Origin: Garicola koreensis
GTDB taxonomy: Bacteria > Actinomycetota > Actinomycetes > Actinomycetales > Micrococcaceae
Assembly (NCBI RefSeq): GCF_014195445.1
Contig: NZ_JACIBT010000001.1
Location: forward strand, 62,001 to 126,000
Length of the DNA: 64,000 nt
Direction: 5' to 3'
This document shows, in pieces, positions 1 to 64,000 of the stretch. A program made the translations under genes and the position numbers. Positions within the stretch are counted from its first letter, which is position 1. Every line of letters starts with the position of its first letter. The notes beneath the pieces are model-generated. The model searched no databases, had not been told where the DNA came from, and was given only the letters and a program-made list of their open reading frames with translations.

Positions 1-1126
1 ACGAGGCCCACCCCACCGGCACGCGCGCCAAGCCAGCACCGACGTCCAGATCGTCCTGGCCCTGCAGGGTGGAGGCGTGGCCGGTCAGCTGCTGCCACAG
101 GTCTTCGCCGCGGGCACCGGTGGCGCCGCAGATCAGTGCGGCAATGCCGGAGACGTGCGGGGTGGCCATGGAGGTGCCGCTGATCCGCCGGTAGTGCTCA
201 TCTCCGATCCAGGCGGAGTGCACATCCACGCCCGGGGCGGCGATGTCCACCTCGCCGCCGTCGTGCGGTGAGGACCGGGCAGAGAAGTCCGCTGTGCGAA
301 GCTGCGAGTCCACGGCGGCCACCGCCATCACGTGGGGGCTGTTGGCCGGGGCGCCGACAAACCCGTAGTCGCCGGCACTGCGCTGGGCATTGTTTCCGGC
401 AGCGGCGATGATCAGCGAACCGCGCTCCAGTGCCCGACGCCCGGCAGCCACGTAGGGCGGGTGGATCTCACGCACGTCGGCTCCCAGCGACATGGAGATG
501 ATCTGACAATCGTGCTGCAGCGCCCAGTCGATGCCGGCCAGGATCGTGGCGTCAGAGCCCGAACCGTCAGCGCCGAGAACCTTTCCCGAGTAGATCTCCG
601 CCTCGGCACCGACGCCGTAGCCGGGACCTTCTGCCGGCGTCCACGGGCCGCAGGCAGTTCCCACGCAGTGGGTGCCGTGCCCGTGGGCGTCGGTCGGGTC
701 CTCACCCTCGACGAAGGACTCCGTGACAGCGGCCCGGGACCCGAAGTCGCGGTGGTCGGGGTCGAAGCCGGTGTCCAGTATCGCCACCCGCACACCAGCG
801 CCTGCCTGCCCGGCCTGCTGCGCGGCAGTGATCTCCACCGCCTGCAGCCCCCAGGTCAGCTCGGCGGTGTCGGTCAGTTGGGCAGGGCCTGGGCCCTCAG
901 TGATGGCGTAGTAGGTCAGCTCCGGGCGGAAGCTCATCGGCACCCGGCGTTCTCGGCATTTGATGTTCAGCAGGTCCAACTGATCACTCTGCGCGTCCAC
1001 CACACCGATCCCCAGCCGTGGAAAGTACATCAGCGTGGACAGCCCCTCGGCACTGAGCAGCCCGGGGGCCTCCTCTTCCAGTACAGCCGGTCCGGAGGTG
1101 TCGAACGTCACTACGTAGCGTGCCAT
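1..1126 (-). CDS. S8 family serine peptidase (subtilisin-like), C-terminus off the window
   Basis: A subtilase that would hydrolyse peptide bonds with an Asp-His-Ser triad. The frame opens at ATG 1126 and stays open through base 1, so about 375 residues are seen and the C-terminus is missing. Catalytic Asp is about residue 118 (VAILDTGFD), His about 150 (HGHGTHC), the oxyanion Asn in AAAGNN about 245, and Ser about 319 (GTSMATPHVSG). The first 105 residues resemble an inhibitor_I9-like or fervidolysin-type prodomain. I see no clear signal peptide, so the enzyme may be cytoplasmic or exported without a classical signal. It is divergent from purK across a 155-bp gap. Confidence 0.9.
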   Translation of the reverse strand, partial: MARYVVTFDTSGPAVLEEEAPGLLSAEGLSTLMYFPRLGIGVVDAQSDQLDLLNIKCRERRVPMSFRPELTYYAITEGPGPAQLTDTAELTWGLQAVEITAAQQAGQAGAGVRVAILDTGFDPDHRDFGSRAAVTESFVEGEDPTDAHGHGTHCVGTACGPWTPAEGPGYGVGAEAEIYSGKVLGADGSGSDATILAGIDWALQHDCQIISMSLGADVREIHPPYVAAGRRALERGSLIIAAAGNNAQRSAGDYGFVGAPANSPHVMAVAAVDSQLRTADFSARSSPHDGGEVDIAAPGVDVHSAWIGDEHYRRISGTSMATPHVSGIAALICGATGARGEDLWQQLTGHASTLQGQDDLDVGAGLARVPVGWAS

Positions 1127-1267
1127 GCTGCCCACTCCTGCGTCGGGGAACCTTGGTGCCATGGTACCGGCAGAACCTGCGCGCCAGCCTCGTAATCCAG
1201 CCGCGCAAAATAAGGGCGGCAGGATTGTGATGGTGTGGTGATTTACCGATTGCCCAAGCCGGTGCCA

Positions 1268-1273
1268 CATAAT
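1268..1273 (+). promoter_or_regulatory. -10 element of purK (leaderless type)
   Basis: CATAAT ends 8 nt before the GTG start of purK, which has no Shine-Dalgarno sequence. The spacing predicts transcription starting at or next to the start codon. No convincing -35 box is seen. Confidence 0.45.
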
Positions 1274-1281
1274 GGGGGACT

Positions 1282-2529
1282 GTGAGCGCACACCCTTCCA
1301 CCCCACCGAGAGTCGGGGTCCTCGGCGACGGCCAGCTGGCCCGCATGATGTCCCCGGCCGCCACCCACCTCGGTCTCGAGCTCCATCTGCTCGCCGCCAG
1401 TCCCGCAGCCTCTGCCGCGCAGGTCATCGCCAGGACCACCATCGGCGACTACCGAAACGTCAAGGACGTGCTGGCCTTCGCCGCACGCCTGGACGTGGTC
1501 ACCTTCGACCATGAGCACGTGCCTGCCGAAGTGCTCAACGCGCTCGCCGAGGCCGGCATCACCATGCAGCCCACCCCACAGGCGCTCGTCTACGCCCAGG
1601 ACAAGCTGGCGATGCGCGGCGTCGTCGACGATTGTGGTCTGCCCAATCCCCGCTGGAGGCACGTGCACGCCCTTCAGGAGCTGACAAGCTTCGGCGACTC
1701 CGCCGGGTGGCCGGTGGTTCTGAAAACGCCCCGCGGCGGCTATGACGGCAAAGGCGTGATGATCATCGACGACGCCGCAGCCGCCGACGCGACCGAGGTC
1801 GCCGACTGGTTCAGCCGAGCCGCCGAGTCCGGCACCGGACTGTTGGCCGAACAGAAGGTCCCCTTCACCCGTGAGCTCTCCGCCCAGGTGGCCCGCAGCG
1901 CCTCCGGGGAAGTCGCCGCCTATCCGGTGGTGGAGTCCACCCAGACCAACGGCGTCTGCGATGAGGTGATCGCCCCGGCCCCGCACACCTCCCAAGCCCA
2001 TCTGGCTGAGGCCGAACGCATCGCACGCACTATCGCCGAGACGCTGGGGGTGACCGGAATGCTCGCCGTGGAGCTCTTTGAGATCGCCGAGGACGACGCT
2101 CACCGCGGCACCCCGGCGGGCATCTACGTCAACGAACTGGCCATGCGCCCGCACAACTCCGGGCACTGGAGCATGGACGGCTGCGTCACCAGCCAGTTCG
2201 AACAGCACCTGCGCGCCGTGCTGAACCTTCCCCTGGGTGCCACCGCAGTGACCGGCGGCGCCGGGGGATATGCGGTGATGAAGAACCTGCTCGGCGGCAG
2301 CAACCAGAACCTCCATGCGGCCGTGCCCGAGGCCATGCGCCGCAGCGCCGACTGCAAGATCCACCTCTACGGCAAGGAGCCCACACCGGGTCGCAAAATC
2401 GGTCACGTCAACGTCCTCAGTCACACCAACAGGCCCGACGACACAGACGACGCCGAGGCGCGGCTGCAGGCCGCACGCGATGCCGCTGCCGAGGCGGCCG
2501 CCATCATGGTGGAAGGATCAGCCCAATGA
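1282..2529 (+). CDS. purK: N5-carboxyaminoimidazole ribonucleotide synthase (PurK)
   Basis: PurK makes N5-CAIR from AIR, bicarbonate and ATP in de novo purine synthesis. The 415-aa product has the N-terminal GDGQLARM motif (about residue 16), a central ATP-grasp region ([13 protein letters not shown], about 147-159) and the C-terminal [13 protein letters not shown] block (about 277-289) typical of PurK. Start is GTG 1282; the -10 CATAAT 8 nt upstream suggests a leaderless mRNA. Its TGA overlaps the ATG of purE (ATGA), so the two subunits of the N5-CAIR route are translationally coupled. Confidence 0.95.
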
Positions 2530-3113
2530 GCCCATCGAACACGCCCCTGGTCGGCCTGGTCATGGGATCAGACTCCGACTGGCCGGTGATGAAGGCAGCC
2601 GCCCAGGCGCTTGAGGAGTTCGGCATCAGCTTCGAAGTCGACGTCGTCTCCGCCCACCGGATGCCCGAGGAGATGATCAGCTACGGCAAGCAGGCGCATC
2701 AGCGCGGGCTGCGAGTGATCATCGCCGGTGCCGGGGGAGCGGCCCACCTGCCGGGCATGCTCGCCGCAGTCACCCCGCTGCCGGTGATCGGGGTTCCGGT
2801 GCCGCTGAAGCACTTCGACGGTATGGACTCGCTGCTCTCCATCGTCCAAATGCCGGCCGGGGTGCCGGTGGCCACCGTCTCGGTGGCCGGTGCGCGCAAC
2901 GCCGGGCTGCTGGCGGTGCGCACCCTCGCCGCAGGCTCCGATGAGCACGCCGGGCTCCTGCGCGATAAGCTGGTGGACTTTCAGACGGAGCTCGCCTCCG
3001 CAGCCCACGCCAAGGGCGAGGCGCTGCGCACCGAGGCCGCTCACTGGCCCACCCACATCCCACCCACATCCCACACACCCCCCGACGACGGCGGAGCTCA
3101 GCAGCTGCAGTGA
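2526..3113 (+). CDS. purE: N5-carboxyaminoimidazole ribonucleotide mutase (PurE)
   Basis: Class I PurE moves the carboxyl of N5-CAIR to give CAIR, the step after PurK. The 195-aa protein shows the family motifs in order: GSDSDWPVM near residue 14, SAHRMPEEM near 45 (catalytic His) and [12 protein letters not shown] near 73. The Pro/His-rich C-terminal tail (about 170-195) is longer than usual for bacterial PurE. It overlaps purK by 4 bp and the following LCP gene by 4 bp (GTGA), forming a tight purK-purE-LCP operon as in other Micrococcaceae. Confidence 0.95.
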
Positions 3114-4783
3114 CCACACCGACCATCAGCTACCACCAGTTCCGTGCCGAGCACGATGTGGTCCGCGATCCCCGCCGGGCCAGTCAGCGCGACCGCAGCC
3201 GCCGCGCCGTCATCCTGACCCTGCTCACCCTCTTTCTACCCGGCGGAGCCCAAACCACCGCCGGTTCGCGCAAGCTGGGCCGGTTCGCGCTGGCGGTCAC
3301 CATCGGATGCTGGTTCGTGCTGCTGCTGGGCCTGATCATGTTCTTCACGCTGCGCTCTGTGCTGCTGAGCGCACTGACCCAACCGTTCCTCATGTGGGTG
3401 GGCTCAGTGGTGCTGGCAGCACTGGCCATCGGATGGCTCATCCTCTGGGTGGACACCCTGCGGCTCATCCGGTTCACCACCTTGGCCCCCGGATTCAAGC
3501 CGATCATCGGGGTCGCACTGGTGCTGGCCACCCTGCTGACCTCCGGCGGACTGGGATACGGCGCCTATCTTCTCAACGAGAGCCGCCAGGCGCTGGCTGG
3601 GATATTCTCCGGCGGGCCCGCCATCGACGCCGCAGAGGGCCGCTACAACTTCCTGCTGATGGGTGCCGACGCCGGAGAGGGACGCCAAGGTCTGCGCCCG
3701 GACTCGATCCACGTCATCTCGGTCAACGAATCCTCGGCTGAGACCATCATCTTTTCGATCCCGCGCAATTTCCAGAACGCCCAGTTCGCCGCAGACTCCC
3801 CGCTGAACGAGGTCTACCCGAACGGCTACAACTGCGGCAATGACTGCATCATCAACTTCCTCTACACCGAAACCCAGAACAACTACGCCCACCTCTACCC
3901 CGACGCTCAGGATCCGGGTGCGGCAGCCATGATGGACGCCGCCGCTGGAACCCTTGATATGACCATGCACGGCTACGTGATGGTCGATATGGCCGGCTTC
4001 TCCGAACTGATCGACGCGATGGGAGGAGTGACCGTCGAGTCCGGCGGCTGGGTGCCCTACCGCGGCCAGCGTCCCGACGGATCAGGCTGGGGCGATACCT
4101 GGTTCGAACCCGGAGTGCACACCTTCGACGGCGACGAGGCCCTGGCCTTCGCCCGATCCAGGGACCACAGCTCCGACTTCAACCGGATCCAGCGCCAGCA
4201 GTGCATCCAGCAGGCCATGATTGCTCAGTTCACCCCGCAGACTCTGCTCACCCGGTTCACCGACATTATGGCCGCCGGGGAGAACCTGGTGGAGACCGAC
4301 CTGCCCCAATCCCAGCTGGGAAGCCTGATGAACCTGGCCGCAGAAGCTCAGGAGCACGACCCGCAGCGACTGACCCTGGGTGCACCGGACTTCGGATCCG
4401 CCGGCGACAACTTCTCCACCTACCCCGACTTCGAGCAGATCCGTGCCCGCGTCGACGAGCTCCTCGCCAATGAGGAGGCCAATGAGGACCAGGACGACGA
4501 CGCCCAGGAGTCGCCCGCGCAGGCTCAGGACGAGGCGGACACCGAGTCCGAGACCGACCAGAGCTCCGAGGACTCCCCGGCAGGGCCGACCCCTGACCAG
4601 GACGATCCAGCCGTCTCTGATGATGAGCCTGAGGTGGAGACACCCGCCGAGCCGAGCGAACTCACCCAGCCCGACGGCTCGCCGCTGACCGTGGAGTACC
4701 TCATAGCAGCTGAGGACCGCGGGGAGACCGGCATCCTCCAAGAGGCTGCCAGCACCAACGGAGAATGCAGCCCTGCGCAGTGA
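3110..4783 (+). CDS. LytR-CpsA-Psr (LCP) family glycopolymer ligase
   Basis: LCP enzymes transfer lipid-linked glycopolymers (teichoic acid, capsule or arabinogalactan-like chains) onto peptidoglycan outside the membrane. The 557-aa protein has a basic N-terminus and four hydrophobic segments (about 32-48, 58-80, 93-118, 130-153). The LCP catalytic domain follows (about 178-380), including [11 protein letters not shown], the FSIPRNF block and the conserved Arg region [19 protein letters not shown] very acidic, low-complexity tail (about 440-525) is probably extracytoplasmic. A Cys pair (NCGNDC) lies near 244. GTG 3110 overlaps the purE stop. Acceptor and polymer are unknown. Confidence 0.9.
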
Positions 4784-4855
4784 GCCGCAGTGGGATCTCG
4801 GCCACACTTGGCCGGTCCTGCGGCCGGATTCCGGTCTCTTTTCGGTTTCCGCTGG

Positions 4856-4861
4856 TATGGT
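4856..4861 (+). promoter_or_regulatory. -10 element of manA (leaderless type)
   Basis: TATGGT lies 7 nt before ATG 4869, the likely transcription start and start codon of manA. No Shine-Dalgarno sequence precedes any of the three nearby ATGs (4857, 4869, 4878), which favours the leaderless reading from 4869. Confidence 0.5.
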
Positions 4862-4868
4862 TTCTGCG

Positions 4869-6119
4869 ATGTTCAGGATGATCAACCCCATTCAGGACTA
4901 TGCCTGGGGGTCCACTGCGGCGTTCAGCGAGCTTTTCGGCTGGGCCGAGTCGACGACTCCTCAAGCAGAGATCTGGATGGGATCCCACGCCAAGGCTCCC
5001 TCCCAACTTGTTGAGGGCTCCGGCGAACTGCCGCGCCTGGACACCCACCTCAGCGAGCACCCCCAGCAGCTGGGCACCTGGCAGCACTCCGGAACCACAC
5101 TGCCGTTCCTGCTGAAGATCTTGGCTGTGGCCACGCCGCTGTCCATCCAGGTGCACCCCTCCCGGGAGCAGGCCCGCTCCGGCTTTGCCGCCGAGGAGAG
5201 GCGCGGCACTGATCTGAAGGCGCCGCAGCGCAACTACGTCGACACCAACCACAAGCCCGAGCTCATCGTGGCGCTGACCAGGTTCTCCGCACTCTGCGGA
5301 TTCCGGGACCCCCGCCAGACCCTCAGGGACCTGACTGCGCTGCAAGAGATCGTGGCCGCCCAGGTCACCTCAGACGACGACGAGACTGTCCAGGCGGTGC
5401 AGACGCTGAGCCGGCACCTGCAGAACGGCGAAACCCGCGCCGCACTGCGGGCCTCGCTGCAGGACTGCGCGGAGGAGCTGGGCCACGCGGCGAAGCTGCT
5501 GGCAGCCACCGACCTGCGGGCCCACCAGGCGTCCCTGGCGCCACAGAGCCTGGACACCGTTGAACGCATCACCGCAACCTTCCCCGGAGACCCGGGGCTG
5601 TTCGTGGCACTGATGCTCAATCGCCGAGATCTTGAGCCCGGCCAAGCCCTGTTCCTTCCCTCGGGGAGCCTGCATGCCTATTTGGGCGGCGTCGGTGTGG
5701 AGATCATGGCCAACTCCGACAACGTCCTGCGCGGAGGGCTGACGTCCAAGCACGTCGATGTGCCCGAACTGCTGCGCGTCGCGGCAAGCGATGTCGTCGA
5801 ACAGCAGCTGCTGGAGCCGGACGCCTCCACCCCGCACCAACACATCTACCACACCCCAGCGGAGGAGTTCTCCCTGCGACGCATCGACTTCCCTGACTCC
5901 GGGCTGCACCACGAAGTACGCGACTCCGGCCCTGCCATCGCGGTATGCACCGCCGGGACGGTCACCGCAGGCCAGATGCTGCTCAGCGCCGGAGAGTCAG
6001 TGTTCATCCCCGCGGGCGAACCCACAGACTTCAGCGGTGCAGCAGCGCAGCTGTTCATCGCCACAGCCCCCAGTGCCACATCCGCCGGCATCCCAGGGCA
6101 GCATGGGGACCCGGCATGA
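4869..6119 (+). CDS. manA: Mannose-6-phosphate isomerase, class I
   Basis: Interconverts fructose-6-P and mannose-6-P, feeding GDP-mannose for glycans and protein mannosylation (a PMT gene is at 48.4-50.1 kb). About 416 aa. Zinc-site motifs of type I PMI are visible: IQVHPSREQA (about residue 92), NHKPELIVAL with its Glu (about 122) and LPSGSLHAYLGGVGVEIMANSDN (about 258-278). ATG 4857 is an alternative start, but a TATGGT -10 box overlaps it, so ATG 4869 is preferred. The stop overlaps the gtrA-like gene by ATGA. Confidence 0.9.
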   Translation: MFRMINPIQDYAWGSTAAFSELFGWAESTTPQAEIWMGSHAKAPSQLVEGSGELPRLDTHLSEHPQQLGTWQHSGTTLPFLLKILAVATPLSIQVHPSREQARSGFAAEERRGTDLKAPQRNYVDTNHKPELIVALTRFSALCGFRDPRQTLRDLTALQEIVAAQVTSDDDETVQAVQTLSRHLQNGETRAALRASLQDCAEELGHAAKLLAATDLRAHQASLAPQSLDTVERITATFPGDPGLFVALMLNRRDLEPGQALFLPSGSLHAYLGGVGVEIMANSDNVLRGGLTSKHVDVPELLRVAASDVVEQQLLEPDASTPHQHIYHTPAEEFSLRRIDFPDSGLHHEVRDSGPAIAVCTAGTVTAGQMLLSAGESVFIPAGEPTDFSGAAAQLFIATAPSATSAGIPGQHGDPA

Positions 6120-6610
6120 GCGGGCTGTGGCAGAAGGCCATGGCACTGGTGCGTGCCTTCTGGCGGCAGCTGGCCAAGTTCGGCGTCGTCGGCGGGGTGG
6201 CCTTCGTGATCGACTCGGCGATCTTCCTGGCACTGATCACCGGGCCCATGGAGGATTCCCACGTGAAGTCCCGCCTCATTGCCGGCGCGGTGGCCACCCT
6301 CTTCTCCTGGATCGGAAACCGCTACTGGACCTTCCGCCACCAGCGCACCCCCACCCGGGTGCGGGAACTGGTGATGTTCATCATCATGAACCTCATCGGC
6401 ATGGGCATCCAGGCTGCCTGCGTGTTCATCTCCTTCTACGGTCTGGGGCTGACCTCGGCGACGGCGTCGTTCGTCTCCGGCAATATCATCGGCCTGGGCT
6501 TCGCCATGTGCTTCCGCTTTGTGGCCTATAAGCTCTGGGTCTTCACCGGCGAGTCCGGTTCGCTTGCTCCGGAAGCCGCCCAGCACGACGCTGCCGACCC
6601 GCGCCGCTGA
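6116..6610 (+). CDS. GtrA-like membrane protein
   Basis: A 164-aa GtrA/DPMS family protein with four hydrophobic helices (about residues 22-44, 50-68, 83-106, 112-136) and the family-typical KFGVVGG and WIGNRYWTF motifs. GtrA proteins are thought to help flip or present undecaprenyl-phosphate sugars during cell-surface glycosylation. ATG 6116 overlaps the manA stop by 4 bp, consistent with a shared role in mannose-based envelope glycans. The C-terminus is short, polar and Ala/Asp-rich. Confidence 0.85.
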   Translation: MSGLWQKAMALVRAFWRQLAKFGVVGGVAFVIDSAIFLALITGPMEDSHVKSRLIAGAVATLFSWIGNRYWTFRHQRTPTRVRELVMFIIMNLIGMGIQAACVFISFYGLGLTSATASFVSGNIIGLGFAMCFRFVAYKLWVFTGESGSLAPEAAQHDAADPRR

Positions 6611-6616
6611 GCAGCT

Positions 6617-7306
6617 TCAGGCAAGTCCTTCGTTGCGCCGCATCTGCTCCCACCTGGGACCACCGGCTTCGCCCTCAAACAGCACCACCACACCGCCGTG
6701 CGCCCAGGTGCTGACCATCGCGGGCACCGAGTCCGGCTGCCAATCGGTCAGAACCAGCGGTGAGGCCGCCTCCTGGGCCGTCTCCGGAAGCGACACCGGA
6801 TCCAGGGGCGCCAGCAGCTGATCCGGCTGCTGCGGGGTCTCCGCGGAGATGTCCAGAACCCAGGCGGGCAGCGCCTCACCGGTGGCCGCTTCGAAGGAGG
6901 CGTCGAGCATCCCGGCAGACAGTGCCCCCAGCTCAGCCTGACCCAGCTGCGGCGAGCCGATCCAGTCCCTCGGCCGATCGGTGATGACCACCTCGGCATC
7001 ATCGGCGGAACCCACAGCGACCTCGGCTCCCATGGCCGAAGCGGCCAGCAGCACCGCCGCCGCCTTCCAATGGGCGGGGCTGTCCAGCAGGACCACGTCG
7101 GCCTCGCCGAGGTCGTACTCTTCGCTGAGGAGCCCGATGAGCTTCACCGCCCAGTTGGCCAGCACCCGACCGGACAGCTCCACACGGGACTCGTCAGCGC
7201 TGTAGAACACCACCGCCGGCTGGGGCCGTGACCCCAGCAGGTCCAACAGCTCGGAATAGTCCGTGGGAACGCTGCGGGTCGGCCCAGAAAGGGATAACGG
7301 CGCCAT
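6617..7306 (-). CDS. TIGR03089 family protein
   Basis: A 229-aa protein matching the actinobacterial TIGR03089 family, which resembles a truncated AMP-binding (acyl-adenylate) N-domain; its function is not known. Recognisable segments are the N-terminal PAVVFYSADESRVELSGRVLANWAVK block (read as residues 26-51) and the VLLDSPAHWKAAAVLLAASAMGA stretch. Start at 7306 is chosen because AGGAGG lies 8 nt upstream; longer in-frame starts lack such a site. It converges with gtrA (6 bp apart) and is divergent from whiB, the usual arrangement near whiB2 in Actinobacteria. Confidence 0.8.
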   Translation of the reverse strand: MAPLSLSGPTRSVPTDYSELLDLLGSRPQPAVVFYSADESRVELSGRVLANWAVKLIGLLSEEYDLGEADVVLLDSPAHWKAAAVLLAASAMGAEVAVGSADDAEVVITDRPRDWIGSPQLGQAELGALSAGMLDASFEAATGEALPAWVLDISAETPQQPDQLLAPLDPVSLPETAQEAASPLVLTDWQPDSVPAMVSTWAHGGVVVLFEGEAGGPRWEQMRRNEGLA

Positions 7307-7414
7307 GTTTGTCGACCTCCTTGAAAAGTCCCCGGTCACGGCATCGCTGCGAGAAGACCGGGTCGCTGCGAGAATTCCGCGCCGCGCCGCGGGTGTTCGA
7401 CGCGCCGGGGCCAC

Positions 7415-7444
7415 TTGACGAATGTTTACTCACACCAGTGTAAT
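7415..7444 (+). promoter_or_regulatory. whiB promoter
   Basis: TTGACG (7415-7420) and TGTAAT (7439-7444) are separated by 18 bp, a near-consensus vegetative promoter. Transcription from about 7452 would give a leader of roughly 43 nt ending in the GGGAGG ribosome-binding site of the WhiB gene. Confidence 0.65.
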
Positions 7445-7494
7445 TAGGTGCAGACACAGACCATGTCACTCAATTTATCGGGAGGCCCGGAACC

Positions 7495-8037
7495 ATGGGG
7501 AAGGCACAGCGGCTGCCGAGCGTCAGCCCGGAGCAGGACGAGACACCTGTCCAGAGGAACGGACTCGACGTCCCACCGGACTGGTTCGTCGACCCAGCTG
7601 ATCCCGCCGCTGCGCAGAAGCTCCAGCACGGCAGCGCCTTGGAGGACCAGGCCACAGCCTTCCTCGCGGCCGCAGAAGCCGAAGAGCCTGACTCCACCGT
7701 CACCGCCCTCAGTGAGGCTCCCTCCCGTCGCACTGAGTCTGATGAGAGTCCGCAGGACGACGCCGACTCGGTGTGGCTGGGCCTGCCGGCACTCATTCCG
7801 GCCGAGGAGATTGAGGGAGAGCTCGCCTGGCAGGTCGACGCGCTGTGCGCCCAGACCGATCCGGAGGCGTTCTTTCCGGAGAAGGGCGGCTCCACCCGGG
7901 ATGCTAAGAAGGTCTGCGCTGCGTGCACGGTGAAGCAGGAGTGCCTCGACTATGCGTTGGGCAACGATGAACGCTTCGGCATCTGGGGCGGACTCTCCGA
8001 GCGGGAGCGCCGCAAGCTGAAGAAGAAGTTCGCGTAG
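7495..8037 (+). CDS. WhiB-family iron-sulfur transcriptional regulator (WhiB2-like)
   Basis: WhiB proteins bind a [4Fe-4S] cluster and sigma factor to control division and redox genes. Four cluster cysteines are visible at 118, 141, 144 and 150 (C-x22-C-x2-C-x5-C), followed by GIWGG (about 163) and a basic C-terminus (RERRKLKKKFA). The context next to TIGR03089, GT2 and DUF5719 genes matches the whiB2/whmD locus of mycobacteria. Unusual is the 100-residue acidic N-terminal extension; ATG 7495 is supported by GGGAGG 8 nt upstream and a consensus promoter. A shorter GTG start near 7770 would give the more usual length. Confidence 0.88.
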   Translation: MGKAQRLPSVSPEQDETPVQRNGLDVPPDWFVDPADPAAAQKLQHGSALEDQATAFLAAAEAEEPDSTVTALSEAPSRRTESDESPQDDADSVWLGLPALIPAEEIEGELAWQVDALCAQTDPEAFFPEKGGSTRDAKKVCAACTVKQECLDYALGNDERFGIWGGLSERERRKLKKKFA

Positions 8038-8066
8038 CCTTGTTGCCGCAGACGGGGGCTTAGTCG

Positions 8067-11000
8067 GTGAGCAGCGCTGCCGGCGCCCCACTTCATATCG
8101 CCGCCGTCGTGCTGCACGGCGGCGATTTTACTGCGCTCTCCCAAGCACTGGCGGCCCAGACGCGGCCGCCGGACTCGATCATCGAACTGTCCGCTGCCGG
8201 CTACCGCGGTCCTGAGGATCTTTCCCGCTCGCTGCGCTCTGGTCTGCTCACTGATCACCGGGCGGCACAGCAGACCCGCACCACCGGGGGCGCCGGAGCC
8301 GCGGCGACCAGCCTGTGGCGCACATTAGAGCGTCAGCTGGGGCAGGGGTTCGCCCCCAACTACCAGTGGTTGTGGATTCTGCCGGCCGATGCGCTGCCCG
8401 AACCCGAGGCCCTGCAGCGGTTGGAGGATCGGCTCTTCACCGTCAAGGACGAGTCGACCCACGACCAGATCGGCATCATCGGAGCCAAACAGGTCCATGC
8501 TGAGGCCCCGCACCGCCTGGTCAATGTGGGGCTGCATTCCGTGCGCTCCGCAGAGATCCTCACCGGCACCGAGCCGTGGGAACTGGACCAGGGCCAGTAC
8601 GACGGCGAGGACGAGGTGCCGGCCGTGTCAGCCCACGGGATGCTCGTCCGCGCCCGACTCTTCGGCGACCTCGGCGGCTTCGACCCGACCCTGACCGGGG
8701 ACTACGCCGCCGCCCAGTTCTGTGCCCGCGCTCAGGAAGCCGCGGCCGGCGTCGTGGTGGAACCCAGCGCTCATATCCGCAGAACCCAGCCGGAGCGCCG
8801 TGACCTGGTGCACCGGTTGGGCGGGGCGCTGTGGCTGCCGCCGCAGCAGCGCAAGAGCCAGATCCGCACCCGACTGGGCGCCGCCGGTGTGCTGGCACTG
8901 CCTTTGCTGTGGGTGGGACAGTGGTTCACCGCGTTGCTGCGGGTGATCGCGCTGTTCGTCTGCAAGGCGCCCGATGCGGCGCTGAGCCAGCTTGCCGCCA
9001 GCACCTCTGCGCTGCTGAACATCAGGGCTCTGGCTCACCTGCGTCGCTTCAGTCGGACCGGCCGGCGGGTGGCGGCCGCACGCGCCGAGGGTCCTGACGA
9101 GGCCAAGCGCCGGGTCGCTCGGGGGCGGCAGAGACACCGGGAGGGTCGGTTGTCCGCTGCGTCCCTGCGGGCCCAGCGCAGACGTGATGTGACTGCTGAG
9201 ACGGTCAGCAGCCCGAACCACCGGCTGACCGCCGGACCCGAGGTCGAGGATCGTGGGGTGGGCGAACCCGGAAGCGGCGACGGCGAGTTCGATCAGATCC
9301 CTGCGCGCCGCTCGGAGGACCGCCTCGGTCTCTTCCTGGTGCTGACTGTCCTCACCGGCATCTCACTGGTGGGCTACCGCGAACTGCTCACCGCCCCAGC
9401 CCTGGGCGGCGGGGCCGCACTGCCGGTCTCTGGTTCTCTCGCGGAGGTCTGGCACCAGATCACCTCGTTCCTCGTCCCAGATTCTCTGGGGGAGCGGGCA
9501 GCCGCCGATCCCTTTGCCCTGGTGCTGCTGGTGCTCTCGGTCCTCTCCCTGGGCCACGCGTCTGCGGTGCTGGTATGGATCACCATCCTGGCTGTGCCGC
9601 TGAGTGCGCTGACAGCATGGTGGGCCGCTGGGCTCTTCAGCGCCAGGACCTTCCACCGGATCATCGCGGCCCTCATCTGGGGGCTGCTGCCGGCGCTGCA
9701 CACCTCGGCCGGGCAGGGCCGAATCGGCGCTGTCATCGCTCATATTCTGCTGCCGATCCTCGTGCTGGCCGCCGTGCGGGCAGTCCAGGCTCGACGGCGC
9801 GCTGAGCCGGCCGCTGCACACCGCAGGGTGACGTCGCTGCGGCTGGCCGCCGGGTGGGAGACTGCCGCCGCAGCTGCCCTGCTGCTGGCCGTGATCGCCG
9901 CAGCCGCCCCGGTGCTGCTGGTTCCGGCGGTCATCACCTGCCTGGTGGTGCCGCTGGTGACCGGTCGCAGCGGAAGAGTGCTGTGGCTGGTGCCCATTCC
10001 TGCGGTGGCCATCTTTGTCCCCATGCTGATCTCCGCGTGGGATCGCGGGGCCAACCTGGTGGCAGTGCTGCTGAGTGAACCGGGCCTTGCGCTCGACGCT
10101 GCCGAGGCGGGTGCCCCGGCGCCGGTGTGGCAGCAGCTTCTGGGGTTCTCGCGATCATTCGACGCCGCGGCCGGCCTGCCCGGGGCATCCTTCGCAGATT
10201 CGGCAGCCTGGCTTCCCGCAGTGTTCGACGAGAGTTTCTGGAGTCTGCGACTGGCGCTGCTCATCGGTGGGCCCCTGCTGCTGATCGCGCTGATCGCCCT
10301 GTTCGCCGCCGGACGCCGGGCGACGGTGCTGACCTGTGGGATCATCGCCCTGGGCACCCTGGGGTACTCCAGTCTGGTGACCAAGCTCAGCGCGAGCCAC
10401 GCCGCTGGTGAGCTGGTGGCAGCCGACCCCTCGGTGCTGGTCTCGGTGCTGACCCTGTGCCTGATCGCCGCAGCCCTGCGGGCCTTGGAGGCCGCACCTC
10501 ACTCCGGATCTGCATCTCACTCCGCATCCGGGCTCGGCAGCCTCTTTGTGCCCGTTGCATCGACTCTGCTGATCGTGGCGATCTTCGTCTCGGGGGTTTT
10601 CTGGGCGGCGCCGCGGATGCTGGCCGCCAGCGGAATATCGGACCGCACGGTCACCGCAGTCAACACCGAACCGGTCCTCATCGCACCCGGCAGCGTCCGA
10701 AGCCTGCCGGCCACAGCCGCCGACCAGGGTGGAGGCCCGGCGGCCACCCGAACCCTGATGCTGGCCAGCGGACCCGACGGGGTCACTGCCCAGGTCGTCT
10801 CCGGAGATGGCCACACTCTGGACAAGGCCCGCACCGCCTCAGCGGCAGCGGACCTCCCACTGTGGGCCAGCGACCCAGCCGGCCCACTGGGCACCTCCCA
10901 GCCCGCCGCCCAGGAGCTCTCCGCGAGCAGCCTGCGCCTGGCAGAGCTCATCGCCGCACTGGTCTCTCCGGGCTCGCAGCACGTCACCTCGCTGATGCAG

Positions 11001-11603
11001 GAGCTGGGGATCGGCCACGTACTGGTCACTGAAGGCAGCGGTCTGGCGGCGGTCACCGATACCGCCGGCGGCCTGGTCAGCGTCGGCGAGACCAGCCGCG
11101 GGGCCCTGTGGCGGGCCGAACCTGTCGCAGAGGAGCTGCCGGGCGGGCCCGGAGTGTCCGGCACTGCCACCGCCTGGGCGCGGATCGTCGATGATCAGGG
11201 CGAGATGATTGCCCTGCTGCCCAGCTCCGAGAACCAGGTGCACACCGACCTAAGCACCATCACCGGGCCCGAGGGCGAACCGCTCACCGTGGACCCAGAG
11301 CGCCAGTACTACCTGGAGATCGCCTCCGAACGGGCCCAAGGGTGGCACGCCCAGCTCAACGGCGATCCCCTGCGGACGGTCACCGCGGCAAGCCTCGACG
11401 TCGAACCCGAGGCCGTTCCTTGGATGCGCCAGTACCACCTCCCCGCCGAAGCGCTCACCCAGGACCGGGCCGAACTGGTGCTGGGACACCGTTCGGACTT
11501 CCAGTATCCGGTCCTTCTGGTCATTGCCGGCCTGCTGGTGCTGTTCGCCCTCATTGCGGTGCCGCTGCCGCGCAGCTGGAGAATCTTGGAGGTGCGACCA
11601 TGA
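8067..11603 (+). CDS. Large membrane glycosyltransferase (GT2-type N-domain)
   Basis: 1,178 aa. The N-terminal 280 residues resemble an actinobacterial family-2 glycosyltransferase (WLWILPADALPEPEAL near residue 92, GFDPTLTG near 210). A basic linker (about 325-395) and a long polytopic membrane region follow (roughly a dozen hydrophobic segments, 410-850). The Thr/Ala-rich extracytoplasmic part ends in a final helix (about 1145-1165). Probably adds sugars to envelope glycans. Where relatives, as I recall them, have an HDD-type acidic motif, this one reads LPADA, so the donor-metal site may be altered. Start is GTG 8067. The stop overlaps the DUF5719 gene. Confidence 0.8.
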   Translation: MSSAAGAPLHIAAVVLHGGDFTALSQALAAQTRPPDSIIELSAAGYRGPEDLSRSLRSGLLTDHRAAQQTRTTGGAGAAATSLWRTLERQLGQGFAPNYQWLWILPADALPEPEALQRLEDRLFTVKDESTHDQIGIIGAKQVHAEAPHRLVNVGLHSVRSAEILTGTEPWELDQGQYDGEDEVPAVSAHGMLVRARLFGDLGGFDPTLTGDYAAAQFCARAQEAAAGVVVEPSAHIRRTQPERRDLVHRLGGALWLPPQQRKSQIRTRLGAAGVLALPLLWVGQWFTALLRVIALFVCKAPDAALSQLAASTSALLNIRALAHLRRFSRTGRRVAAARAEGPDEAKRRVARGRQRHREGRLSAASLRAQRRRDVTAETVSSPNHRLTAGPEVEDRGVGEPGSGDGEFDQIPARRSEDRLGLFLVLTVLTGISLVGYRELLTAPALGGGAALPVSGSLAEVWHQITSFLVPDSLGERAAADPFALVLLVLSVLSLGHASAVLVWITILAVPLSALTAWWAAGLFSARTFHRIIAALIWGLLPALHTSAGQGRIGAVIAHILLPILVLAAVRAVQARRRAEPAAAHRRVTSLRLAAGWETAAAAALLLAVIAAAAPVLLVPAVITCLVVPLVTGRSGRVLWLVPIPAVAIFVPMLISAWDRGANLVAVLLSEPGLALDAAEAGAPAPVWQQLLGFSRSFDAAAGLPGASFADSAAWLPAVFDESFWSLRLALLIGGPLLLIALIALFAAGRRATVLTCGIIALGTLGYSSLVTKLSASHAAGELVAADPSVLVSVLTLCLIAAALRALEAAPHSGSASHSASGLGSLFVPVASTLLIVAIFVSGVFWAAPRMLAASGISDRTVTAVNTEPVLIAPGSVRSLPATAADQGGGPAATRTLMLASGPDGVTAQVVSGDGHTLDKARTASAAADLPLWASDPAGPLGTSQPAAQELSASSLRLAELIAALVSPGSQHVTSLMQELGIGHVLVTEGSGLAAVTDTAGGLVSVGETSRGALWRAEPVAEELPGGPGVSGTATAWARIVDDQGEMIALLPSSENQVHTDLSTITGPEGEPLTVDPERQYYLEIASERAQGWHAQLNGDPLRTVTAASLDVEPEAVPWMRQYHLPAEALTQDRAELVLGHRSDFQYPVLLVIAGLLVLFALIAVPLPRSWRILEVRP

Positions 11604-13354
11604 GCGCCAAAGTCAGCAAACATCTTCGCAGGCAGCGTCGGGCCCGGAAGAAGGCGATCAGGCAGCAGGACCGCTACGGATCCCCGGTCCAGTCGCAGCC
11701 GCGCCACAGCAGCCCGGAATCGGCAGAGCAGCCGACGGTGAGGGCCCAGGCTGTGCGCACCTCCGCTGCGCGAACCTCCACAGCGGCCCGCATCGCGGCC
11801 GTGCTGGCCGGGTGTTGCCTCATCGGCGCAGCCGGTGGGTCGGCCGCGTTCCACCTGTCCGACACGCAGGCCGCAGACCCGCTGCGAGTGCCCGCAAACT
11901 ATGTGGTGGCACCACCGGTGGCCGACCGGCTGGTCTGCCCGCCCACTCCGGGAACGCCGGATTCGCTGGGTGAATCCGGAATCATGGAATATGCCGATCG
12001 TGATGAATCGGTCCAGACCTCCCGGGACGCTCTGCTGTTCGCATCGGCGTGGGGTGTCGCTCCCAGCGCGCAGTGGGGCACCATCACCCAGGACGGCCGC
12101 GGCGAGCAGGACCGCTTCCAGGAGGAGACCACCCCGCAGAGCGGGTCCAACAGCCAGCTGCTGGCTGATCGGGAGCCGACGCTGGCCGAATCCCAGGACA
12201 CTGACCTGCCCACCGTGCTGGAGGTCCAGCCCCTGGAGGGAGTCGCCGTCGACGACGCCCCCGCAGCAGCAGCCAGCTTCACCTACCTTGCTGAGGACGG
12301 TCCCCAGTCCGGGCTCATCGCATCCTCCTGCACCCCTCCACAGCCCAGCCGCTGGTTCCTCGGGCCTGAAACCGCGTCCGACTCGGCCTCGCTGCTGACC
12401 CTGACCAACCCGAACAGCCGCGAAGCCACCGTGACGGTCTCCACCTACAGCCCAGAGGGCAGCACCGGGGGTCTGGGCAGCACGACGCTGCTGGTGCCGG
12501 CGGACTCGGTGCGCACCATCAACATGGCCTCCCTGACTGAGGACGCTTCTGCCATGGCGGTCCACGTCCGATCCTCCGGTGCCCCGGTGGCCAGCCACCT
12601 GCAGACCAGCCGTGCCTCCGGCAGCGGAGGCCAGGGCACCGACATGCTGCCAGCACTGGCTGAACCGGGCACTGAGCACCACCTGCTCGCTGCGCCGGCC
12701 GGCGCGGACGAGCCGCCTCAGCTGTGGATCCACACCCCCGGTGAGCAGGCAGGAACCGTGGAGCTGCAGGTCTTCGACTCTGAGGGCCAGGTGCCCATCG
12801 ACACCCCCGGGGTGTTCACCGTAGAAGAGGGGGCGGTCACCGTGGTGGACATCGAAGGGCTGGAAGCGGGCACCTACGACGTCGTGGTGCGCACCGAGGC
12901 GCCCAGCCTCGCCGCTGTGCGCAGCACCGACGACGGCCAGCCGGACGACGACGCCCAGCAGAACGATGAAGCCCAGGACCTCAGCTGGTCGGCGGCCGCC
13001 GATGCGGTGCAGCCCGGCTTCGGCGCGCTGCTTCCCCCGGCGGGGCAGACGGACATGCACCTCTTTGGTCAGGGGGAGCTCACCTACCGGCTGCTGGACA
13101 CTTCCGGTGCCAGCAGTGAAGACCTCACCATCGAGGTCGAGGCCGACCGCTCCACGGTGATTTCCCATGGGCAGCTGCAGGATCAGGCGGAGGCCGCCGG
13201 GCTCGACGATGTCCACAGCATCGTGGTCACTGAGTCCGCGGGGGAGATTCGTGGGGGCACGATCTCCCGGGATGACGAGGGCAGATACAGCATCGGCGAC
13301 CTGCAGACCATCAGCCCCACCGCACAGTACGTGCCCCTGCGCCTGCAGCGCTGA
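11600..13354 (+). CDS. DUF5719 family secreted/membrane-anchored protein
   Basis: 584 aa. After a basic cytoplasmic start, a single hydrophobic segment (about 60-82, AARIAAVLAGCCLIGAAGG) anchors a large extracytoplasmic Ser/Thr/Ala-rich domain. The DUF5719 hallmark region is present (CTPPQPSRWFLGPE near 255, then LTLTNPNSREATVTVSTYSPEG). Function is unknown; the family is found next to the GT2 and WhiB genes in Actinobacteria, suggesting an envelope-glycan role. ATG 11600 overlaps the upstream stop (ATGA) and follows GGAGG by 8 nt. Confidence 0.8.
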   Translation: MSAKVSKHLRRQRRARKKAIRQQDRYGSPVQSQPRHSSPESAEQPTVRAQAVRTSAARTSTAARIAAVLAGCCLIGAAGGSAAFHLSDTQAADPLRVPANYVVAPPVADRLVCPPTPGTPDSLGESGIMEYADRDESVQTSRDALLFASAWGVAPSAQWGTITQDGRGEQDRFQEETTPQSGSNSQLLADREPTLAESQDTDLPTVLEVQPLEGVAVDDAPAAAASFTYLAEDGPQSGLIASSCTPPQPSRWFLGPETASDSASLLTLTNPNSREATVTVSTYSPEGSTGGLGSTTLLVPADSVRTINMASLTEDASAMAVHVRSSGAPVASHLQTSRASGSGGQGTDMLPALAEPGTEHHLLAAPAGADEPPQLWIHTPGEQAGTVELQVFDSEGQVPIDTPGVFTVEEGAVTVVDIEGLEAGTYDVVVRTEAPSLAAVRSTDDGQPDDDAQQNDEAQDLSWSAAADAVQPGFGALLPPAGQTDMHLFGQGELTYRLLDTSGASSEDLTIEVEADRSTVISHGQLQDQAEAAGLDDVHSIVVTESAGEIRGGTISRDDEGRYSIGDLQTISPTAQYVPLRLQR

Positions 13355-13394
13355 CATGCCTGAGCGGTTCCCGGCGAAGTGCTGCGGTCATGGG

Positions 13395-13400
13395 TAGGCT
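13395..13400 (+). promoter_or_regulatory. -10 element of the DUF3499 gene (leaderless type)
   Basis: TAGGCT, a typical actinobacterial -10 hexamer, ends 8 nt before GTG 13409. No Shine-Dalgarno sequence is present between them. Confidence 0.5.
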
Positions 13401-13408
13401 CAGGTGCT

Positions 13409-13801
13409 GTGGATCCTAAGCGCCGATGCACCAAGAGCAGCTGTGAAGGCTCAGCGGTGGCAACTCTGACCTATTCCTACGCCGACTCCACCATTGTGGT
13501 CGGCCCCATCAGTGTCTATGCGGAGCCGCACAGCTACGACCTGTGCGCCGCGCACGCCGACGCGGTGAGCCCTCCGCGGTTCTGGGAGATTCTCCGGCTG
13601 GACTACAGTGCCGCTGCCGCAGATGACGACGACCTGCTGGCACTGGCCGAGGCCGTCCGCGAACCCAGAAGGCAGCGTGATGATCAGCAGAATCGCCTCG
13701 CTGATCAGGGGCCCTCGGCGCGACAAGCCCCGGCGCCGATGCCCCCGCCGGAGGCGGAGGGCTCCATTGCCCGGGGTCATCTGCGCATGCTCCGCGACTG
13801 A
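13409..13801 (+). CDS. DUF3499 family protein
   Basis: 130 aa. The N-terminus (CTKSSCEGSAVATLTYSYAD, about residues 6-25) and the HSYDLCAAHAD segment (about 44-54) give three or four Cys/His that look like a small zinc ribbon, as in DUF3499. The C-terminal half is Arg/Gln/Pro-rich and disordered-looking. Function is unknown; the gene sits in the conserved actinobacterial block between DUF5719 and Trm112/ahcY. Start GTG 13409 is chosen because family similarity begins there and a TAGGCT -10 box lies 8 nt upstream. Confidence 0.8.
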   Translation: MDPKRRCTKSSCEGSAVATLTYSYADSTIVVGPISVYAEPHSYDLCAAHADAVSPPRFWEILRLDYSAAAADDDDLLALAEAVREPRRQRDDQQNRLADQGPSARQAPAPMPPPEAEGSIARGHLRMLRD

Positions 13802-13871
13802 CCCCAGCTGTGAGTCGTCGCGTGACGCGTCGCGCTGCTTGCTGACCGGCTGGAGGGGTACCCTGGAAGCC

Positions 13872-14069
13872 ATGTCCAGCACGTCCTCGATCGCCGATGC
13901 CATTGAGCCGAGGATCCTTGAGATTCTGCGCTGCCCAGTCACCGGCAGTGCGCTGACCCAGCGCGGTGGTGCGCTCCTCGTCGTCGCTGATGAGACCATC
14001 CGTTACCCGATCCAGCACGGGGTGCCCAAGCTGCTGGCCGACGCCGCCGAACCAGAAGGAAAACTATGA
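13872..14069 (+). CDS. Trm112 family small zinc-ribbon-like protein
   Basis: 65 aa matching the Trm112/YcaR family, small partner proteins of methyltransferases in other organisms. The core [12 protein letters not shown] (about residues 17-28) and [13 protein letters not shown] (about 43-55) are conserved. Only one of the usual cysteines remains, so metal binding is doubtful, as in many actinobacterial members. TACCCT ends 7 nt before ATG 13872, and a weak GGAAG site overlaps it. Its stop overlaps the ahcY start (ATGA), implying coupled expression with the SAH hydrolase. Confidence 0.8.
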
Positions 14070-15547
14070 GCTTCGACTTCCGCATTGCCGACATCACCCT
14101 GCACGAGGCTGGCCGCCACCAGATCCGGCTGGCCGAGCATGAGATGCCGGGGCTGATGGCGCTGCGCGAGGAGTACGCCGAGGAGCAGCCGCTGAAGGGC
14201 GCACGGATCGCCGGATCGCTGCACATGACCGTGCAGACCGCTGTGCTGATCGAGACGCTCACCGCACTCGGGGCCGAAGTCCGGTGGGCCTCCTGCAACA
14301 TCTTCTCCACCCAGGACGAGGCCGCAGCCGCCGTCGTCGTCGGTGCTCATGGGACTGCCGAGGACCCTCAAGGCGTGCCGGTCTTCGCGTGGAAGAACGA
14401 GACGCTGGAAGAGTACTGGTGGACCGCTTCGCAGATCTTCCTCTGGCCCGGAGCGGACGAGGACCCGCAGCAGGGCGCCAATATGATCCTCGACGACGGC
14501 GGAGACGCGACCCTGCTGGTGCACAAGGGGGTGGAGTTCGAAGCAGCCGGTGCGGTGCCTTCGGCCACGGCCGACGACCCCTATGAGTACACAGTCATCC
14601 TGGAGACCCTGCGCAGCTCCCTGGCGGAGAATCCCAAGCGCTGGACCGGGGTGGCCTCCGCGCTGCGGGGCGTGACTGAGGAGACCACCACCGGGGTGAA
14701 CCGGCTCTACCAGCTGGCCAACGAGGACCAGCTGCTGTTCCCGGCGATCAACGTCAACGACGCGGTCACCAAATCCAAGTTCGACAATAAGTACGGGATC
14801 CGCCACTCCCTGCCCGATGGCATCATGCGTGCCACGGATGTGCTGCTGGCCGGCAAGACTGCGGTCATCGCTGGCTACGGCGACGTCGGCAAGGGCGCCG
14901 CGGAGGCGCTGCAGGGCCAGGGCTCACGCGTGGTGATCACCGAGATCGACCCGATCAACGCCCTGCAGGCGGCCATGGACGGCTTCCAGGTTGCTGTGCT
15001 GAATGATGTGATCTCCACCGGCGACATCTTCATCACTACCACCGGCGGCAAAGACATCATCAGCGCGGACCAGATGCAGCAGATGAAGGACAAGGCCATC
15101 GTGGGCAACGTGGGCCACTTCGACAACGAGCTCGACATTGCCGGGCTGGCCGAGATCGAGGGTGTGGAGAAGGTGGAGATCAAGCCGCAGGTGCACGAAT
15201 GGGTGTTCCCCAACGCTGGCGGCCGCTCCATCATTGTGCTCTCCGAGGGCCGGCTGCTGAACCTGGGCAACGCCACCGGCCACCCCAGCTTCGTGATGTC
15301 GGCGTCGTTCACGAACCAAGTCATGGCCCAGATCGAACTGTTCGCCAAGTCCCACAAGGCGGACTACTCCGGTCATGACACCTACCGCAACGGTGTCTAC
15401 GTGCTGCCGAAGCTGCTCGACGAGAAGGTCGCCCGCCTGCACCTGGACGCACTGGGCGTGGGCCTGACCGAACTCACCAAGGAGCAGGCCGACTACTTGG
15501 GACTCGACGTCGCCGGGCCCTATAAGCCCGACCACTACCGGTACTGA
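14066..15547 (+). CDS. ahcY: Adenosylhomocysteinase
   Basis: Hydrolyses S-adenosylhomocysteine to adenosine and homocysteine, removing the product inhibitor of methyltransferases. 493 aa, the long form with an insert in the N-domain. Visible are the substrate region ([23 protein letters not shown], with the catalytic Lys and Asp), the NAD-binding loop [11 protein letters not shown] (about 269-279), [10 protein letters not shown] and the C-terminal KPDHYRY, whose Lys and Tyr bind NAD across the dimer. The ATGA overlap with the Trm112-like gene supports the start. Cytoplasmic tetramer in known homologues. Confidence 0.97.
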
Positions 15548-15643
15548 GGTCTCCGGCGGGGGCTGGAGTGCGGCCTACGGGATGCTGCAGCCTGCCCACG
15601 AGTCAGTGGCGAGGGCGGCTCCTTGGCAGGACAAGGTGTCCTT

Positions 15644-16051
15644 TCAGTCGCGGACGGCTGCGACCGCCTCCACCTCAACAAGCTGGTCGTCATAGCCGAG
15701 GACGGTGACGCCGAGCAGCGTGCTTGGCGCGTCGTGCTCGCCGAAGGCATCGCGAACGACTTCCCAGGCGGTAACAAGGTCTGCTTGCTGCGTCGATGCG
15801 ACCAGGACACGGGTGCTGATGACGTCTTCAATACTCGCTCCGGCCTCAGCCAGGGCCGTGCTTATGTTCTCGATGCATCGGGCAGCCTGTGCCGCGTAGT
15901 TACCAAGGCCGACCGTTGCTCCGTCCTCGGTGAGGGGACATGAGCCGGCGAGGAAGATGAGCCTGGCCTCCGCAGGGGCGGTGGCGGCATAGGCATACTC
16001 GGCGGCGTCGGAGAGCGAATCGGAACGGATAAGCGTGACGGCTTTCGACAT
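15644..16051 (-). CDS. RidA/YjgF/YER057c/UK114 family protein
   Basis: 135 aa. RidA-family proteins hydrolyse reactive enamine/imine intermediates from PLP enzymes, or serve related catabolic roles. Fold landmarks are present (LIFLAGSCPLTEDG near 37, NISTALAEAGASIEDVISTRVLVA near 70). The active-site Arg (RTT/RSA context) of true RidA is replaced around DAPSTLLGV, so this is probably another subgroup. Start 16051 follows AAGGAG; longer in-frame extensions look non-coding. It lies with the downstream-coded peptidase between ahcY and the RDD gene, probably an insertion into a conserved block. Confidence 0.75.
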   Translation of the reverse strand: MSKAVTLIRSDSLSDAAEYAYAATAPAEARLIFLAGSCPLTEDGATVGLGNYAAQAARCIENISTALAEAGASIEDVISTRVLVASTQQADLVTAWEVVRDAFGEHDAPSTLLGVTVLGYDDQLVEVEAVAAVRD

Positions 16052-16270
16052 GTGTCTCCTTCGGATCAGCGGTACTCGTCGCAAGTCAGTATTCCAGAGC
16101 GCGGCTGACGGCAGAGACCCCGTGCGTAGAGGTCCGACTCCACGCTCAGGCTCAAGGACACCAGCCCTATTGCTCACGCGCGGCGGCGATCAGTACGGCG
16201 AACCGTGAAGGACACAAGATCATTGTGACCCAAGGGCGGCCGAAGGGGACATACCCGTGGATGGCTTCAG

Positions 16271-17257
16271 CTAACTCATGTCGGTTCCAGCGAGCACATG
16301 GGACGCCATATCGTCGTTTGCCTGCCGCCAGGCCTTCACCATCGTGCTGCCCCCGTGCCCTTCGCCCTCATCGACTATGAGCCGGCTGCCGGGCCACCGC
16401 CGATGGGCCTCCCATGCGGTGCGCAGTGGTCCGCTGACGTCGAGGCGCCCGTGGATCAGAACGGCCGGGATGCCGGCGAGCCGTTCCATTCGTTCCAGCA
16501 GCGGTGGGTCACAGAATCCAGCGTTCGCCCAGTAATGCGTCGTCAGGGTGACGAAGTTGTGACGGAACGCCCGGTCATCCCACCTGGGATCACGTTGGAA
16601 TCCACCAGTCCCGATGGCGATGTGGGCATCTTCCCAGCGCGCCCAAGCATCCGACGCTGCCTCTCGCACGATCGAGTCGGGATGCCTCATGAGCTGGCGA
16701 TATGCCTCTACTAGGCGCGTCTCGCCGCGGCGATAGCCCAGACCGGCCTGCTCGGCATGCTGGACGAACAGCTCCCACTCCTCCGGGTAGACCGCCCCAA
16801 TGGTCTCGGTGATCCAGTCCACCTCCCAACGCGAAGTGGTGGTGACCGCCATGGCGATGACGCCCCGCACCCGTTCCGGGTGTGCCTGGGCGTATGCGAT
16901 CGCCAAGGTTGCCCCCCAGGAAACACCATTGAGGACCCAACTCGCTATCCCGAGATGCGCGCGCAGCTCCTCAAGATCGGCGATGAGTCGGGAGGTGGTG
17001 TTCGCCTCCAGATCATGCTGCGGGTCCAATGCCAGGGGTGTGGACTTGCCGCATCCTCGCTGGTCTATACCGAGGATCCGATACCGGCTCGGATCGGCCT
17101 TGGTCACGTAGCCCCGACTGCCCAGGCCGCCGCCGGGACCACCGTGCAGGTATAACAGCGGGATCCCGTCCCGGGCGCCTGAGTCCTCCCAGTAAACGCC
17201 CTGACCATCGCTCATGGACAACAGGCCGGAGGCAACGGGTGAGACCCTCTCATACAC
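16271..17257 (-). CDS. pip: Prolyl aminopeptidase (alpha/beta hydrolase, family S33)
   Basis: Releases N-terminal proline from peptides. 328 aa with the S33 landmarks: LHGGPGGG (about 37-44, oxyanion hole), DQRGCGKSTP (about 65-74), the nucleophile elbow GVSWGATLA (about 110-118; usually GGSWGSTLA), the acid Asp in HGRLDVSGP (about 274) and the His in EGHGG (about 302). Start is GTG 17257; TAGGCT ends 6 nt upstream with no ribosome-binding site, so translation is probably leaderless. A 219-bp gap separates it from the RidA gene on the same strand. Confidence 0.85.
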   Translation of the reverse strand: MYERVSPVASGLLSMSDGQGVYWEDSGARDGIPLLYLHGGPGGGLGSRGYVTKADPSRYRILGIDQRGCGKSTPLALDPQHDLEANTTSRLIADLEELRAHLGIASWVLNGVSWGATLAIAYAQAHPERVRGVIAMAVTTTSRWEVDWITETIGAVYPEEWELFVQHAEQAGLGYRRGETRLVEAYRQLMRHPDSIVREAASDAWARWEDAHIAIGTGGFQRDPRWDDRAFRHNFVTLTTHYWANAGFCDPPLLERMERLAGIPAVLIHGRLDVSGPLRTAWEAHRRWPGSRLIVDEGEGHGGSTMVKAWRQANDDMASHVLAGTDMS

Positions 17258-17263
17258 AGAATC

Positions 17264-17269
17264 AGCCTA
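17264..17269 (-). promoter_or_regulatory. -10 element of the prolyl aminopeptidase gene (leaderless type)
   Basis: On the minus strand TAGGCT is followed by 6 nt and then GTG 17257, without a Shine-Dalgarno sequence. Confidence 0.5.
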
Positions 17270-17406
17270 CTCGACCCCGGGTCTACCGTGCTGCGGCTGA
17301 GATCGAGGCGTGCGGCCTCTGACCGGGATCGCGGCGCGCGCGGCGTAGGCGTCGCGGACCCGGGCATCAGTCGTGCTCACCAGCCTAGCCGCGCGTTTCG
17401 GCGGAC

Positions 17407-18222
17407 TTAGGCGTAGGGCAGCGTGTGCAGCCGCTGGTGGAGCCGGCCGGTGCGCTGGGCTGCGCGGGACAGCCGCTGATACTCGCGGTTGCGCCGCTCG
17501 GCCATCACTGCGGAGAGGAAATCGATGGAAGACGTCGTCGGAGGAGCCGGGGAGATGTGGCTGAGCATCTGATCGGCGATCCGGTCGCTGGCAGCGCTCA
17601 GCGCAGCCATATTGACCTTCTTGCCGCCGGTCTGCAGCGTGCGAAGAAGCCGTGCGGCCCGAGTGGCCTGGTCCTGCGGAATGCGCCCGATGTCAGCGAT
17701 CTGCGCCCATGCGGCCATGGCGGGCGGGACCGGAAGCATCATGGGGCGCACCGGCGGATGACGCATGCGCACCGCGTAGGTGCCGGCCATCACGTCGCCC
17801 AGGCGCTTGCTGCGTTCGGTGAACATCGCCGTGAGCAGCGGCGCCAGTCCCAGGGTCAGATAGATCTCGCCGAAACCGGCCAGACCACGGATGACACTGT
17901 GGCGCAGCCGCACCGCCCCGCCGTCGTCGCGAACGGTGCGCAGCCCGAAGATCAGCTTGCCCAAAGACCGGCCACGGGTCAGGGTCTCAACAGTGATCGG
18001 GACGATCACCAGGCACAGCACCATCATGGACAGGCTCAGCGCGGCCTGCATGGCCGGATCCATGCTGAACATCACCACGTAGCCGCCCAGCAGCACCATG
18101 GCCCCGAACAGCAGCCAGTACGCCATCACATCGATCAGCAGCGAGCCCCCGCGGGTGATCAGTGAGGCAGCCGGAAGGTCTAAGGCTACGGCCTCCCCGG
18201 TGATGACACGTCGACTCCCCAT
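17407..18222 (-). CDS. RDD domain membrane protein
   Basis: 271 aa. An N-terminal RDD domain (about residues 15-160) carries three hydrophobic helices, the eponymous Arg/Asp pattern (ITRGGSLLIDVMAYW) and the GRSLGKLIFGLRTVRDDGG motif. A cytoplasmic basic C-terminal half follows (about 165-271). RDD proteins are poorly understood membrane proteins, some linked to ion or envelope functions. Start ATG 18222 is preferred because TACGCT lies 6 nt upstream. It is divergent from the SpoIIM-like gene, the common RDD/SpoIIM pair of Micrococcales. Confidence 0.85.
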   Translation of the reverse strand: MGSRRVITGEAVALDLPAASLITRGGSLLIDVMAYWLLFGAMVLLGGYVVMFSMDPAMQAALSLSMMVLCLVIVPITVETLTRGRSLGKLIFGLRTVRDDGGAVRLRHSVIRGLAGFGEIYLTLGLAPLLTAMFTERSKRLGDVMAGTYAVRMRHPPVRPMMLPVPPAMAAWAQIADIGRIPQDQATRAARLLRTLQTGGKKVNMAALSAASDRIADQMLSHISPAPPTTSSIDFLSAVMAERRNREYQRLSRAAQRTGRLHQRLHTLPYA

Positions 18223-18228
18223 GCCGAC

Positions 18229-18256
18229 AGCGTATCGGTCCGCTGGCTTATAGGGT
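18229..18256. promoter_or_regulatory. Divergent promoter pair RDD / SpoIIM
   Basis: The minus-strand -10 TACGCT (18234-18229) is 6 nt from the RDD ATG. The plus-strand -10 TAGGGT (18251-18256), preceded by TTA, would start transcription near 18264 and give the SpoIIM-like gene a leader of about 40 nt with a GGGGAG site. The two core promoters are only 16 bp apart, so their use may be mutually exclusive. Confidence 0.45.
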
Positions 18257-18301
18257 GAGCACAGAGCAGCAGACGACGCCGAACAGGGGAGTGGGCCACG
18301 C

Positions 18302-19291
18302 GTGGACATCGACGCCTTCATCGCGGTGCACCAGCCGCAGTGGGACAGGCTGGACCAGCTGGCCAAACGCGGCCGCCTCTCTGCGGCTGAGACCGACGAG
18401 ATGCTGGTGCTTTATCAGCGCGCCTCCACCCACTTATCGATGATCCAGGCGGCGGAGCCTGATTCACCGGTGGCCGCTCAGCTCTCAGCCAGGATCGGCC
18501 GTGCCCGCACCCACCTCACCGGAGCCGGCGAGAACCCGCTGACGGCTTCGGCGAACTTCTTTGTGCAGACGCTGCCGGCGGCGTTCTACCGGCTGCGATG
18601 GCTGACGCTGATCGTCGCAGCGGCATTCATCGTGATCAGCGTGGCCGCCGGATACTGGGCCTACCATCATCCGCAGCTGGACCTGATCATGCCCGAACAG
18701 GCGCGGCAGGCCTATGCGGAGGAAGACTTCGTCAACTACTACTCGGAGCATCCCAGCTCATCCTTCGCCTCCCAGGTGTGGACCAACAACGCCTGGATCG
18801 CCGCGCAGTGCGTGGCCTTCGGCGTCACCGGCATCTGGCCGGCAGCGATTCTGGGCATCAACGCTGGCTCCATAGGCATCGCCGGCGGTGTGATGCATGA
18901 GCAGGGCGCAGCCGCCGACTTCTGGCTGAACCTGCTGCCCCATGGACTCATGGAGATGACCGCGATCTTCGTCGCCGGTGCTGCGGGGCTGCGGATCTTC
19001 TGGGCGTGGGTGGCCCCGGGTCAGCGCAGACGGCTGACCGCCCTCACCGAAGAGGCGCGCAGTCTGATCACAGTTGCCCTCGGGCTGGTGGTGGTGCTGC
19101 TCATCTCCGGAATCGTGGAGGGCTTCGTGACGCCGGCCCCGTGGCCCGACTGGGTGCGCATCGGCATCGGCGCTGCAGTGTTGGGCGGCTATTGGGCCTA
19201 TGCGCTGACCCTGGGGCGGCGTGCCGCTGAGGCCGGAGTCACCGGAGATCTGGGCTCCTACGACGCCGGAAGCCATGAGCTGACTGCCTGA
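18302..19291 (+). CDS. Stage II sporulation protein M-like membrane protein
   Basis: 329 aa. A cytoplasmic N-domain (about 1-100, DIDAFIAVHQPQWDRLDQL) precedes about six membrane helices in the SpoIIM/DUF95 pattern (about 108-128, 165-235, 255-275, 285-305). The family motif FGVTGIWPAAILGINAGSIG precedes NLLPHGLMEMTAIF. In non-sporulating Actinobacteria these proteins pair with RDD and DUF58/MoxR genes and have no settled function. Start is GTG 18302, with GGGGAG upstream. Confidence 0.85.
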   Translation: MDIDAFIAVHQPQWDRLDQLAKRGRLSAAETDEMLVLYQRASTHLSMIQAAEPDSPVAAQLSARIGRARTHLTGAGENPLTASANFFVQTLPAAFYRLRWLTLIVAAAFIVISVAAGYWAYHHPQLDLIMPEQARQAYAEEDFVNYYSEHPSSSFASQVWTNNAWIAAQCVAFGVTGIWPAAILGINAGSIGIAGGVMHEQGAAADFWLNLLPHGLMEMTAIFVAGAAGLRIFWAWVAPGQRRRLTALTEEARSLITVALGLVVVLLISGIVEGFVTPAPWPDWVRIGIGAAVLGGYWAYALTLGRRAAEAGVTGDLGSYDAGSHELTA

Positions 19292-19381
19292 ACTTCTCGA
19301 CTCTCCGAGTGCCTTCCCTGTCAGCTGCGGCTGCCCAGCATAAAGTTGTCAGTGGACAGCAATGCGTGGAGAGGCGATTTC

Positions 19382-20749
19382 ATGAGTCAGAACCCTGACG
19401 AGACGCGGGGGCCGAAGGACAGCGAGTCCGAGCTCGACTACGGCGCCTTCGCAGCGGATGAGCCTGATTTTCCTGAAGATCGGCTCGACAAGGAACGTGC
19501 GCCCGAGGACGCTTCTGAGCAGAGCGGGGCCCCGGTCGGCGGACAGTCCGCCGCCACTCCGGCCACCGCACCGGCGGCTGACTCGGCACCGGCGGCTGAT
19601 GAGCCCCAGGCTGCCAGCGCGGCAGACCCAGCTGGCTACGAGGAGGAGCGCACCCGGTCACTGTCTGAGGAACTGGCCGCTGCCAGGTCAGACTCCTCGG
19701 CAGATCGGCTGGAGGCCGCCCAAACCGCCTCTGCCGATGCGCCTGCAGCGGCCGATGAGCAGTCCACGACGGTGATTCCCCCGTCGACGCAGTCGGAGAC
19801 CACCCCCCAGAGGGAATCCATCTCCGGGTCGGCTGAGCCCGGCCCGGGTCACCAGCAGCCCCCAGCGGCTGTGACCCCCGCACCGCCGCCGGCACAGTAT
19901 GCCGGCGCTCAGCATTCGGGGTCCCGGTATACAGGGTCCAACGATGAGATCACCACGGCTGACATCGACGAGGAAGTCACCAAGTCAAAGCGCGGCGTCT
20001 CGCGCTTCCTCACCGTCCTGATCGCGATCTTCACCCCCGTGCTCTTCGTCGTCGCCGCCGTGCGACTGGTCGGCACGCCCGTTTTCCTGTGGTTCACCTA
20101 CCGGCGTCCCGGCTTCCCGGAGGACCCTCAGGGCTTCGGGCTGGAGGAGCGGATGCTCTACGGCTCCTACGGCATGGACTTTCTCTTCAACCTGGCCAAC
20201 TTCCGCTACTTGGCGGATCTTACGGGGCCCGACGGCGAGCCGCTGTTCACCTCCGATGGCTCAGACATGAACGAGGTCAGCCATATGGTCGACGTCAAAG
20301 AGGTCGTGTGGATCGCCATGCTGGTCGGCATGGGACTGCTGCTGCTGACACTGGTGTTCGCCCTGATGCTGCGTTCCTGGAGGCCCGGGAGCTTTGCCCG
20401 TGGGGTCTTCGCCGGCGCGTGGGCCACTGTGGCAGTGCTCATCGCGCTGGCCGTGCTGGCCATTTTGGACTGGCGGATGTTCTTCGCTGAGTTCCACAAC
20501 CTCTTCTTCGACGGCAACTGGGCCTTCCCGGATGACTTCACGCTGATCCGCCTCTACCCGAACCAGTTCTGGGTGGACGCCGGCATCTGGATCGCCGCAC
20601 TTCTGGTGATTTTCACCCTGGTGGCACTGCTGATCACCTGGCCCACCAAGCGTCGCCGGGCACGGCGTGCTGAGCGGCTGGCAGAGGTTCAGGACCGGCG
20701 TCGGCAGAAGCTGATCAAAGAGCTGAACTCCTCTTCGGCGCACCACTGA
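19382..20749 (+). CDS. TIGR01906/DUF1461 (Lit-like) integral membrane protein
   Basis: 455 aa. The first 210 residues are low-complexity Ala/Ser/Pro/Glu, probably disordered and cytoplasmic. The C-terminal half matches DUF1461/TIGR01906, the family containing the lipoprotein intramolecular transacylase Lit: a first helix (about 218-240), then NEVSHMVDVKEV and EFHNLFFDGNWAFPDDF, whose two histidines correspond to those reported as catalytic in Lit. Three further helices (about 315-340, 350-370, 405-430) complete the bundle. ATG 19382 is chosen because GGAGAGG precedes it by 8 nt. Transacylase activity in this protein is inference. Confidence 0.7.
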   Translation: MSQNPDETRGPKDSESELDYGAFAADEPDFPEDRLDKERAPEDASEQSGAPVGGQSAATPATAPAADSAPAADEPQAASAADPAGYEEERTRSLSEELAAARSDSSADRLEAAQTASADAPAAADEQSTTVIPPSTQSETTPQRESISGSAEPGPGHQQPPAAVTPAPPPAQYAGAQHSGSRYTGSNDEITTADIDEEVTKSKRGVSRFLTVLIAIFTPVLFVVAAVRLVGTPVFLWFTYRRPGFPEDPQGFGLEERMLYGSYGMDFLFNLANFRYLADLTGPDGEPLFTSDGSDMNEVSHMVDVKEVVWIAMLVGMGLLLLTLVFALMLRSWRPGSFARGVFAGAWATVAVLIALAVLAILDWRMFFAEFHNLFFDGNWAFPDDFTLIRLYPNQFWVDAGIWIAALLVIFTLVALLITWPTKRRRARRAERLAEVQDRRRQKLIKELNSSSAHH

Positions 20750-20767
20750 CCGGCACTTCTGCGGAGA

Positions 20768-20828
20768 GTCCCCGCCGATGTTGCATCTGAGTGCTGAAAC
20801 ACGGCGCAGATGCAACATGGACGGGGAC
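20768..20828. repeat. 61-bp hairpin unit A (21-nt arms, 19-nt loop)
   Basis: Left arm 20768-20788 begins GTCCCCG and ends TTGCATCT. The right arm 20808-20828 is its reverse complement except at arm positions 8 and 10. It lies between convergent genes and could stop transcription in both directions, but no T-run follows. Its 21-19-21 geometry matches two other hairpins at 51.0 and 52.2 kb. Confidence 0.7.
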
Positions 20829-20894
20829 AAATGCCGTTGCGGCGGCGTCGAATCCGGAGGACCCCGCTGCCGCATGAAGTTCGGAGGACCCCGC

Positions 20895-21539
20895 TCAGAT
20901 GGTGACTTCGCCCTGAGGGGTCTGGAAGGTCACGCTCATGATCCCCGGCGTCCCTGAGGGGGCGAGCCAGTCCACGGCGAGGTCGTCGAAGGGGTCAGCC
21001 TCGGAGGAGCCCAACCAATCAGCCACGCGCTGCGGGGACCCGGCGATCGACAGCCGAGTGAGTTTGGCCTGCGGCTCATAGGCCCGGGAGGGGTGCAGGT
21101 GCTCAGTGCCGTCGTCCCAGCGCAGCAGGTAGGGCACCTGAGGGTCGGCGATGAGACCCTTGATCCCGATCTGCTGCCAGGTCAGCTCCTGCCCGTCGGG
21201 GAACTTCCGGTTCCCCGGCACGCTGCGCCGGCCCAGCCGCTCCTCGAAGGAGGCCAGGTCGTCGACGCTGACGCACCAGCCCATCCAGCCGCCGCCGATC
21301 TGTGAGCGGTTGCGCACTGCCTGACCGAAGGGCGCCTTATCGGCGCTGGGATGATCCAGAACCTGCACAATTTCAAGGTACTGGCGGTTGGCCAGCGGGA
21401 TAATCGCGTTGGCGGTGCCGAACCGTGGATGAATTCCACCCCTGACGCGGTCAACGCCGAGCTTTTGGGTGACTTCATCGACCGTGGCGTCCATGCCATC
21501 CGGGCCGACTGCAAAGGAGACGTGGTCCAGTCGCATCAT
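20895..21539 (-). CDS. VOC family protein (glyoxalase-like domain)
   Basis: 214 aa, resembling the Glyoxalase_3-like family of vicinal-oxygen-chelate proteins. The N-terminus RLDHVSFAVGPDGMDATVDE (about 3-22), the Glu-containing NRQYLEIVQVLDHP (about 52) and the C-terminal FQTPQGEVTI fit the beta-alpha-beta fold. Metal ligands and substrate cannot be assigned. The start is ATG 21539 or 21536 (MM); CAGGAT lies 6 nt upstream of 21539, suggesting a leaderless mRNA. It is divergent from the SURF1 gene across a palindrome. Confidence 0.8.
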   Translation of the reverse strand: MMRLDHVSFAVGPDGMDATVDEVTQKLGVDRVRGGIHPRFGTANAIIPLANRQYLEIVQVLDHPSADKAPFGQAVRNRSQIGGGWMGWCVSVDDLASFEERLGRRSVPGNRKFPDGQELTWQQIGIKGLIADPQVPYLLRWDDGTEHLHPSRAYEPQAKLTRLSIAGSPQRVADWLGSSEADPFDDLAVDWLAPSGTPGIMSVTFQTPQGEVTI

Positions 21540-21584
21540 GCTCCTATCCTGACACCGCCGGTGCCAGACTTGAAATCGAGGTTC

Positions 21585-21601
21585 TTCTACGTCACGTAGA
21601 A
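21585..21601. promoter_or_regulatory. Palindromic operator candidate between VOC and SURF1 genes
   Basis: TTCTACG-TCA-CGTAGAA is a perfect inverted repeat with 7-bp arms. A further ACGTAG follows at 21604-21609. It sits 46 bp from the VOC start and overlaps the expected -35 position of the SURF1 promoter, so a repressor here could affect both genes. No cognate regulator is visible nearby. Confidence 0.5.
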
Positions 21602-21620
21602 AACGTAGTGCTGCGGCACG

Positions 21621-21626
21621 TATCCT
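21621..21626 (+). promoter_or_regulatory. -10 element of the SURF1 gene (leaderless type)
   Basis: TATCCT is followed by 6 nt and GTG 21633. A second in-frame GTG at 21630 is only 3 nt from the box, so 21633 is the better start. Confidence 0.5.
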
Positions 21627-21632
21627 GTAGTG

Positions 21633-22481
21633 GTGCTCCACACTGCCCGCCAGCCAAAATGGATCGCCATGCTGGTCCTCGCCCTCGTACTCTCCACGGT
21701 CTTCGTGGTGCTCTCTGCCTGGCAGTTCGACCAGTCCACCACCGACGAGGACCAAATCCCGCAGCATACCGAGGAGCCGGTGGCGCTGACCGAGATCTAT
21801 GAGCCGGCCCGCGGGATCACCATGCATGAGGCCGACCGGATCGTCGAGCTGCGCGGGGAGTTCGTCGCCGACACCCAGGTCATGGTCGCCGACCGGCTCC
21901 AAGACGATGTGCCGGGCTACTGGGCGGTGGCAGCCTTCCGGGTCGACGGTGCCCCCGATGGTGAAGTCATCCCCGTGGTGCGCGGCTGGAGCGAAGACTA
22001 CGATGACGCCGGGGAGCCGCCCGCCGGTGAGCTGGACCTTCAGGGACGACTGCTGCCCACTGAGGCGCCCGGACCGGCCCCCCGTGATCAGCCCGTCGGC
22101 GTGCTGCCCAGCCTGTCGGTGGCCGAACTGATCAACCTGTGGGAGGAGGACTCCTACTCCGGGTTCGTCGTCGACTTCAGCGGCGCGGCCCTGGGCGACT
22201 CCGGACTGGAACCGGTGTGGGTGGACCCGCAGCCGGAACCGGATGAGATCAACTGGCTCAACCTCTTCTACGGGTTGGAGTGGTTCGTGTTCGCCGGGTT
22301 CGCCTTCTACCTGTGGTGGCGCCTGGTGAAGGACGCTCACCTCAAAGAGCTGGAGGAGCAGCGCCTAGACCGCGAATGGGAAGAGCAGTGGCGCCGCGAG
22401 CAGCTGGCCAAACTGCAGTCCCAGCCGGATGGAGATCACTCTGAGACCGACGACGAACCGAAGGACCCACCGCGTGACTGA
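21633..22481 (+). CDS. SURF1 family protein (cytochrome oxidase assembly)
   Basis: 282 aa. SURF1 assists heme a insertion into cytochrome c oxidase. The typical two-helix layout is seen: an N-terminal helix (about residues 10-29, IAMLVLALVLSTVFVVLSAWQ), a periplasmic domain with LRGEFVADTQVMVADR (about 70-85) and VVRGWSEDYDD (about 113), and a C-terminal helix (about 214-232) with YGLEWFVFAGFAFYLWWR. A charged Glu/Arg coiled segment ends the protein. It overlaps the DUF3817 gene by 8 bp. Confidence 0.85.
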   Translation: MLHTARQPKWIAMLVLALVLSTVFVVLSAWQFDQSTTDEDQIPQHTEEPVALTEIYEPARGITMHEADRIVELRGEFVADTQVMVADRLQDDVPGYWAVAAFRVDGAPDGEVIPVVRGWSEDYDDAGEPPAGELDLQGRLLPTEAPGPAPRDQPVGVLPSLSVAELINLWEEDSYSGFVVDFSGAALGDSGLEPVWVDPQPEPDEINWLNLFYGLEWFVFAGFAFYLWWRLVKDAHLKELEEQRLDREWEEQWRREQLAKLQSQPDGDHSETDDEPKDPPRD

Positions 22482-22983
22482 CCCCGAATCCCGCTCACAT
22501 TCCGACGACGAGCTCAACCTGGGGACCCCGCCGCCCAGACCCAAGCAGCGGCGCTTCTCCGGCACCGTGGACCAGATCAGCGGCTCACTGAACTTCTACC
22601 GGGTGTTCGCCTTCATCACCGGCGTCATGCTGCTGATCCTGGTGGCCAAGATGATCATGGACTACGGGTTCGGCTACGAGCTCTACGCCGGCGGTGCCAC
22701 GCTCGCTGGGGAGGCGAACAGCTTGGGGTTCCACCCCCAGGGGTCCATCGTCGACGGCGAGGCCATCTCCTTCTGGGTGGCGGTCATCCACGGGTGGATC
22801 TACGTGGTCTACGTCGTCGCCGGGTTCAGGCTCTGGTACCTGATGAGCTGGCCGATCGGACGGCTGCTGGTCATCGTCGCCGGGGGAGTGGTGCCGTTCC
22901 TGAGCTTCATCGTGGAGCGGCGGATCGCCGCCGAGGTGCGCCGGGAGGTTCAGCAGAACCCGCAGGCGGCCAGACGCTATTAG
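22474..22983 (+). CDS. DUF3817 integral membrane protein
   Basis: 169 aa. After a polar Pro-rich start, helices at about 43-62, 99-118 and 124-144 match the DUF3817 family (FYRVFAFITGVMLLILVAKM; SFWVAVIHGWIYVVYVVAGFRLW). Function is unknown; in Micrococcales it is regularly found between SURF1 and guaA. Start is GTG 22474, overlapping the SURF1 stop by 8 bp, which suggests coupled translation. Confidence 0.85.
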   Translation: MTDPESRSHSDDELNLGTPPPRPKQRRFSGTVDQISGSLNFYRVFAFITGVMLLILVAKMIMDYGFGYELYAGGATLAGEANSLGFHPQGSIVDGEAISFWVAVIHGWIYVVYVVAGFRLWYLMSWPIGRLLVIVAGGVVPFLSFIVERRIAAEVRREVQQNPQAARRY

Positions 22984-22986
22984 GAT
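22981..22986 (+). promoter_or_regulatory. -10 element of guaA
   Basis: TAGGAT overlaps the stop codon of the DUF3817 gene and is followed by 6 nt and GTG 22993. The intervening GGGAGG could also serve as a ribosome-binding site for readthrough transcripts. Confidence 0.4.
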
Positions 22987-22992
22987 GGGAGG

Positions 22993-24594
22993 GTGAATTC
23001 TCCCGCAGCCGCAGCCGAACGACCTGTCCAGACCGCGCAGACGGTGCTGGTGATCGACTACGGCGCCCAGTACGCCCAGCTGATCGCCCGCCGCGTCCGC
23101 GAGGCCCGCGTCTACTCCGAAGTGGTGCCGCACACGCTCTCAGCGGCCGAAGTCCTGGCCCGCCGCCCCGCGGCTGTGATCCTCTCCGGAGGCCCGGCCA
23201 GCGTGTACGCCGACGGGGCGCCGGCAGTGGATCGTGAGCTCTTTGAGGCCGGCGTGCCGGTGCTGGGCATCTGCTACGGGTTCCAGGCGATGGCGCACGC
23301 GCTGGGCGGTCACGTCGGACGCACCGGCGAGCGCGAGTTCGGCAAGACCGAAGTGCGCACCACCACCGCCCCGCACGGACTGCTGGACGGCACCGACCCG
23401 GTGCAGTCGACCTGGATGAGCCACTCCGACTCCGTGCAGCAGGCCCCGGAGGGCTTCGAGGTGCTCGCGACCTCCGACGCCGCCCCGGTGGCCTGCTTCG
23501 CCGATGACCAGCGTCGCCTCTACGGGGTGCAGTGGCACCCCGAGGTGAGGCACTCTCCGCAGGGGCAGCGCCTGATCGAGAACTTCCTCTACCAGGGGGC
23601 GGGCCTGAGACCGGAGTGGACCACCGGCAGCATCGTGGAGGAGCAGGTCGCTGCCATCCGCGAGCAGGTCGGCGACGCCCGACTGATTTGCGGGCTCTCC
23701 GGCGGGGTGGACTCCGCGGTGGCCGCAGCCCTGGTCCAGAAGGCGGTGGGGGACCAGCTGACCTGCGTGTTCGTCGATCACGGACTGCTGCGCGAAGGTG
23801 AGGCCGAGCAGGTCGAACGCGACTTCGTCGCCGCCACCGGAGCGAAGCTGCACGTCGCCCACGAGGCCGACCGCTTCCTGGCGGCGCTGGAGGGGGTCGC
23901 CGACCCTGAGCAGAAGCGCAAGATCATCGGCCGCGAGTTCATCCGCGCCTTCGAAGACGCTGAAGAGGCGGTGCTGGCCGACGCCGCGGCAGCCGGCGCC
24001 ACAGTGGACTTCCTGGTGCAGGGAACGCTCTACCCCGACGTCGTCGAATCCGGCGGCGGCGAGGGCGCGGCCAACATCAAGTCCCACCACAACGTCGGCG
24101 GACTCCCCGAAGACATGAGGTTTCAGCTCGTCGAGCCCCTGCGGGCCCTGTTCAAGGACGAGGTCCGCGCTGTCGGCGCCGAGCTGGGCCTGCCGGCAGC
24201 GATGGTGCAGCGCCACCCGTTCCCCGGGCCGGGCCTGGGCATCCGCATCATCGGTGACATCACCCAGGAGCGGCTGGCCATCCTGCGCCGCGCCGACGCC
24301 ATCGCCCGCCAGGAGCTGACCCGTGCGGGTCTGGACGCGGAGGTCTGGCAGATGCCGGTGGTGCTGCTGGCAGATGTGCGCTCGGTCGGGGTCCAGGGTG
24401 ACGGCCGCACCTACGGCCATCCGGTGGTGCTGCGCCCGGTCAGCTCTGAGGACGCGATGACCGCAGACTTCTCGCGGCTGCCCTACGAGCTGCTGGCGAC
24501 CATCTCCAACCGCATCACCAACGAGATCGAAGAGATCAACCGCGTAACCCTCGATGTGACCTCGAAACCACCGGGGACGATCGAGTGGGAGTGA
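22993..24594 (+). CDS. guaA: GMP synthase (glutamine-hydrolysing)
   Basis: Converts XMP to GMP using glutamine and ATP. 533 aa. The glutamine amidotransferase domain (about 15-210) has the nucleophile Cys in [15 protein letters not shown] (about 93) and QWHPEV (about 178). The ATP pyrophosphatase P-loop SGGVDSA is at about 236. The C-terminal dimerisation domain carries [14 protein letters not shown] (about 406-419) and ends in KPPGTIEWE, as expected for a full-length enzyme. Start is GTG 22993. Confidence 0.97.
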
Positions 24595-24639
24595 CGGTAA
24601 CCTTCTGAGCTAAACGTGTATGTGTCGTGGAGGGAATCG

Positions 24640-27600
24640 GTGACCGAAGACAAGCCTGCTGCTTCCGCAGACAGCCCTATGCCCGCAGCGGGGCCGGATA
24701 CGGGCCCGAGCAGCGCCGACAGCCCCATCAGCGCTGATTCTGCAGCCTCACCGCAGAGCCCTGACGTCCCCGAGAGCCCCGACGCCGCAGACAGCCCTGA
24801 CGCCGCAGAGAGCAGCGCCGTCGACGAGACCACCGCCGGAGCCGGCTCGGCCGAGTCACCGGCTGGGATAAGCACCACGGCTGCGGTGAACACCACGGCC
24901 CCGGTGCTCTCCTGGGTCGAGTCGCTGGGCACCGGCACCGAGAACGACACCATGCTGCGCTTCACGCCCAGCCAGCACAATGCCATCGACCTCACCGAGG
25001 CCAACGCCTCCGGCATGATGCAGCTGGTGGGTGGGCGCCGCACCAGACTCTCCACGCTGCTCAACGAAGCCGCCGCCTTCGACGCCGGCGCCCAGGCCGC
25101 GGCCAATATTCGGGCCAAGATCCGTGAAATGCGAGATGAGCGCGGCATCGAGGTCGGCTACCTGGCCGCCGGCATCGCCTCCTGGACCGAGGCCACCCAA
25201 GCTGGGACGGAGACGTTCACCGCACCGGTGATGCTCCTTCCCGTCTCGCTGCGCACCCGGGCAGACACCAACGACTACGAGATCCAGTTCGACGCCCAAG
25301 CCGGACTGAACCGTGCGCTGGTGCGGCACTTCGAAAACGCCCACGGAATCGACCTGGACCCGGCCCAGTTCCACCGCGCCAGCTACGTCACCGCACGGTT
25401 CGACGTCGTCCCCGCCGCCGAGCTGCTGACCAAGATCGCGGCTGCGGCCGCGGCCGAGGATCCAGACTCCAGCCTGGGGTCGCTGCAGGTGTGGAGACAG
25501 CTCTACGTCTCGACTTTCGCCGACCTGGCCGACCTGGGCAACCCGCAGGCGCTGAACACCGAGCACCCGATCCTCCGGCAGTTGGCCGAAGGCGGGCAGC
25601 TGGACCAGACGCAGGCGCTGAGTGCGGCCGAAGACCTGGCGCCGCTGGATGAGCGAGTCCCGGAGCAGGAACGACTGGTCACAGACGCCGACGCCGACCA
25701 GCAGGCAGCACTGGATGCGATCCTCAGCGGAGTCTCCACGGTGGTCAGCACCCCACCGGGCTCCGGTCAGACCCAGACTGCGGTCAACGCCGCCGCAGGG
25801 CTTGCCTGGGCGGGCAAGCGGGTCCTGGTGATCGCCGAACGCACAGAGACGCTCACCGAGTTCAGTGCGCGGCTCTCCGCCGCCAAGATCGGCACCCTGG
25901 CGGTCAACGTGCCGGCGTCGTCGGCTCCTGAGGATATTCGCACCCAAGTGGTCCGGGCGATCAAGCGTGCCGAGCGTGCCGAGCCGCCGCGGCTGGCCGG
26001 GGTGCACAAGAAGCTCACCGAGACCCGGCATCAGCTGCGCGACCACGTCAGCAGCCTGCACAAGGTCCGTGAGCGCTGGCGGTGCTCGCCCTACCAGGCG
26101 ATGCAGGCCCTGGCGGCGCTGACCTCACTGACCCCGGCGCCGGGGACCAGTGTGCGGCTGAAGCGCTCAGTGCTGGACAACACGGTGGACCGCAGCCCCG
26201 TTGCGGTGAAGCTGAAGCGCATCGCCGAACTGGGTGAGTTCTCCGCCGAGACCCGGTCCAGCCCGTGGTTCGGCGCGGCGCTGTCCAACCGGCAGGAGAC
26301 CAACGATGCGCACACGCTGGTCAAGCGCCTGCGCGAGGAGCTGCCCGACTGCCGTGAGAAGATCCGCGAGGCGTGCGAGCAGGCTGAGGTCGTTGCCGGG
26401 GAGACGTTTGCGCAGTGGCACGCCCAGGTGCTGCTCTTCCAGCGGGTCCAGGAGTCGATGGGCCGGTTTAGCCACGACGTCTACGCCCGCGACGTCGATG
26501 ATCTGATCGCCGCCACGGCTCCGGGCTGGTGGAGGCGCCAGCACAACGTGGAGATGAACTCTATGGCCCGCTCGCGGCTGCGGCGCGTGGCCAAGGAGTA
26601 CATCCGCTCGGGGGTCTCGTTCAGCGACCTCCACGGCGCACTGGTGGATGTGCAGTCCGAGCGTGAAGAGTGGATGAAATGGGCCAAGGACGGTTCCCTG
26701 CCCAAAGTTCCGCGGCAGCTGGACCAGCTGGTCGACCAGGTCGGCGAGGTCCAAACCCGGCTTCAGCGGTTGGGGGAGGTGCTGAAGCCGGCCGCGGACC
26801 AGGACGAGTCACTCTTCGATCTGCCGGTGGAGCGGCTGGAGACACTCATCGGCACGCTGGCCGACGACGAGCGGTCCCTGCACACCCTGCCGGAGCGGAC
26901 CCTGCTGGCTGAGCAGCTGCGCGAACAGGGCTTCGCCGACCTGCTGGAGGATTTCGCCCAGCGTCACGTGCCGGCCGCTGAAGCGGCTGACGAGCTGGAG
27001 CTGGCATGGTGGCAGTCTGCGCTGGAGGCGATGATTTCCGGCGACGAGTACCTCGCGATGACCAGCGGGGAAAACCTGCGCCGCATCGAAGCGGAGTATC
27101 GCCGGGCCGACGCCGCGCACATCGAATCCGGTGCCCAACGGCTCAATCACGCCCTGGCCACGCGCTGGAAGTCTGCGGTGGAAGCTCACCCCGACGCGGC
27201 AGCGCACCTGCGCAGTCTGCTGCGCGACGCCGCACCGACGGTGCCGGCCCTGGAATCAGTGGCTGGGCGGATCACCCAACCGCTGACGCCGATCTGGACC
27301 ACCTCGCCGCTGGGCCTGGCCGGACAGTTCTCCGGTGGGCCGCAGGCCGAGCCCAGCTTCGACGTCGTGCTGCTGCTGGACTCCGAAACCCTGGCGGTGC
27401 CCTCCGGGTTGGGAGCAGTCTCACGGGCGCAGCAGGTGGTGGCCTTCGGCGATCCGGTCTCCGGGGCGCCGAAACCCATGACGGTCTCGGCCGATCCGAT
27501 CGCCCGGGAGGCGGAGGCGCAGGTGCCGGGGTCCATGTATGCCGAGCTGGCCCGGATCCTGCCCGAATACCGGCTGCGGCAGGTCCACCGCGGGGTCGAC

Positions 27601-28761
27601 CAGGAGCTCACCGAGCTGATCTCCGGGCTGTATGAGGGATCCCGCCCGCTGACCCGGCTGCCCGACGCCGCCCAGCTGCTCGGCAACCAGCGGCGGCTGA
27701 CGCTGGAGCGGATATCCAGCGGTGCCGGACGTGAACCGGTGGAGTCGCCCACTGCTGAGGTCAACCGCGTGGTGGACCTGGTCTTCGAACACATCCGGTC
27801 CAGCCGCAACCGCTCGCTGGCGGTGGTCACCGGGTCGCAGTGGCACGCCAAACGGGTCGCGGACGCGATTCGGCTGCACCTGTCCAACCACCCCTGGGCC
27901 GCGACCTTCTTCGAGCACGGTGCCGCCGGTGTCCCCGGCGGCTCAGGATCCGGTGCCGCAGGGGAGGGCACCGGGGAACGCTTCGTCGTCGCCCCGGTGG
28001 AGCGGGCCCACGGTGTGGTCCGAGACGATGTGATCTTCTCCCTGGGCTTCGGCCGAAGTGTCAAAGGAGAGCCTGCCCACGAATTCGGAGAACTCTCCGG
28101 GCCCCGCGGCCGCGAATACTTCGTGCAGGCCGTCACCCGGGCCCGCGGCCGGATGAAGGTGGTCAGCTCCATCGCAGCTGAGCAGCTGGACCGCAGCCAG
28201 CTGACTGAGGGGGCGCTGCTGGTCCACGACCTGCTGCAGCTGGGGGCCGGCGCCGACTCCAATCCCAGCGTCTCCGCCGAGGTCACCGACCCGCTGGTCC
28301 TTGACCTGGTGGACCGGATCCGCGCTCGCGGCGGCAGGGTCGAGGACGGTTTCCGCGGCACCCTGGACCTGGCGGCCTGCCCGCGCCGCAGCACCCCCGA
28401 GGCGCAGATCAAGCCGGTGGCGATGATCTCCGACGGCACCGCCGAATACGCTGAGCTTCCGGTGCGGGAGCGCTCCCGGCTGCGCCCCGAACAGTTCGAG
28501 CAGCTGGGATGGCACTACATCGTGCTGTGGACCATCGACGTCTTCACCGACCCGGCGGGCACCACCGAACGGGTGGCGGAGAAGGTGGGACTGGCTGCCG
28601 GGCCTGAGTTCGCCCAGGCCGGGCGGGGCCCGCTGAGCAGCACCACCGGGCCGGTACGGTTCGGCGGTGCCGCCGACGCCGAGGATGAGGACGCCGAGCG
28701 GCGCCAGAAGCAGTGGCTGGCACCGCAGCAGCGACGCGTGCGAAGCGACGGGGCCCCGTGA
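24640..28761 (+). CDS. Helicase-like DUF4011-type protein with degenerate ATPase motifs
   Basis: 1,373 aa. A Ser/Asp/Ala/Pro-rich disordered N-terminus (about 1-85) has repeats of the SPDAADSPDAAES type. A DUF4011-like region (about 90-200) and a superfamily-1 helicase-like core follow. The P-loop reads PPGSGQTQT (about 372-380), with Gln for the Walker A Lys. The Walker B position reads VVLLLDSET instead of DEAS, and GDPVSGAP replaces GDPxQLPP. The C-terminal AVTRAR motif VI (about 1168) is kept. Probably non-hydrolysing or unusual; role unknown. GTG 24640 is preferred for its AGGG site; GTG 24616 would add 8 residues. Confidence 0.7.
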   Translation: MTEDKPAASADSPMPAAGPDTGPSSADSPISADSAASPQSPDVPESPDAADSPDAAESSAVDETTAGAGSAESPAGISTTAAVNTTAPVLSWVESLGTGTENDTMLRFTPSQHNAIDLTEANASGMMQLVGGRRTRLSTLLNEAAAFDAGAQAAANIRAKIREMRDERGIEVGYLAAGIASWTEATQAGTETFTAPVMLLPVSLRTRADTNDYEIQFDAQAGLNRALVRHFENAHGIDLDPAQFHRASYVTARFDVVPAAELLTKIAAAAAAEDPDSSLGSLQVWRQLYVSTFADLADLGNPQALNTEHPILRQLAEGGQLDQTQALSAAEDLAPLDERVPEQERLVTDADADQQAALDAILSGVSTVVSTPPGSGQTQTAVNAAAGLAWAGKRVLVIAERTETLTEFSARLSAAKIGTLAVNVPASSAPEDIRTQVVRAIKRAERAEPPRLAGVHKKLTETRHQLRDHVSSLHKVRERWRCSPYQAMQALAALTSLTPAPGTSVRLKRSVLDNTVDRSPVAVKLKRIAELGEFSAETRSSPWFGAALSNRQETNDAHTLVKRLREELPDCREKIREACEQAEVVAGETFAQWHAQVLLFQRVQESMGRFSHDVYARDVDDLIAATAPGWWRRQHNVEMNSMARSRLRRVAKEYIRSGVSFSDLHGALVDVQSEREEWMKWAKDGSLPKVPRQLDQLVDQVGEVQTRLQRLGEVLKPAADQDESLFDLPVERLETLIGTLADDERSLHTLPERTLLAEQLREQGFADLLEDFAQRHVPAAEAADELELAWWQSALEAMISGDEYLAMTSGENLRRIEAEYRRADAAHIESGAQRLNHALATRWKSAVEAHPDAAAHLRSLLRDAAPTVPALESVAGRITQPLTPIWTTSPLGLAGQFSGGPQAEPSFDVVLLLDSETLAVPSGLGAVSRAQQVVAFGDPVSGAPKPMTVSADPIAREAEAQVPGSMYAELARILPEYRLRQVHRGVDQELTELISGLYEGSRPLTRLPDAAQLLGNQRRLTLERISSGAGREPVESPTAEVNRVVDLVFEHIRSSRNRSLAVVTGSQWHAKRVADAIRLHLSNHPWAATFFEHGAAGVPGGSGSGAAGEGTGERFVVAPVERAHGVVRDDVIFSLGFGRSVKGEPAHEFGELSGPRGREYFVQAVTRARGRMKVVSSIAAEQLDRSQLTEGALLVHDLLQLGAGADSNPSVSAEVTDPLVLDLVDRIRARGGRVEDGFRGTLDLAACPRRSTPEAQIKPVAMISDGTAEYAELPVRERSRLRPEQFEQLGWHYIVLWTIDVFTDPAGTTERVAEKVGLAAGPEFAQAGRGPLSSTTGPVRFGGAADAEDEDAERRQKQWLAPQQRRVRSDGAP

Positions 28762-28791
28762 GTCCAGTGACGCACGGGGTGGGCGGCCACT

Positions 28792-28983
28792 GTGGCCGCT
28801 GACTCACCGAAGCCGGCCCGTGGGGGCCACCGCAGGGTGACCGCCCCGGGGACCTCCGGCCAGCCCGAGGAGCAGGAGGCCGATGTCCGCGATCCCCTGC
28901 AGGATCCGGCTGACTCCCAGGATGAGGACGTGCACGATGGCCGGGACGAGTGGCTGAAGGCTGAACGCCCGCCCCACTGGTAG
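28792..28983 (+). CDS. Small hypothetical protein
   Basis: 63 aa from GTG 28792, very polar and acidic (QPEEQEADVRDPLQDPADSQDED), ending DEWLKAERPPHW. It follows the helicase-like gene by 30 bp on the same strand. A weak GGGCGG precedes it. The defined aromatic C-terminus and core-like codon use argue for a real protein, but I do not recognise a family. Confidence 0.4.
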   Translation: MAADSPKPARGGHRRVTAPGTSGQPEEQEADVRDPLQDPADSQDEDVHDGRDEWLKAERPPHW

Positions 28984-29023
28984 GGGTATGCGCACATGGT
29001 TGTGTGTGAACAAATTTGATTAG

Positions 29024-29230
29024 GTCGCCACCGTCACAAGTTTCGGCACTGCTATTGAGGCCGCGACCACGCTGATCACCATCGGTGATGATCCCGCATC
29101 GGCGGGGCTGGGGATGCTGGCCCTGCGCATCGCCCAAGGCACCGAACCTGTCGCCGCGATGGTGGACGTGGGCGTCTATGACCAAATCACCGCCATCACT
29201 AACCAGGCCGACATTGAGGAACCCGCATGA
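29024..29230 (+). pseudogene. C-terminal gene fragment, unidentified
   Basis: An open frame of 68 codons without a start, following TAG at 29021. It reads like a folded protein end (ATTLITIGDDPASAGLGMLA; VAAMVDVGVYDQITAITNQ). The stop overlaps the next ATG by 4 bp as in an operon. I do not recognise the family with confidence; the end of a transporter-binding protein is one possibility. Confidence 0.4.
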
Positions 29231-29328
29231 GCACCACGGCTACTGCTGCTGATGGAGGTGTATCACGGATGTTGGACGTACATGGGCCTGCCCGACCGGG
29301 TCGCAGTGTGGTCACACACCTGAGCTGA
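29227..29328 (+). pseudogene. N-terminal gene fragment, unidentified (33 codons)
   Basis: Starts with ATG overlapping the previous stop (ATGA) and reads MSTTATAADGGVSRMLDVHG before running into IS110-like sequence, where it ends. Probably the start of a gene cut by the IS110 insertion. Confidence 0.3.
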
Positions 29329-29702
29329 TGCAGCCCTTCGGTCTCGGGCGTGACACTGCCGCGCAGCTGTTAATCACCGCCGGTGACAAGCCAGCCCGGC
29401 TGCGCTCCGAGGCCGCTTTCGCTGCCCTGGCCGGGGCCTGCCCGGTCCCAGCATCCTCCGGCAAGACCAACCGGCATCGGCTGAACCGAGCTGGCGACCG
29501 TCAGGCGAACTCTGCGCTCTATCACGTGGTGATCGTATGGATCCGCTATGACCAGTCCACACGGGACTACGTTGAACGTCGCACCGAAGAAGGAAAAACC
29601 AAAATGGATACCATCCGCTGCCTGAAACGCTACCTCGTCCGCCAGCTCTACCCAGTCACCTGCCGCTCCCTCGCCGGCAGAACCCTCACCTCAAACACTT
29701 GA
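29310..29702 (+). pseudogene. IS110-family transposase, C-terminal remnant
   Basis: About 125 residues match the transposase_20 end of IS110 enzymes: TAAQLLITAGDKPARLRSEA, GACPVPASSGKTNRHRLNR, GDRQANSALYHVVIVW and the KTKMDTIRCLKRYLVRQLYP tail. Similarity extends a few codons upstream of ATG 29328. The N-terminal DEDD catalytic half is absent, so the element is dead. It marks the left edge of the island. The 173 bp after it (29703-29875) hold nothing I can identify. Confidence 0.8.
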
Positions 29703-29875
29703 CATTCGTCCATAGAAGTATCCGACCTGCGGGTGCCTCTATGAACGCACCGCTCCGAGGCCGATTCAGAGTGTGGTTGCCCGCATCGATGTCGCAGTCC
29801 TTCGTATAGATCACGGACCTTTCACATGAGCCATACACGCAACGGGGACGATAGTCATATGTGTCCTGCAGTGGG

Positions 29876-30715
29876 TTACCGACAGATCTGTTCCATATAA
29901 CCTAAGCCGGTAATACTTGATCGCACGCGTTCACCCTTGCGTAGGTAACGTTGAGGAACGCGGGCGAAGCCCACACCGGGCGGGGTGCCGGTAAACAGTA
30001 CGTCTCCGGGTAGCAATTCCACGACGGCAGAGAGCTCTTCTATGAGTTCCGCGACCCCGAACACCATGTCTGATACAGGTGAAGACTGCACAATCTCACC
30101 GTCGATTGTACATTGCACTACAGAATCCTCTTGAGCCATGAATTCATCGGGAGTGACTAGAACCGGACCGATCGGAGCGAAGCCGGCAAAGGATTTGCCA
30201 AGTGAGAATTGTGGGGGCTGTCCGCGGAATTGGACATCGCGATCGGAATAGTCCTGCCCGATGGTGAGACCCGCGACATGTTTCCAAGCGTTCTCCGCAG
30301 AAATACCCCGCCCCCCGTTTCCGATGACGGCGACCAGTTCGACCTCCCAATCCACCGAGTTGCTCGTCAGCGCCAAATCTCCGAACGGTTCAACTATCGA
30401 CGACTGGAACTTCGTGAACACAATCGGAAACTCAGGCACGGTGAATCCCGACTCGGCAGCGTGGTCTACGTAATTTAGGCCGATTGCGAGCACCTGCCTA
30501 GGTGCGGGCGAGATAGCCCCCAGGTCGTTCGATGACAGTCGGCCCATTTCGATTGCACCCGATCCGAACGGCTGGGCCCAGCGAAGAAAGTCACTCCATC
30601 TTGGATAAATCTCCTCGATATGCGGCGAGAACTCACCGCCACTTCGCTCGTGGATGTCAACGACTTCATGGGCGCCGAGCAAGAATGCCCGGCCTTTCTG
30701 CACATAAACCTTCAT
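29876..30715 (-). CDS. Fumarylacetoacetate hydrolase (FAH) family protein
   Basis: 279 aa. FAH-family enzymes cleave or decarboxylate beta-diketo or 2-oxo acids with a Mg/Mn site. The core motifs are visible: IGLNYVDHAAESG (about 78-90), the acidic ligands in DWEVELVAVIGNGGRGIS (about 123-140), GQDYSDRDVQFRG (about 154-166), SLGKSFAGFAPIGP (about 171-184) and LLPGDVLFTGTPPGVGF (about 238-254). Start ATG 30715 follows AGGAGA. It is downstream of the RidA/aldolase-like operon but 387 bp away, with its own promoter candidate. The substrate is probably a 2-oxo or acylpyruvate intermediate; this is inference. Confidence 0.85.
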   Translation of the reverse strand: MKVYVQKGRAFLLGAHEVVDIHERSGGEFSPHIEEIYPRWSDFLRWAQPFGSGAIEMGRLSSNDLGAISPAPRQVLAIGLNYVDHAAESGFTVPEFPIVFTKFQSSIVEPFGDLALTSNSVDWEVELVAVIGNGGRGISAENAWKHVAGLTIGQDYSDRDVQFRGQPPQFSLGKSFAGFAPIGPVLVTPDEFMAQEDSVVQCTIDGEIVQSSPVSDMVFGVAELIEELSAVVELLPGDVLFTGTPPGVGFARVPQRYLRKGERVRSSITGLGYMEQICR

Positions 30716-30752
30716 CGGTTCTCCTGTCGTTTCTAGATTCTCCACTTGGCGT

Positions 30753-30786
30753 ATCATAATTTGGGTCCACACCACGATAAGTGTGG
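30753..30786 (-). promoter_or_regulatory. Promoter and operator candidate of the FAH gene
   Basis: On the minus strand, TTATCG (30780-30775) and TATGAT (30758-30753) are separated by 16 bp. The inverted repeat CCACAC-N8-GTGTGG (30767-30786) covers the -35 box, as a repressor site would. Confidence 0.4.
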
Positions 30787-31102
30787 GCTAAATATGCTAT
30801 TCTACGGGCGCTAATTTGTTCCGGGCCGTGCATCCCCACTGACCGTAAATCCCATAGATCCGACAATCGATGCATTATTCGATGTGTGCCGTGGCGCCTC
30901 TAGCGGACTCAGACCCTAGGATCAGGTTCGGGAATCGTTCTAGCATTATTCGGTCACTATGCTTCAAGTCGGGAACAGAATTCGGAATCGCTGTTCGGAT
31001 TGTTCTGTTGCCCCACGGAACCATCAAGGGGAAACTAGGTCTCGCACACGATCGTCTGGAGGGTCGCGCGGTTGGAGAATACAGTTGCCCAACTACTTCA
31101 GA
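30787..31102. other. Gene-free AT-rich gap between RidA and FAH genes
   Basis: No convincing coding frame. It contains an imperfect inverted repeat, GGAACAGAA near 30973 and TTCTGTT near 31003, that could terminate the RidA transcript or bind a regulator. Confidence 0.35.
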
Positions 31103-31480
31103 CTATGCTTCTGGTTCAGCGACGATGGCGTCGATTTCTACATCGAATCCGCGTAGGTTCGCTTGGATCGTGGTGCGAACCGGGAACGGCTCGCTTAGGA
31201 ACTCCATGGCGATTTCATTGAACTCGGCGAAGTCGTCAAGAGTGTTCAGGTAGACGCTGTAGCGAACCGCGTTGTGTAGGCTCGTGCCGGCTGCTTGGGC
31301 GATTGTTTCAAGGTTATGGAATGTAGCCCGCACTTGGTCCGCGAACGTTCCACCGATGCGCTGACCGTTGGCGTCGAACGGTCCTTGGCCCGCGAGGAAG
31401 ACTAAGCCTTCGAACGCGACACCGGGCGAGTACGGTCCCACCGGGGGCGGAGCGAGTTCCGTTTTTATAGCCTTCAGCAT
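31103..31480 (-). CDS. RidA family protein (enamine/imine deaminase)
   Basis: 125 aa, a canonical RidA: APPPVGPYSPGVAFEGLVFL (about 10-29), HNAVRYSVYLNTLDDFAEFN (about 68-87) and the active-site Arg in FPVRTTIQA (about residue 101). It would hydrolyse 2-aminoacrylate or imines released by the PLP enzymes coded upstream in the same operon (D-threonine-aldolase-like, aminotransferase). Start 31480 follows AGGAGA. It is 74 bp downstream of the PLP gene. Base use is lower GC than the core RidA at 15.6 kb. Confidence 0.85.
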   Translation of the reverse strand: MLKAIKTELAPPPVGPYSPGVAFEGLVFLAGQGPFDANGQRIGGTFADQVRATFHNLETIAQAAGTSLHNAVRYSVYLNTLDDFAEFNEIAMEFLSEPFPVRTTIQANLRGFDVEIDAIVAEPEA

Positions 31481-31554
31481 GGGTTCTCCTCTGTTCGTTA
31501 GTTGTGCTCATGGGGTGTAATTCGTCGGTGAAAGACCTCGGCCGGCCCTTGCGT

Positions 31555-32667
31555 TCAGTGCCGACCCAGTGTCGCCCAGCGATCTACGACGAGACCGTTC
31601 TCGACAGCGAAGACTTGAGAGTGCATGTTTGTTACACCACATGCATGATTTGGACGGATCGAGACGAGGTCGCCTACGCGAAGTCCGACACTTCCTCGCA
31701 AAAAGCCGTGCTCCTCGTGCCCCGCAACGACGACACCGGGGCCAGAAGGGACGGTGCCGATCCGTCCATCGCCGTGCATGCTCGCGTCGCTACTCATCGC
31801 CTTTATACCAGCATCGATTAACACAGGCCCGCTTCGTTCAACACTGATGACACGGCTTAGCACCGTCATTGCGGTCTCGTCCGACGCGATGGTCCCGATG
31901 AAGACCTGATTCTCATCCCCATATATATAGGTGCCGGGACGGGCCTCTGTAATACCAGCCACTGTCGGCGCAGATTGTACCCCAGCGGTGGAGCCCACCG
32001 AAACGCTGTCCAACCCAATGCCTCCGGTGCGTATTTCCTCCGCCACCTCAGCTAGGAGTGCTCCGGCGGCTATCCCCGTGCGCTCTCGAAGAGCATGATC
32101 GGTTCCAACACCCTGCACATGGCCCTCATGCGTAAAAATGCCTTCTAGGTGGATGCCCGTCATCCGGGATAGTTCCTTGGCAACCTCGAGAGCCGCCTCA
32201 GGCTCCACGCCGGTTCTGTTAACACCCGTATCGACTTCTAATCGCACCTCGACCTCAATTCCACGCTCTGTGGCTGCGGTGGCGAGTGGCCGAGCAGCAG
32301 CAACGGAGTCGGGTCCGACGATCAATCGGGTTCGCTGGGCCAAATCGAGGGCTGCCGCTACCCTATACGGGCCGACTGTCGGATACGCCCAGAAGATGTC
32401 AGTGAACCCTGCGTCTGCCAAAGCGACCGCCTCTTGAGCAGTGGCCACGGTGTGCCCAGAGGCGCCGGCTTCGAGTTGAAGACCCGCAACCTGCGCGGAC
32501 TTGGTCGTCTTCCAGTGCGGACGGAGCGCAACATCAAGCTTGTCTGCATGTGCCGCCATTGCTGCAATGTTTCTCTGAACAGTCGGTAGGTCGATCAACA
32601 CAACCGGGCTCGGTAGATCTTCGACGCGCGCGCCAATGAAGTCATGATCAGTCATTAGTTTCGACAT
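31555..32667 (-). CDS. D-threonine aldolase / D-serine dehydratase-like PLP enzyme
   Basis: 370 aa of the alanine-racemase-N fold (DSD1/D-threonine aldolase type). PLP Lys is in ALRPHWKTTKSAQ (about residue 52). The C-terminal D-ser_dehydrat domain carries GHEEHGFLRG (about 310) and the metal-binding His/Cys of RPNHACGVTNM (about 340). These enzymes cleave D-3-hydroxyamino acids to glycine and aldehyde or deaminate D-serine. Start ATG 32667 is chosen for GAGG about 10 nt upstream; 32682 and 32655 are alternatives. It lies just downstream of a deletion scar with OppF and Gfo/Idh remains. Confidence 0.8.
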   Translation of the reverse strand: MSKLMTDHDFIGARVEDLPSPVVLIDLPTVQRNIAAMAAHADKLDVALRPHWKTTKSAQVAGLQLEAGASGHTVATAQEAVALADAGFTDIFWAYPTVGPYRVAAALDLAQRTRLIVGPDSVAAARPLATAATERGIEVEVRLEVDTGVNRTGVEPEAALEVAKELSRMTGIHLEGIFTHEGHVQGVGTDHALRERTGIAAGALLAEVAEEIRTGGIGLDSVSVGSTAGVQSAPTVAGITEARPGTYIYGDENQVFIGTIASDETAMTVLSRVISVERSGPVLIDAGIKAMSSDASMHGDGRIGTVPSGPGVVVAGHEEHGFLRGSVGLRVGDLVSIRPNHACGVTNMHSQVFAVENGLVVDRWATLGRH

Positions 32668-32678
32668 TCTTCGTGCCC

Positions 32679-32885
32679 TCATAGTAGGTCGAGAGGATAA
32701 TGGCAGGCAGTGGCTTTTCCAGCGCACAGCGTTCCGTAGCAAGCCAGCAGCGCATGCGGAAGCTGCAACCGTCGGCGGGATTCGCGGTCGACGGCAGATC
32801 TCCCTGCAAGACAATCTGCTCTCGTATGCCATGTGCTGATGCCGCCAACGCCGATGATCGCGACTCCTAGTGGCTGATTAGACAT
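32679..32885 (-). pseudogene. Fusion scar: Gfo/Idh N-terminus joined to OppF C-terminus
   Basis: From ATG 32885 the frame reads MSNQPLGVAIIGVGGISTWH, a Rossmann start of a Gfo/Idh oxidoreductase. A second minus frame then reads EQIVLQGDLPSTANPADGCS then FRMRCWLATERC, the C-terminal oligopeptide-transporter ATPase domain. Back in the first frame it ends TACHYPLDLL-stop, the usual OppF end. So one or more deletions joined the start of an oxidoreductase gene to the end of an oppF gene and shifted frames. It sits between the deacylase and PLP-enzyme genes. Confidence 0.7.
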
Positions 32886-34468
32886 GAGTTGCCCCTCTGG
32901 TTCGAGTTGGTCAGCACCGTGCCTGGGCGGGCTGTGGTGCCGGCCCTGTCGCGAAGTACGAGGGTGCCGTTGGTCATGACGTGGTCGAGCCCGACGGCCC
33001 AGGTGGCCGGAGAAGCGAACGTCGCTGCGGAATCGAACCGCGCATCCTCGATTACTGAGATGTCCGCCCGGTGCCCGGCTTCGATACGCGCGGTGATCCC
33101 GGCCCGCTCGCCTGGGCCCTCGGTCATGCGTCTTACAGCCTCGCCAATCCAGACACCTGCATCGCGCATGCGTCGATAGGATGCGGGAAATGCGCCCCAC
33201 GACCTAGGGTGGGCAACAGATGCTCGGTGCCCGAACCCAAGTGCAGATCCATCGGATGCGATGCTGACCCACGGTGTACGCATAGCCAGGTCGACATCGC
33301 TCCAGACACCGCTTTCCACAGCAACATCGACGTTTCCACCGCAATCGACCAGCAGCGCGGTGAGCCAACCCCATGGATCCGCATCGATGTCGCTGAGCGA
33401 CAACCCCACAGCATCAGGTCGTGCCGTTGCCTTCATGATGATGATCGAGTCAGTTGTATAGCCGGTTTCGCGGAACATGCGAGCGACATCTGACGGATTG
33501 GCTTTGGCCGTAGCCAGGACAGCGGACGGACCCTGCCCGCGCATTTCGCTCGGCAGCAGTTGTAGGAGTGTTGTATGTCCGTGCACGTAGGGGTACGAAT
33601 CTGCGGCGATGTCCTGTTCGAGACGAAGATCTTCGATGTACTCAAGTACATCCTGGAACGCGGTCCCGTAACCGATGCTGCGGAGATGAGAGATCTGAAG
33701 CCTGGCTCCCGCTTTGCGTGCTGGCAAGGCCACTTCATTGATAGCGCTGATGAGTGACGATGCCCGGTAGTCACTTAAGTGGACTGAGAGGACGCCGTCG
33801 TGCTTCGCGACGGTCTGGGCGATGCGCGTGAGCTCCGCGGTGGATGCCCCCTCGCCTGGCGCGTACATCAAGCCAAGGCTCACCCCGACGCACCCGGAAT
33901 CCATAGCCGTGTGCAGCTCACGGGTCATGCTGTCGAGCTCGTCATCGGCCAGAAAACGCCCCGCTTCGCCCGCAATGGCGAAACGCGCCGCGCCGTGTCC
34001 CAACTGCATCGCGACATTAGTAGCAGTGGGGGTACTTTCCAAGGCCTCACGCCAGCCCTGCACGTCGGTCCACGTCCAATCGAGATCGGGGACGACATCA
34101 ATGGTACTGATGACGCGTTTGAGACCAGCGCGGTCGCCACCCGACGGCGCGGGGCTCATTCCGCAGTTGCCGACGACCTCGGTAGTAATGCCCTGACCGA
34201 CGCGGCTTTCATTTCCCGGGTAGGCGATCAGACTGAGATCAGAATGACAGTGAATATCGACGAAACCCGGGGCGATTATGCGATCTACGCAATTCACGAC
34301 TTCTGCGTCGTACCCACTCTCAGGCCGCTGCTCGTACGGCACGACCGCCTCGATGACCTCACCTGAAACTACGACGTCTGCAGGTTGTAGATCGGCGCCG
34401 CTGCCGTCGGCGACGAGACCCCCAGTGAAAACTGTGCGTGTGTGTGCAGAGGTAGCCATGTCATGCAC
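32867..34468 (-). CDS. N-acyl-D-amino-acid deacylase (amidohydrolase superfamily)
   Basis: Hydrolyses N-acyl-D-amino acids to free D-amino acid and carboxylate. 533 aa. The metal site HxH is in APGFVDIHCHSDLSLIAYP (about 67-85), followed by GITTEVVGNCGMSPAP (about 93-108), whose Cys is a ligand in D-aminoacylases. Further ligands are in LQISHLRSIGYG (about 257) and the late Asp in VSIASDGSALGFGH (about 404). Start ATG 34468 overlaps the aminotransferase stop by 8 bp; ATG 34459 is possible. Central to the predicted island pathway; specificity cannot be read from sequence. Confidence 0.88.
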   Translation of the reverse strand: MHDMATSAHTRTVFTGGLVADGSGADLQPADVVVSGEVIEAVVPYEQRPESGYDAEVVNCVDRIIAPGFVDIHCHSDLSLIAYPGNESRVGQGITTEVVGNCGMSPAPSGGDRAGLKRVISTIDVVPDLDWTWTDVQGWREALESTPTATNVAMQLGHGAARFAIAGEAGRFLADDELDSMTRELHTAMDSGCVGVSLGLMYAPGEGASTAELTRIAQTVAKHDGVLSVHLSDYRASSLISAINEVALPARKAGARLQISHLRSIGYGTAFQDVLEYIEDLRLEQDIAADSYPYVHGHTTLLQLLPSEMRGQGPSAVLATAKANPSDVARMFRETGYTTDSIIIMKATARPDAVGLSLSDIDADPWGWLTALLVDCGGNVDVAVESGVWSDVDLAMRTPWVSIASDGSALGFGHRASVAHPRSWGAFPASYRRMRDAGVWIGEAVRRMTEGPGERAGITARIEAGHRADISVIEDARFDSAATFASPATWAVGLDHVMTNGTLVLRDRAGTTARPGTVLTNSNQRGNSCLISH

Positions 34469-35849
34469 GCTTCCCTAAGTCTTCAAAGAGTCCTTCGCGA
34501 GCCATTTGGCCGAGCACCTCATCCGCCTGTGACAAGGTGCGGTCGATGTCCTCGTCGGTGTGCGCGAGAGAGATGTGATTACGTTTCAGCGCCATCGGAT
34601 ACATGAACGATCCCTTGTCGATCATGCGGCGATGAAATGTCTCATAGCTGGCGTCGTTGTTGTGCAACAGGTCGCGATAGCCCTGGACCTCACGGTCGAG
34701 GAAGTAGGTCACGAAAATTGAGCCGATACCGGAGACAACTGCTGGGATTCCGTGTTCCGTGGTGATGGAGCGAAGCCCCTCGCGCATCCTGTCGCCAAGT
34801 CTGTAAACGTGTTCGTAAAACCCAACCTTAGGGTCTCGCAGTACTTTGATGGTCGCGATGGCCGCCGCCATCGACACCGCGTTGCCGTTGAAGGTACCAG
34901 CGAGCATCACAGCGCCTCCCGTCGGGGTGAAGTGCTGCATTACCTCTGCGGACCCAGCGAGGCCGGCAACCGGATAGCCGTTACCCATAGCCTTACCGAA
35001 AGTTGTGAGGTCTGGGGTGACGCCGCAGAGCTCCTGATACCCGCCGATTGCATGCCTGAACCCCGTGATCACCTCGTCGAAAACTAATAGCGAGCCGTTT
35101 TTCGTCGTGAGAGAACGTAGTCCTTCTAGGAACGCCTGTTCGGGGATAAGTGAGCCCACATTATGGGGGACGGGCTCAATGATCACCGCAGCGATCCGGT
35201 CTGGGTATTGATCGAACAGCTCCTCGACGCTTGCTAAGTCGTTAAACTCGGCGATCAACGTGTGGTTCAAAGCGTCGTTAAGAATTCCGCTGGAGTTCGG
35301 GTCGAATTTCCATGCGTGCTCGGGGCTTGAGATCACGTTTCGAGCGATCGCGTCATAGGAGCCGTGAAAGCAGCCCTGAAACTTCACGATGAGGTCGCGA
35401 CCAGTTGTGCCTCGCGCGAGACGGATTGCCTGCAGAACCGACTCTGAACCGCTCATTGTCGAGATCACCATCTCCGCCGAAGGAATAGCGTCAATGGTCA
35501 GTTCGGCCGCCTCGACTTCCAGGTCCGTAGTGCCAAGTCCGACGAGATCCATGTCACGAATCGCTTCGGTGATCGCACCATTGACGCGTTCGTCCGCATG
35601 CCCGAGAAGGATCGCGCCGAAGGCTGCATGGTAGTCCGTGTAGACGCGTCCATCCGCATCAGTGATCGTCGAGCCCTTGGCAGAAGAGAATGCCCATGGG
35701 GATCCAATCGCCCGCGTCGCTGAGTTCACCCCTCCGGGAATGATCGCAGAGGCTCGCCCTGCTAGCTCTCGGGCGCGACTCGTCGTCGAGTCGCGCTGTG
35801 GTCCGATGGTCGTTGTGGTGTTGGACATGGGGATACTTGGTCCGTTCAT
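34461..35849 (-). CDS. Class III aminotransferase, glutamate-1-semialdehyde aminotransferase-like
   Basis: 462 aa PLP enzyme of fold type I. Seen are GGVNSATRAI (about 39), TMSGSESVLQAIRLAR for PLP phosphate (about 131), LLVFDEVITGFR with the PLP Asp (about 253) and the Schiff-base Lys in TFGKAMGNGYPVAGLAG (about 284). It resembles GSA-2,1-aminomutase but sits in a catabolic operon, not with heme genes, so it is probably an amino-acid or amine transaminase or mutase. ATG 35849 lies 10 bp after the amidohydrolase stop; ATG 35828 is an alternative. Neither has a strong ribosome-binding site. Confidence 0.82.
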   Translation of the reverse strand: MNGPSIPMSNTTTTIGPQRDSTTSRARELAGRASAIIPGGVNSATRAIGSPWAFSSAKGSTITDADGRVYTDYHAAFGAILLGHADERVNGAITEAIRDMDLVGLGTTDLEVEAAELTIDAIPSAEMVISTMSGSESVLQAIRLARGTTGRDLIVKFQGCFHGSYDAIARNVISSPEHAWKFDPNSSGILNDALNHTLIAEFNDLASVEELFDQYPDRIAAVIIEPVPHNVGSLIPEQAFLEGLRSLTTKNGSLLVFDEVITGFRHAIGGYQELCGVTPDLTTFGKAMGNGYPVAGLAGSAEVMQHFTPTGGAVMLAGTFNGNAVSMAAAIATIKVLRDPKVGFYEHVYRLGDRMREGLRSITTEHGIPAVVSGIGSIFVTYFLDREVQGYRDLLHNNDASYETFHRRMIDKGSFMYPMALKRNHISLAHTDEDIDRTLSQADEVLGQMAREGLFEDLGKRA

Positions 35850-35859
35850 TTCTGGTTGG

Positions 35860-36723
35860 TCATTTACTGGGATTCGTGAGTCCGAGCAGGTTTAATGCAT
35901 CCTGGCTGATCACGGATTCGATCGTGTCCTCGGTTACGTACGGCAGGTTGCCTGCTCGGAAACCACCGATGCTCCTGAAGTTCTGCAGCGCTTTGCTTGG
36001 GCTCCACAGCGGATAGTCGGAACCGAACAGCAGCTTGTCAACAGTTCTCCATTCTTGTGCCCCAACGAGAGCGAAGAATGCGTCCATAGGCCGTGAAGGC
36101 ACACCCGAGACGTCGGCGAACACATTTGGGTTCTTACGCAATACGACGTTCGTGTCTCGTTGCCATGGATGCCCCATGTGCGCCATGATCTGCACTAGAT
36201 TCGGGTGGCGGCGGGCGACCTCATCGACGACCAGCGGCTGAGTGACCGAAAGACGCCCGATAGGGCTGGGCGTAGCACCCATATGCCAAAGAACAACCAT
36301 CCCGTTGGCGGCAAGAATCGTGTAAAACTCGTCGAATTCATCCGAAAGGGGGTCAAAGAGCGCCAACACGGGATAGAGTTTCACCCCCTGAAAGCCGAGC
36401 GAGATCGCTTCTTCGAGTTGCTCACGCCAGTCGGCATCCAGCGGATCGATCGAGGCGAACGGGATTGTCGGGGTCTCCAGCTTGCTGACGAAGTCGGCAA
36501 CGAAAGAGTTTGGCGTGCGGACCCCGGCCTGGGATGCGGCCAAGCCGAACGTGATAGCGATGTCGATACCGCCCTCGCGCATAGCTGTGTCGAAGTCTTC
36601 GGGGCTAACTACCGGGTAAGGCGTACCGCCGTATGCAGGGGCCCAGTGCTCCCTATGCTCGTTTCCCCAATGTTCGGGCTGGTGGCAGTGCGTATGCACG
36701 TCGATAATCATGTGATTCCCCAT
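35860..36723 (-). CDS. Amidohydrolase family 2 (TIM-barrel metal hydrolase or decarboxylase)
   Basis: 287 aa. Amidohydrolase_2 (PF04909-type) motifs: IIDVHTHCHQPEHW with the HxH ligands (about 6-19), QGVKLYPVLALFDP (about 115), VVLWHMGATPSP (about 143), IMAHMGHPWQRD (about 180) and the late Asp in KLLFGSDYPLWSP (about 233). Members include 2-pyrone-4,6-dicarboxylate lactonase and ACMSD-like decarboxylases. It overlaps iclR by 16 bp, so it is the second gene of the leftward operon. Substrate unknown. Confidence 0.82.
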   Translation of the reverse strand: MGNHMIIDVHTHCHQPEHWGNEHREHWAPAYGGTPYPVVSPEDFDTAMREGGIDIAITFGLAASQAGVRTPNSFVADFVSKLETPTIPFASIDPLDADWREQLEEAISLGFQGVKLYPVLALFDPLSDEFDEFYTILAANGMVVLWHMGATPSPIGRLSVTQPLVVDEVARRHPNLVQIMAHMGHPWQRDTNVVLRKNPNVFADVSGVPSRPMDAFFALVGAQEWRTVDKLLFGSDYPLWSPSKALQNFRSIGGFRAGNLPYVTEDTIESVISQDALNLLGLTNPSK

Positions 36724-37514
36724 CGAGTTCGTACGGATTCCAAAGCCTCGTTAAGGCGTGGCAAATTCGCAATTCTGTGTGCAGTTTGACGGAGGTCCTC
36801 GACGATTCGTGACACGTCAGTCTCGGGCATCTCCCCGAGCGGCCCCGAGACGCTAAGGGCAATGTCGAAGGGAGCTCCGGTCGGGACCAGAACAGCCAGG
36901 CAGCGCACACCACGATTTCGCTCCTGATCATCCACACTGAAGCCGTGTTTACGCACACGCTCTAGTTCTACGTCGAGTCGTGCTCGCGAGGTGAGGGTTC
37001 GCGGCGTAAAGCTCTGCCAAGTCTTCTCCGGTGGAAGATGTTGATCTAGGTTATCGGCTTCAAGCCGGGAGAGAAGCATTTTGCCAAGACCCGTGCAATA
37101 GGTGTGGTCAAGAAATCCGCCGACTGCAATACGCAACGCACGGGCCGGTTCTTCCACACACAGGTGCAATACAGACTGTCCTTGCAACACCCCCATGTTG
37201 GCGGTGAATCCTAAATCGTCTGCCAAAGACTTGAGTGTGTTTGAAACTAAGTCCTCAAACTCGACTGTTTCGGCGGACTCTGCGATCTCGAAGATGCTGG
37301 ACCCGATTGCGTACAGCGGCAGAGTTCCGGATTTCGCCACGAACCTCTCCTCTTCCATGACCGAAAGTAAACGGAGAAGCGTGGGCTTTGGAAGATCCAT
37401 GGTTTTCGCGAGGTCTGCGAGCGACATCGGGGCCTGGGTCTGACCTAGCACACGCAATGCCGTCAGGGCGCGGGTTAAGCCCTGCGAATGATACGACTGT
37501 GCGTTTGATGGCAT
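36708..37514 (-). CDS. IclR-family transcriptional regulator
   Basis: 268 aa. An N-terminal winged HTH (about 10-72; SLADLAKTMDLPKPTLLRLL is the helix-turn-helix) joins the IclR effector domain (about 90-255; GGFLDHTYCTGLGKMLLSRL, GFSVDDQERNRGVRCLAVLV). It is the first gene of the leftward catabolic operon and probably controls both divergent operons in response to a pathway metabolite. The start is strongly supported: TTGACA, a 17-bp spacer and TAATGA end 6 nt before ATG 37514, a leaderless layout. An inverted-repeat operator fills the spacer, predicting autoregulation. Confidence 0.9.
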   Translation of the reverse strand: MPSNAQSYHSQGLTRALTALRVLGQTQAPMSLADLAKTMDLPKPTLLRLLSVMEEERFVAKSGTLPLYAIGSSIFEIAESAETVEFEDLVSNTLKSLADDLGFTANMGVLQGQSVLHLCVEEPARALRIAVGGFLDHTYCTGLGKMLLSRLEADNLDQHLPPEKTWQSFTPRTLTSRARLDVELERVRKHGFSVDDQERNRGVRCLAVLVPTGAPFDIALSVSGPLGEMPETDVSRIVEDLRQTAHRIANLPRLNEALESVRTRWGIT

Positions 37515-37520
37515 ACTCGA

Positions 37521-37549
37521 TCATTACGTGGAACGACGTTCCATGTCAA
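37521..37549 (-). promoter_or_regulatory. iclR promoter with operator inside the spacer
   Basis: Minus strand: -35 TTGACA (37549-37544), 17-bp spacer, -10 TAATGA (37526-37521), then 6 nt to ATG 37514. The spacer holds TGGAACGACGTTCCA (37529-37543), a perfect inverted repeat with 6-bp arms and a 3-nt centre. It can be read as 10-bp arms ACGTGGAACG/CGTTCCATGT around one base, with one mismatch. The TGGAA/TTCCA pattern is known for IclR-type sites. Confidence 0.75.
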
Positions 37550-38067
37550 GCAGTTCTTCAAATCCCCCACGTATGAGTGGGATTGACTGGCACCGTTCCT
37601 TGCCACGACCGTTTGTGCCCACGAGCACGATGCGCCGGGATGGGGTTAGCAGCTAGGGACTGATTACGGTGCGATCCGTTCTATCAGGAACGACAGTCCC
37701 AGGCTGAAAACTTTCCATGCGTTTACCGTCTATAGGCCCTGTCTATGCTTGATCTTACCGCTTAATAGTACACAGTGAAGTGTCAACCATTAATGGTTCA
37801 CACCCCTCCAGCATCCTTGATGCACCCCATCTTTTGCTTCGGTCCAGGTTTGTCTTGGCGGTACTTCTTCATCCAGTTCCCCGAGGTGCCAAAGTTTCAG
37901 GCAAACTTCTCGGCATTCCTGATGATCGGGTGTGGACTAGGGATGACCAGTGGGTTGCCTCGGCTTTGAACTGCGGCGTGACTTCCGACGCGATGATCAC
38001 GCGACGGAGGCGGCTCTGCGCAGTCACCGTTCCACGTCGAGTTGCGAAAACTCTACTAAAGAATCTA
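37550..38067. other. Divergent intergenic region with palindromes
   Basis: Between the two operons. It contains AACCATTAATGGTT (37785-37798, perfect palindrome), CGTTC-N6-GAACG (near 37677-37692) and a half-site CGTTCCACGT (38028-38037) matching the iclR operator arm at 9 of 10 positions. An unrecognised frame (below) overlaps it. It probably holds regulator sites for the rightward operon. Confidence 0.4.
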
Positions 38068-38094
38068 TTGACCAACCCTGACAAACTCGAGTAG
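37780..38094 (+). pseudogene. Possible carbamoyltransferase-like remnant
   Basis: A 104-codon open frame from GTG. Only VLLHPVPRGAKVSGKLLGIP and the following DDRVW are suggestive: aspartate/ornithine carbamoyltransferases have an HPxPRG...VS...RVW.Q block near their C-terminus. The rest does not fit and codon use is poor, so this could be chance. Confidence 0.2.
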
Positions 38095-38097
38095 ATT
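38068..38097 (+). promoter_or_regulatory. Promoter of the rightward operon
   Basis: TTGACC (38068-38073), 18-bp spacer, TAGATT (38092-38097), then 7 nt to ATG 38105. The predicted transcription start coincides with that ATG, so the 41-aa leader ORF would be leaderless. Confidence 0.65.
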
Positions 38098-38104
38098 TCC
38101 TCAC

Positions 38105-38230
38105 ATGAAACACCGTGTCACGTCAAATCACTCGCAACGTCTTCCCCCCCCTCACTTGGAGGAGGGTATCAAGCACACCATCGCCGAAGTTGTTCTTGGT
38201 GAAATGACGCGCGAGGGCTCCTGTCAATGA
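38105..38230 (+). CDS. 41-aa leader ORF coupled to the Gfo/Idh gene
   Basis: ATG 38105 is 7 nt downstream of a near-consensus -10 box, the leaderless spacing seen across this window. The 41-residue product starts MKHRVTSNHSQR, contains an acidic helix-like stretch (HLEEGIKHTIAEVVLGEMTR) and ends GSCQ. Its TGA overlaps the ATG of the next gene (ATGA), so its translation could drive that of the oxidoreductase. It may be a regulatory leader or the C-terminal remnant of a longer lost protein. No family recognised. Confidence 0.45.
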   Translation: MKHRVTSNHSQRLPPPHLEEGIKHTIAEVVLGEMTREGSCQ

Positions 38231-39168
38231 GCGCTTTGAGCGTGATCGTGGTGGGCGCGGGGGCGATTGGTCGTCGACACATCAAGGCGGTGAGGCAAGC
38301 CGGCGACACCGTGACGGCGGTTGTTGACACGGACATTGTGGCAGCGCGTGAAGCGGCGAGACCGGCCGGGTCAGTGGCCCAGACGAGTCTCGCTAAGACT
38401 TTGGCGGATGAGGACGCGGATGTGGCTGTCATCGCTACTCCCTCCGGTCAGCACCTCGATCAGTCGGTACTTGCAGTGCGGGCTGGGCTCGATGTTCTTG
38501 TTGAGAAACCGCATCGGGTGCCCGGAGAAGTAGCGGCAGGTCTGCGAGCCTCGCTTGGGGGACGGCGCTACTTCGTGGCGATGACAACGCGACACTGGCC
38601 CGGCATCGAGGCCACAGCTCACGCGATAGCCGATGGCAGCTTGGGGCAGATTCTTACCTACACTGATCGAATGCACTTCCGGTTGGCGGAAACTGACTTG
38701 CCCCCGTGGTACTTCGACGCCACACTCAGTGGCGGCGGCGTCTTGCTGACCAACGGCGTGCATGCGATCGACCGGGCCCGAGCGTTGGTCGGACCCGGAT
38801 TGGAGCTAGACGGGGCCCGGTTAGTCCGCGTATTTCCCAGCCACCGATGTGAAGATTCAGCTGAAATCCAATTGCGAAACCACACCGGTATCCCGGTGCA
38901 TCTGAGTCTGCTTTGGTCTCCATACGCCTCCGGAAACACGGGGTTGACGGTCAATGGGACCCGCGGCAGCGCCGTCGTTCACATGGATGGCAGCTGGCAG
39001 CTGATAACGGGTCAGGAAGAACAATGCGGCCCTGCAATCGAGCCCGATGAGCCCTTTGCGCGGCAGTGGCAAGCCTTCAAGGCCAGTCGTTCCGGCTTCG
39101 ACCTGGAGGATTTGGAGCCGACCCTCGGCTTAGTCGAACGGATTTATAGGAGATACACATATGCCTGA
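38227..39168 (+). CDS. Gfo/Idh/MocA family oxidoreductase
   Basis: 313 aa NAD(P)-dependent dehydrogenase. Rossmann motif VVGAGAIGRRHI (about 8-19), the EKP motif (LVEKPHRVPGE, about 90), GGGVLLTNGVHAID (about 172-185, with the catalytic-position His) and a C-terminal beta-sheet domain ending LVERIYRRYTYA. Substrates in the family are sugars, cyclitols and related alcohols. The ATG overlaps the leader ORF stop, with GAGGG about 9 nt upstream. It overlaps the next gene by 8 bp. A relic of the same family lies in the opposite operon at 32.88 kb. Confidence 0.85.
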   Translation: MSALSVIVVGAGAIGRRHIKAVRQAGDTVTAVVDTDIVAAREAARPAGSVAQTSLAKTLADEDADVAVIATPSGQHLDQSVLAVRAGLDVLVEKPHRVPGEVAAGLRASLGGRRYFVAMTTRHWPGIEATAHAIADGSLGQILTYTDRMHFRLAETDLPPWYFDATLSGGGVLLTNGVHAIDRARALVGPGLELDGARLVRVFPSHRCEDSAEIQLRNHTGIPVHLSLLWSPYASGNTGLTVNGTRGSAVVHMDGSWQLITGQEEQCGPAIEPDEPFARQWQAFKASRSGFDLEDLEPTLGLVERIYRRYTYA

Positions 39169-40381
39169 CATCAGCATGCTCATATACCCTTGGGACATTG
39201 AGACCGACGGCGTCGACGAGGTGGTCGGGACGCTGTCCGAACTTGGCGTGACTGGACTTACAATCGCGGCGGCTTATCACTCTGCTGAGGTTCTTGCCCC
39301 CAGGCGTACCTCACGAGTCTTTACCCGAGCTGAACCTAACAGCGTTCATCTGCCATTGGCGCGCGACGCGTTCTCGGGTCTCTCCGTTCCGCCTTCTTCG
39401 ATGGCGACAAACAGCCCTGACCTCTACCCAGAGCTGAAGGCGGCGACGGATGCAGCGGGTATTCGACTTGATGGATGGGTCGTGGCGTTGCATAACTCGC
39501 GGCTGGCCACACAGCACCCCGAATGTGCGATACTGAGCTGTTTCAACGATCGCTTCACCCATGGACTTTGTCCGAATAACCCCGCAGTTCGCAGGTATGT
39601 CAGCGAATTGTTTGGAGGAATCGCGGGCAGCGGACTCTTCGAACGCGTGCTGGCGGAGAGCATTTCATACCTACTGTATGGTCATGGGCATCCGCATGAA
39701 CTATGGGGTGCGCGGCTAGACACGACAACGCGCTACCTCCTTTCACTTTGCTTCTGCGAGCACTGCGCCGAAAGCGGTGCCGAGCGAAATATTGACGTGG
39801 AGTCTCTCCGATCCAAGGTGGCCGCCGAGCTGACCCGCACTTGGAATCAGTCGTACCCCGCCGGAAGAGACCATGATGAGGGCCTTGAACTAGCATCTCT
39901 GCATGTCAATTGGCCAGATCTCGCTGCATATACGCGCATGCGTCTCGACACGGTGACCTCCTTGGCGGCTACGACTGCGCATGTCTGCCACAACGAGAGG
40001 GTCCATTTTGACTTGGGTGCTGCAGTGTGGGGGCGACCCAGCCCCCTCAACTGGCTAGAAGGCGTTGATATCAGTTCTTCATTTGATATTGCGGACAAGT
40101 TTATGTTGCAAAGCTATTACCCCAGAGGCGGGGAGGTAGCACGCGAAATCGACCATACGTTTGGTCTGGCTGCGGCCCGTGATCTGCCCATTGGCGAACT
40201 GGCCGTAGCAATGACTCTGTGGCCTGACCATCACAATACGAGGGAAGGGTTCCTTAGCAAAGTCAACCTCGTGCGCGATGCAGACATCAACACCCTGGCT
40301 CTGTATAACTACAGCACAGCCACGAGGGATACCTTGTCCTGGGTTGCTGACGCGGTCGCCGTGATGAAAGGAGAACGATGA
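39161..40381 (+). CDS. Unrecognised 406-aa protein with CFCEHC motif (TIM-barrel-like)
   Basis: Cytoplasmic, no signal peptide. The N-terminus (ISMLIYPWDIETDGVDEVV, GVTGLTIAAAYHSAEVL) looks like the first strands of a TIM barrel, as in glycoside-hydrolase-like proteins. A central RYLLSLCFCEHCAESG (about residues 189-204) gives a Cys-x-Cys-x2-Cys cluster seen in some uncharacterised GH-like proteins. Conserved-looking acids include ESISYLLYGHGHPHELWGAR (about 167-186) and HFDLGAAVWGR (about 285). AGGAG precedes ATG 39161, which overlaps the Gfo/Idh stop. The tight link suggests a pathway enzyme acting with the dehydrogenase; activity unknown. Confidence 0.6.
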   Translation: MPDISMLIYPWDIETDGVDEVVGTLSELGVTGLTIAAAYHSAEVLAPRRTSRVFTRAEPNSVHLPLARDAFSGLSVPPSSMATNSPDLYPELKAATDAAGIRLDGWVVALHNSRLATQHPECAILSCFNDRFTHGLCPNNPAVRRYVSELFGGIAGSGLFERVLAESISYLLYGHGHPHELWGARLDTTTRYLLSLCFCEHCAESGAERNIDVESLRSKVAAELTRTWNQSYPAGRDHDEGLELASLHVNWPDLAAYTRMRLDTVTSLAATTAHVCHNERVHFDLGAAVWGRPSPLNWLEGVDISSSFDIADKFMLQSYYPRGGEVAREIDHTFGLAAARDLPIGELAVAMTLWPDHHNTREGFLSKVNLVRDADINTLALYNYSTATRDTLSWVADAVAVMKGER

Positions 40382-40472
40382 GCAGGACCTAAACGAAACG
40401 CCAGCTTTGGTCGTAGACCCGACGGGACTCAGGACCGACCTTAGCTCCATGGTTCCCACATCGTTTGGCTGA
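40378..40472 (+). pseudogene. D-threonine-aldolase-like N-terminal relic
   Basis: ATG 40378 overlaps the previous stop (ATGA) but meets a stop after four codons. In the +2 frame the sequence continues NETPALVVDPTGLRTDLSSM, the TPALVVDLxxLxxNIxxM start of D-threonine-aldolase/alanine-racemase-N proteins, then stops at 40472. So a third gene of the rightward operon has been lost. An intact member of that family is in the opposite operon. Confidence 0.55.
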
Positions 40473-40532
40473 GGCAGATCGTCGCCCACACTTCAAACTT
40501 TGATGATGAGGTCGCGCGGTTGTAGCTCACTC

Positions 40533-40576
40533 TTGACGAAGGCGCATTTGACGAAACATAGTTTCCGGTCAATATG
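40533..40576 (+). promoter_or_regulatory. Tandem promoter candidates upstream of the Opp operon
   Basis: TTGACGAA occurs twice, at 40533 and 40548. The first pairs with CATAGT (40557-40562, 18-bp spacer) and the second with CAATAT (40570-40575, 16-bp spacer). Downstream, GACATT-N11-AATGTC (40590-40612) could form a leader hairpin. Confidence 0.45.
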
Positions 40577-40637
40577 GCGGCAAAGGAGCGACATTGGTTG
40601 ATGCCTAATGTCAACAACAACTCGATAAGGATCTATT

Positions 40638-42167
40638 GTGGTACTAAACATGCGCAGGACTAAAAAAACTGTAATAGCAGCGATTATAGCGGCCTCATTT
40701 ACATTAGTGGGTTGCTCCGGCGGTTCATCTGGGGGGTCACCCACGGGAGACAATCAGAATGCGTCAATACAAAACGAGACTGTGGTCGCGTTGCCAGAGG
40801 ATATTGACAATTTTGATCCGCATACAAACCAACTCAACACCTACCTTTACGCCGTCCGTTCTCTAGTTTTCAACGGACTGGTTAGATATGATGCCAGTCT
40901 CAATATCGAACCAGATCTGGCTACGTTCGACGTCAACGCTGACGCCACGGTTTTCACTTTTGAAATCGACCCCGAGGCGGTTTTCCATGACGGAACTTCC
41001 GTTAATGCGGAGGCGGTCATCGCGTCGTTCGAGCGTGCTGCAGGGGAAGAGAACTCCATCTGGGCTCCGCGGCTTGCCGATGTTGCGAGCTACGAGAGTC
41101 CCGATGAGCATACGGTCGTGATCACACTCAATGACCCAAATGCGGCGTTCCTCGCAGGAATTGTTGATATATCGATTATTGCTCCTTCGAACTTCGAGGA
41201 CGTCGACTCTGCCCCCGTAGGCTCGGGCCCCTACAAGTTTGTCTCCTGGGAAGCAAACCAGCAGATCGAATTGGAGCGCTTCGACAATCACTTCGGCGAG
41301 CCGTCGCCCACCGAAACTATTATCTACCGGCCTATCAGTGATCAACAGGTCGCTCTGAACAATCTTTACAGCGGGAGCATCGACATTATCGCCAGCGCAT
41401 CGGTTAACACCCGCGCCCAAGTCGACACCGACCGGGCCGAGATCATACAGCCGGACGCATCCACTAGTCTGTCGCTCATCGAATTCAACTCTTCGGGTAC
41501 GCTTGACGACCCTCAGGTTCGACGAGCTCTTGCTCATACGCTAGACAAGGAAGCGATCCAAGAGGTGGCATACGGCGGTGAGGGATCGCTGAGCTACAGC
41601 CCCTTTGCAGAGACCAGCTGGGCCTATACGAATGTTGAAGACTACGAGTACGATCTCCAGAGGGCCGAGGACCTACTAGCCGAGGCTGGCGCATCAGACC
41701 TCACGTTTACTCTCGAAGTACCGAGCGGATTCCCGGACGCGGAGCAGATCGCGCGAGTATGGCAAGCTTCGCTCGCCGAGGTCGGTGTCAGCATGACGCC
41801 AGAGATTAACGAGAGTTCCGTCTGGCTCGACGCCTATGTCTCACGTGACTACGACGCAACCTGGAACGTGTTCAACGTGGGTGGAGATCCGCACTCGTTC
41901 TTCGACGTCATTATGACGCCACACCTGGACGACGACTACGACAACCCGAGGATGAAAGAACTGATCGCTGAGGCAACAAGCACGTCAGATCAAGCCAAAA
42001 GAGCGGACATATATGCGGAACTGCAGCAGGTTCTTGTTGAGGAACTTCCCGTTATGGTCGTACAGTCGATCCCTGTCGCTTCGATTATCGCCGATGACGT
42101 GAGGGGCTATGAGATGAACCCGCTCGGATGGTCACTGCTCGATAATGTCGCAGTCGAGCAAGAATGA
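40638..42167 (+). CDS. ABC transporter substrate-binding lipoprotein, family 5 (Opp/Dpp-like)
   Basis: 509 aa. A signal peptide with lipobox LVGC (Cys about residue 26) anchors the binding protein outside the membrane. SBP_bac_5 features: LPEDIDNFDPHTNQLNTYLY near 52, LVFNGLVRYDASLNIEPDLA near 77, FHDGTSVNAEAVIASFERA near 118 and APVGSGPYKFVSW near 195. Binds peptides or peptide-like compounds; here probably the acylated substrate of the island enzymes. GTG 40638 has AAGGA upstream; ATG 40650 would still leave a normal signal peptide. First gene of the transporter set. Confidence 0.9.
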   Translation: MVLNMRRTKKTVIAAIIAASFTLVGCSGGSSGGSPTGDNQNASIQNETVVALPEDIDNFDPHTNQLNTYLYAVRSLVFNGLVRYDASLNIEPDLATFDVNADATVFTFEIDPEAVFHDGTSVNAEAVIASFERAAGEENSIWAPRLADVASYESPDEHTVVITLNDPNAAFLAGIVDISIIAPSNFEDVDSAPVGSGPYKFVSWEANQQIELERFDNHFGEPSPTETIIYRPISDQQVALNNLYSGSIDIIASASVNTRAQVDTDRAEIIQPDASTSLSLIEFNSSGTLDDPQVRRALAHTLDKEAIQEVAYGGEGSLSYSPFAETSWAYTNVEDYEYDLQRAEDLLAEAGASDLTFTLEVPSGFPDAEQIARVWQASLAEVGVSMTPEINESSVWLDAYVSRDYDATWNVFNVGGDPHSFFDVIMTPHLDDDYDNPRMKELIAEATSTSDQAKRADIYAELQQVLVEELPVMVVQSIPVASIIADDVRGYEMNPLGWSLLDNVAVEQE

Positions 42168-42179
42168 GGCGCGCTAGGA

Positions 42180-43139
42180 ATGCCAGCAATAACGAGAACT
42201 TTTTTAGAGATCGCAAGACTCGTGTTCGTCCTGTGGCTGGTGTCCGTGTTGGCGTTCCTGGCTCTCCGCCTGACGCCTGGGGACCCTGCCGTGCTGCTGC
42301 TCGGGCCCCAAGCGGGACACGAAGATGCTGAGGCGTTGCTCGCCCAAGTACGGACGGAAATGGGGTTCGACCAGCCGTGGATAGTCCAGTACGGGATATG
42401 GATTGGCGACATACTGCGCGGTGATTTCGGTAACTCCAGCCGAAGTGGCGTTTCAGTCCTCTCGCTAATCGTCAATGCAGTCCCGCCCACGCTCTGGCTT
42501 GTCCTACTTTCAGTGATGGTGTCAGTGCCGCTCTCAATCGCCATTGGGATGTGGGCCGCGAGTCATCGAAACGGCGCGGTGGACCGTGGGGTGCGGGTCG
42601 TAACGACCATGTCGATCGCCATACCCGGTGTTTGGCTGGGGCTGATTCTAATCATCTTCTTTTCTGTGAATCTCGGTGTCCTGCCCTCAGGGGGGTACGT
42701 CTCTCCGCTCATCGACCCTGGCGGATTCATCAGGCACATGATATTGCCGGTGGCTACGCTCTCAGTGTTTCTGACGGGAGTGCTTACGCGCTTCGTTTAT
42801 GCGGAAGGCTCGGACGTGCTTCGGCAGGACTATATGCGGACGGCGACAGCTATGGGGATTCCCCGGCGAACGAGAATATTTAGGTATGCAACAAGAAATG
42901 CAGTGCTTCCGATGATTACGATCGTTGGCGTCCAAATCGGTGTGTTGGTGGGAAATGCTGTACTAGTCGAAGCAGTATTTGGTATTGGCGGCCTTGGGCA
43001 ATTGTTGCTCAGCAGCGTACTCAATCGTGACTATCAGGTCGTCCAGGGTGCGGTGCTAATCACCACTGTTGTCGTAGTGCTGGTTGGATTCCTGTCCGAC
43101 ATGGCGAACCGCCTTATAGACCCAAGGATTGCCAAATGA
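42180..43139 (+). CDS. ABC transporter permease (DppB/OppB type)
   Basis: 319 aa inner-membrane permease with about six helices: RLTPGDPAVLLLG in the N-terminal periplasmic part (about 36-48), the long second helix WLVLLSVMVSVPLSIAIGMW (about 105-124) and the EAA loop RQDYMRTATAMGIPRRTR (about 216-233) that docks the ATPase. It lies 12 bp after the binding-protein gene and overlaps the next permease by 4 bp (ATGA). Confidence 0.92.
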   Translation: MPAITRTFLEIARLVFVLWLVSVLAFLALRLTPGDPAVLLLGPQAGHEDAEALLAQVRTEMGFDQPWIVQYGIWIGDILRGDFGNSSRSGVSVLSLIVNAVPPTLWLVLLSVMVSVPLSIAIGMWAASHRNGAVDRGVRVVTTMSIAIPGVWLGLILIIFFSVNLGVLPSGGYVSPLIDPGGFIRHMILPVATLSVFLTGVLTRFVYAEGSDVLRQDYMRTATAMGIPRRTRIFRYATRNAVLPMITIVGVQIGVLVGNAVLVEAVFGIGGLGQLLLSSVLNRDYQVVQGAVLITTVVVVLVGFLSDMANRLIDPRIAK

Positions 43140-43969
43140 TGCGGTGGTTAAAGGGAGTCGGGGTTGCCCGTCTTTTACTAATAGCGACAGGGATCTTGGT
43201 GCTCACGGTTGCCCTGTGGCCGGAATTGTTCGTGACGCATGATCCGACTGCGGTTGATTCGGACTCGATCCTGCAGTCCGCCTCATGGGAACATCCGTTG
43301 GGGACGGATGAAGCTGGTGCAGATGTGCTCGCACGACTCGTCCATGCGACCCAGCTCGAGGTCGTGATCGCGGCGGGCAGTGTCATAATTGCGCTTGTAA
43401 TTGGCGTACCATCTGGATTGCTCGCCGGCAACAGTGGCAAGCTTATCGATGGTGGAATATCCAGCGGGGCTTCGGCCATTCTGGCCTTTCCAATGGTGCT
43501 TTTCGCGATCCTAGTAGTGTCGAGCTTTGGAACGACAGCTCTGACGCTGGTCGGTATTATTGGGTTTGTCTTCGCCCCGCGGGTATTTGTTCTCGTGCGT
43601 GCGCAAACAAAAGCGCTGAAAGAACGGGAGTTTGTGGTGGCAGCCCGGGTGACCGGAATCTCGCCGAGGCGTACAATGGCGCGTCATGTCCTTCCAAATA
43701 TGGCAGGCCCGCTTTTCACCCTCATCCCGCAGCTGATGGCGGAAGCGCTCCTCATCGAGGCTGGCCTCAGCTTTTTGGGACTGGGAGTTCAACTCCCGGA
43801 TTCAACCTGGGGGACCATTCTCGAGAGCTCGAAGGACTACTACGTCACGTCGCCCGGTTATGCGGTCGCAGCTGGTCTGACGATCACGATAGCGGCCGGA
43901 CTTCTGATGGCCTCCGGAGAACTTGCTGCTGAGTCTTTCAATCCCCTGAAGAAGAGAAGGCAAAAATGA
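43136..43969 (+). CDS. ABC transporter permease (DppC/OppC type)
   Basis: 277 aa, partner permease. HPLGTDEAGADVLARLVHAT (about 51-70) is the classic OppC signature, and REFVVAARVTGISPRRTMAR (about 164-183) is the EAA loop. FLGLGVQLPDSTWGTIL (about 219-235) is also typical. ATGA overlaps on both sides couple it to the first permease and to a decayed deacylase frame that follows. Confidence 0.92.
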   Translation: MMRWLKGVGVARLLLIATGILVLTVALWPELFVTHDPTAVDSDSILQSASWEHPLGTDEAGADVLARLVHATQLEVVIAAGSVIIALVIGVPSGLLAGNSGKLIDGGISSGASAILAFPMVLFAILVVSSFGTTALTLVGIIGFVFAPRVFVLVRAQTKALKEREFVVAARVTGISPRRTMARHVLPNMAGPLFTLIPQLMAEALLIEAGLSFLGLGVQLPDSTWGTILESSKDYYVTSPGYAVAAGLTITIAAGLLMASGELAAESFNPLKKRRQK

Positions 43970-44268
43970 GCTACTTCGCGGTACGTGGCGGAATCGCCGT
44001 CGACGGCACCAGAACAGGGCCCATAGGATCCGTCGGTTTCGTTGCAGACGGTCGAGCGCAGTCTATGGCACGACCCGAAGAACCCTCAGGTTCGACGAAC
44101 GGCGGTTTCAGAGGCTCTCTGATACCTCCTGGTTCCATCGACACTCCTACGAACTGCGACCTTGACTGCATTTGCTATCCGGACGCCGATACGCGTTCTG
44201 CAGGGTGTGCCACCGCAACGTGCTATGGGCCGACGTGCCGAACGAGACTCGTCCCGGAACAGTGCTGA
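43966..44268 (+). pseudogene. Decayed N-terminus of an N-acyl-D-amino-acid deacylase
   Basis: A 100-aa frame overlapping the permease stop (ATGA). It reads VRGGIAVDGTRTGPIGSV near the start and LIPPGSIDTPTNCDLDCICY then PDADTR later, aligning with the deacylase pattern PGFIDxHxHCDLxxxYPDxxxR. Both metal-binding His are replaced (TPTN), the NCGMS region is corrupted (YGPTC), and a stop at 44268 ends it. The stop overlaps the ribosome-binding site of the next gene, so translation of this remnant may still deliver ribosomes to the ATPase. An intact homologue is at 32.9 kb. Confidence 0.7.
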
Positions 44269-44278
44269 GGAGGTTTAC

Positions 44279-45130
44279 ATGAACGAGCCACTTTTGGAGA
44301 TAAAAGACCTAGTCGTTAATTATGGAAACGTACAGAATAAGCACCAGGTTGCGAATGCCGTTGATGGTGTTAATTTGACACTCCAGGCTGGAGAGACGCT
44401 TGGGTTAGTAGGTGAATCCGGATCCGGAAAGTCTTCCATCGCGCGATCAGTGGTGGGATTGACCAAGTGGTCAGGACAGATTGCTTTCGACGGATCAGAT
44501 ATGAATCAACTACGAGGCGGGGCGTTGCGTCGCGTTCGCCAGAATTTGCAAATGATCTTTCAGGATCCCTACGGAACGCTCGACCCGCGGATGCCAATTG
44601 GAAAGCAGATTGCGGAACCTTTGTTGGCGCACGGTTTCGTGCAGCGGGATCAGCTAAAAGTTCGAGTGAGTGAGTTGCTGGAGATGGTTGAGCTCGATGG
44701 CTCGGCGGCAGCCAACTATCCCCACCAGTTTTCTGGAGGTCAAAGACAACGAGTTGCTATTGCCCGTGCCATCGGACTCTCTCCTAAGCTCATCGTATGT
44801 GATGAACCGACGTCCGCCCTCGACGTATCCGTGCAGGCACAGATTCTGAAACTCCTTGACGGACTGCAACGAGACCACGGAATTGCATACCTCTTTATCG
44901 CGCACAACTTGGGAGTCGTGCGCCAAGTTTCTGATCGGGTCGCTGTCATGTATATGGGAAAGCTCGTCGAAACCGGCTCCGTTGAAGAGGTTTTCGACAA
45001 TCCGCAACATTGGTACACCAAAGCGCTTCTGAATGCTGTACTTGAGCCTGAGCCGAGTTCTCGGCACAGGGGGCGTCGTAGACTGACAAAAATGAAAGAT
45101 TCATCTGAAAATTCAGGAGGTGCGCGGTGA
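44279..45130 (+). CDS. ABC transporter ATP-binding protein (OppF/DppF-like, short)
   Basis: 283 aa. Walker A GESGSGKSS (about 45-53), Q-loop MIFQDPYGTLDPR (about 94-106), signature FSGGQRQRVAIARA (about 154-167), Walker B LIVCDEPTSALD (about 176-187) and the switch His (FIAHNLG). The C-terminal oligopeptide-transporter domain (GDxPSPxxPPxGCxFxxRC) is missing; the protein ends in a basic tail (RHRGRRRLTKMKD). Such a domain survives as a relic at 32.7 kb. ATG 44279 follows GAGGAGG by 6 nt. Overlaps the next gene by GTGA. Confidence 0.9.
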   Translation: MNEPLLEIKDLVVNYGNVQNKHQVANAVDGVNLTLQAGETLGLVGESGSGKSSIARSVVGLTKWSGQIAFDGSDMNQLRGGALRRVRQNLQMIFQDPYGTLDPRMPIGKQIAEPLLAHGFVQRDQLKVRVSELLEMVELDGSAAANYPHQFSGGQRQRVAIARAIGLSPKLIVCDEPTSALDVSVQAQILKLLDGLQRDHGIAYLFIAHNLGVVRQVSDRVAVMYMGKLVETGSVEEVFDNPQHWYTKALLNAVLEPEPSSRHRGRRRLTKMKDSSENSGGAR

Positions 45131-45951
45131 CTAGCCCCCTGCTTGAAATTGAGAACCTCAATGTGGTATTTGGTTCATTACCGTATCCTGCAGTGGCTGA
45201 TGTTAGCTTGGCCCTCGGCGCAGGAGCTCGAGTTGGCATCATCGGAGAATCCGGTTCCGGCAAGTCCGTCACCGCCATGTCGATTTTGCGATTGAACGAC
45301 GAGCGCCAGATGGCCTACGGGCGGACGTCCCGGGTCGATTTCGAAGGCAAGAATATTCTCACGGCTAGTGCCGCCGAGTTGACGGAGATCCGGGGTAAAC
45401 GGATCGCCATGATCTTTCAGGATCCCATGTCAACGTTAAACCCCCTTATCCGCGTGGGGCGCCAAATATTGGATGTGCTACTTACGCACAAACCTCTGCC
45501 GCGGGGCGAGGCTAAGGATAAAGTGATGTCCAGCCTCGATGCTGTCGGCATTCGGACGAGCGAAAGGGTCTTCAGTAGCTATCCTCACCAGTTGTCGGGA
45601 GGCATGCGTCAACGAGTTATGATTGCTATGGCCATTGCCTCGGAACCACAGCTACTTATTGCCGACGAGGCCACTTCAGCCTTGGACGTTACCGTTCAGG
45701 ATGCCGTGCTTGACACGATCGAACAGCTGGCCGAAGAACGAGGGATGTCGGTGCTTATGATCACACATGACATGGGGGTCGCCGCCCGTTTTTGCGACGA
45801 TGTGTACGTCATGAACAGAGGGGAGGTGGTTGAATCAGGCAGAATGGCCGACGTGATCATCGCCCCGGAACACTCCTACACGAAGAAGCTCCTCGCCTCC
45901 GTGCCGCGAGTTTACCCGCTCGATCGTGTGACCAACCAACCTAGGGCATGA
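45127..45951 (+). CDS. ABC transporter ATP-binding protein (OppD/DppD-like, short)
   Basis: 274 aa. Walker A GESGSGKSVTAMSILRL (about 40-56), MIFQDPMSTLNPL (about 98-110), signature LSGGMRQRVMIAMA (about 155-168), Walker B LLIADEATSALDVT (about 176-189) and MITHDMGV. Like its partner it ends right after the nucleotide-binding domain (SYTKKLLASVPR) and lacks the usual Cys-rich C-terminal extension. GTG 45127 overlaps the upstream stop. It completes a five-gene importer: one binding protein, two permeases, two ATPases. Confidence 0.9.
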   Translation: MTSPLLEIENLNVVFGSLPYPAVADVSLALGAGARVGIIGESGSGKSVTAMSILRLNDERQMAYGRTSRVDFEGKNILTASAAELTEIRGKRIAMIFQDPMSTLNPLIRVGRQILDVLLTHKPLPRGEAKDKVMSSLDAVGIRTSERVFSSYPHQLSGGMRQRVMIAMAIASEPQLLIADEATSALDVTVQDAVLDTIEQLAEERGMSVLMITHDMGVAARFCDDVYVMNRGEVVESGRMADVIIAPEHSYTKKLLASVPRVYPLDRVTNQPRA

Positions 45952-45961
45952 GAATGTCCGT

Positions 45962-46309
45962 GACGATTTTGGCCGACAGGATGGTAATGGCCATAGCGGC
46001 ACCCGGGCGAAGACTCAGTTGCCCGAGGCTGCCGGTCAGGTTGAGATCGAAGTGCCTCAGAACCGTGAGGACACCTACTCGCAGCAGATGGCGAACATGC
46101 ATCGATGCCGGTTGACCTAGCCTGATGAGAGTCTTCTCACGGTCTATGCCAGGAGCCTGACCATCGGAGAGAGAGTTGCGCATTGCGACAAGCTCCATGA
46201 TGTGCAAGCTCGCATCATCGTGGACTCTGAATCTCATCACTCCATGGACACGCGGTTGCGCGAGGACGTCGAATCCGCCACTGCCGAATGGGTAGTACCG
46301 CGAGCGGGT
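45962..46309 (+). pseudogene. Decayed IS256-family transposase fragment
   Basis: One frame with a single internal stop reads GTRAKTQLPEAAGQVEIEVP then QNREDTY, RLT-stop-PDESLLTVYARSLTIGER and, further on, an EW near the end. This matches the IS256 mutator-type pattern (KT...GxVEIEVPRDRxGTFEP..., RLTGxDExxLSLYARGLTTGEI, DKxxEEMxEWQxRPL). N- and C-terminal parts are gone. It marks the right edge of the island; core genes resume at 46.4 kb. Confidence 0.7.
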
Positions 46310-46417
46310 AACTGTGAGTTTTCCCCATCAGTGCTGGCCGGCCACGCACACGCCGAAGACGCCACAGCGGCAGCGCAGAGTGATCCGCCGCAGCGGCGGC
46401 GGCACCAGGGTGGGGAC

Positions 46418-47347
46418 ATGAGCAGCGACACCTTCTCGCCAGTATCGGCTCGCCGGCGCCGTGCCCCGTGGCCCAGCACGCAGACGGCGGAGAAGACCGT
46501 TCCCTTTGTGCCGGCCAAACCGCAGAAGGAAAAGCCTCAGCCGCAGCACGCACCTCAGCCGCAGCACGCACGCGGTCGCGCCACCGTTGCACCGAGCACC
46601 CGACGACGACGCCGAGGCGCCGAAGCTGCACCGCGTCTGCCCAAATCTCCGCGTGCGCGCAAGCCTCCGCGTGGCCCCAAACCTCCGCGCGTGCGCCGAA
46701 GGCTCAGACCCGGCGGTCTCTACCGGTGGGTGCGAAGGTTTCGAGTCCCGGTGGCACTGGTCCTGGGGCTGTGCGCGGCTGCAGCGGCGATGCTTGCTGC
46801 AGAGTCCTCCCAGGTGGAAACCACCACAGCCGTGCGAGTGACCGCACCGGTGGCAGCCGGTGATGTGCTCACTGCTGAGCTGCTGGAGGAGGCCGCAGTG
46901 GATGTGGAGGCCGTCCCGGCGGAGCATATCGGTGAGGCTGAGGAGTACGCAGGCCGCACGGCTGCGACGGCGCTGCCGACCGGTGCGCTGGTCCATCCAG
47001 CCCAGATGGTGGGACCCGGGCTGCTGCAGGGACACGGACCCGAGACCGTCGCAGTGCCTGTCCGACCCTCTGATGCGTCGATGATTGGGCTGCTCTCCCC
47101 GGGTCAGCACGTTGATGTGACTGCCTCATCCGACGCCCCCGAATCCGAGGGCGGCACACAGCGCGTCGCCGAGTCAGCCCCGGTGCTGTGGATTCCGCAG
47201 GGGGAGTCGGAGAACTGGCTCGGCGCGGCCGAGCAGGCCAGGCAGGTGGTGATCCTCGCGGTGGACTCCGCCACAGCGGCTGCGATCGCGGAGGCAAGTC
47301 ACCAGAGTCGGCTGCACCTGAGCCTGGTCAGCGAACCGCAGACGTAG
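46418..47347 (+). CDS. SAF-domain / CpaB-RcpC-like membrane protein
   Basis: 309 aa. A long Arg/Lys/Pro-rich cytoplasmic N-terminus (about 1-105), one transmembrane helix (about 110-130, VPVALVLGLCAAAAAMLAAE), then an extracytoplasmic SAF domain (VTAPVAAGDVLTAELLEEAA, about 139-158) and an RcpC-like region ending VVILAVDSATAAAIAEA. Related to Flp-pilus assembly CpaB, although no pilus genes are adjacent. ATG 46418 is chosen because the upstream in-frame sequence belongs to the IS256 remnant; GGGTGGGG precedes it. Confidence 0.75.
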   Translation: MSSDTFSPVSARRRRAPWPSTQTAEKTVPFVPAKPQKEKPQPQHAPQPQHARGRATVAPSTRRRRRGAEAAPRLPKSPRARKPPRGPKPPRVRRRLRPGGLYRWVRRFRVPVALVLGLCAAAAAMLAAESSQVETTTAVRVTAPVAAGDVLTAELLEEAAVDVEAVPAEHIGEAEEYAGRTAATALPTGALVHPAQMVGPGLLQGHGPETVAVPVRPSDASMIGLLSPGQHVDVTASSDAPESEGGTQRVAESAPVLWIPQGESENWLGAAEQARQVVILAVDSATAAAIAEASHQSRLHLSLVSEPQT

Positions 47348-47357
47348 CTGCCAGCAG

Positions 47358-47690
47358 TCAGCTGGAGCTGGTGGAGGAGGACTCCTTGGTGGAGCTGGCC
47401 TTGGTGGAGCTGGCAGAGTCCGAACCCTTGGCGCCATCAGACCCCGATGATCCCTTGGATTCTGATGAGCCGTTCGAGCTTGTCGAGCTGGACGCAGGTG
47501 TTGAGTTGGAGCTCTTGCGTGAGTCGGTCCGGTAGAAGCCCGAACCCTTGAACGTCACACCGACGTTGCCGAACTTCTTCCGCAGCAGCCCGGAGCACTG
47601 TGGGCATTCGGTCAGCGCATCCTCGCTGAAGGACTGAAAAATATCAAAGGCGTGCCCGCACTCTTTGCAGGCGTACGCATAGGTAGGCAT
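47358..47690 (-). CDS. FmdB family zinc-ribbon protein
   Basis: 110 aa. The N-terminal FmdB/CxxC domain begins MPTYAYACKECGHAFDIFQS, with Cys pairs at about 8/11 and 29/32 (CPQC) for zinc and VTFKGSGFYRTD at about 49-60. The rest is a Ser/Lys/Gly low-complexity tail. Function is unknown; FmdB-like proteins are often near 5-formyltetrahydrofolate cyclo-ligase, as here. Start 47690 follows GAGGAG; the longer frame would add only five residues. Confidence 0.88.
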   Translation of the reverse strand: MPTYAYACKECGHAFDIFQSFSEDALTECPQCSGLLRKKFGNVGVTFKGSGFYRTDSRKSSNSTPASSSTSSNGSSESKGSSGSDGAKGSDSASSTKASSTKESSSTSSS

Positions 47691-47738
47691 AGGGCTCCTC
47701 ACCAACGGCTTAGCACTCGAAAGGTCTGAGTGCCAATT

Positions 47739-48362
47739 CTATACTGATTCATCGTGCTCTCCTGACAGGGTGATCATCCCCTCGGGAGTCACCGCCCGGT
47801 GCACCCGCAGATCATGGTCCTCCACGGCGAAGCTACCCGGTCTCAGCACCTCCTCGGCGTGGAGCACAGCCAGAAGCTCCGCACGCTGCACCAGCTCAGA
47901 ATGCTCAGCGAAGAGCGTGTCGTAGAACCCCCCGCCCTGGCCCAAGCGCGCCCCGGCAGCATCCACTGCCAGGGCGGGGACGAGCACTGTGAGGCCGGTG
48001 TGCGCCGCCAGCTGCAGAAGTTCGGTGGTGGTGGTTCGCACACCGACCGGCTCCATGACCGGAAACAGGGTGCTGCGTCGCAGCTGGACGGTGCTGGTCC
48101 ACTGTGCCCACGCGAGCCGGCGGGTGCCGGCGTCGATGATCACCGGCACAAAGACCCGGCCCCCGCGACGAATATGCTCGCCCAGCAGCGGCAGCACGTC
48201 CGGCTCACCCCGCATGGGCATGTACCCCACTACCACCGATTCTGCGCCGATCTGCTCACCGAGCACCGCAGCGAGTCGCTGAGCGCGTGCGGCGATCTCC
48301 GCCCGGCTCAGCGCAGCGCGTTGGGCGCGATGGCGGCGTCGTACTTCTGCCTTGGGTTCCAC
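47739..48362 (-). CDS. 5-formyltetrahydrofolate cyclo-ligase
   Basis: Converts 5-formyl-THF to 5,10-methenyl-THF with ATP. 207 aa, normal length. The N-terminal KAEVRRRHRAQRAALS (about 4-19), VVVGYMPMRGEPDVLPL (about 43-59) and the key glycine-rich loop GARLGQGGGFYD (about 137-148) are typical. Start ATG 48362 lies just after the PMT gene stop (48376) on the same strand, so the two are probably co-transcribed with fmdB downstream. Confidence 0.9.
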   Translation of the reverse strand: MEPKAEVRRRHRAQRAALSRAEIAARAQRLAAVLGEQIGAESVVVGYMPMRGEPDVLPLLGEHIRRGGRVFVPVIIDAGTRRLAWAQWTSTVQLRRSTLFPVMEPVGVRTTTTELLQLAAHTGLTVLVPALAVDAAGARLGQGGGFYDTLFAEHSELVQRAELLAVLHAEEVLRPGSFAVEDHDLRVHRAVTPEGMITLSGEHDESV

Positions 48363-48375
48363 CCACGGCCTCCGA

Positions 48376-50067
48376 TCAGACCCAGGACTGCAGCCACATG
48401 CGCAGCTGCCACTGATCGTAGGGGATGAGCTCCGCGGTCCACACCGGCCAGAAGAACACGGAGACCGCCACCGCCAGCAGCACGAAGCACAGCACCAGCA
48501 CCGTGTTGCGCTGCCGGGCGCTGAGGATCTGGGCGGCGGTGCGCGGCACTGAGCGCCGATGCCGTGCCCCGGTGCCGATACCCAGCACTGCCGCCGCCAC
48601 CGCGGTCAGCGCCAGGATCACGAAGGGATGAAAACCGATGGTGTAGAAGAAGAACATCGTCCGATCGGGAAAGAGCAGCCACACCAACCATCCAGCCACG
48701 TACCCGGCCAGGATCGCCCCGCAGCGCCAATCGCGGCGACCCAGCCACAGCAGCACAACGACGATCAGTGCCACCGCCGCGGCCCACCAGATCAGCGGAT
48801 TGGCGAGGTCCAGAACGGCCGAGGAGCAGGAATCAACCGCGCAGACCTCGTTGGTGTGCTCATACTCCTCCCCGCGGCTGAGGCCCTGGTAGTGCATCGA
48901 GACCGGACGGCCCATAAACAGCCAGGTCCACGGTCCGGAGGCGTATTCGTGGCCATCAGCGAGGCCAGTGTGGAAATCGGTGGCAGAGGCGTGGTAGTTC
49001 CACAGCGAGCGCAGCGGCCCCGGCACCAGCACGCCGAGCCCCTCGGCGGGGTTGTCCTGGTGCCACATCCGACCCCACCCGCCCGTGGTGAACAGCCAGC
49101 CGCTCCAGGAGATCAGGTACGTCACGGCGGCCGCCGGAAGCACGGTGATGACCGCCGGCAGCCCAGAGCGCAGCAGCCCGGACCGCACCCACCGGCGTAC
49201 CCCCACCAGCCGACGGGCCTGCAGGTCCCAGAGCACCACCAGGATGCCGAAGACTGCGAAGAACGCCAGTGCCGACAGCTTCACCGCCACCGCACACCCC
49301 AGCAGCACTGCTGCGGCCAGCTGCCAGGGCCGCCACCACAGCACTGGGCCGCAGCGCTCAGCAGCAGCATCAGCAGAGTGGGCCGCCGCCCAGCTGGCCA
49401 GACGACGTCGCGAACTGTAGCGATCCATCACCACGGCGCCGAAGGCCGCCAGCACGAACATCATCAGGAAGATGTCCAGCAGCGCCACCCGCGACATCAC
49501 CAGGTGATGACCCTCAACAGCGGTGAGCACCCCGGCGACACCTCCGAGGAACACCGAACGGAACATGCGTTGGGCGATCAGGGCCACCAGCAGCACACCC
49601 ACCACTCCGGCCACGGCGGCGGAGAACCGCCACCCCAACGCCGTCTCGGTGCCGAAGAGCCGGATCCCCACTGCGATGAGCCACTTGCCCAGCGGCGGGT
49701 GCACCACATAGGAGGGCTCATCGGTGACCTGCGGGTTTCCGGCCAGGAAGTCGCCGTCGGCCTCCTCGGGCCAGGTCAGTTCGTAGCCGGCCTGCAGCAG
49801 CGCGTAGGCGTCCTTGGCGTAGTAGGTCTCATCGAAGATCAGCTGATGGGGGTTGCCGATGCCGGTGAATCGCAGGGCTGCGGCGAAGGCTGCCACCACT
49901 GCCGGCACCAGCCACCCCCAGATGCCGGGGGAGAACCGGTGAGCGCTGAGCCGGTTCTCCAACCATCGCTGATGAGCTGTGCGCGCGCTTGACGAGGGTT
50001 CCGTGGGTGCCTGCGCAGGGGTGGGTTCGGCGTCGTCGGCCTGGGGTCCGGTCACAGCGGCGCTCAT
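48376..50067 (-). CDS. pmt: Dolichyl-phosphate-mannose-protein mannosyltransferase family (PMT, GT39)
   Basis: Transfers mannose from polyprenyl-phosphate-mannose to Ser/Thr of exported proteins. 563 aa with about eleven membrane helices. The catalytic Asp-Glu is in HQLIFDETYYAKDAY (about residues 75-89), followed by VHPPLGKW (about 122) and the VEGHHLVMSRVALLDIFL loop (about 184-201). The C-terminal PMT_4TMC region contains WKFDY-like aromatic-rich loops (WTWLFMGRPVSMHYQG). ATG 50067 has TAGGAT 7 nt upstream, a leaderless layout, and shares a symmetric promoter with rsmI. manA at 4.9 kb may feed its donor. Confidence 0.9.
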   Translation of the reverse strand: MSAAVTGPQADDAEPTPAQAPTEPSSSARTAHQRWLENRLSAHRFSPGIWGWLVPAVVAAFAAALRFTGIGNPHQLIFDETYYAKDAYALLQAGYELTWPEEADGDFLAGNPQVTDEPSYVVHPPLGKWLIAVGIRLFGTETALGWRFSAAVAGVVGVLLVALIAQRMFRSVFLGGVAGVLTAVEGHHLVMSRVALLDIFLMMFVLAAFGAVVMDRYSSRRRLASWAAAHSADAAAERCGPVLWWRPWQLAAAVLLGCAVAVKLSALAFFAVFGILVVLWDLQARRLVGVRRWVRSGLLRSGLPAVITVLPAAAVTYLISWSGWLFTTGGWGRMWHQDNPAEGLGVLVPGPLRSLWNYHASATDFHTGLADGHEYASGPWTWLFMGRPVSMHYQGLSRGEEYEHTNEVCAVDSCSSAVLDLANPLIWWAAAVALIVVVLLWLGRRDWRCGAILAGYVAGWLVWLLFPDRTMFFFYTIGFHPFVILALTAVAAAVLGIGTGARHRRSVPRTAAQILSARQRNTVLVLCFVLLAVAVSVFFWPVWTAELIPYDQWQLRMWLQSWV

Positions 50068-50073
50068 CCTGGG

Positions 50074-50080
50074 TATCCTA
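50074..50080. promoter_or_regulatory. Symmetric bidirectional promoter pmt / rsmI
   Basis: TATCCTA on the plus strand reads TAGGATA on the minus strand. TATCCT (50074-50079) is 7 nt from ATG 50087 of rsmI; TAGGAT (50080-50075) is 7 nt from ATG 50067 of pmt. Both genes lack Shine-Dalgarno sites, so a single overlapping pair of -10 elements would launch two leaderless mRNAs. Confidence 0.65.
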
Positions 50081-50086
50081 CTGAGG

Positions 50087-50989
50087 ATGAGCCGTGAGGA
50101 AGAGCCTGACCCGCTGTGGGAATCACCAATCGTGCTGGCGGCGACCCCGATCGGCAATCTCGCAGACGCCACTGACCGGCTGAAGCAGCTCATCAGCACC
50201 GCAGACATCATCGCCTGCGAAGACACCCGGCGCACCCGCCACCTGATCCACGCCCTGGGCCTGAGCACCGCAGCCCGGTTGGTGAGCCTGCATGAGCACA
50301 ATGAGGCCTCCCGCGCCGCGCAGCTGGTGGAGCAGGCTGAAACCGGCGCCCGGGTGCTGGTGGTCTCCGACGCAGGAATGCCCGCCGTCTCCGATCCGGG
50401 GTTCCGGATCGCGGCAGCCGCCATCGGTGCGGACATCGGCCTCACCGTGGCCCCCGGAGCCTCGGCGGTCACCACTGCTCTGGCAGTCTCCGGGCTGGGC
50501 ACCGACCGCTTCACCTTTGCCGGATTCATCCCGCGCAAGCAGAGTGAGCGCGCCGGTCTGGTCGAACGGCTGCGCACTGAAGAGTGGACCACTGTGCTGT
50601 TCGACTCACCGCGGCGGATCGCGGAGAACGTCGCCGAGCTCGCCGCCGCCCTGGGGGAGAACCGGCAGGCGGCGGTGGCCCGGGAGCTGACCAAGAAGTT
50701 TGAAGAGGTGCTCCGCGGAAGCCTGGGCGAACTCGCCGCCGAGCTCACCCAGCGGTCTGAGGCCGGGCTGAAGGGGGAGTTCGTGCTGGTGCTCGCCGGG
50801 ACATCTGCCGGCGACCGTCCCGGGGAGCCGACGCCCACGGCGGAAGAGCTGGCAGGGACCGTCCTGGAGCGGGCCGCCGCCGGAGAGCGGCTCAAGGCCG
50901 CGGCCAAAGACGTCGGCGCCGCACACCGGGTGCCGGCCAGTGAACTCTACGACGCCGCCGTCGCGCTGCGCCGTCGTCGGGAGCCTTAG
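50087..50989 (+). CDS. rsmI: 16S rRNA (cytidine(1402)-2'-O)-methyltransferase
   Basis: SAM-dependent ribose methylation of C1402 in the ribosomal P site. 300 aa, tetrapyrrole-methylase fold: ATPIGNLADATDR (about 19-31), ACEDTRRTRHLI (about 45-56), VSDAGMPAVSDPGF (about 94-107) and GFIPRKQSER (about 147-156). ATG 50087 is chosen from the leaderless -10 box and family length. It converges with the DUF559 gene; hairpin unit B lies between them. Confidence 0.93.
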   Translation: MSREEEPDPLWESPIVLAATPIGNLADATDRLKQLISTADIIACEDTRRTRHLIHALGLSTAARLVSLHEHNEASRAAQLVEQAETGARVLVVSDAGMPAVSDPGFRIAAAAIGADIGLTVAPGASAVTTALAVSGLGTDRFTFAGFIPRKQSERAGLVERLRTEEWTTVLFDSPRRIAENVAELAAALGENRQAAVARELTKKFEEVLRGSLGELAAELTQRSEAGLKGEFVLVLAGTSAGDRPGEPTPTAEELAGTVLERAAAGERLKAAAKDVGAAHRVPASELYDAAVALRRRREP

Positions 50990-51017
50990 GGTGTGAACCC
51001 GCCGCCGTCGACCGCTG

Positions 51018-51078
51018 GTGGGCGTTACGTGCCGCAATGATCCGGCTCCGCCCCATGTTTGCGGCACTAATCGCCCAC
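51018..51078. repeat. 61-bp hairpin unit B (21-nt arms, 19-nt loop)
   Basis: Left arm 51018-51038 starts GTGGGCGTTACGTGCCGC. The right arm 51058-51078 is nearly its reverse complement, with mismatches at arm positions 8, 10, 11 and 21. It touches the stop codon of the DUF559 gene and could terminate both convergent genes. The left arm is identical to that of unit C at 52197. Confidence 0.75.
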
Positions 51079-52019
51079 TAGCCGCTGTGTTCGGCGAGGA
51101 TGCGGCGTACCTGCGCCGTGGCGCGGCGGAACCCGTTGCGATAGTCATCGACGGTGAACCGCAGAACGATCCACCCTAGGGCGGTGAACGTGTTGTCGCG
51201 CAGCGCGTCTCTGCGGTACTGGCCGGTGTCTGCGTGTGTGGCGCCGTCGTATTGGATCACGATGCCTGCCTGCGGATACCCCATGTCAGCGCAGGGTGCG
51301 CGCGGATCGGACGCCTCGGCCGGCACTTGAAGCTGCGGCTCCGGCAGGCCGGCGCGCACCAGGGCCAGCCGCAGCAGAGTCTCCGCGGCGGAGTCCGACC
51401 CGATGCGAATCAGATTCACCGCCTCAGTCAGCCGGGGCCGGCCCGCCGTGCCGATGTACTTGGCCGTGACCGCCTGCAGATCACCCAGCGTCGCCAAGGC
51501 GCCGACCCGCGGCTCATAGGCGGCGTAGGGCGTGCGCACCAGTTGGTCGCCGACAATGATGAGCTCATCAACGCTTGCCTGCGATGCCAGATCCAGCAGG
51601 GTCCGGGCCGGGGAGGCGATAGACGCTGCGTATTTTGTCACCAGATCGGCCGGGTCCAGTTTCATCCGGTGGGCCCGGACTCCGTGACGCCGAATCCGGC
51701 GGGCAGTGCCCAGAGGCTGGGACAGGTGAACGGTGGTTTCGGCGTCCAACCGAGTGGGAAGGCTGAGACCGTGGACCTTGGCCGCAGTGGTGTGGGAGAT
51801 CCAGCAGTCGGGGATGCTCCGGGCCAGCAGCACCGCCCAACGGAGGTTCTGTTCCGGCCCGGGCCCGCTGAAAGTGTCCTGGTGTGCGTATTTGCCGCGG
51901 TGAAGCCGGACCATGTCCCGGCGCCGCATCCGGCTGCGGGGCAGCCCGGCGTCGGTGAGCATCTGCTGGGTCACCGGGCCGCGGCGCAGCGGCTCCGGCA
52001 GGGGCGTGGGGTTCCTCAT
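51078..52019 (-). CDS. AbiEi-antitoxin-domain / DUF559-like protein
   Basis: 313 aa. The N-terminal winged-helix region (about 12-70, VTQQMLTDAGLPRSRMRRRD, LHRGKYAH) resembles the AbiEi antitoxin domain. The C-terminal part (about 210-310) has a DUF559/Vsr-like nuclease pattern: SAAETLLRLALVRAGLPEP, then IVIQYDGATHADTGQYRRDA and GWIVLRFTVDDYRNGF. Such orphan proteins are frequent in Micrococcales; no adjacent AbiEii toxin is seen. Start 52019 is preferred over 52061 because CAGGAT lies 6 nt upstream. It is bracketed by hairpin units B and C. Confidence 0.75.
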   Translation of the reverse strand: MRNPTPLPEPLRRGPVTQQMLTDAGLPRSRMRRRDMVRLHRGKYAHQDTFSGPGPEQNLRWAVLLARSIPDCWISHTTAAKVHGLSLPTRLDAETTVHLSQPLGTARRIRRHGVRAHRMKLDPADLVTKYAASIASPARTLLDLASQASVDELIIVGDQLVRTPYAAYEPRVGALATLGDLQAVTAKYIGTAGRPRLTEAVNLIRIGSDSAAETLLRLALVRAGLPEPQLQVPAEASDPRAPCADMGYPQAGIVIQYDGATHADTGQYRRDALRDNTFTALGWIVLRFTVDDYRNGFRRATAQVRRILAEHSG

Positions 52020-52253
52020 CCTGCCATCCTGGCGGTTTCCGGCCTGCCCCGCAGGCGTCATTCACAGCCTGTGGATAACCGTGGTCGGCGCGGCCCGGTC
52101 CCGGAGAGCGGCCCACCACGCGCACCACCACGCGCACGCTGCGCATGTCCCACCCCCACGCTGCGCATCCCCGCGCCGAATCCCCCCAACGCTGTAGTGG
52201 GCGTTACGTGCCGCAATACACCACGGCGGCCGGACTATTGCGGCGCTTAACGC

Positions 52254-53707
52254 CAATACCGTTCAATTAGGGTTATATGGGTGTAGTCTTGGGGTATGCC
52301 ACGTGTTGGATGGAGGAAGCCAGAATCTGATCGTCGCTTGAGTGACGCGGTCTCGGTGGGTGTGCTGATGCGGGTGTTCCCGCCGGGGCTGGTTGATGAG
52401 GTGATCGAGGCCACCGGCCGAAGGGAGCAGCGGAATCGGCAGTTGCCGGCTCGGGCGATGGCCTATTTCGCTATCGGTATGGCACTGCATACTGATGGTT
52501 CCTATGAGGATGTGGCGTCGCTGGTCACTGATGGGCTGGCCTGGGCAGAGCGGGATGAGATGCCGGCCCGGTTGGCGAATAAGGCGGCGATCTCTCATGC
52601 CCGTACCCGGTTGGGTGCTGAGCCGGTCAAAGAGCTCTTCTGCCGGGCGGCGAAGCCACTGGTCGCCCAGGGTGCCCCGGAGAGTTTCCTGGCCGGACGG
52701 CGGCTTCTCGCCCTCGACGGTACGTGTCTTGATGTGCCTGACACCCCGGCCAATGAGGCCCATTTCGGTCGGCCCGGCACCGCCAAGGGCGAGCGGGCTG
52801 CCTTCCCGCAGGCCCGAATGGTCGCAGTGGCCGAATGCGGCACTCACGCGATCACTGATGCCGAGGTGGTCCCCTACACGGTCTCTGAGGCTGAGGCCTC
52901 TTCCAGCGTGCTGGCCCGCCTGGCCCCGGGGGTGCTGTGTCTGGCTGACCGGGGCATCTACAGCCACACCGCCTGGCAGAACGCCGCCGCAACGGGCGCG
53001 GATCTGTGCTGGCGGGTGCGAGCAAACCTGAAACTGCCGGTGATCGAAGCCCTGGAGGACGGCTCCTGGATCAGTGAGATCTACGATTCGGTCAACGACC
53101 GCAAACGCCAGCATCCGACTCGGGTGCGGGTGATTGAGTACAGCCTCGATGACGGCCGGGACAACGAGGAGACCTACCGGCTGATCACCACCATCTTCAA
53201 CCCTGAGGAAGCTGATGCGCTTCAGTTGGCGGCTGCTTATACCCAGCGGTGGGAGATCGAGACCGCCTTCGATGAGCTGAAGACCCATCAGCGCGGAGCC
53301 CGCGGGGTGTTGCGCTCAGCCAAACCCGAGCTGGTCTACCAAGAGATCTGGGGGCACCTGTGCTGCCACTACGCCATCCGAGTGCTGATGTATGAAGCCA
53401 CCGCCGGCTCCGGCCGGGACCCTGATCGGGCCTCATTCATCACAGCCCTGCACATCAGCCGCCGAACCATCGCCCAGCAGGGCGCTTTTTCCCCCTGACA
53501 CCCCAGACATCCACCAGAGCCTGTGGCGCTATGCCATCCGGGAACTGGCCCACCGGCTGCTGCCCCGCCGACGAGCCCGATCCAACCCACGAGTCGTCAA
53601 ACGCAAATGCACCAGAACCCACGTCAAACGCGCCCACCACTACGACTGGCCCCAGCCCCTACGACGAGGCACCGACGCCATCAAGATCACCTAATTGAAC
53701 GTTATTG
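52254..53707 (+). mobile_element. IS4-family insertion sequence, 1,454 bp, with 10-bp target duplication
   Basis: The ends are imperfect inverted repeats CAATAnCGTTCAATTAGG (left from 52254; right, on the minus strand, from 53707). The flanks are perfect direct repeats CGCTTAACGC at 52244-52253 and 53708-53717. It carries one transposase gene with the IS4 YREK signature, now frameshifted. The intact duplication implies recent insertion, into the right arm of hairpin unit C. Confidence 0.92.
52296..53694 (+). pseudogene. IS4-family transposase, frameshifted near the C-terminus
   Basis: DDE transposase. Acidic residues lie in LLALDGTCLDVPD (about 142-154), CLADRGIYSHTAW (about 215-227) and the YREK box YTQRWEIETAFDELK (about 313-327: Y-2-R-3-E-6-K). 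The first frame stops at 53498 after 400 codons. The C-terminus continues in the next frame (PDTPDIHQSLWRYAIRELAH to GTDAIKIT, stop at 53694). One extra base in the T5C5 run at 53486-53495 accounts for this; without it the protein would be about 466 aa. A programmed shift cannot be excluded. Confidence 0.85.
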
Positions 53708-53791
53708 CGCTTAACGCCCACCTGCGGCCCGGGGGCACCCACTTGCGGCACAGCGGAGTCGCAGGGGCGTGCTGGGGGCGTCCGGTGGCCA

Positions 53792-53797
53792 TAGGAT
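53792..53797 (+). promoter_or_regulatory. -10 element of tatD (leaderless type)
   Basis: TAGGAT is followed by 8 nt and GTG 53806. No Shine-Dalgarno site. It lies 85 bp downstream of the IS right end. Confidence 0.5.
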
Positions 53798-53805
53798 GGG
53801 ATGCT

Positions 53806-54765
53806 GTGAGCCATCAGCAGAGCGTGACCCCCGGAGAGACCCCGCAGGCCTACATCCCCACCGCGGGGCACACTGAGCACGACGACGCCCCGGCGCGCAG
53901 CCAGACCGAGGAGAAGTCCAAGAAGCGGCGCCGCCTGCAGTACCCGCCGGCCCCGGAGCCGCTGCCGGTGCCGGTGCTCGACAATCACGCACACCTGGAC
54001 TTCCGTGACGGGCTGGTGCAGGTCACCGTGGAACAGCACCTGGACGCGGCCCAGCAGGTCGGCGTCGCCGGTGCCGTGCTGGTGGGCTATGACCTGGCCA
54101 GCAGTGAATTCTCTGTAGAGGCCGCCCACGCCGAGCCCCGCGCCAAGGCCGCCGTCGCCCTGCACCCCAACGACGCCCCGCACCTGCTCGAGCAGAAGAC
54201 CTACGACGACGCCTTCTCCCGTATCACCCAGCTGGCGCAGGACCCAGAGGTGGTCGCTGTCGGCGAGACCGGCCTGGACTACTTCCGCACCGGCGAGTGG
54301 GGTCGGGACCACCAGGTGCGCAGCTTCCGCGACCACATCGCGCTGGCCGCCCAGACCGGCAAAGCGATGCAGATCCATGACCGTGAGGCTCACCAAGACA
54401 TCGTCTCCGTCCTCAAGGATGCGCCCGCCCTGCCTGAGAGGGTGGTCTTCCACTGCTTCTCGGCCGACGCCGAACTGGCGCGGATCTGCAACGCCAACGG
54501 CTGGTTCATGAGCTTCGCCGGCACGGTGACGTTCAAGAACGCCGAGTCGCTGCGCGAGGCGCTCGCCGTCGCCGATCCGCAGCTGATCCTGGTGGAGACT
54601 GACTGCCCGTTCCTCACCCCCCACCCCTACCGCGGCCAGCCGAATGCCCCATACATGATCCCGCAGACCATGCGGCTGATGGCCCAGGTGCGCGGCAGCG
54701 ACCTCAGCCAGCTCTGCCAGCAGGTCATGTTCAACACCGCCCAGGCCTACGGTGCGTGGACGTGA
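53806..54765 (+). CDS. tatD: TatD family metal-dependent hydrolase (DNase-like)
   Basis: 319 aa TIM-barrel hydrolase; TatD proteins act as Mg-dependent 3'-5' exonucleases. Metal-site motifs: LDNHAHLDF (about 59-67), VGETGLDYF (about 151-159, Glu), QIHDREAHQD (about 189-198), VFHCFSADAE (about 215-224) and the late Asp in ETDCPFLTPHPYRG (about 265-278). The first 50 residues are polar and absent from short TatDs. The GTGA overlap with rsmA and the order tatD-rsmA-ispE are conserved in Actinobacteria. Confidence 0.92.
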   Translation: MSHQQSVTPGETPQAYIPTAGHTEHDDAPARSQTEEKSKKRRRLQYPPAPEPLPVPVLDNHAHLDFRDGLVQVTVEQHLDAAQQVGVAGAVLVGYDLASSEFSVEAAHAEPRAKAAVALHPNDAPHLLEQKTYDDAFSRITQLAQDPEVVAVGETGLDYFRTGEWGRDHQVRSFRDHIALAAQTGKAMQIHDREAHQDIVSVLKDAPALPERVVFHCFSADAELARICNANGWFMSFAGTVTFKNAESLREALAVADPQLILVETDCPFLTPHPYRGQPNAPYMIPQTMRLMAQVRGSDLSQLCQQVMFNTAQAYGAWT

Positions 54766-55634
54766 GCGCGCAGGCCGGCAAGCCTCGGCTGCTCTCTGCG
54801 GCCGATATTCGTCAGCTGGCCGATCAGCTGGGGGTCCGGCCCACCAAACAGCGCGGCCAGAACTTCGTGATAGACCCCAACACGATCCGCCGCATCGTGG
54901 GGTTGGCGCAGCTGGAGGGCACCGAACACGTCCTGGAGGTCGGCCCCGGCCTGGGGTCGCTGACGCTCGGTCTGCTGGATGAGGCTGCACACGTCACCGC
55001 CGTCGAGATTGATGCCGCGCTCGCCGCCCACCTGCCTGCTACGGTCCAGCGGCTGCGCGGCCACCGCACCGATCAGCTGCGCGTGCTGCATCAGGACGCG
55101 CTGAGGATCACCGCCGACGACGTCGACTCTCCCCAGGTGCTGGTGGCCAATCTGCCCTACAACGTGGCCGTTCCGGTGGTGCTGCACCTGCTGCAGGTGC
55201 TGCCCAGCCTCACCAAGGGCCTGATCATGGTGCAGGAGGAGGTGGCGGATCGGCTCGCCGCCGGCCCCGGCTCAAAGATCTATGGTGTGCCCAGCGCGAA
55301 GATCGCCTGGGACACCGAGGCGCGCAAAGTGGGAGTGGTCGGCACCAAGGTCTTTTGGCCCGAGCCGCGCGTCTCCTCTGGGCTGGTGCGCTTCCAACGC
55401 CGCACACCTGCATCCTCCTCTGTCACCCGGGAGCAGGTGTTCACAGTGATCGATGCCGCCTTCGCTCAGCGTCGTAAGACCCTGCGCGCCGCCCTGGCGC
55501 CGGTGGCCGGCTCCGCAGCAGCGGCGGCCGCAGCCCTGCAGCAGGCCGGGGTCGACCCCGTCGCCCGCGGCGAAACCCTGGATACTGCCGCCTTCGCGCG
55601 CATTGCAGCGGCGCTGAACCCAGACGACGCCTGA
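54762..55634 (+). CDS. rsmA: 16S rRNA (adenine(1518)/(1519)-N6)-dimethyltransferase
   Basis: KsgA/RsmA dimethylates two adenines in helix 45 during small-subunit maturation. 290 aa. Motifs: KQRGQNFVIDPNTI (about 29-42), SAM loop VLEVGPGLGSLTLGLL (about 60-75), VEIDAAL, the catalytic NLPYNVAVPV (about 129-138) and FWPEPRVSSGLVRF (about 199-212). GTG 54762 overlaps the tatD stop (GTGA); GTG 54756 would add two residues. Confidence 0.95.
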   Translation: MSAQAGKPRLLSAADIRQLADQLGVRPTKQRGQNFVIDPNTIRRIVGLAQLEGTEHVLEVGPGLGSLTLGLLDEAAHVTAVEIDAALAAHLPATVQRLRGHRTDQLRVLHQDALRITADDVDSPQVLVANLPYNVAVPVVLHLLQVLPSLTKGLIMVQEEVADRLAAGPGSKIYGVPSAKIAWDTEARKVGVVGTKVFWPEPRVSSGLVRFQRRTPASSSVTREQVFTVIDAAFAQRRKTLRAALAPVAGSAAAAAAALQQAGVDPVARGETLDTAAFARIAAALNPDDA

Positions 55635-55706
55635 CGCGTGGTTCGCGCAGTAGGCGGCTGGCCTGCCGGCCGCGCGTCTGACACCGGCGGCATCAGCAGT
55701 CTCGGC

Positions 55707-55712
55707 TACCGT
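55707..55712 (+). promoter_or_regulatory. -10 element of ispE (leaderless type)
   Basis: TACCGT is followed by 8 nt and ATG 55721, with no Shine-Dalgarno site between. Confidence 0.4.
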
Positions 55713-55720
55713 TGAGTGAT

Positions 55721-56761
55721 ATGCGAGACAGCGAGTTCTTCGGCCACGTCACCGCGCTGGCCCCAGGCAAAGTGAACCTGAGCCTGCGGGTGGGTCCGCT
55801 GCGCGATGATGGGTATCACGACGTCGCCACCCTGTACTTCGCGGTGTCGCTCTACGAAGAGGTCACAGCAGCGCCCCGGGACGACGGCGCCATCACCGTG
55901 AGTCTCTCGCACCGCTCAGCGTTCACCAGTGTCGATCACAAAGACCCGCAGTCCGGCAGAACGCTCACCGCCGAGGTGCCCTTGGACAGCAACAACATCG
56001 CCTACCGGGCCGCCGAACTGCTGCGCCAGACCCTGCAGCAGCGTCAGGCCTCGGTGCTCAGCTTCCCGGCGAACAGCTCAGAGGTCAGCAGCTCAGAGGC
56101 CCCCGGCCCCAGCGGCGGGGTGGATCTGACCATCACCAAGAACGTGCCGATCGCCGGGGGGATGGGCGGCGGCTCAGCTGACGCCGCGGCGGCGCTCTTG
56201 GCCTGCTCGGCACTGTGGGAAGCGGGACTCACCAAGGATCAGCTGGCCGAACTGGGTGCGAACCTGGGAGCAGATGTGCCCTTCAGCATTCTGGGCGGAG
56301 CGGCCGTGGGCCAGGGGGCCGGCGAGGAGCTCTCTCCGCTGCTCACCCGCGGAGAGCTGCACCTGGTGCTGGTGCCCGCGTCGGTGGGGCTCTCCACCCC
56401 GCAGGTCTATCAGACGCTTGACACGCTGCGTGCCGAGGCATCAATCACCGCTGAGGTCCCCGAGCTGGACGCCGACCTGGTGCGCGCGGTGTGCACCAGC
56501 GACACTGCTCAGATCGCCGCCCTGATGGGCAACGAGCTGCAGGCGGCCGCCGTGCATCTGACTCCCGACCTGGAGGACATGATGGACGCTGGTATGGCCG
56601 AGGGCGCCCTGCAGGGCATCGTCTCCGGATCCGGGCCCACGGTGATGTTCCTGGTCCACGACGCCGCCGCAGCAGTGCAGCTGGCCACCCGGTTGGAGGA
56701 GAGCACCGGGGTGTGGGCGATCCCGGTCACCGGCCCCGCCTCCGGGGCTCGGCTGCTGTAG
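55721..56761 (+). CDS. ispE: 4-diphosphocytidyl-2-C-methyl-D-erythritol kinase
   Basis: Phosphorylates CDP-ME in the MEP isoprenoid pathway. 346 aa GHMP kinase: the N-terminal APGKVNLSLRVGPLRDDGYHD (read as about residues 10-30), the ATP loop PIAGGMGGGSADAAAALLA (about 144-162) and the C-terminal GSGPTVMFLV (about 302-311). A Ser-rich insert (about 108-133, NSSEVSSSEAPGPSGG) lengthens it compared with short homologues. TTG 55712 is the upstream alternative start; ATG 55721 fits the -10 spacing. Confidence 0.93.
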   Translation: MRDSEFFGHVTALAPGKVNLSLRVGPLRDDGYHDVATLYFAVSLYEEVTAAPRDDGAITVSLSHRSAFTSVDHKDPQSGRTLTAEVPLDSNNIAYRAAELLRQTLQQRQASVLSFPANSSEVSSSEAPGPSGGVDLTITKNVPIAGGMGGGSADAAAALLACSALWEAGLTKDQLAELGANLGADVPFSILGGAAVGQGAGEELSPLLTRGELHLVLVPASVGLSTPQVYQTLDTLRAEASITAEVPELDADLVRAVCTSDTAQIAALMGNELQAAAVHLTPDLEDMMDAGMAEGALQGIVSGSGPTVMFLVHDAAAAVQLATRLEESTGVWAIPVTGPASGARLL

Positions 56762-56765
56762 CGGC

Positions 56766-57545
56766 TCAGCCGAGGGTCTCGCCGATCCCCATCCCCAAGG
56801 AGGTGAGCGCCCCGACGAACGCCAGGACGATCACCGTCCGGCGGGCCAGCAGGTCACTGACCCACGGTCGGATGACGTGGGCGATCAGCAGTCCCGTCAG
56901 GATGGCAGCCAGGCAGCCGACCCAGAACCACCAGGGAAATGCCGGGAACTCATCGCCGCTGATGGCCCATTTGGTGCCGAAGCCACCAATGGAGACCATC
57001 ACCCACATCGGCTGCATAGTGGCGGCGAAGGTTCGGATGCGCCACCGGGAGAGCACCGTATAGATGGTGATCGCAGGCCCGCCGACTCCAGCCAGCACCA
57101 CGCCGGCGCCCACACCTGCGCCGGTCAGCCCCCGTGCCAGTCCGCCATCCACCGCGCGACTGGTACGGCTGGCCACCAGTGAGACGCTCAGCCCCAGGAT
57201 CACCAGCACGGCGACCACAATATAGAGCGGACCCTGGGGCGTGGCCGCCGCCAGCCACCCGAACAGCGGCATCACCGCCAGCGCCGCGGGAACAATGATC
57301 GCCAACTTCGACCACTCAATGTCCTTCCACACCAGCGGGACCACCAGGGCCGGGGCCACAATGGCGAGCACATTGGTGAGCATCACCCCGGCGTGGGGAC
57401 CGATCATGACCACCACGAACGGTGCCAGCATCATCGCGAATCCCACTCCGGTGAGCCGCTGCAGAACCACCGCCAGCACCAGCAGAGCAATGATGGTCAC
57501 CGCCACCAGCAGATCTGCGCTCATCTGTGCTGCAGTCTCCCTCAC
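56766..57545 (-). CDS. TSUP family membrane transporter (TauE/SafE-like)
   Basis: 259 aa with about eight hydrophobic segments in the TauE/SafE pattern: GVGFAMMLAPFVVVMIGPHA (about 33-52), SVSLVASRTSRAVDG (about 120) and GVGAGVVLAGVGGPAITIYT (about 145-164), the repeated half-signature. Substrates in the family are small sulfur- or carbon-containing anions such as sulfite or sulfoacetate; this one cannot be assigned. GTG 57545 or ATG 57524 could start it. It converges with ispE (4 bp) and is divergent from the ABC-F gene. Confidence 0.82.
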   Translation of the reverse strand: MRETAAQMSADLLVAVTIIALLVLAVVLQRLTGVGFAMMLAPFVVVMIGPHAGVMLTNVLAIVAPALVVPLVWKDIEWSKLAIIVPAALAVMPLFGWLAAATPQGPLYIVVAVLVILGLSVSLVASRTSRAVDGGLARGLTGAGVGAGVVLAGVGGPAITIYTVLSRWRIRTFAATMQPMWVMVSIGGFGTKWAISGDEFPAFPWWFWVGCLAAILTGLLIAHVIRPWVSDLLARRTVIVLAFVGALTSLGMGIGETLG

Positions 57546-57616
57546 CTCGTGCTCACCCCGGCGCCGGTGCGCCCCGGGCCTCCACCCTATCGGTGAGCAC
57601 TGTGGCCCAGGGACGA

Positions 57617-57622
57617 TAGGGT
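57617..57622 (+). promoter_or_regulatory. -10 element of the ABC-F gene (leaderless type)
   Basis: TAGGGT is followed by 8 nt and GTG 57631; no Shine-Dalgarno site is present. Confidence 0.5.
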
Positions 57623-57630
57623 TAACAACC

Positions 57631-59514
57631 GTGGTTCATCTGCTTGGAGCCGAAGGGCTCTCCATCACGTACGGCACCCGCACTGTCCTTGAGGACCTCA
57701 CGCTGGGGGTGGATCAGGGCGACCGCATTGGGGTGGTGGGCCGCAACGGCGACGGCAAATCGACCCTGATGCGTCTGCTGGCCCGACGCGGCGAGCCGGA
57801 CGCCGGGAGGGTCACCTGGCGAGGCGGTGTCTCTGTAGGATTCCTGGACCAGCAGGACGTCCTGGACCACACCCAGACACTGCGCGCGACAGTGCTCGGC
57901 GACGCCGCCGACCACGAATGGGCCTCTGACAGCCGCAAACGCGACATCGTAGATGGCCTGCTCGGCGGTCTCGGCTGGGAGAGCGCGATCGGGTCGCTCT
58001 CCGGCGGCCAGCGCCGCAGGGTGGCGCTGGCCCAGCTGCTGATGCAGGACCACGATGTGATCATGCTCGATGAGCCGACCAACCACCTCGACGTCGAAGG
58101 TGTCGCCTGGCTGGCGCATCACATGAAGACCCGGTGGAAGCACGGTGAGGGCGCCTTCCTGGTGGTCACCCACGACCGCTGGTTCCTCGACGAAGTCTGC
58201 ACGCTCACCTGGGAGGTCCACGACGCCACCGTGGACTCCTTCGACGGCGGCTATGCCGCCTACACTCTGGCCAGAGCCGAACGTGACCGCAGTGCCGCCG
58301 CGGCCGAGCAGAAGCGCCAGCAGCTGGTGAAGAAGGAGCTTGCCTGGCTGCGCCGCGGCGCCCCAGCAAGGACCTCGAAGCCCAAGTTCCGCATCGATGC
58401 CGCCAACGCTCTCATCAACGACGTGCCCGAGCCCCGCGACCAGGTGAGCCTGAAGCGCATGGCCACCGCGCGGCTCGGCAAGGACGTGCTGGACGTGGAG
58501 AGCGTCACACACTCCGCGGCGAAGACCGGGCCCCCGCTGTTCGAGGACATCACCCTGCGGCTCGGGCCGGGGGAGCGGGTCGGTCTGGTCGGCGTCAACG
58601 GTGCCGGCAAGTCCACACTGCTGCGCCTGCTGGACGGTCAGGTTGAGCCCGACGCCGGACGGGTCAAGCGCGGCAAAACGGTGAAGACAGCGGTGCTGAC
58701 CCAGGATGTCACCGAGCTGATGCAGCACCAGCATAGGCGCGTGCTGGAGGTCATGACCGAGCACAAGTCCACCTTCAACGTCGGCGGCAAGGAGTTCAGC
58801 GGCTCCCAGCTGCTGGAGACCCTCGGGTTCAGCAAATCACGGCAATGGACCCCAGTCGGCGACCTCTCCGGCGGTGAGCGACGCAGACTTCAGCTGCTGA
58901 AGCTGCTGACCGGTGAGCCCAACGTGCTCATGCTCGATGAGCCCACCAACGACCTGGACACCGACACGCTGGCCGCGATGGAGGACCTGCTGGACGGATG
59001 GCCGGGAACCCTGATCGTGGTCAGCCACGACCGGTACCTGCTGGAACGCGTCACCGACCACCAGGTGGCGCTGCTGGGTGACGCGAAGCTGCGCGCCCTG
59101 CCCGGCGGGGTGGAGCAGTATCTGCGTATCCGATCCGGCAAAGAGGAAGCCCCCGCCGTCGACGGCCGCACCTACCGCGGACAGAGCTCGACGACGGCCG
59201 CTCAGACGCCCCAGCGCACCGCCGCTCGCTCTGCGGCTCAGCCACCTCCGCAGGACACTGGGGCCGACAACTCCACTGCGGGCCCTTCCGAGGGGGAGAA
59301 GCGGCAGGCGCGCAAAGTCATGCGGCGGGTGGAGAGGCAGATGGAGAAGTTCTCCCTGCGCCGAGCCGAGCTCCATGAGCTGATGGCTGATTCCTCCCAC
59401 GCCGCTGAGGTGGAGAGGCTGACAGAGCTGCAGGAGGAGCTCAGCAGCGTTGAGGAGGAGCTGGCCGAAGCCGAAGAGGCTTGGTTGGAAGCCTCAGAGG
59501 TGGCAGAGTCTTAG
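57631..59514 (+). CDS. ABC-F family ATPase (Uup/EttA-like)
   Basis: 627 aa, two ABC domains and no membrane part; ABC-F proteins act on the ribosome. Walker A GRNGDGKST (about 36-44) and GVNGAGKST (about 322-330), signatures SLSGGQRRR and DLSGGERRR, Walker B VIMLDEPTNHLD and VLMLDEPTNDLD. The inter-domain P-site tRNA linker (about 222-275, KKELAWLRRGAPARTSKPKF) is Uup-like. A Pro/Ala-rich stretch and a Glu-rich coiled coil (about 555-620) end the protein, also as in Uup. Start is GTG 57631. Confidence 0.9.
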   Translation: MVHLLGAEGLSITYGTRTVLEDLTLGVDQGDRIGVVGRNGDGKSTLMRLLARRGEPDAGRVTWRGGVSVGFLDQQDVLDHTQTLRATVLGDAADHEWASDSRKRDIVDGLLGGLGWESAIGSLSGGQRRRVALAQLLMQDHDVIMLDEPTNHLDVEGVAWLAHHMKTRWKHGEGAFLVVTHDRWFLDEVCTLTWEVHDATVDSFDGGYAAYTLARAERDRSAAAAEQKRQQLVKKELAWLRRGAPARTSKPKFRIDAANALINDVPEPRDQVSLKRMATARLGKDVLDVESVTHSAAKTGPPLFEDITLRLGPGERVGLVGVNGAGKSTLLRLLDGQVEPDAGRVKRGKTVKTAVLTQDVTELMQHQHRRVLEVMTEHKSTFNVGGKEFSGSQLLETLGFSKSRQWTPVGDLSGGERRRLQLLKLLTGEPNVLMLDEPTNDLDTDTLAAMEDLLDGWPGTLIVVSHDRYLLERVTDHQVALLGDAKLRALPGGVEQYLRIRSGKEEAPAVDGRTYRGQSSTTAAQTPQRTAARSAAQPPPQDTGADNSTAGPSEGEKRQARKVMRRVERQMEKFSLRRAELHELMADSSHAAEVERLTELQEELSSVEEELAEAEEAWLEASEVAES

Positions 59515-59525
59515 CCGACGCATCG

Positions 59526-59550
59526 CTGGGGCCCCGAGCGGCGGCCCCGG
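59526..59550 (+). terminator. GC-rich hairpin after the ABC-F gene
   Basis: GGGGCC (59528-59533) and GGCCCC (59543-59548) can pair across a 9-nt loop, 14 bp after the stop codon. No T-run follows. Confidence 0.35.
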
Positions 59551-59599
59551 ACCCAGATCCCTGTGACGTTCGATTCGCCGCAGAGCGTGCCTCATTGGG

Positions 59600-59635
59600 T
59601 ACCCTGGAGAAGATCTGCGTACCTGCTTTTGGAGG
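59600..59635 (+). promoter_or_regulatory. -10 element and ribosome-binding site of a 30-aa membrane peptide gene
   Basis: TACCCT (59600-59605) would start transcription near 59612. GGAGG at 59631-59635 precedes GTG 59648 by 12 nt. Confidence 0.35.
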
Positions 59636-59647
59636 AACACTACTCTC

Positions 59648-59740
59648 GTGAAGAATGGGGCCCTGACCCAAGCCGTCGCTATTCTGCTCGTCGTGCTGCT
59701 GTTTGCCGGCATAGGACTCGGCGCCATCGGCACACTCTAG
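59648..59740 (+). CDS. Small (30-aa) predicted membrane peptide
   Basis: GTG 59648 to TAG 59740. The product starts KNGALTQ after the initiator and is then almost entirely hydrophobic (AVAILLVVLLFAGIGLGAIG), a single membrane helix. A -10 box and GGAGG site upstream support expression. It could act as a small membrane regulator; no family recognised. It is independent of the ABC-F gene and converges with pcaC. Confidence 0.45.
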   Translation: MKNGALTQAVAILLVVLLFAGIGLGAIGTL

Positions 59741-59789
59741 TGGACGGTGTCCTCGCTGACCGGCACGTACGGCGTTCGGTGTCGGTCGA

Positions 59790-60173
59790 CTACTGTTCGC
59801 CCAGTTCTTCGGCCAGTACGCGTTTGCCGATGCCGAAGGCGACGTTGGCGGCTGGCACCGAGCAGTAGATCGCCGACTGCAGGAACACCTCTTTGATCTC
59901 TTCGGCGCTCATGCCGTTGCGCAGTGCGGCCCGAATGTGCATCTCCAGCTCCTCCCAATAGCCGCCAGCGATCATTGCGGTCAGCGTGATAGCCGAACGG
60001 GTGGTCCTGGACAGCCCGGGACGAGTCCAGATCGAGCCCCACGCGTAGCGGGTGATGAGCTCCTGGAAGTCCTCGGTGAACGCGTTCTTCGCCTCTTCCG
60101 CACGGTCAACATGGGCATCTGAGAGCACCTCACGGCGCACCCGCATACCTTCCTCGTAGGTGTCATCAGCCAA
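59790..60173 (-). CDS. pcaC: 4-carboxymuconolactone decarboxylase
   Basis: Converts 4-carboxymuconolactone to 3-oxoadipate enol-lactone. 127 aa, a standalone PcaC rather than a PcaD-PcaC fusion. The CMD core is ITRYAWGSIWTRPGLSRTTR (about 40-59), GGYWEELEMHIRAALRNGMS (about 70-89) and EVFLQSAIYCSVPAANVAFG (about 95-114). Last gene of pcaHGBDC; the start overlaps the pcaD stop by 8 bp. Confidence 0.92.
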   Translation of the reverse strand: MADDTYEEGMRVRREVLSDAHVDRAEEAKNAFTEDFQELITRYAWGSIWTRPGLSRTTRSAITLTAMIAGGYWEELEMHIRAALRNGMSAEEIKEVFLQSAIYCSVPAANVAFGIGKRVLAEELGEQ

Positions 60174-60993
60174 GGAAATGCTCCTTCAACAGTCCTGCGG
60201 TGTTCTCAGGGTCTTCTGCCGGTGCCAGATGCGCGACGTCGGAGAGTACCTGGGCGTGTGCATTGGGCGCGTGCTCTGCGATGAAGTGGGCCTCTGCCGG
60301 TGGGCAGACGGCGTCCTGTTCACCAGCCACAGCGAGCACCGGTCTGGTGATGGTGCCCAGCTGCTCCCGCAGGTCGAACTGGCTCAGTGCCCGGCAGGCG
60401 TGCGCGTAGGAGTGGCGGTCTGCATGCTGGAGTGAGTCCAGCAGCGTCGTTGCCACGTCGGGGTGCTTGTCGATGAACCCCGGCGCGAACCATCTCTGGG
60501 CCGAACCTTCGACCATGGTGGGAGTGCCGGCTGTGGCCACCAGATCGGCCCGTTCGGTCCAACCCTCAGGCTGGCCGATCTTTGCCGCGGAACAGATCAC
60601 CGCATGGGCGCTGAAGCGCGATTCTGCTCGCCTGGACAGTTCCAGGCTCACAGCACCGCTGAGCGAGACGCCGGCACAGTACATCGGGTGATCATCCGGT
60701 GTTGCGTTCTCAGCAGTCTGGGCCGCGATCAGTGCTTCGACCGCATCGGCCAGCTGCTCTATGGTGAAGGGCGCAGACGAGGCCCGGCTGTTTCCGTGTC
60801 CGGGCAGGTCCCAGCCGATGACGGTGAAATCATCGGCCAGCTGGTCCAGCGCCGGCTGCCACAGGGCGCTGACACTGGTGCCCAGTGAGGGGCCGACCAC
60901 CAGGATCGGTCGCGCCTCGGATGCCAGATCGTGCGGGGAACCGCTCATCAGGGATGCGGTCAGTTCCGGAACGGAGGTTTCGTTCAGCTCCAT
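60166..60993 (-). CDS. pcaD: 3-oxoadipate enol-lactonase
   Basis: Hydrolyses the enol-lactone to 3-oxoadipate. 275 aa alpha/beta hydrolase: GPSLGTS oxyanion region (about 34-40), GWDLPGHGNS (about 60-69), nucleophile elbow CAGVSLSGAV (Ser about 110), acid Asp in AGEQDAVCPP (about 225) and His in DVAHLAPAEDP (about 254). The N-terminal 28 residues are short and polar. It overlaps pcaB by 10 bp and pcaC by 8 bp. Confidence 0.9.
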   Translation of the reverse strand: MELNETSVPELTASLMSGSPHDLASEARPILVVGPSLGTSVSALWQPALDQLADDFTVIGWDLPGHGNSRASSAPFTIEQLADAVEALIAAQTAENATPDDHPMYCAGVSLSGAVSLELSRRAESRFSAHAVICSAAKIGQPEGWTERADLVATAGTPTMVEGSAQRWFAPGFIDKHPDVATTLLDSLQHADRHSYAHACRALSQFDLREQLGTITRPVLAVAGEQDAVCPPAEAHFIAEHAPNAHAQVLSDVAHLAPAEDPENTAGLLKEHFLG

Positions 60994-62360
60994 GTGGTCC
61001 TCTCTGCTGCGAAGTCGGCCAGGACAGCGTCGATAAAGTCGTCGGCCCGGCCCAGATAGTCTGCCGGATCCAGCAGCCGGTCCAGTTCGGGGGCCACCGA
61101 CCCGGCCGCGGCATATGCTCGGGTGATCTCAGCGCGCAGCGAGGTTCCGGCCGCGTGGGTGCTGATGACCTCCAGCAGCGCGGACTTTCCGCCGGGGAAC
61201 GAATCCGAGAGTGCGGCCACCAGGCGTTCGCTCAGGACAGCCCCGCCGGTGAGCCGGAGGTTTCGTGCCATGTTCTCCGGAATGGTGATCAGCCCTGCGA
61301 AGAGTTCTGCGCCCCGGGCTGCCGCCCCGCACGTCAGGCGCAGCAGCTCCAGCAGCTGCGGCCACTCTGCGTGCCAGGGGCCATCAGGCCGTTCGTCCAC
61401 CGCAGATGCTGCGGCGTAGTGGAGCCCGGCCAGCTGTGCCGGCCCGGCCAGGGCAGCCGACCGGATCAGCACCGACAGCACCGGGTTCTGCTTCTGGGGC
61501 ATCGCGGAGGAGCCTCCGGACTGTCCGGAGGCAGATTCGCGGACTTCGGCGATTTCTTGGCGCTGCAGCGTCAGGACATCATCGGCGGCCTTGCCCATTG
61601 CTGCCAGCAGTCCGGCTAGGGCGGAGGCCACCTCCAGAAGCGGCTGCCGCTGGGTGTGCCACGGCCTGGAGGGTGTGGGCAGACCCAGTTGGACGCCCAG
61701 CTGCCGTGTCAGCTCTGCGGCCCGTGCTGTTCCGACCATGTCGGTCAGGGCTGCTTGAGTGCCCGCGGCCCCGCCCCACTGGATGGGCAGTTCTGCCACA
61801 GCGCCGCTGAGCCGCACCGCGGCACGGCGGATCCCGTCCAGCCACCCGGCCACCCGCAGACCAAAGCTGGTGGGCAGGGCGTGCTGGGTCAGTGACCGGG
61901 CCACACACACAGTACTGCGATGGGTCTCGGCCAGCTCCGCCAGGGCGTCGGCTGTGGCCCGCGCGTCCCGCAGAGCCGCAGCGCAGGCCCGGTGGACGGT
62001 GAGCACCAGGGCTGTGTCGAGCACGTCCTGGCTCGTAGCCCCCCGGTGCAGAGCTTCGTCAGAGGTCTCTTGTGCATTGAGGACGCTGCGCAGCTGAGCC
62101 AGCAGGGGGATCACGGGGTTCCCGCCGCCGACCCCGGCTGCTGCGATCTCTGCTGGGTCCAGCCCGGCTGCTGCCGGATCGGTGGCTATCGCCCGCAGGG
62201 CTGCCGCACCGGCCGCAGGTGCCTCGCCGGCTTCGGCCAGCACCTCGGCCCAGGCTGCTTCGACCTCGACGAGGGTGGTGAGCAGCGCCTGCTCGGAGGT
62301 CAGCTGTGCTGCCTCGGTATCTGCCCAGACGGGGGACAGCAGGCCTGCGGGGGTGTTCAT
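60984..62360 (-). CDS. pcaB: 3-carboxy-cis,cis-muconate cycloisomerase
   Basis: Lactonises 3-carboxymuconate to 4-carboxymuconolactone. 458 aa of the fumarase/aspartase superfamily: HRGATSQDVLDTA (about 100-112), LPIQWGGAAGTQAAL (about 194-208) and the signature GGSSAMPQKQNPV (about 283-295). The C-terminal helices are typical of bacterial PcaB. Start ATG 62360 overlaps the pcaG stop (ATGA). Named pcaB from both the signature and its place between dioxygenase and lactonase genes. Confidence 0.93.
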   Translation of the reverse strand: MNTPAGLLSPVWADTEAAQLTSEQALLTTLVEVEAAWAEVLAEAGEAPAAGAAALRAIATDPAAAGLDPAEIAAAGVGGGNPVIPLLAQLRSVLNAQETSDEALHRGATSQDVLDTALVLTVHRACAAALRDARATADALAELAETHRSTVCVARSLTQHALPTSFGLRVAGWLDGIRRAAVRLSGAVAELPIQWGGAAGTQAALTDMVGTARAAELTRQLGVQLGLPTPSRPWHTQRQPLLEVASALAGLLAAMGKAADDVLTLQRQEIAEVRESASGQSGGSSAMPQKQNPVLSVLIRSAALAGPAQLAGLHYAAASAVDERPDGPWHAEWPQLLELLRLTCGAAARGAELFAGLITIPENMARNLRLTGGAVLSERLVAALSDSFPGGKSALLEVISTHAAGTSLRAEITRAYAAAGSVAPELDRLLDPADYLGRADDFIDAVLADFAAERTTWS

Positions 62361-62938
62361 GCGCGGCGGCCGGTGAACTGGGGAGTCCTGGGGTAGGTCA
62401 GGAAGACGGTCTCGTCCTCGCCCTGGAGCCGGATGTCGAAGCGGAGGCCCCCGTCGTCGTCGCGGTGGGCGATGAGGGTGGACCGGCGGTCTTCGGCAAG
62501 TGTGGACAGGAGGGGGTCGGCACCGAGAGCCTGCCGGTCCTCGGGCATATAGACCCGGGTGAAGAGTCGGTCCATCAGGCCCCGGGCGAAGACGGTCAGC
62601 AGGATGTAGGGCGCTTTGCCAGGTGCGGTGGGTCCAGGGTTCACTGTGGTGAAGGTGAATTGACCCTCATAGTTCACCTCGGTGCGGCCCCACCCGGTGA
62701 AGGTGTGGCCGTCACGGCTGAGTGAGCCCGGTTGCTGAGAAATGCGCCCGTGCTGATCGGGCTGCCAGATTTCGACCATGGCGTCCGGGATGGGGGCGCC
62801 GTCGCCGTCGTAGACGGTTCCGTGCAGCCGGATCGATCCGCTGCTGCCGGGGGCCACCAGCTGCGGGCCGCCGTCGTAGGGCAGGGCGTAGCCGAAGAAC
62901 GGTCCGACGGTCTGGGCCGGGGTGGGGGGCAATGCCAT
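62357..62938 (-). CDS. pcaG: Protocatechuate 3,4-dioxygenase, alpha subunit
   Basis: 193 aa structural partner of PcaH. The intradiol dioxygenase fold is seen: TPAQTVGPFFGYALPY (about 6-21), RLHGTVYDGDGAPIPDAMVE (about 37-56), IWQPDQHGRIS (about 57-67) and APYILLTVFARGLMDRLFTR (about 119-138). As expected for the alpha chain, the Tyr and His iron ligands are not kept. ATG 62938 overlaps the pcaH stop codon (TAATG). Confidence 0.93.
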   Translation of the reverse strand: MALPPTPAQTVGPFFGYALPYDGGPQLVAPGSSGSIRLHGTVYDGDGAPIPDAMVEIWQPDQHGRISQQPGSLSRDGHTFTGWGRTEVNYEGQFTFTTVNPGPTAPGKAPYILLTVFARGLMDRLFTRVYMPEDRQALGADPLLSTLAEDRRSTLIAHRDDDGGLRFDIRLQGEDETVFLTYPRTPQFTGRRA

Positions 62939-63726
62939 TACTGGTCCTCCTCACTCCAGGTGCGGTTGCTGCCGGACAGGATGATGTCCCAACGGTACCC
63001 GGTGTTCCATTCGTGCTGGGAGACGCCGTGGTCGTAGGTGGCCACCAACCGCTGGCGTGCCTGCGGGTCAGTGATGGCCTGATAGATGGGGTCCAGGCTG
63101 AAGAGCGGGTCACCGGGGAAGTACATCTGGGTGACGATGCGTTGGGTGAAGTCGGTGCCGAAGAGTGAAAAGTGGATGTGGGCCGGACGCCAGGCGTTGA
63201 TGTGGTTCTTCCACGGGTAGGGGGCTGGTTTGATGGTGGTGAAGCTGTACTCGCCCTCCGGTCCGGTCAGCGTGCGCCCGACGCCGGTGAAGTTCGGGTC
63301 GATCGGCGCAGGGTGCTGGTCGCGCTTGTGGATGTAGCGGCCAGCAGCATTGGCCTGCCACACCTCGACGAGCTGATGGCGCACCGGGCGGCCGTCGCCG
63401 TCGAGGACCCGGCCGGACACCACGATTCGTTCCCCGATGGGCTCGCCGCCGTGCTGGATGGTGAGGTCGGCTTCCAAGGGGGAGACGTCGCGTTGGCCGA
63501 AGGCCGGGCTGTGCAGCTCGATGTCTTCGGGGTCTGCATGCTGCAGCGACTTGGTGGGGTGGCGCAGCAGCGAGCTGCGATACGGCGGGAAGTTCAGCCG
63601 GGCGCTGGTCTCCTCGGTCCCGTGGTCCTTCTGCTGCTGGTAGTTCCGGTGCTGCTCAGCGATTTCGGCGCTGATCTGCTCCTGAGAGGCCGCCGCCGCG
63701 TCGGGATTGGTCGGTGGTTGCGCCAT
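62938..63726 (-). CDS. pcaH: Protocatechuate 3,4-dioxygenase, beta subunit
   Basis: Catalytic chain, cleaving protocatechuate to 3-carboxy-cis,cis-muconate with Fe(III) and O2. 262 aa. Iron ligands are visible: Tyr in AAGRYIHKRDQHPAPIDPNF (about 127-146), Tyr in APYPWKNHINAW and two His in RPAHIHFSLFG (about 182-192). The N-terminal domain has the PcaH helix and PPYRSSLLRHPTKSL (about 47-61). First gene of pcaHGBDC; GAAGGAG precedes ATG 63726 by 10 nt. Confidence 0.94.
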   Translation of the reverse strand: MAQPPTNPDAAAASQEQISAEIAEQHRNYQQQKDHGTEETSARLNFPPYRSSLLRHPTKSLQHADPEDIELHSPAFGQRDVSPLEADLTIQHGGEPIGERIVVSGRVLDGDGRPVRHQLVEVWQANAAGRYIHKRDQHPAPIDPNFTGVGRTLTGPEGEYSFTTIKPAPYPWKNHINAWRPAHIHFSLFGTDFTQRIVTQMYFPGDPLFSLDPIYQAITDPQARQRLVATYDHGVSQHEWNTGYRWDIILSGSNRTWSEEDQ

Positions 63727-64000
63727 CAGCGCTCAACTCCTTCGCCCTGGATGTGGTTCTCCCCACGATTCTGCGTCAGGAGGAGACCTGCCACCAGCAG
63801 AATCCCATTCAATGGTGTCACAGGTCCACTTTCTACTCTTGGTCGGCGTCGTCGTCCTTTCACTGGTTAGCGGCGGTGCACCAGAAAACCGGAACTGCCA
63901 ACTTGGGTGGGGGCCGACACCCCTGGCGTGCCGGTGAAGGCCCCCACCGAAGCACATTGAACCGTCCCGCAAGACCAACAGTGTGGGGGCCCTCCGCAGA
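63727..64000. promoter_or_regulatory. Upstream region of the pca operon
   Basis: No gene seen in the last 274 bp. It must contain the pca promoter and probably regulator sites, but I cannot pick a clear -35/-10 pair. It includes the inverted repeat listed separately and a further GTGGGGGCC near the window edge. Confidence 0.4.
63906..63948. repeat. Perfect 10-bp inverted repeat upstream of pcaH
   Basis: GGTGGGGGCC (63906-63915) and GGCCCCCACC (63939-63948) flank a 23-nt loop. It may be the terminator of a gene beyond the window or a regulatory stem. No T-run is adjacent. Confidence 0.5.

Follow-up and report, generated by a model that had tools for sequence, protein, structure and literature searches.

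E. coli IclR acts by promoter occlusion and represses its own gene, and the same mode of action is proposed here for an IclR-family protein encoded in a 64,000-nucleotide stretch of Garicola koreensis DNA, the whole of which is referred to below as the window. In the part of the study by Suvorova and Gelfand (2021, PMC8222616) that is drawn upon here, the motif of the group 2 IclR proteins is given as TGRAACAN1-2TGTTYCA, with -22 as the commonest position of the site centre, and the operators of E. coli IclR and KdgR are given as TGGAAATNATTTCCA and RWWGAAACGNCGTTTCAKKA, respectively. The sequence TGGAACGTCGTTCCA, which is located upstream of the iclR gene in the window, agrees by eye with this group 2 consensus at 12/14 positions (A7 is G and T9 is C), and its centre is likewise at -22 from the iclR ATG. 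As both the motif and the position of the centre fit the type described in that part of PMC8222616, the site as such is an ordinary one and its kind is already known.

The interpretation that we favour, with a probability of about 0.87, is that TGGAACGTCGTTCCA is IclR's own operator inside the iclR promoter, where the protein would repress its own gene by occlusion, and that with a second operator both of the divergent operons in this region are probably under its control. The conserved site, the promoter geometry, the gene order and the homology of a scar ORF, which are described below, were computed from the sequences.

The iclR promoter and the leftward operon

The features of the iclR promoter and of the leftward operon are as follows (the orthologues and clade B are described in the next section).

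37544..37549, minus strand: -35 box TTGACA, as in 7/7 clade B promoters
37529..37543, minus strand: putative IclR operator TGGAACGTCGTTCCA in the spacer, a perfect palindrome; 11+/14 site at 20/20 orthologous iclR genes
37520..37525, minus strand: -10 box AATGAT after an 18-nt spacer (promoter scan; NANNNT at the same spacing in 7/7 clade B promoters)
36708..37514, minus strand: iclR, IclR-family regulator, probably leaderless (Pfam; 18 orthologues at 47-73% identity)
35860..36723, minus strand: amidohydrolase (Amidohydro_2), overlapping the iclR end; directly after iclR in 20/21 orthologous loci
34461..35849, minus strand: class III aminotransferase, glutamate-1-semialdehyde aminomutase-like (domain/profile matches)
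32867..34468, minus strand: amidohydrolase (Amidohydro_3; domain/profile matches), which we take to be D-aminoacylase-like
31555..32832, minus strand: alanine-racemase-N / D-serine dehydratase-like enzyme, which in NCBIfam scores best against the BhcC aldolase, though under the cut-off
31103..31480, minus strand: RidA-family protein (domain/profile matches)
29876..30775, minus strand: fumarylacetoacetate hydrolase-like protein, after a 327-nt gap; operon membership uncertain

Upon direct reading of the minus strand, TTGACA (37549-37544), a 17-nt spacer (37543-37527), TAATGA (37526-37521) and TCGAGT (37520-37515) precede the iclR ATG (37514-37512), and all of these elements, together with the 6 nt before the ATG and the 15-bp palindrome, are at the places where an earlier note on this DNA had described them. 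TTGACA and TAATGA were taken in that note as the two promoter boxes, and the first of these is retained as the -35 box. However, TAATGA is one base out of register for a -10 box, and it agrees with TATAAT at just 2/6 positions. As the pattern NANNNT is kept 18 nt past TTGACA in 7/7 members of clade B, the -10 box is assigned to AATGAT, which the promoter scan also picked. An earlier start of iclR is ruled out by the in-frame TAA TGA immediately upstream of its ATG.

TGGAACGTCGTTCCA is a perfect odd 15-bp palindrome with 7/7 pairs matched, and the ACA of the TTGACA box doubles as the left flank of the extended operator. Since there are 14 perfect 15-bp palindromes in the window, the palindrome by itself proves little, and the excess over chance lies in its conservation at the orthologous promoters (20/20). 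No second place for TGGAACGTCGTTCCA was found elsewhere in the window with up to 3 mismatches, and the genome search for the same palindrome that had been suggested earlier gave one exact occurrence of TGGAACGNCGTTCCA in the 2.25-Mb genome of the species (80% complete), after which the closest matches have 2 mismatches. Upstream of the iclR promoter, the minus-strand sequence GGAACGGTGCCAGTCAA at 37583-37599 is operator-like with a shortened centre and may be a decayed operator site; a half-site GTTCCATGTCAA is present at a roughly similar place in the loci L047 and L052. The divergent intergenic region also contains a 24-bp near-perfect palindrome, GTGTCAACCATTAATGGTTCACAC, at 37780-37803, whose 20-bp core recurs nowhere else in the genome at up to 3 mismatches and which is possibly the operator of another regulator.

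The iclR ORF encodes 268 aa, and its matches to HTH_IclR (1.7e-11; 44.2 bits, cut-off 22) and IclR_C (2.4e-27; 96.1 bits, cut-off 24) place it in the IclR family. From iclR through the RidA gene the intergenic gaps are <=74 nt, and a 327-nt gap precedes the next gene. The GC content of the island from 29876 to 46000 is 56.8% compared with 67.4% in the rest of the window, and a search of the family's 294 other genomes gave no close match to its iclR (E 1e-30; best identity about 35%) or its oxidoreductase (E 1e-60). Based on this low GC content and the lack of such matches, the island was probably acquired horizontally. At its left edge (29328-29702) there is a short ORF, which by eye resembles the C-terminal portion of an IS110-type transposase.

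Operator sites in the orthologous operons

Within the species' own family (295 genomes including its own, E 1e-30) no orthologue of this iclR was detected, the matches being paralogues with 31-35% identity, and a plasmid search gave only IclR proteins, the family and plasmid matches together being 28-35% identical. No match was obtained in a first scan of genome contigs with IclR alone or in a plasmid search with the amidohydrolase (E 1e-60). The order-level search of 396 genomes identified 3 iclR orthologues (50-52% identity), and a profile search of genome contigs with an Amidohydro_2 alignment of the window and these 3 relatives led to 174 relatives, the best 80 of which (79 loci) were kept and the best 31 loci (L039-L069) compared. 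Of these 31, the 21 loci L039-L059 contain orthologous operons, and their hosts include Leucobacter, Microbacterium, Agrococcus, Salinibacterium, Pseudolysinimonas, Ruania, Brachybacterium and Actinotalea; the 3 order-level loci recur here as L042, L045 and L056 and were counted once. The iclR gene lies directly before the amidohydrolase gene in 20/21 of them, L048 being the exception. In L060-L067 and L069 iclR follows an Amidohydro_3 gene, L068 shows no iclR, and L027-L038 are distant relatives (36-40% identical). The recognition-helix stretch PK(P/S) and R48 are common to the window's IclR and 18 aligned orthologues, which is in keeping with one binding specificity.

For scoring, an operator consensus of 14 positions was derived from the window alone. 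Between -60 and +20, the best site reaches 11+/14 at 20/20 orthologous iclR genes and 12+/14 at 18/20 (L039 and L050 reach 11), compared with 0.53% and 0.03%, respectively, of random 80-bp stretches from the same loci (n=3569). None of the 28 IclR paralogues reached 10/14 in the 120-bp stretch around the match start, these starts being match starts rather than verified ATGs; the L051 start is uncertain. Over the whole of L039-L059 there are 31 sites at 12+/14, 30 of which lie between 180 nt upstream and the iclR start, with the remaining one between iclR and the amidohydrolase gene in L051. L048, which has no iclR match, has no 12+/14 site, its best site (11) being within the amidohydrolase gene. 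No 10+/14 site is present near the match start in L027-L038, and L060-L067 and L069 have no 10+ site between -120 and about +30 relative to iclR. That IclR would bind this site, repress its own gene and control the leftward operon, as the earlier note had predicted, is strongly supported by the fact that the site accompanies the iclR orthologues and is absent (at 12+/14) from L048.

The flanking pairs are C..G in 30/34 and A..T in 29/34 distinct sites. In the same 34 sites, 177/238 cells are symmetric compared with a shuffle mean of 177.3, and as this dyad covariation shows no excess over the shuffles, the symmetry is not independently proved by compensatory change. A further site resembling the operator, with its start 136-180 nt ahead of iclR, is seen in L042 (792-806), L044 (170-184) and L024 (5239-5253), and also in L040, L041 and L051, and these sites probably sit at the promoter of a divergent gene. 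About 42-57 nt upstream of iclR in L057 and L058, the palindrome TGGAATTAACATTCCA combines identical outer arms with a centre lengthened by one base.

The window, L039, L047, L050, L052, L053 and L054 form a single branch (clade B; support 100/99) in the IclR tree, for which Jiangella proteins served as the outgroup and from which L046 (broken frame) and L051 (uncertain start) were left out. In 7/7 members of this clade, TTGACA is followed by the 15-mer, 3 nt, the -10 hexamer, 5-7 nt and the ATG. The -10 hexamers are AATGAT in the window, AAGTAT in L039, CAGGCT in L047, CAGGGT in L050 and L052, CATGTT in L053 and CAGCAT in L054, all seven having A as the second and T as the sixth base; both TTGACA and NANNNT at 18 nt are thus present in 7/7. 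The relatives' 30-nt core is identical to that of the window at 23-25/30 positions, and the 60 nt upstream of the core at 14-26/60. The earlier view of iclR as a leaderless gene is supported for the clade by the distance of 5-7 nt between the -10 box and the ATG. In the window the -10 box is weak and its 5-nt distance to the ATG is the shortest of the seven, both of which count against the favoured interpretation. The iclR transcript probably begins at or beside the ATG and would be leaderless.

In 13 relatives, designated class A, the start codon is inside the operator, the commonest form of which is ACATGGAACAGCGTGCCACGTC. When these are aligned at the start codon, T(-13) is found in 12/13, A(-12) in 13/13 and T(-8) in 12/13. 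The pattern TANNNT is located exactly 7 nt before the start codon in 12/13 (the exception is L049), and this placement suggests that the class A iclR genes are leaderless. A further site near -45, where the -35 box is expected, is present in 8 relatives. Four clade B members, viz. L047, L050, L052 and L053, have both the spacer and the start-codon operators, due to which these are regarded as separate sites; in the window, L039 and L054 the start-codon operator is absent and the spacer site is relied upon. An idea that the window operator is a start-codon site displaced upstream by a 30-nt insertion, initially hinted at by an in-frame ATG at 37544 that reads MERRST and then two stops, was dropped because both operators occur together in those four members.

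In the tree, some forks of which are weakly supported, the start-codon site is present in the first-splitting branches (L059, L056, L055, L057 and L058), in clade B's sister group and in 4/7 members of clade B itself, and based on this distribution it is probably ancestral. This suggests a stepwise movement of the operator, from over the start codon, to a pair of sites, to the promoter spacer alone. Codon 2 is GAA in 11/11 class A genes (L058 was dropped as a near-copy and L046 is outside the alignment), and the five other invariant Glu columns have GAG in 7-10/11. Invariant codons are 3/8 in the first 16 columns compared with 6/60 elsewhere, although these numbers are small and are confounded by start-proximal A-richness. 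Where the start codon is part of the operator, codon choice would be linked to regulation.

The rightward operon and its scar ORF

At the head of the rightward operon there is a second putative operator (38106), which went unmentioned in the earlier note. The features of this operon are listed below.

38068..38073, plus strand: -35-like TTGACC (consensus match only; not conserved in relatives)
38092..38097, plus strand: -10 box TAGATT, 7 nt ahead of the ATG as in class A (promoter scan, relatives)
38105..38230, plus strand: 41-codon scar ORF, iclR 5' end plus aminotransferase 3' end (blastn/tblastn, alignment scores)
38106..38120, plus strand: second putative IclR-type operator TGAAACACCGTGTCA over the scar start codon (class A columns; blastn to iclR starts)
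38227..39168, plus strand: Gfo/Idh/MocA oxidoreductase, first intact rightward gene (domain match, locus comparison)
39161..40381, plus strand: conserved protein, no Pfam/NCBIfam match at E 0.001 (locus comparison)
40638..42167, plus strand: ABC solute-binding protein (SBP_bac_5; domain match)

By eye, permease- and ATPase-like ORFs follow the SBP_bac_5 gene to 45951. The site at 38106 matches 24/28 conserved class A columns and is the top place on both strands of the window, over which the mean score is 6.9 (sd 2.2); the second best place is the iclR operator (19/28). A degenerate extended pattern, written after both sites were known, matches the 38106 site with 0 mismatches, the iclR site with 1 and other places in the own genome only at 3, the reversed control giving 4 matches within 3 mismatches.

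The scar ORF consists of the first 13 iclR codons joined in frame to the aminotransferase 3' end, and it begins MKHRVTSNHSQRL where the relatives have MEQRATSYHSQGL. At the DNA level it shares 80-86% identity, across 34-45 nt, with the best relatives' promoter and iclR start (lowest blastn E 1.8e-5, L041 and L044). The tblastn match of its end to the aminotransferase C-terminus is weak (54% over 24 aa to L040; the E value of 0.001 probably covers two pieces together), and due to this residues 14-41 were tested separately. Aligned with the last 40 aminotransferase residues of 20 relatives, they gave a median score of 39, with 7009 control stretches from the same loci averaging 16.6; 7/20 scores were above every control and 19/20 in the top 0.3%, L053 (3%) being the one that was not. 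The frame is open from the iclR start through to the overlap with the oxidoreductase gene, whose ATG overlaps the scar TGA, as is also the case in L046, L057 and L058. The order iclR-amidohydrolase-aminotransferase-oxidoreductase is seen in L039, L046, L055, L057, L058 and L059. The simplest reading is that the scar arose by an in-frame deletion of most of iclR, the amidohydrolase gene and most of the aminotransferase gene, with the promoter and operator being kept. We consider it somewhat better than an even chance that two operons of the same family were joined here, the rightward one having kept its leaderless promoter, start-codon operator and a chimeric leader, with the surviving IclR controlling both; the firmer aminotransferase half of the scar, based on the alignment of residues 14-41, raised our confidence in this slightly, from a level only just above even. 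As the scar ORF has a like operator across its start codon, the rightward operon is probably under the control of the same IclR, i.e. one IclR probably controls both divergent operons.

The main alternative here is that the sequence at 38106 is a decaying relic that plays no part in regulation and that IclR controls the leftward operon only. The 41-codon ORF is indeed a remnant, the 15-mer differs from the relatives' commonest form at 3/15 positions, and TTGACC is not conserved in relatives. However, TANNNT, the 7-nt spacing, the ATG and the operator (24/28 columns) have all been kept and the frame is still open, which makes this alternative rather unlikely.

Regulation by IclR and comparison with known systems

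According to the favoured interpretation, an IclR dimer would bind TGGAACGTCGTTCCA, which is situated wholly between TTGACA and AATGAT, and as the bound dimer would occlude RNA polymerase, IclR would repress itself and the co-directional catabolic genes. A ligand would release IclR from the operator, and the repression would span iclR to at least the RidA gene, plus the rightward operon. It is from the sequence comparisons that we infer the binding, the sign of regulation and the transcription start. The earlier statement that any protein bound in the spacer must block the polymerase is too strong, as MerR-type activators bind promoter spacers, and IclR-family members can activate as well as repress. 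However, MerR operators sit in 19-20 nt spacers, whereas the spacer here is 18 nt in 7/7 clade B members, which is a normal rather than a stretched length, and the class A site over the predicted transcription start is in a blocking position. Hence, although BhcR is proposed, in the portion of PMC11323563 used here, to be a self-repressor and an activator of a divergent operon, it is improbable that the spacer-bound IclR activates by MerR-like remodelling or plays a dual role.

It is very doubtful that the palindrome is bound by another regulator, one that controls iclR by coincidence. The palindrome is connected with IclR solely through association and the motif, but the motif accompanies this group of iclR orthologues in several families of actinobacteria, is absent from 28/28 IclR paralogues and, at 12+/14, from the iclR-less L048, and fits the group 2 consensus in the cited part of PMC8222616. 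A chance coincidence of TTGACA and the palindrome, one of 14 such palindromes in the window, can be dismissed, as the arrangement is kept in 7/7 clade members with upstream flanks that are much less conserved. Repression by IclR of its own gene through promoter occlusion, as the favoured interpretation predicts, is well supported.

The IclR protein of the window shares its domains and a 15-bp TGGAA-N5-TTCCA operator with E. coli IclR (operator as given in the part of PMC8222616 used here). However, it scores 104.4 bits against the glyoxylate-bypass IclR equivalog NF008601 (cut-off 380), its gene sits with amidohydrolase, aminotransferase and transporter genes, and its operator is inside the -35/-10 spacer. 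The KdgR operator in the same source shares with the window site a CGNCG centre, which accounts for the departures at A7 and T9, and has similar arms, but the window protein reaches 67.4 bits against the KdgR cut-off of 275 and is associated with other genes. The nearest named regulator is BhcR of Paracoccus denitrificans, the best NCBIfam match (NF045644) of the window protein, although the score of 140.2 bits is below the equivalog cut-off of 350. As far as the consulted part of PMC11323563 goes, BhcR similarly belongs to a divergent cluster whose aldolase (BhcC) is a relative of the one in the window, whereas its predicted palindrome is upstream of the bhcA -35 box. GylR of Streptomyces clavuligerus is likewise an actinobacterial IclR-family self-repressor, with protection from +11 to +57, but its 18-bp motif, GGTCGGCATTGTCGAACA, is a different one (both from the part of PMC9732521 considered).

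Among the literature matches listed, no title names this operon, and none reports on the scar operator or on the start-codon operators of this group. What is new here are the class A operators, which span the start codon of a gene that is probably leaderless, and a rightward operon that keeps its promoter-operator on a 41-codon scar. Together they define a specific and testable regulon, with one IclR, two operators and two divergent operons, for a catabolic island that is uncharacterised and has relatives in Microbacteriaceae as well as in other Actinobacteria. While the window site is of the group 2 type with the commonest centre of -22, the start-codon sites of the relatives, with a centre at about +8, are outside the -3..+1 peak given in the part of Suvorova and Gelfand (PMC8222616) that is compared here.
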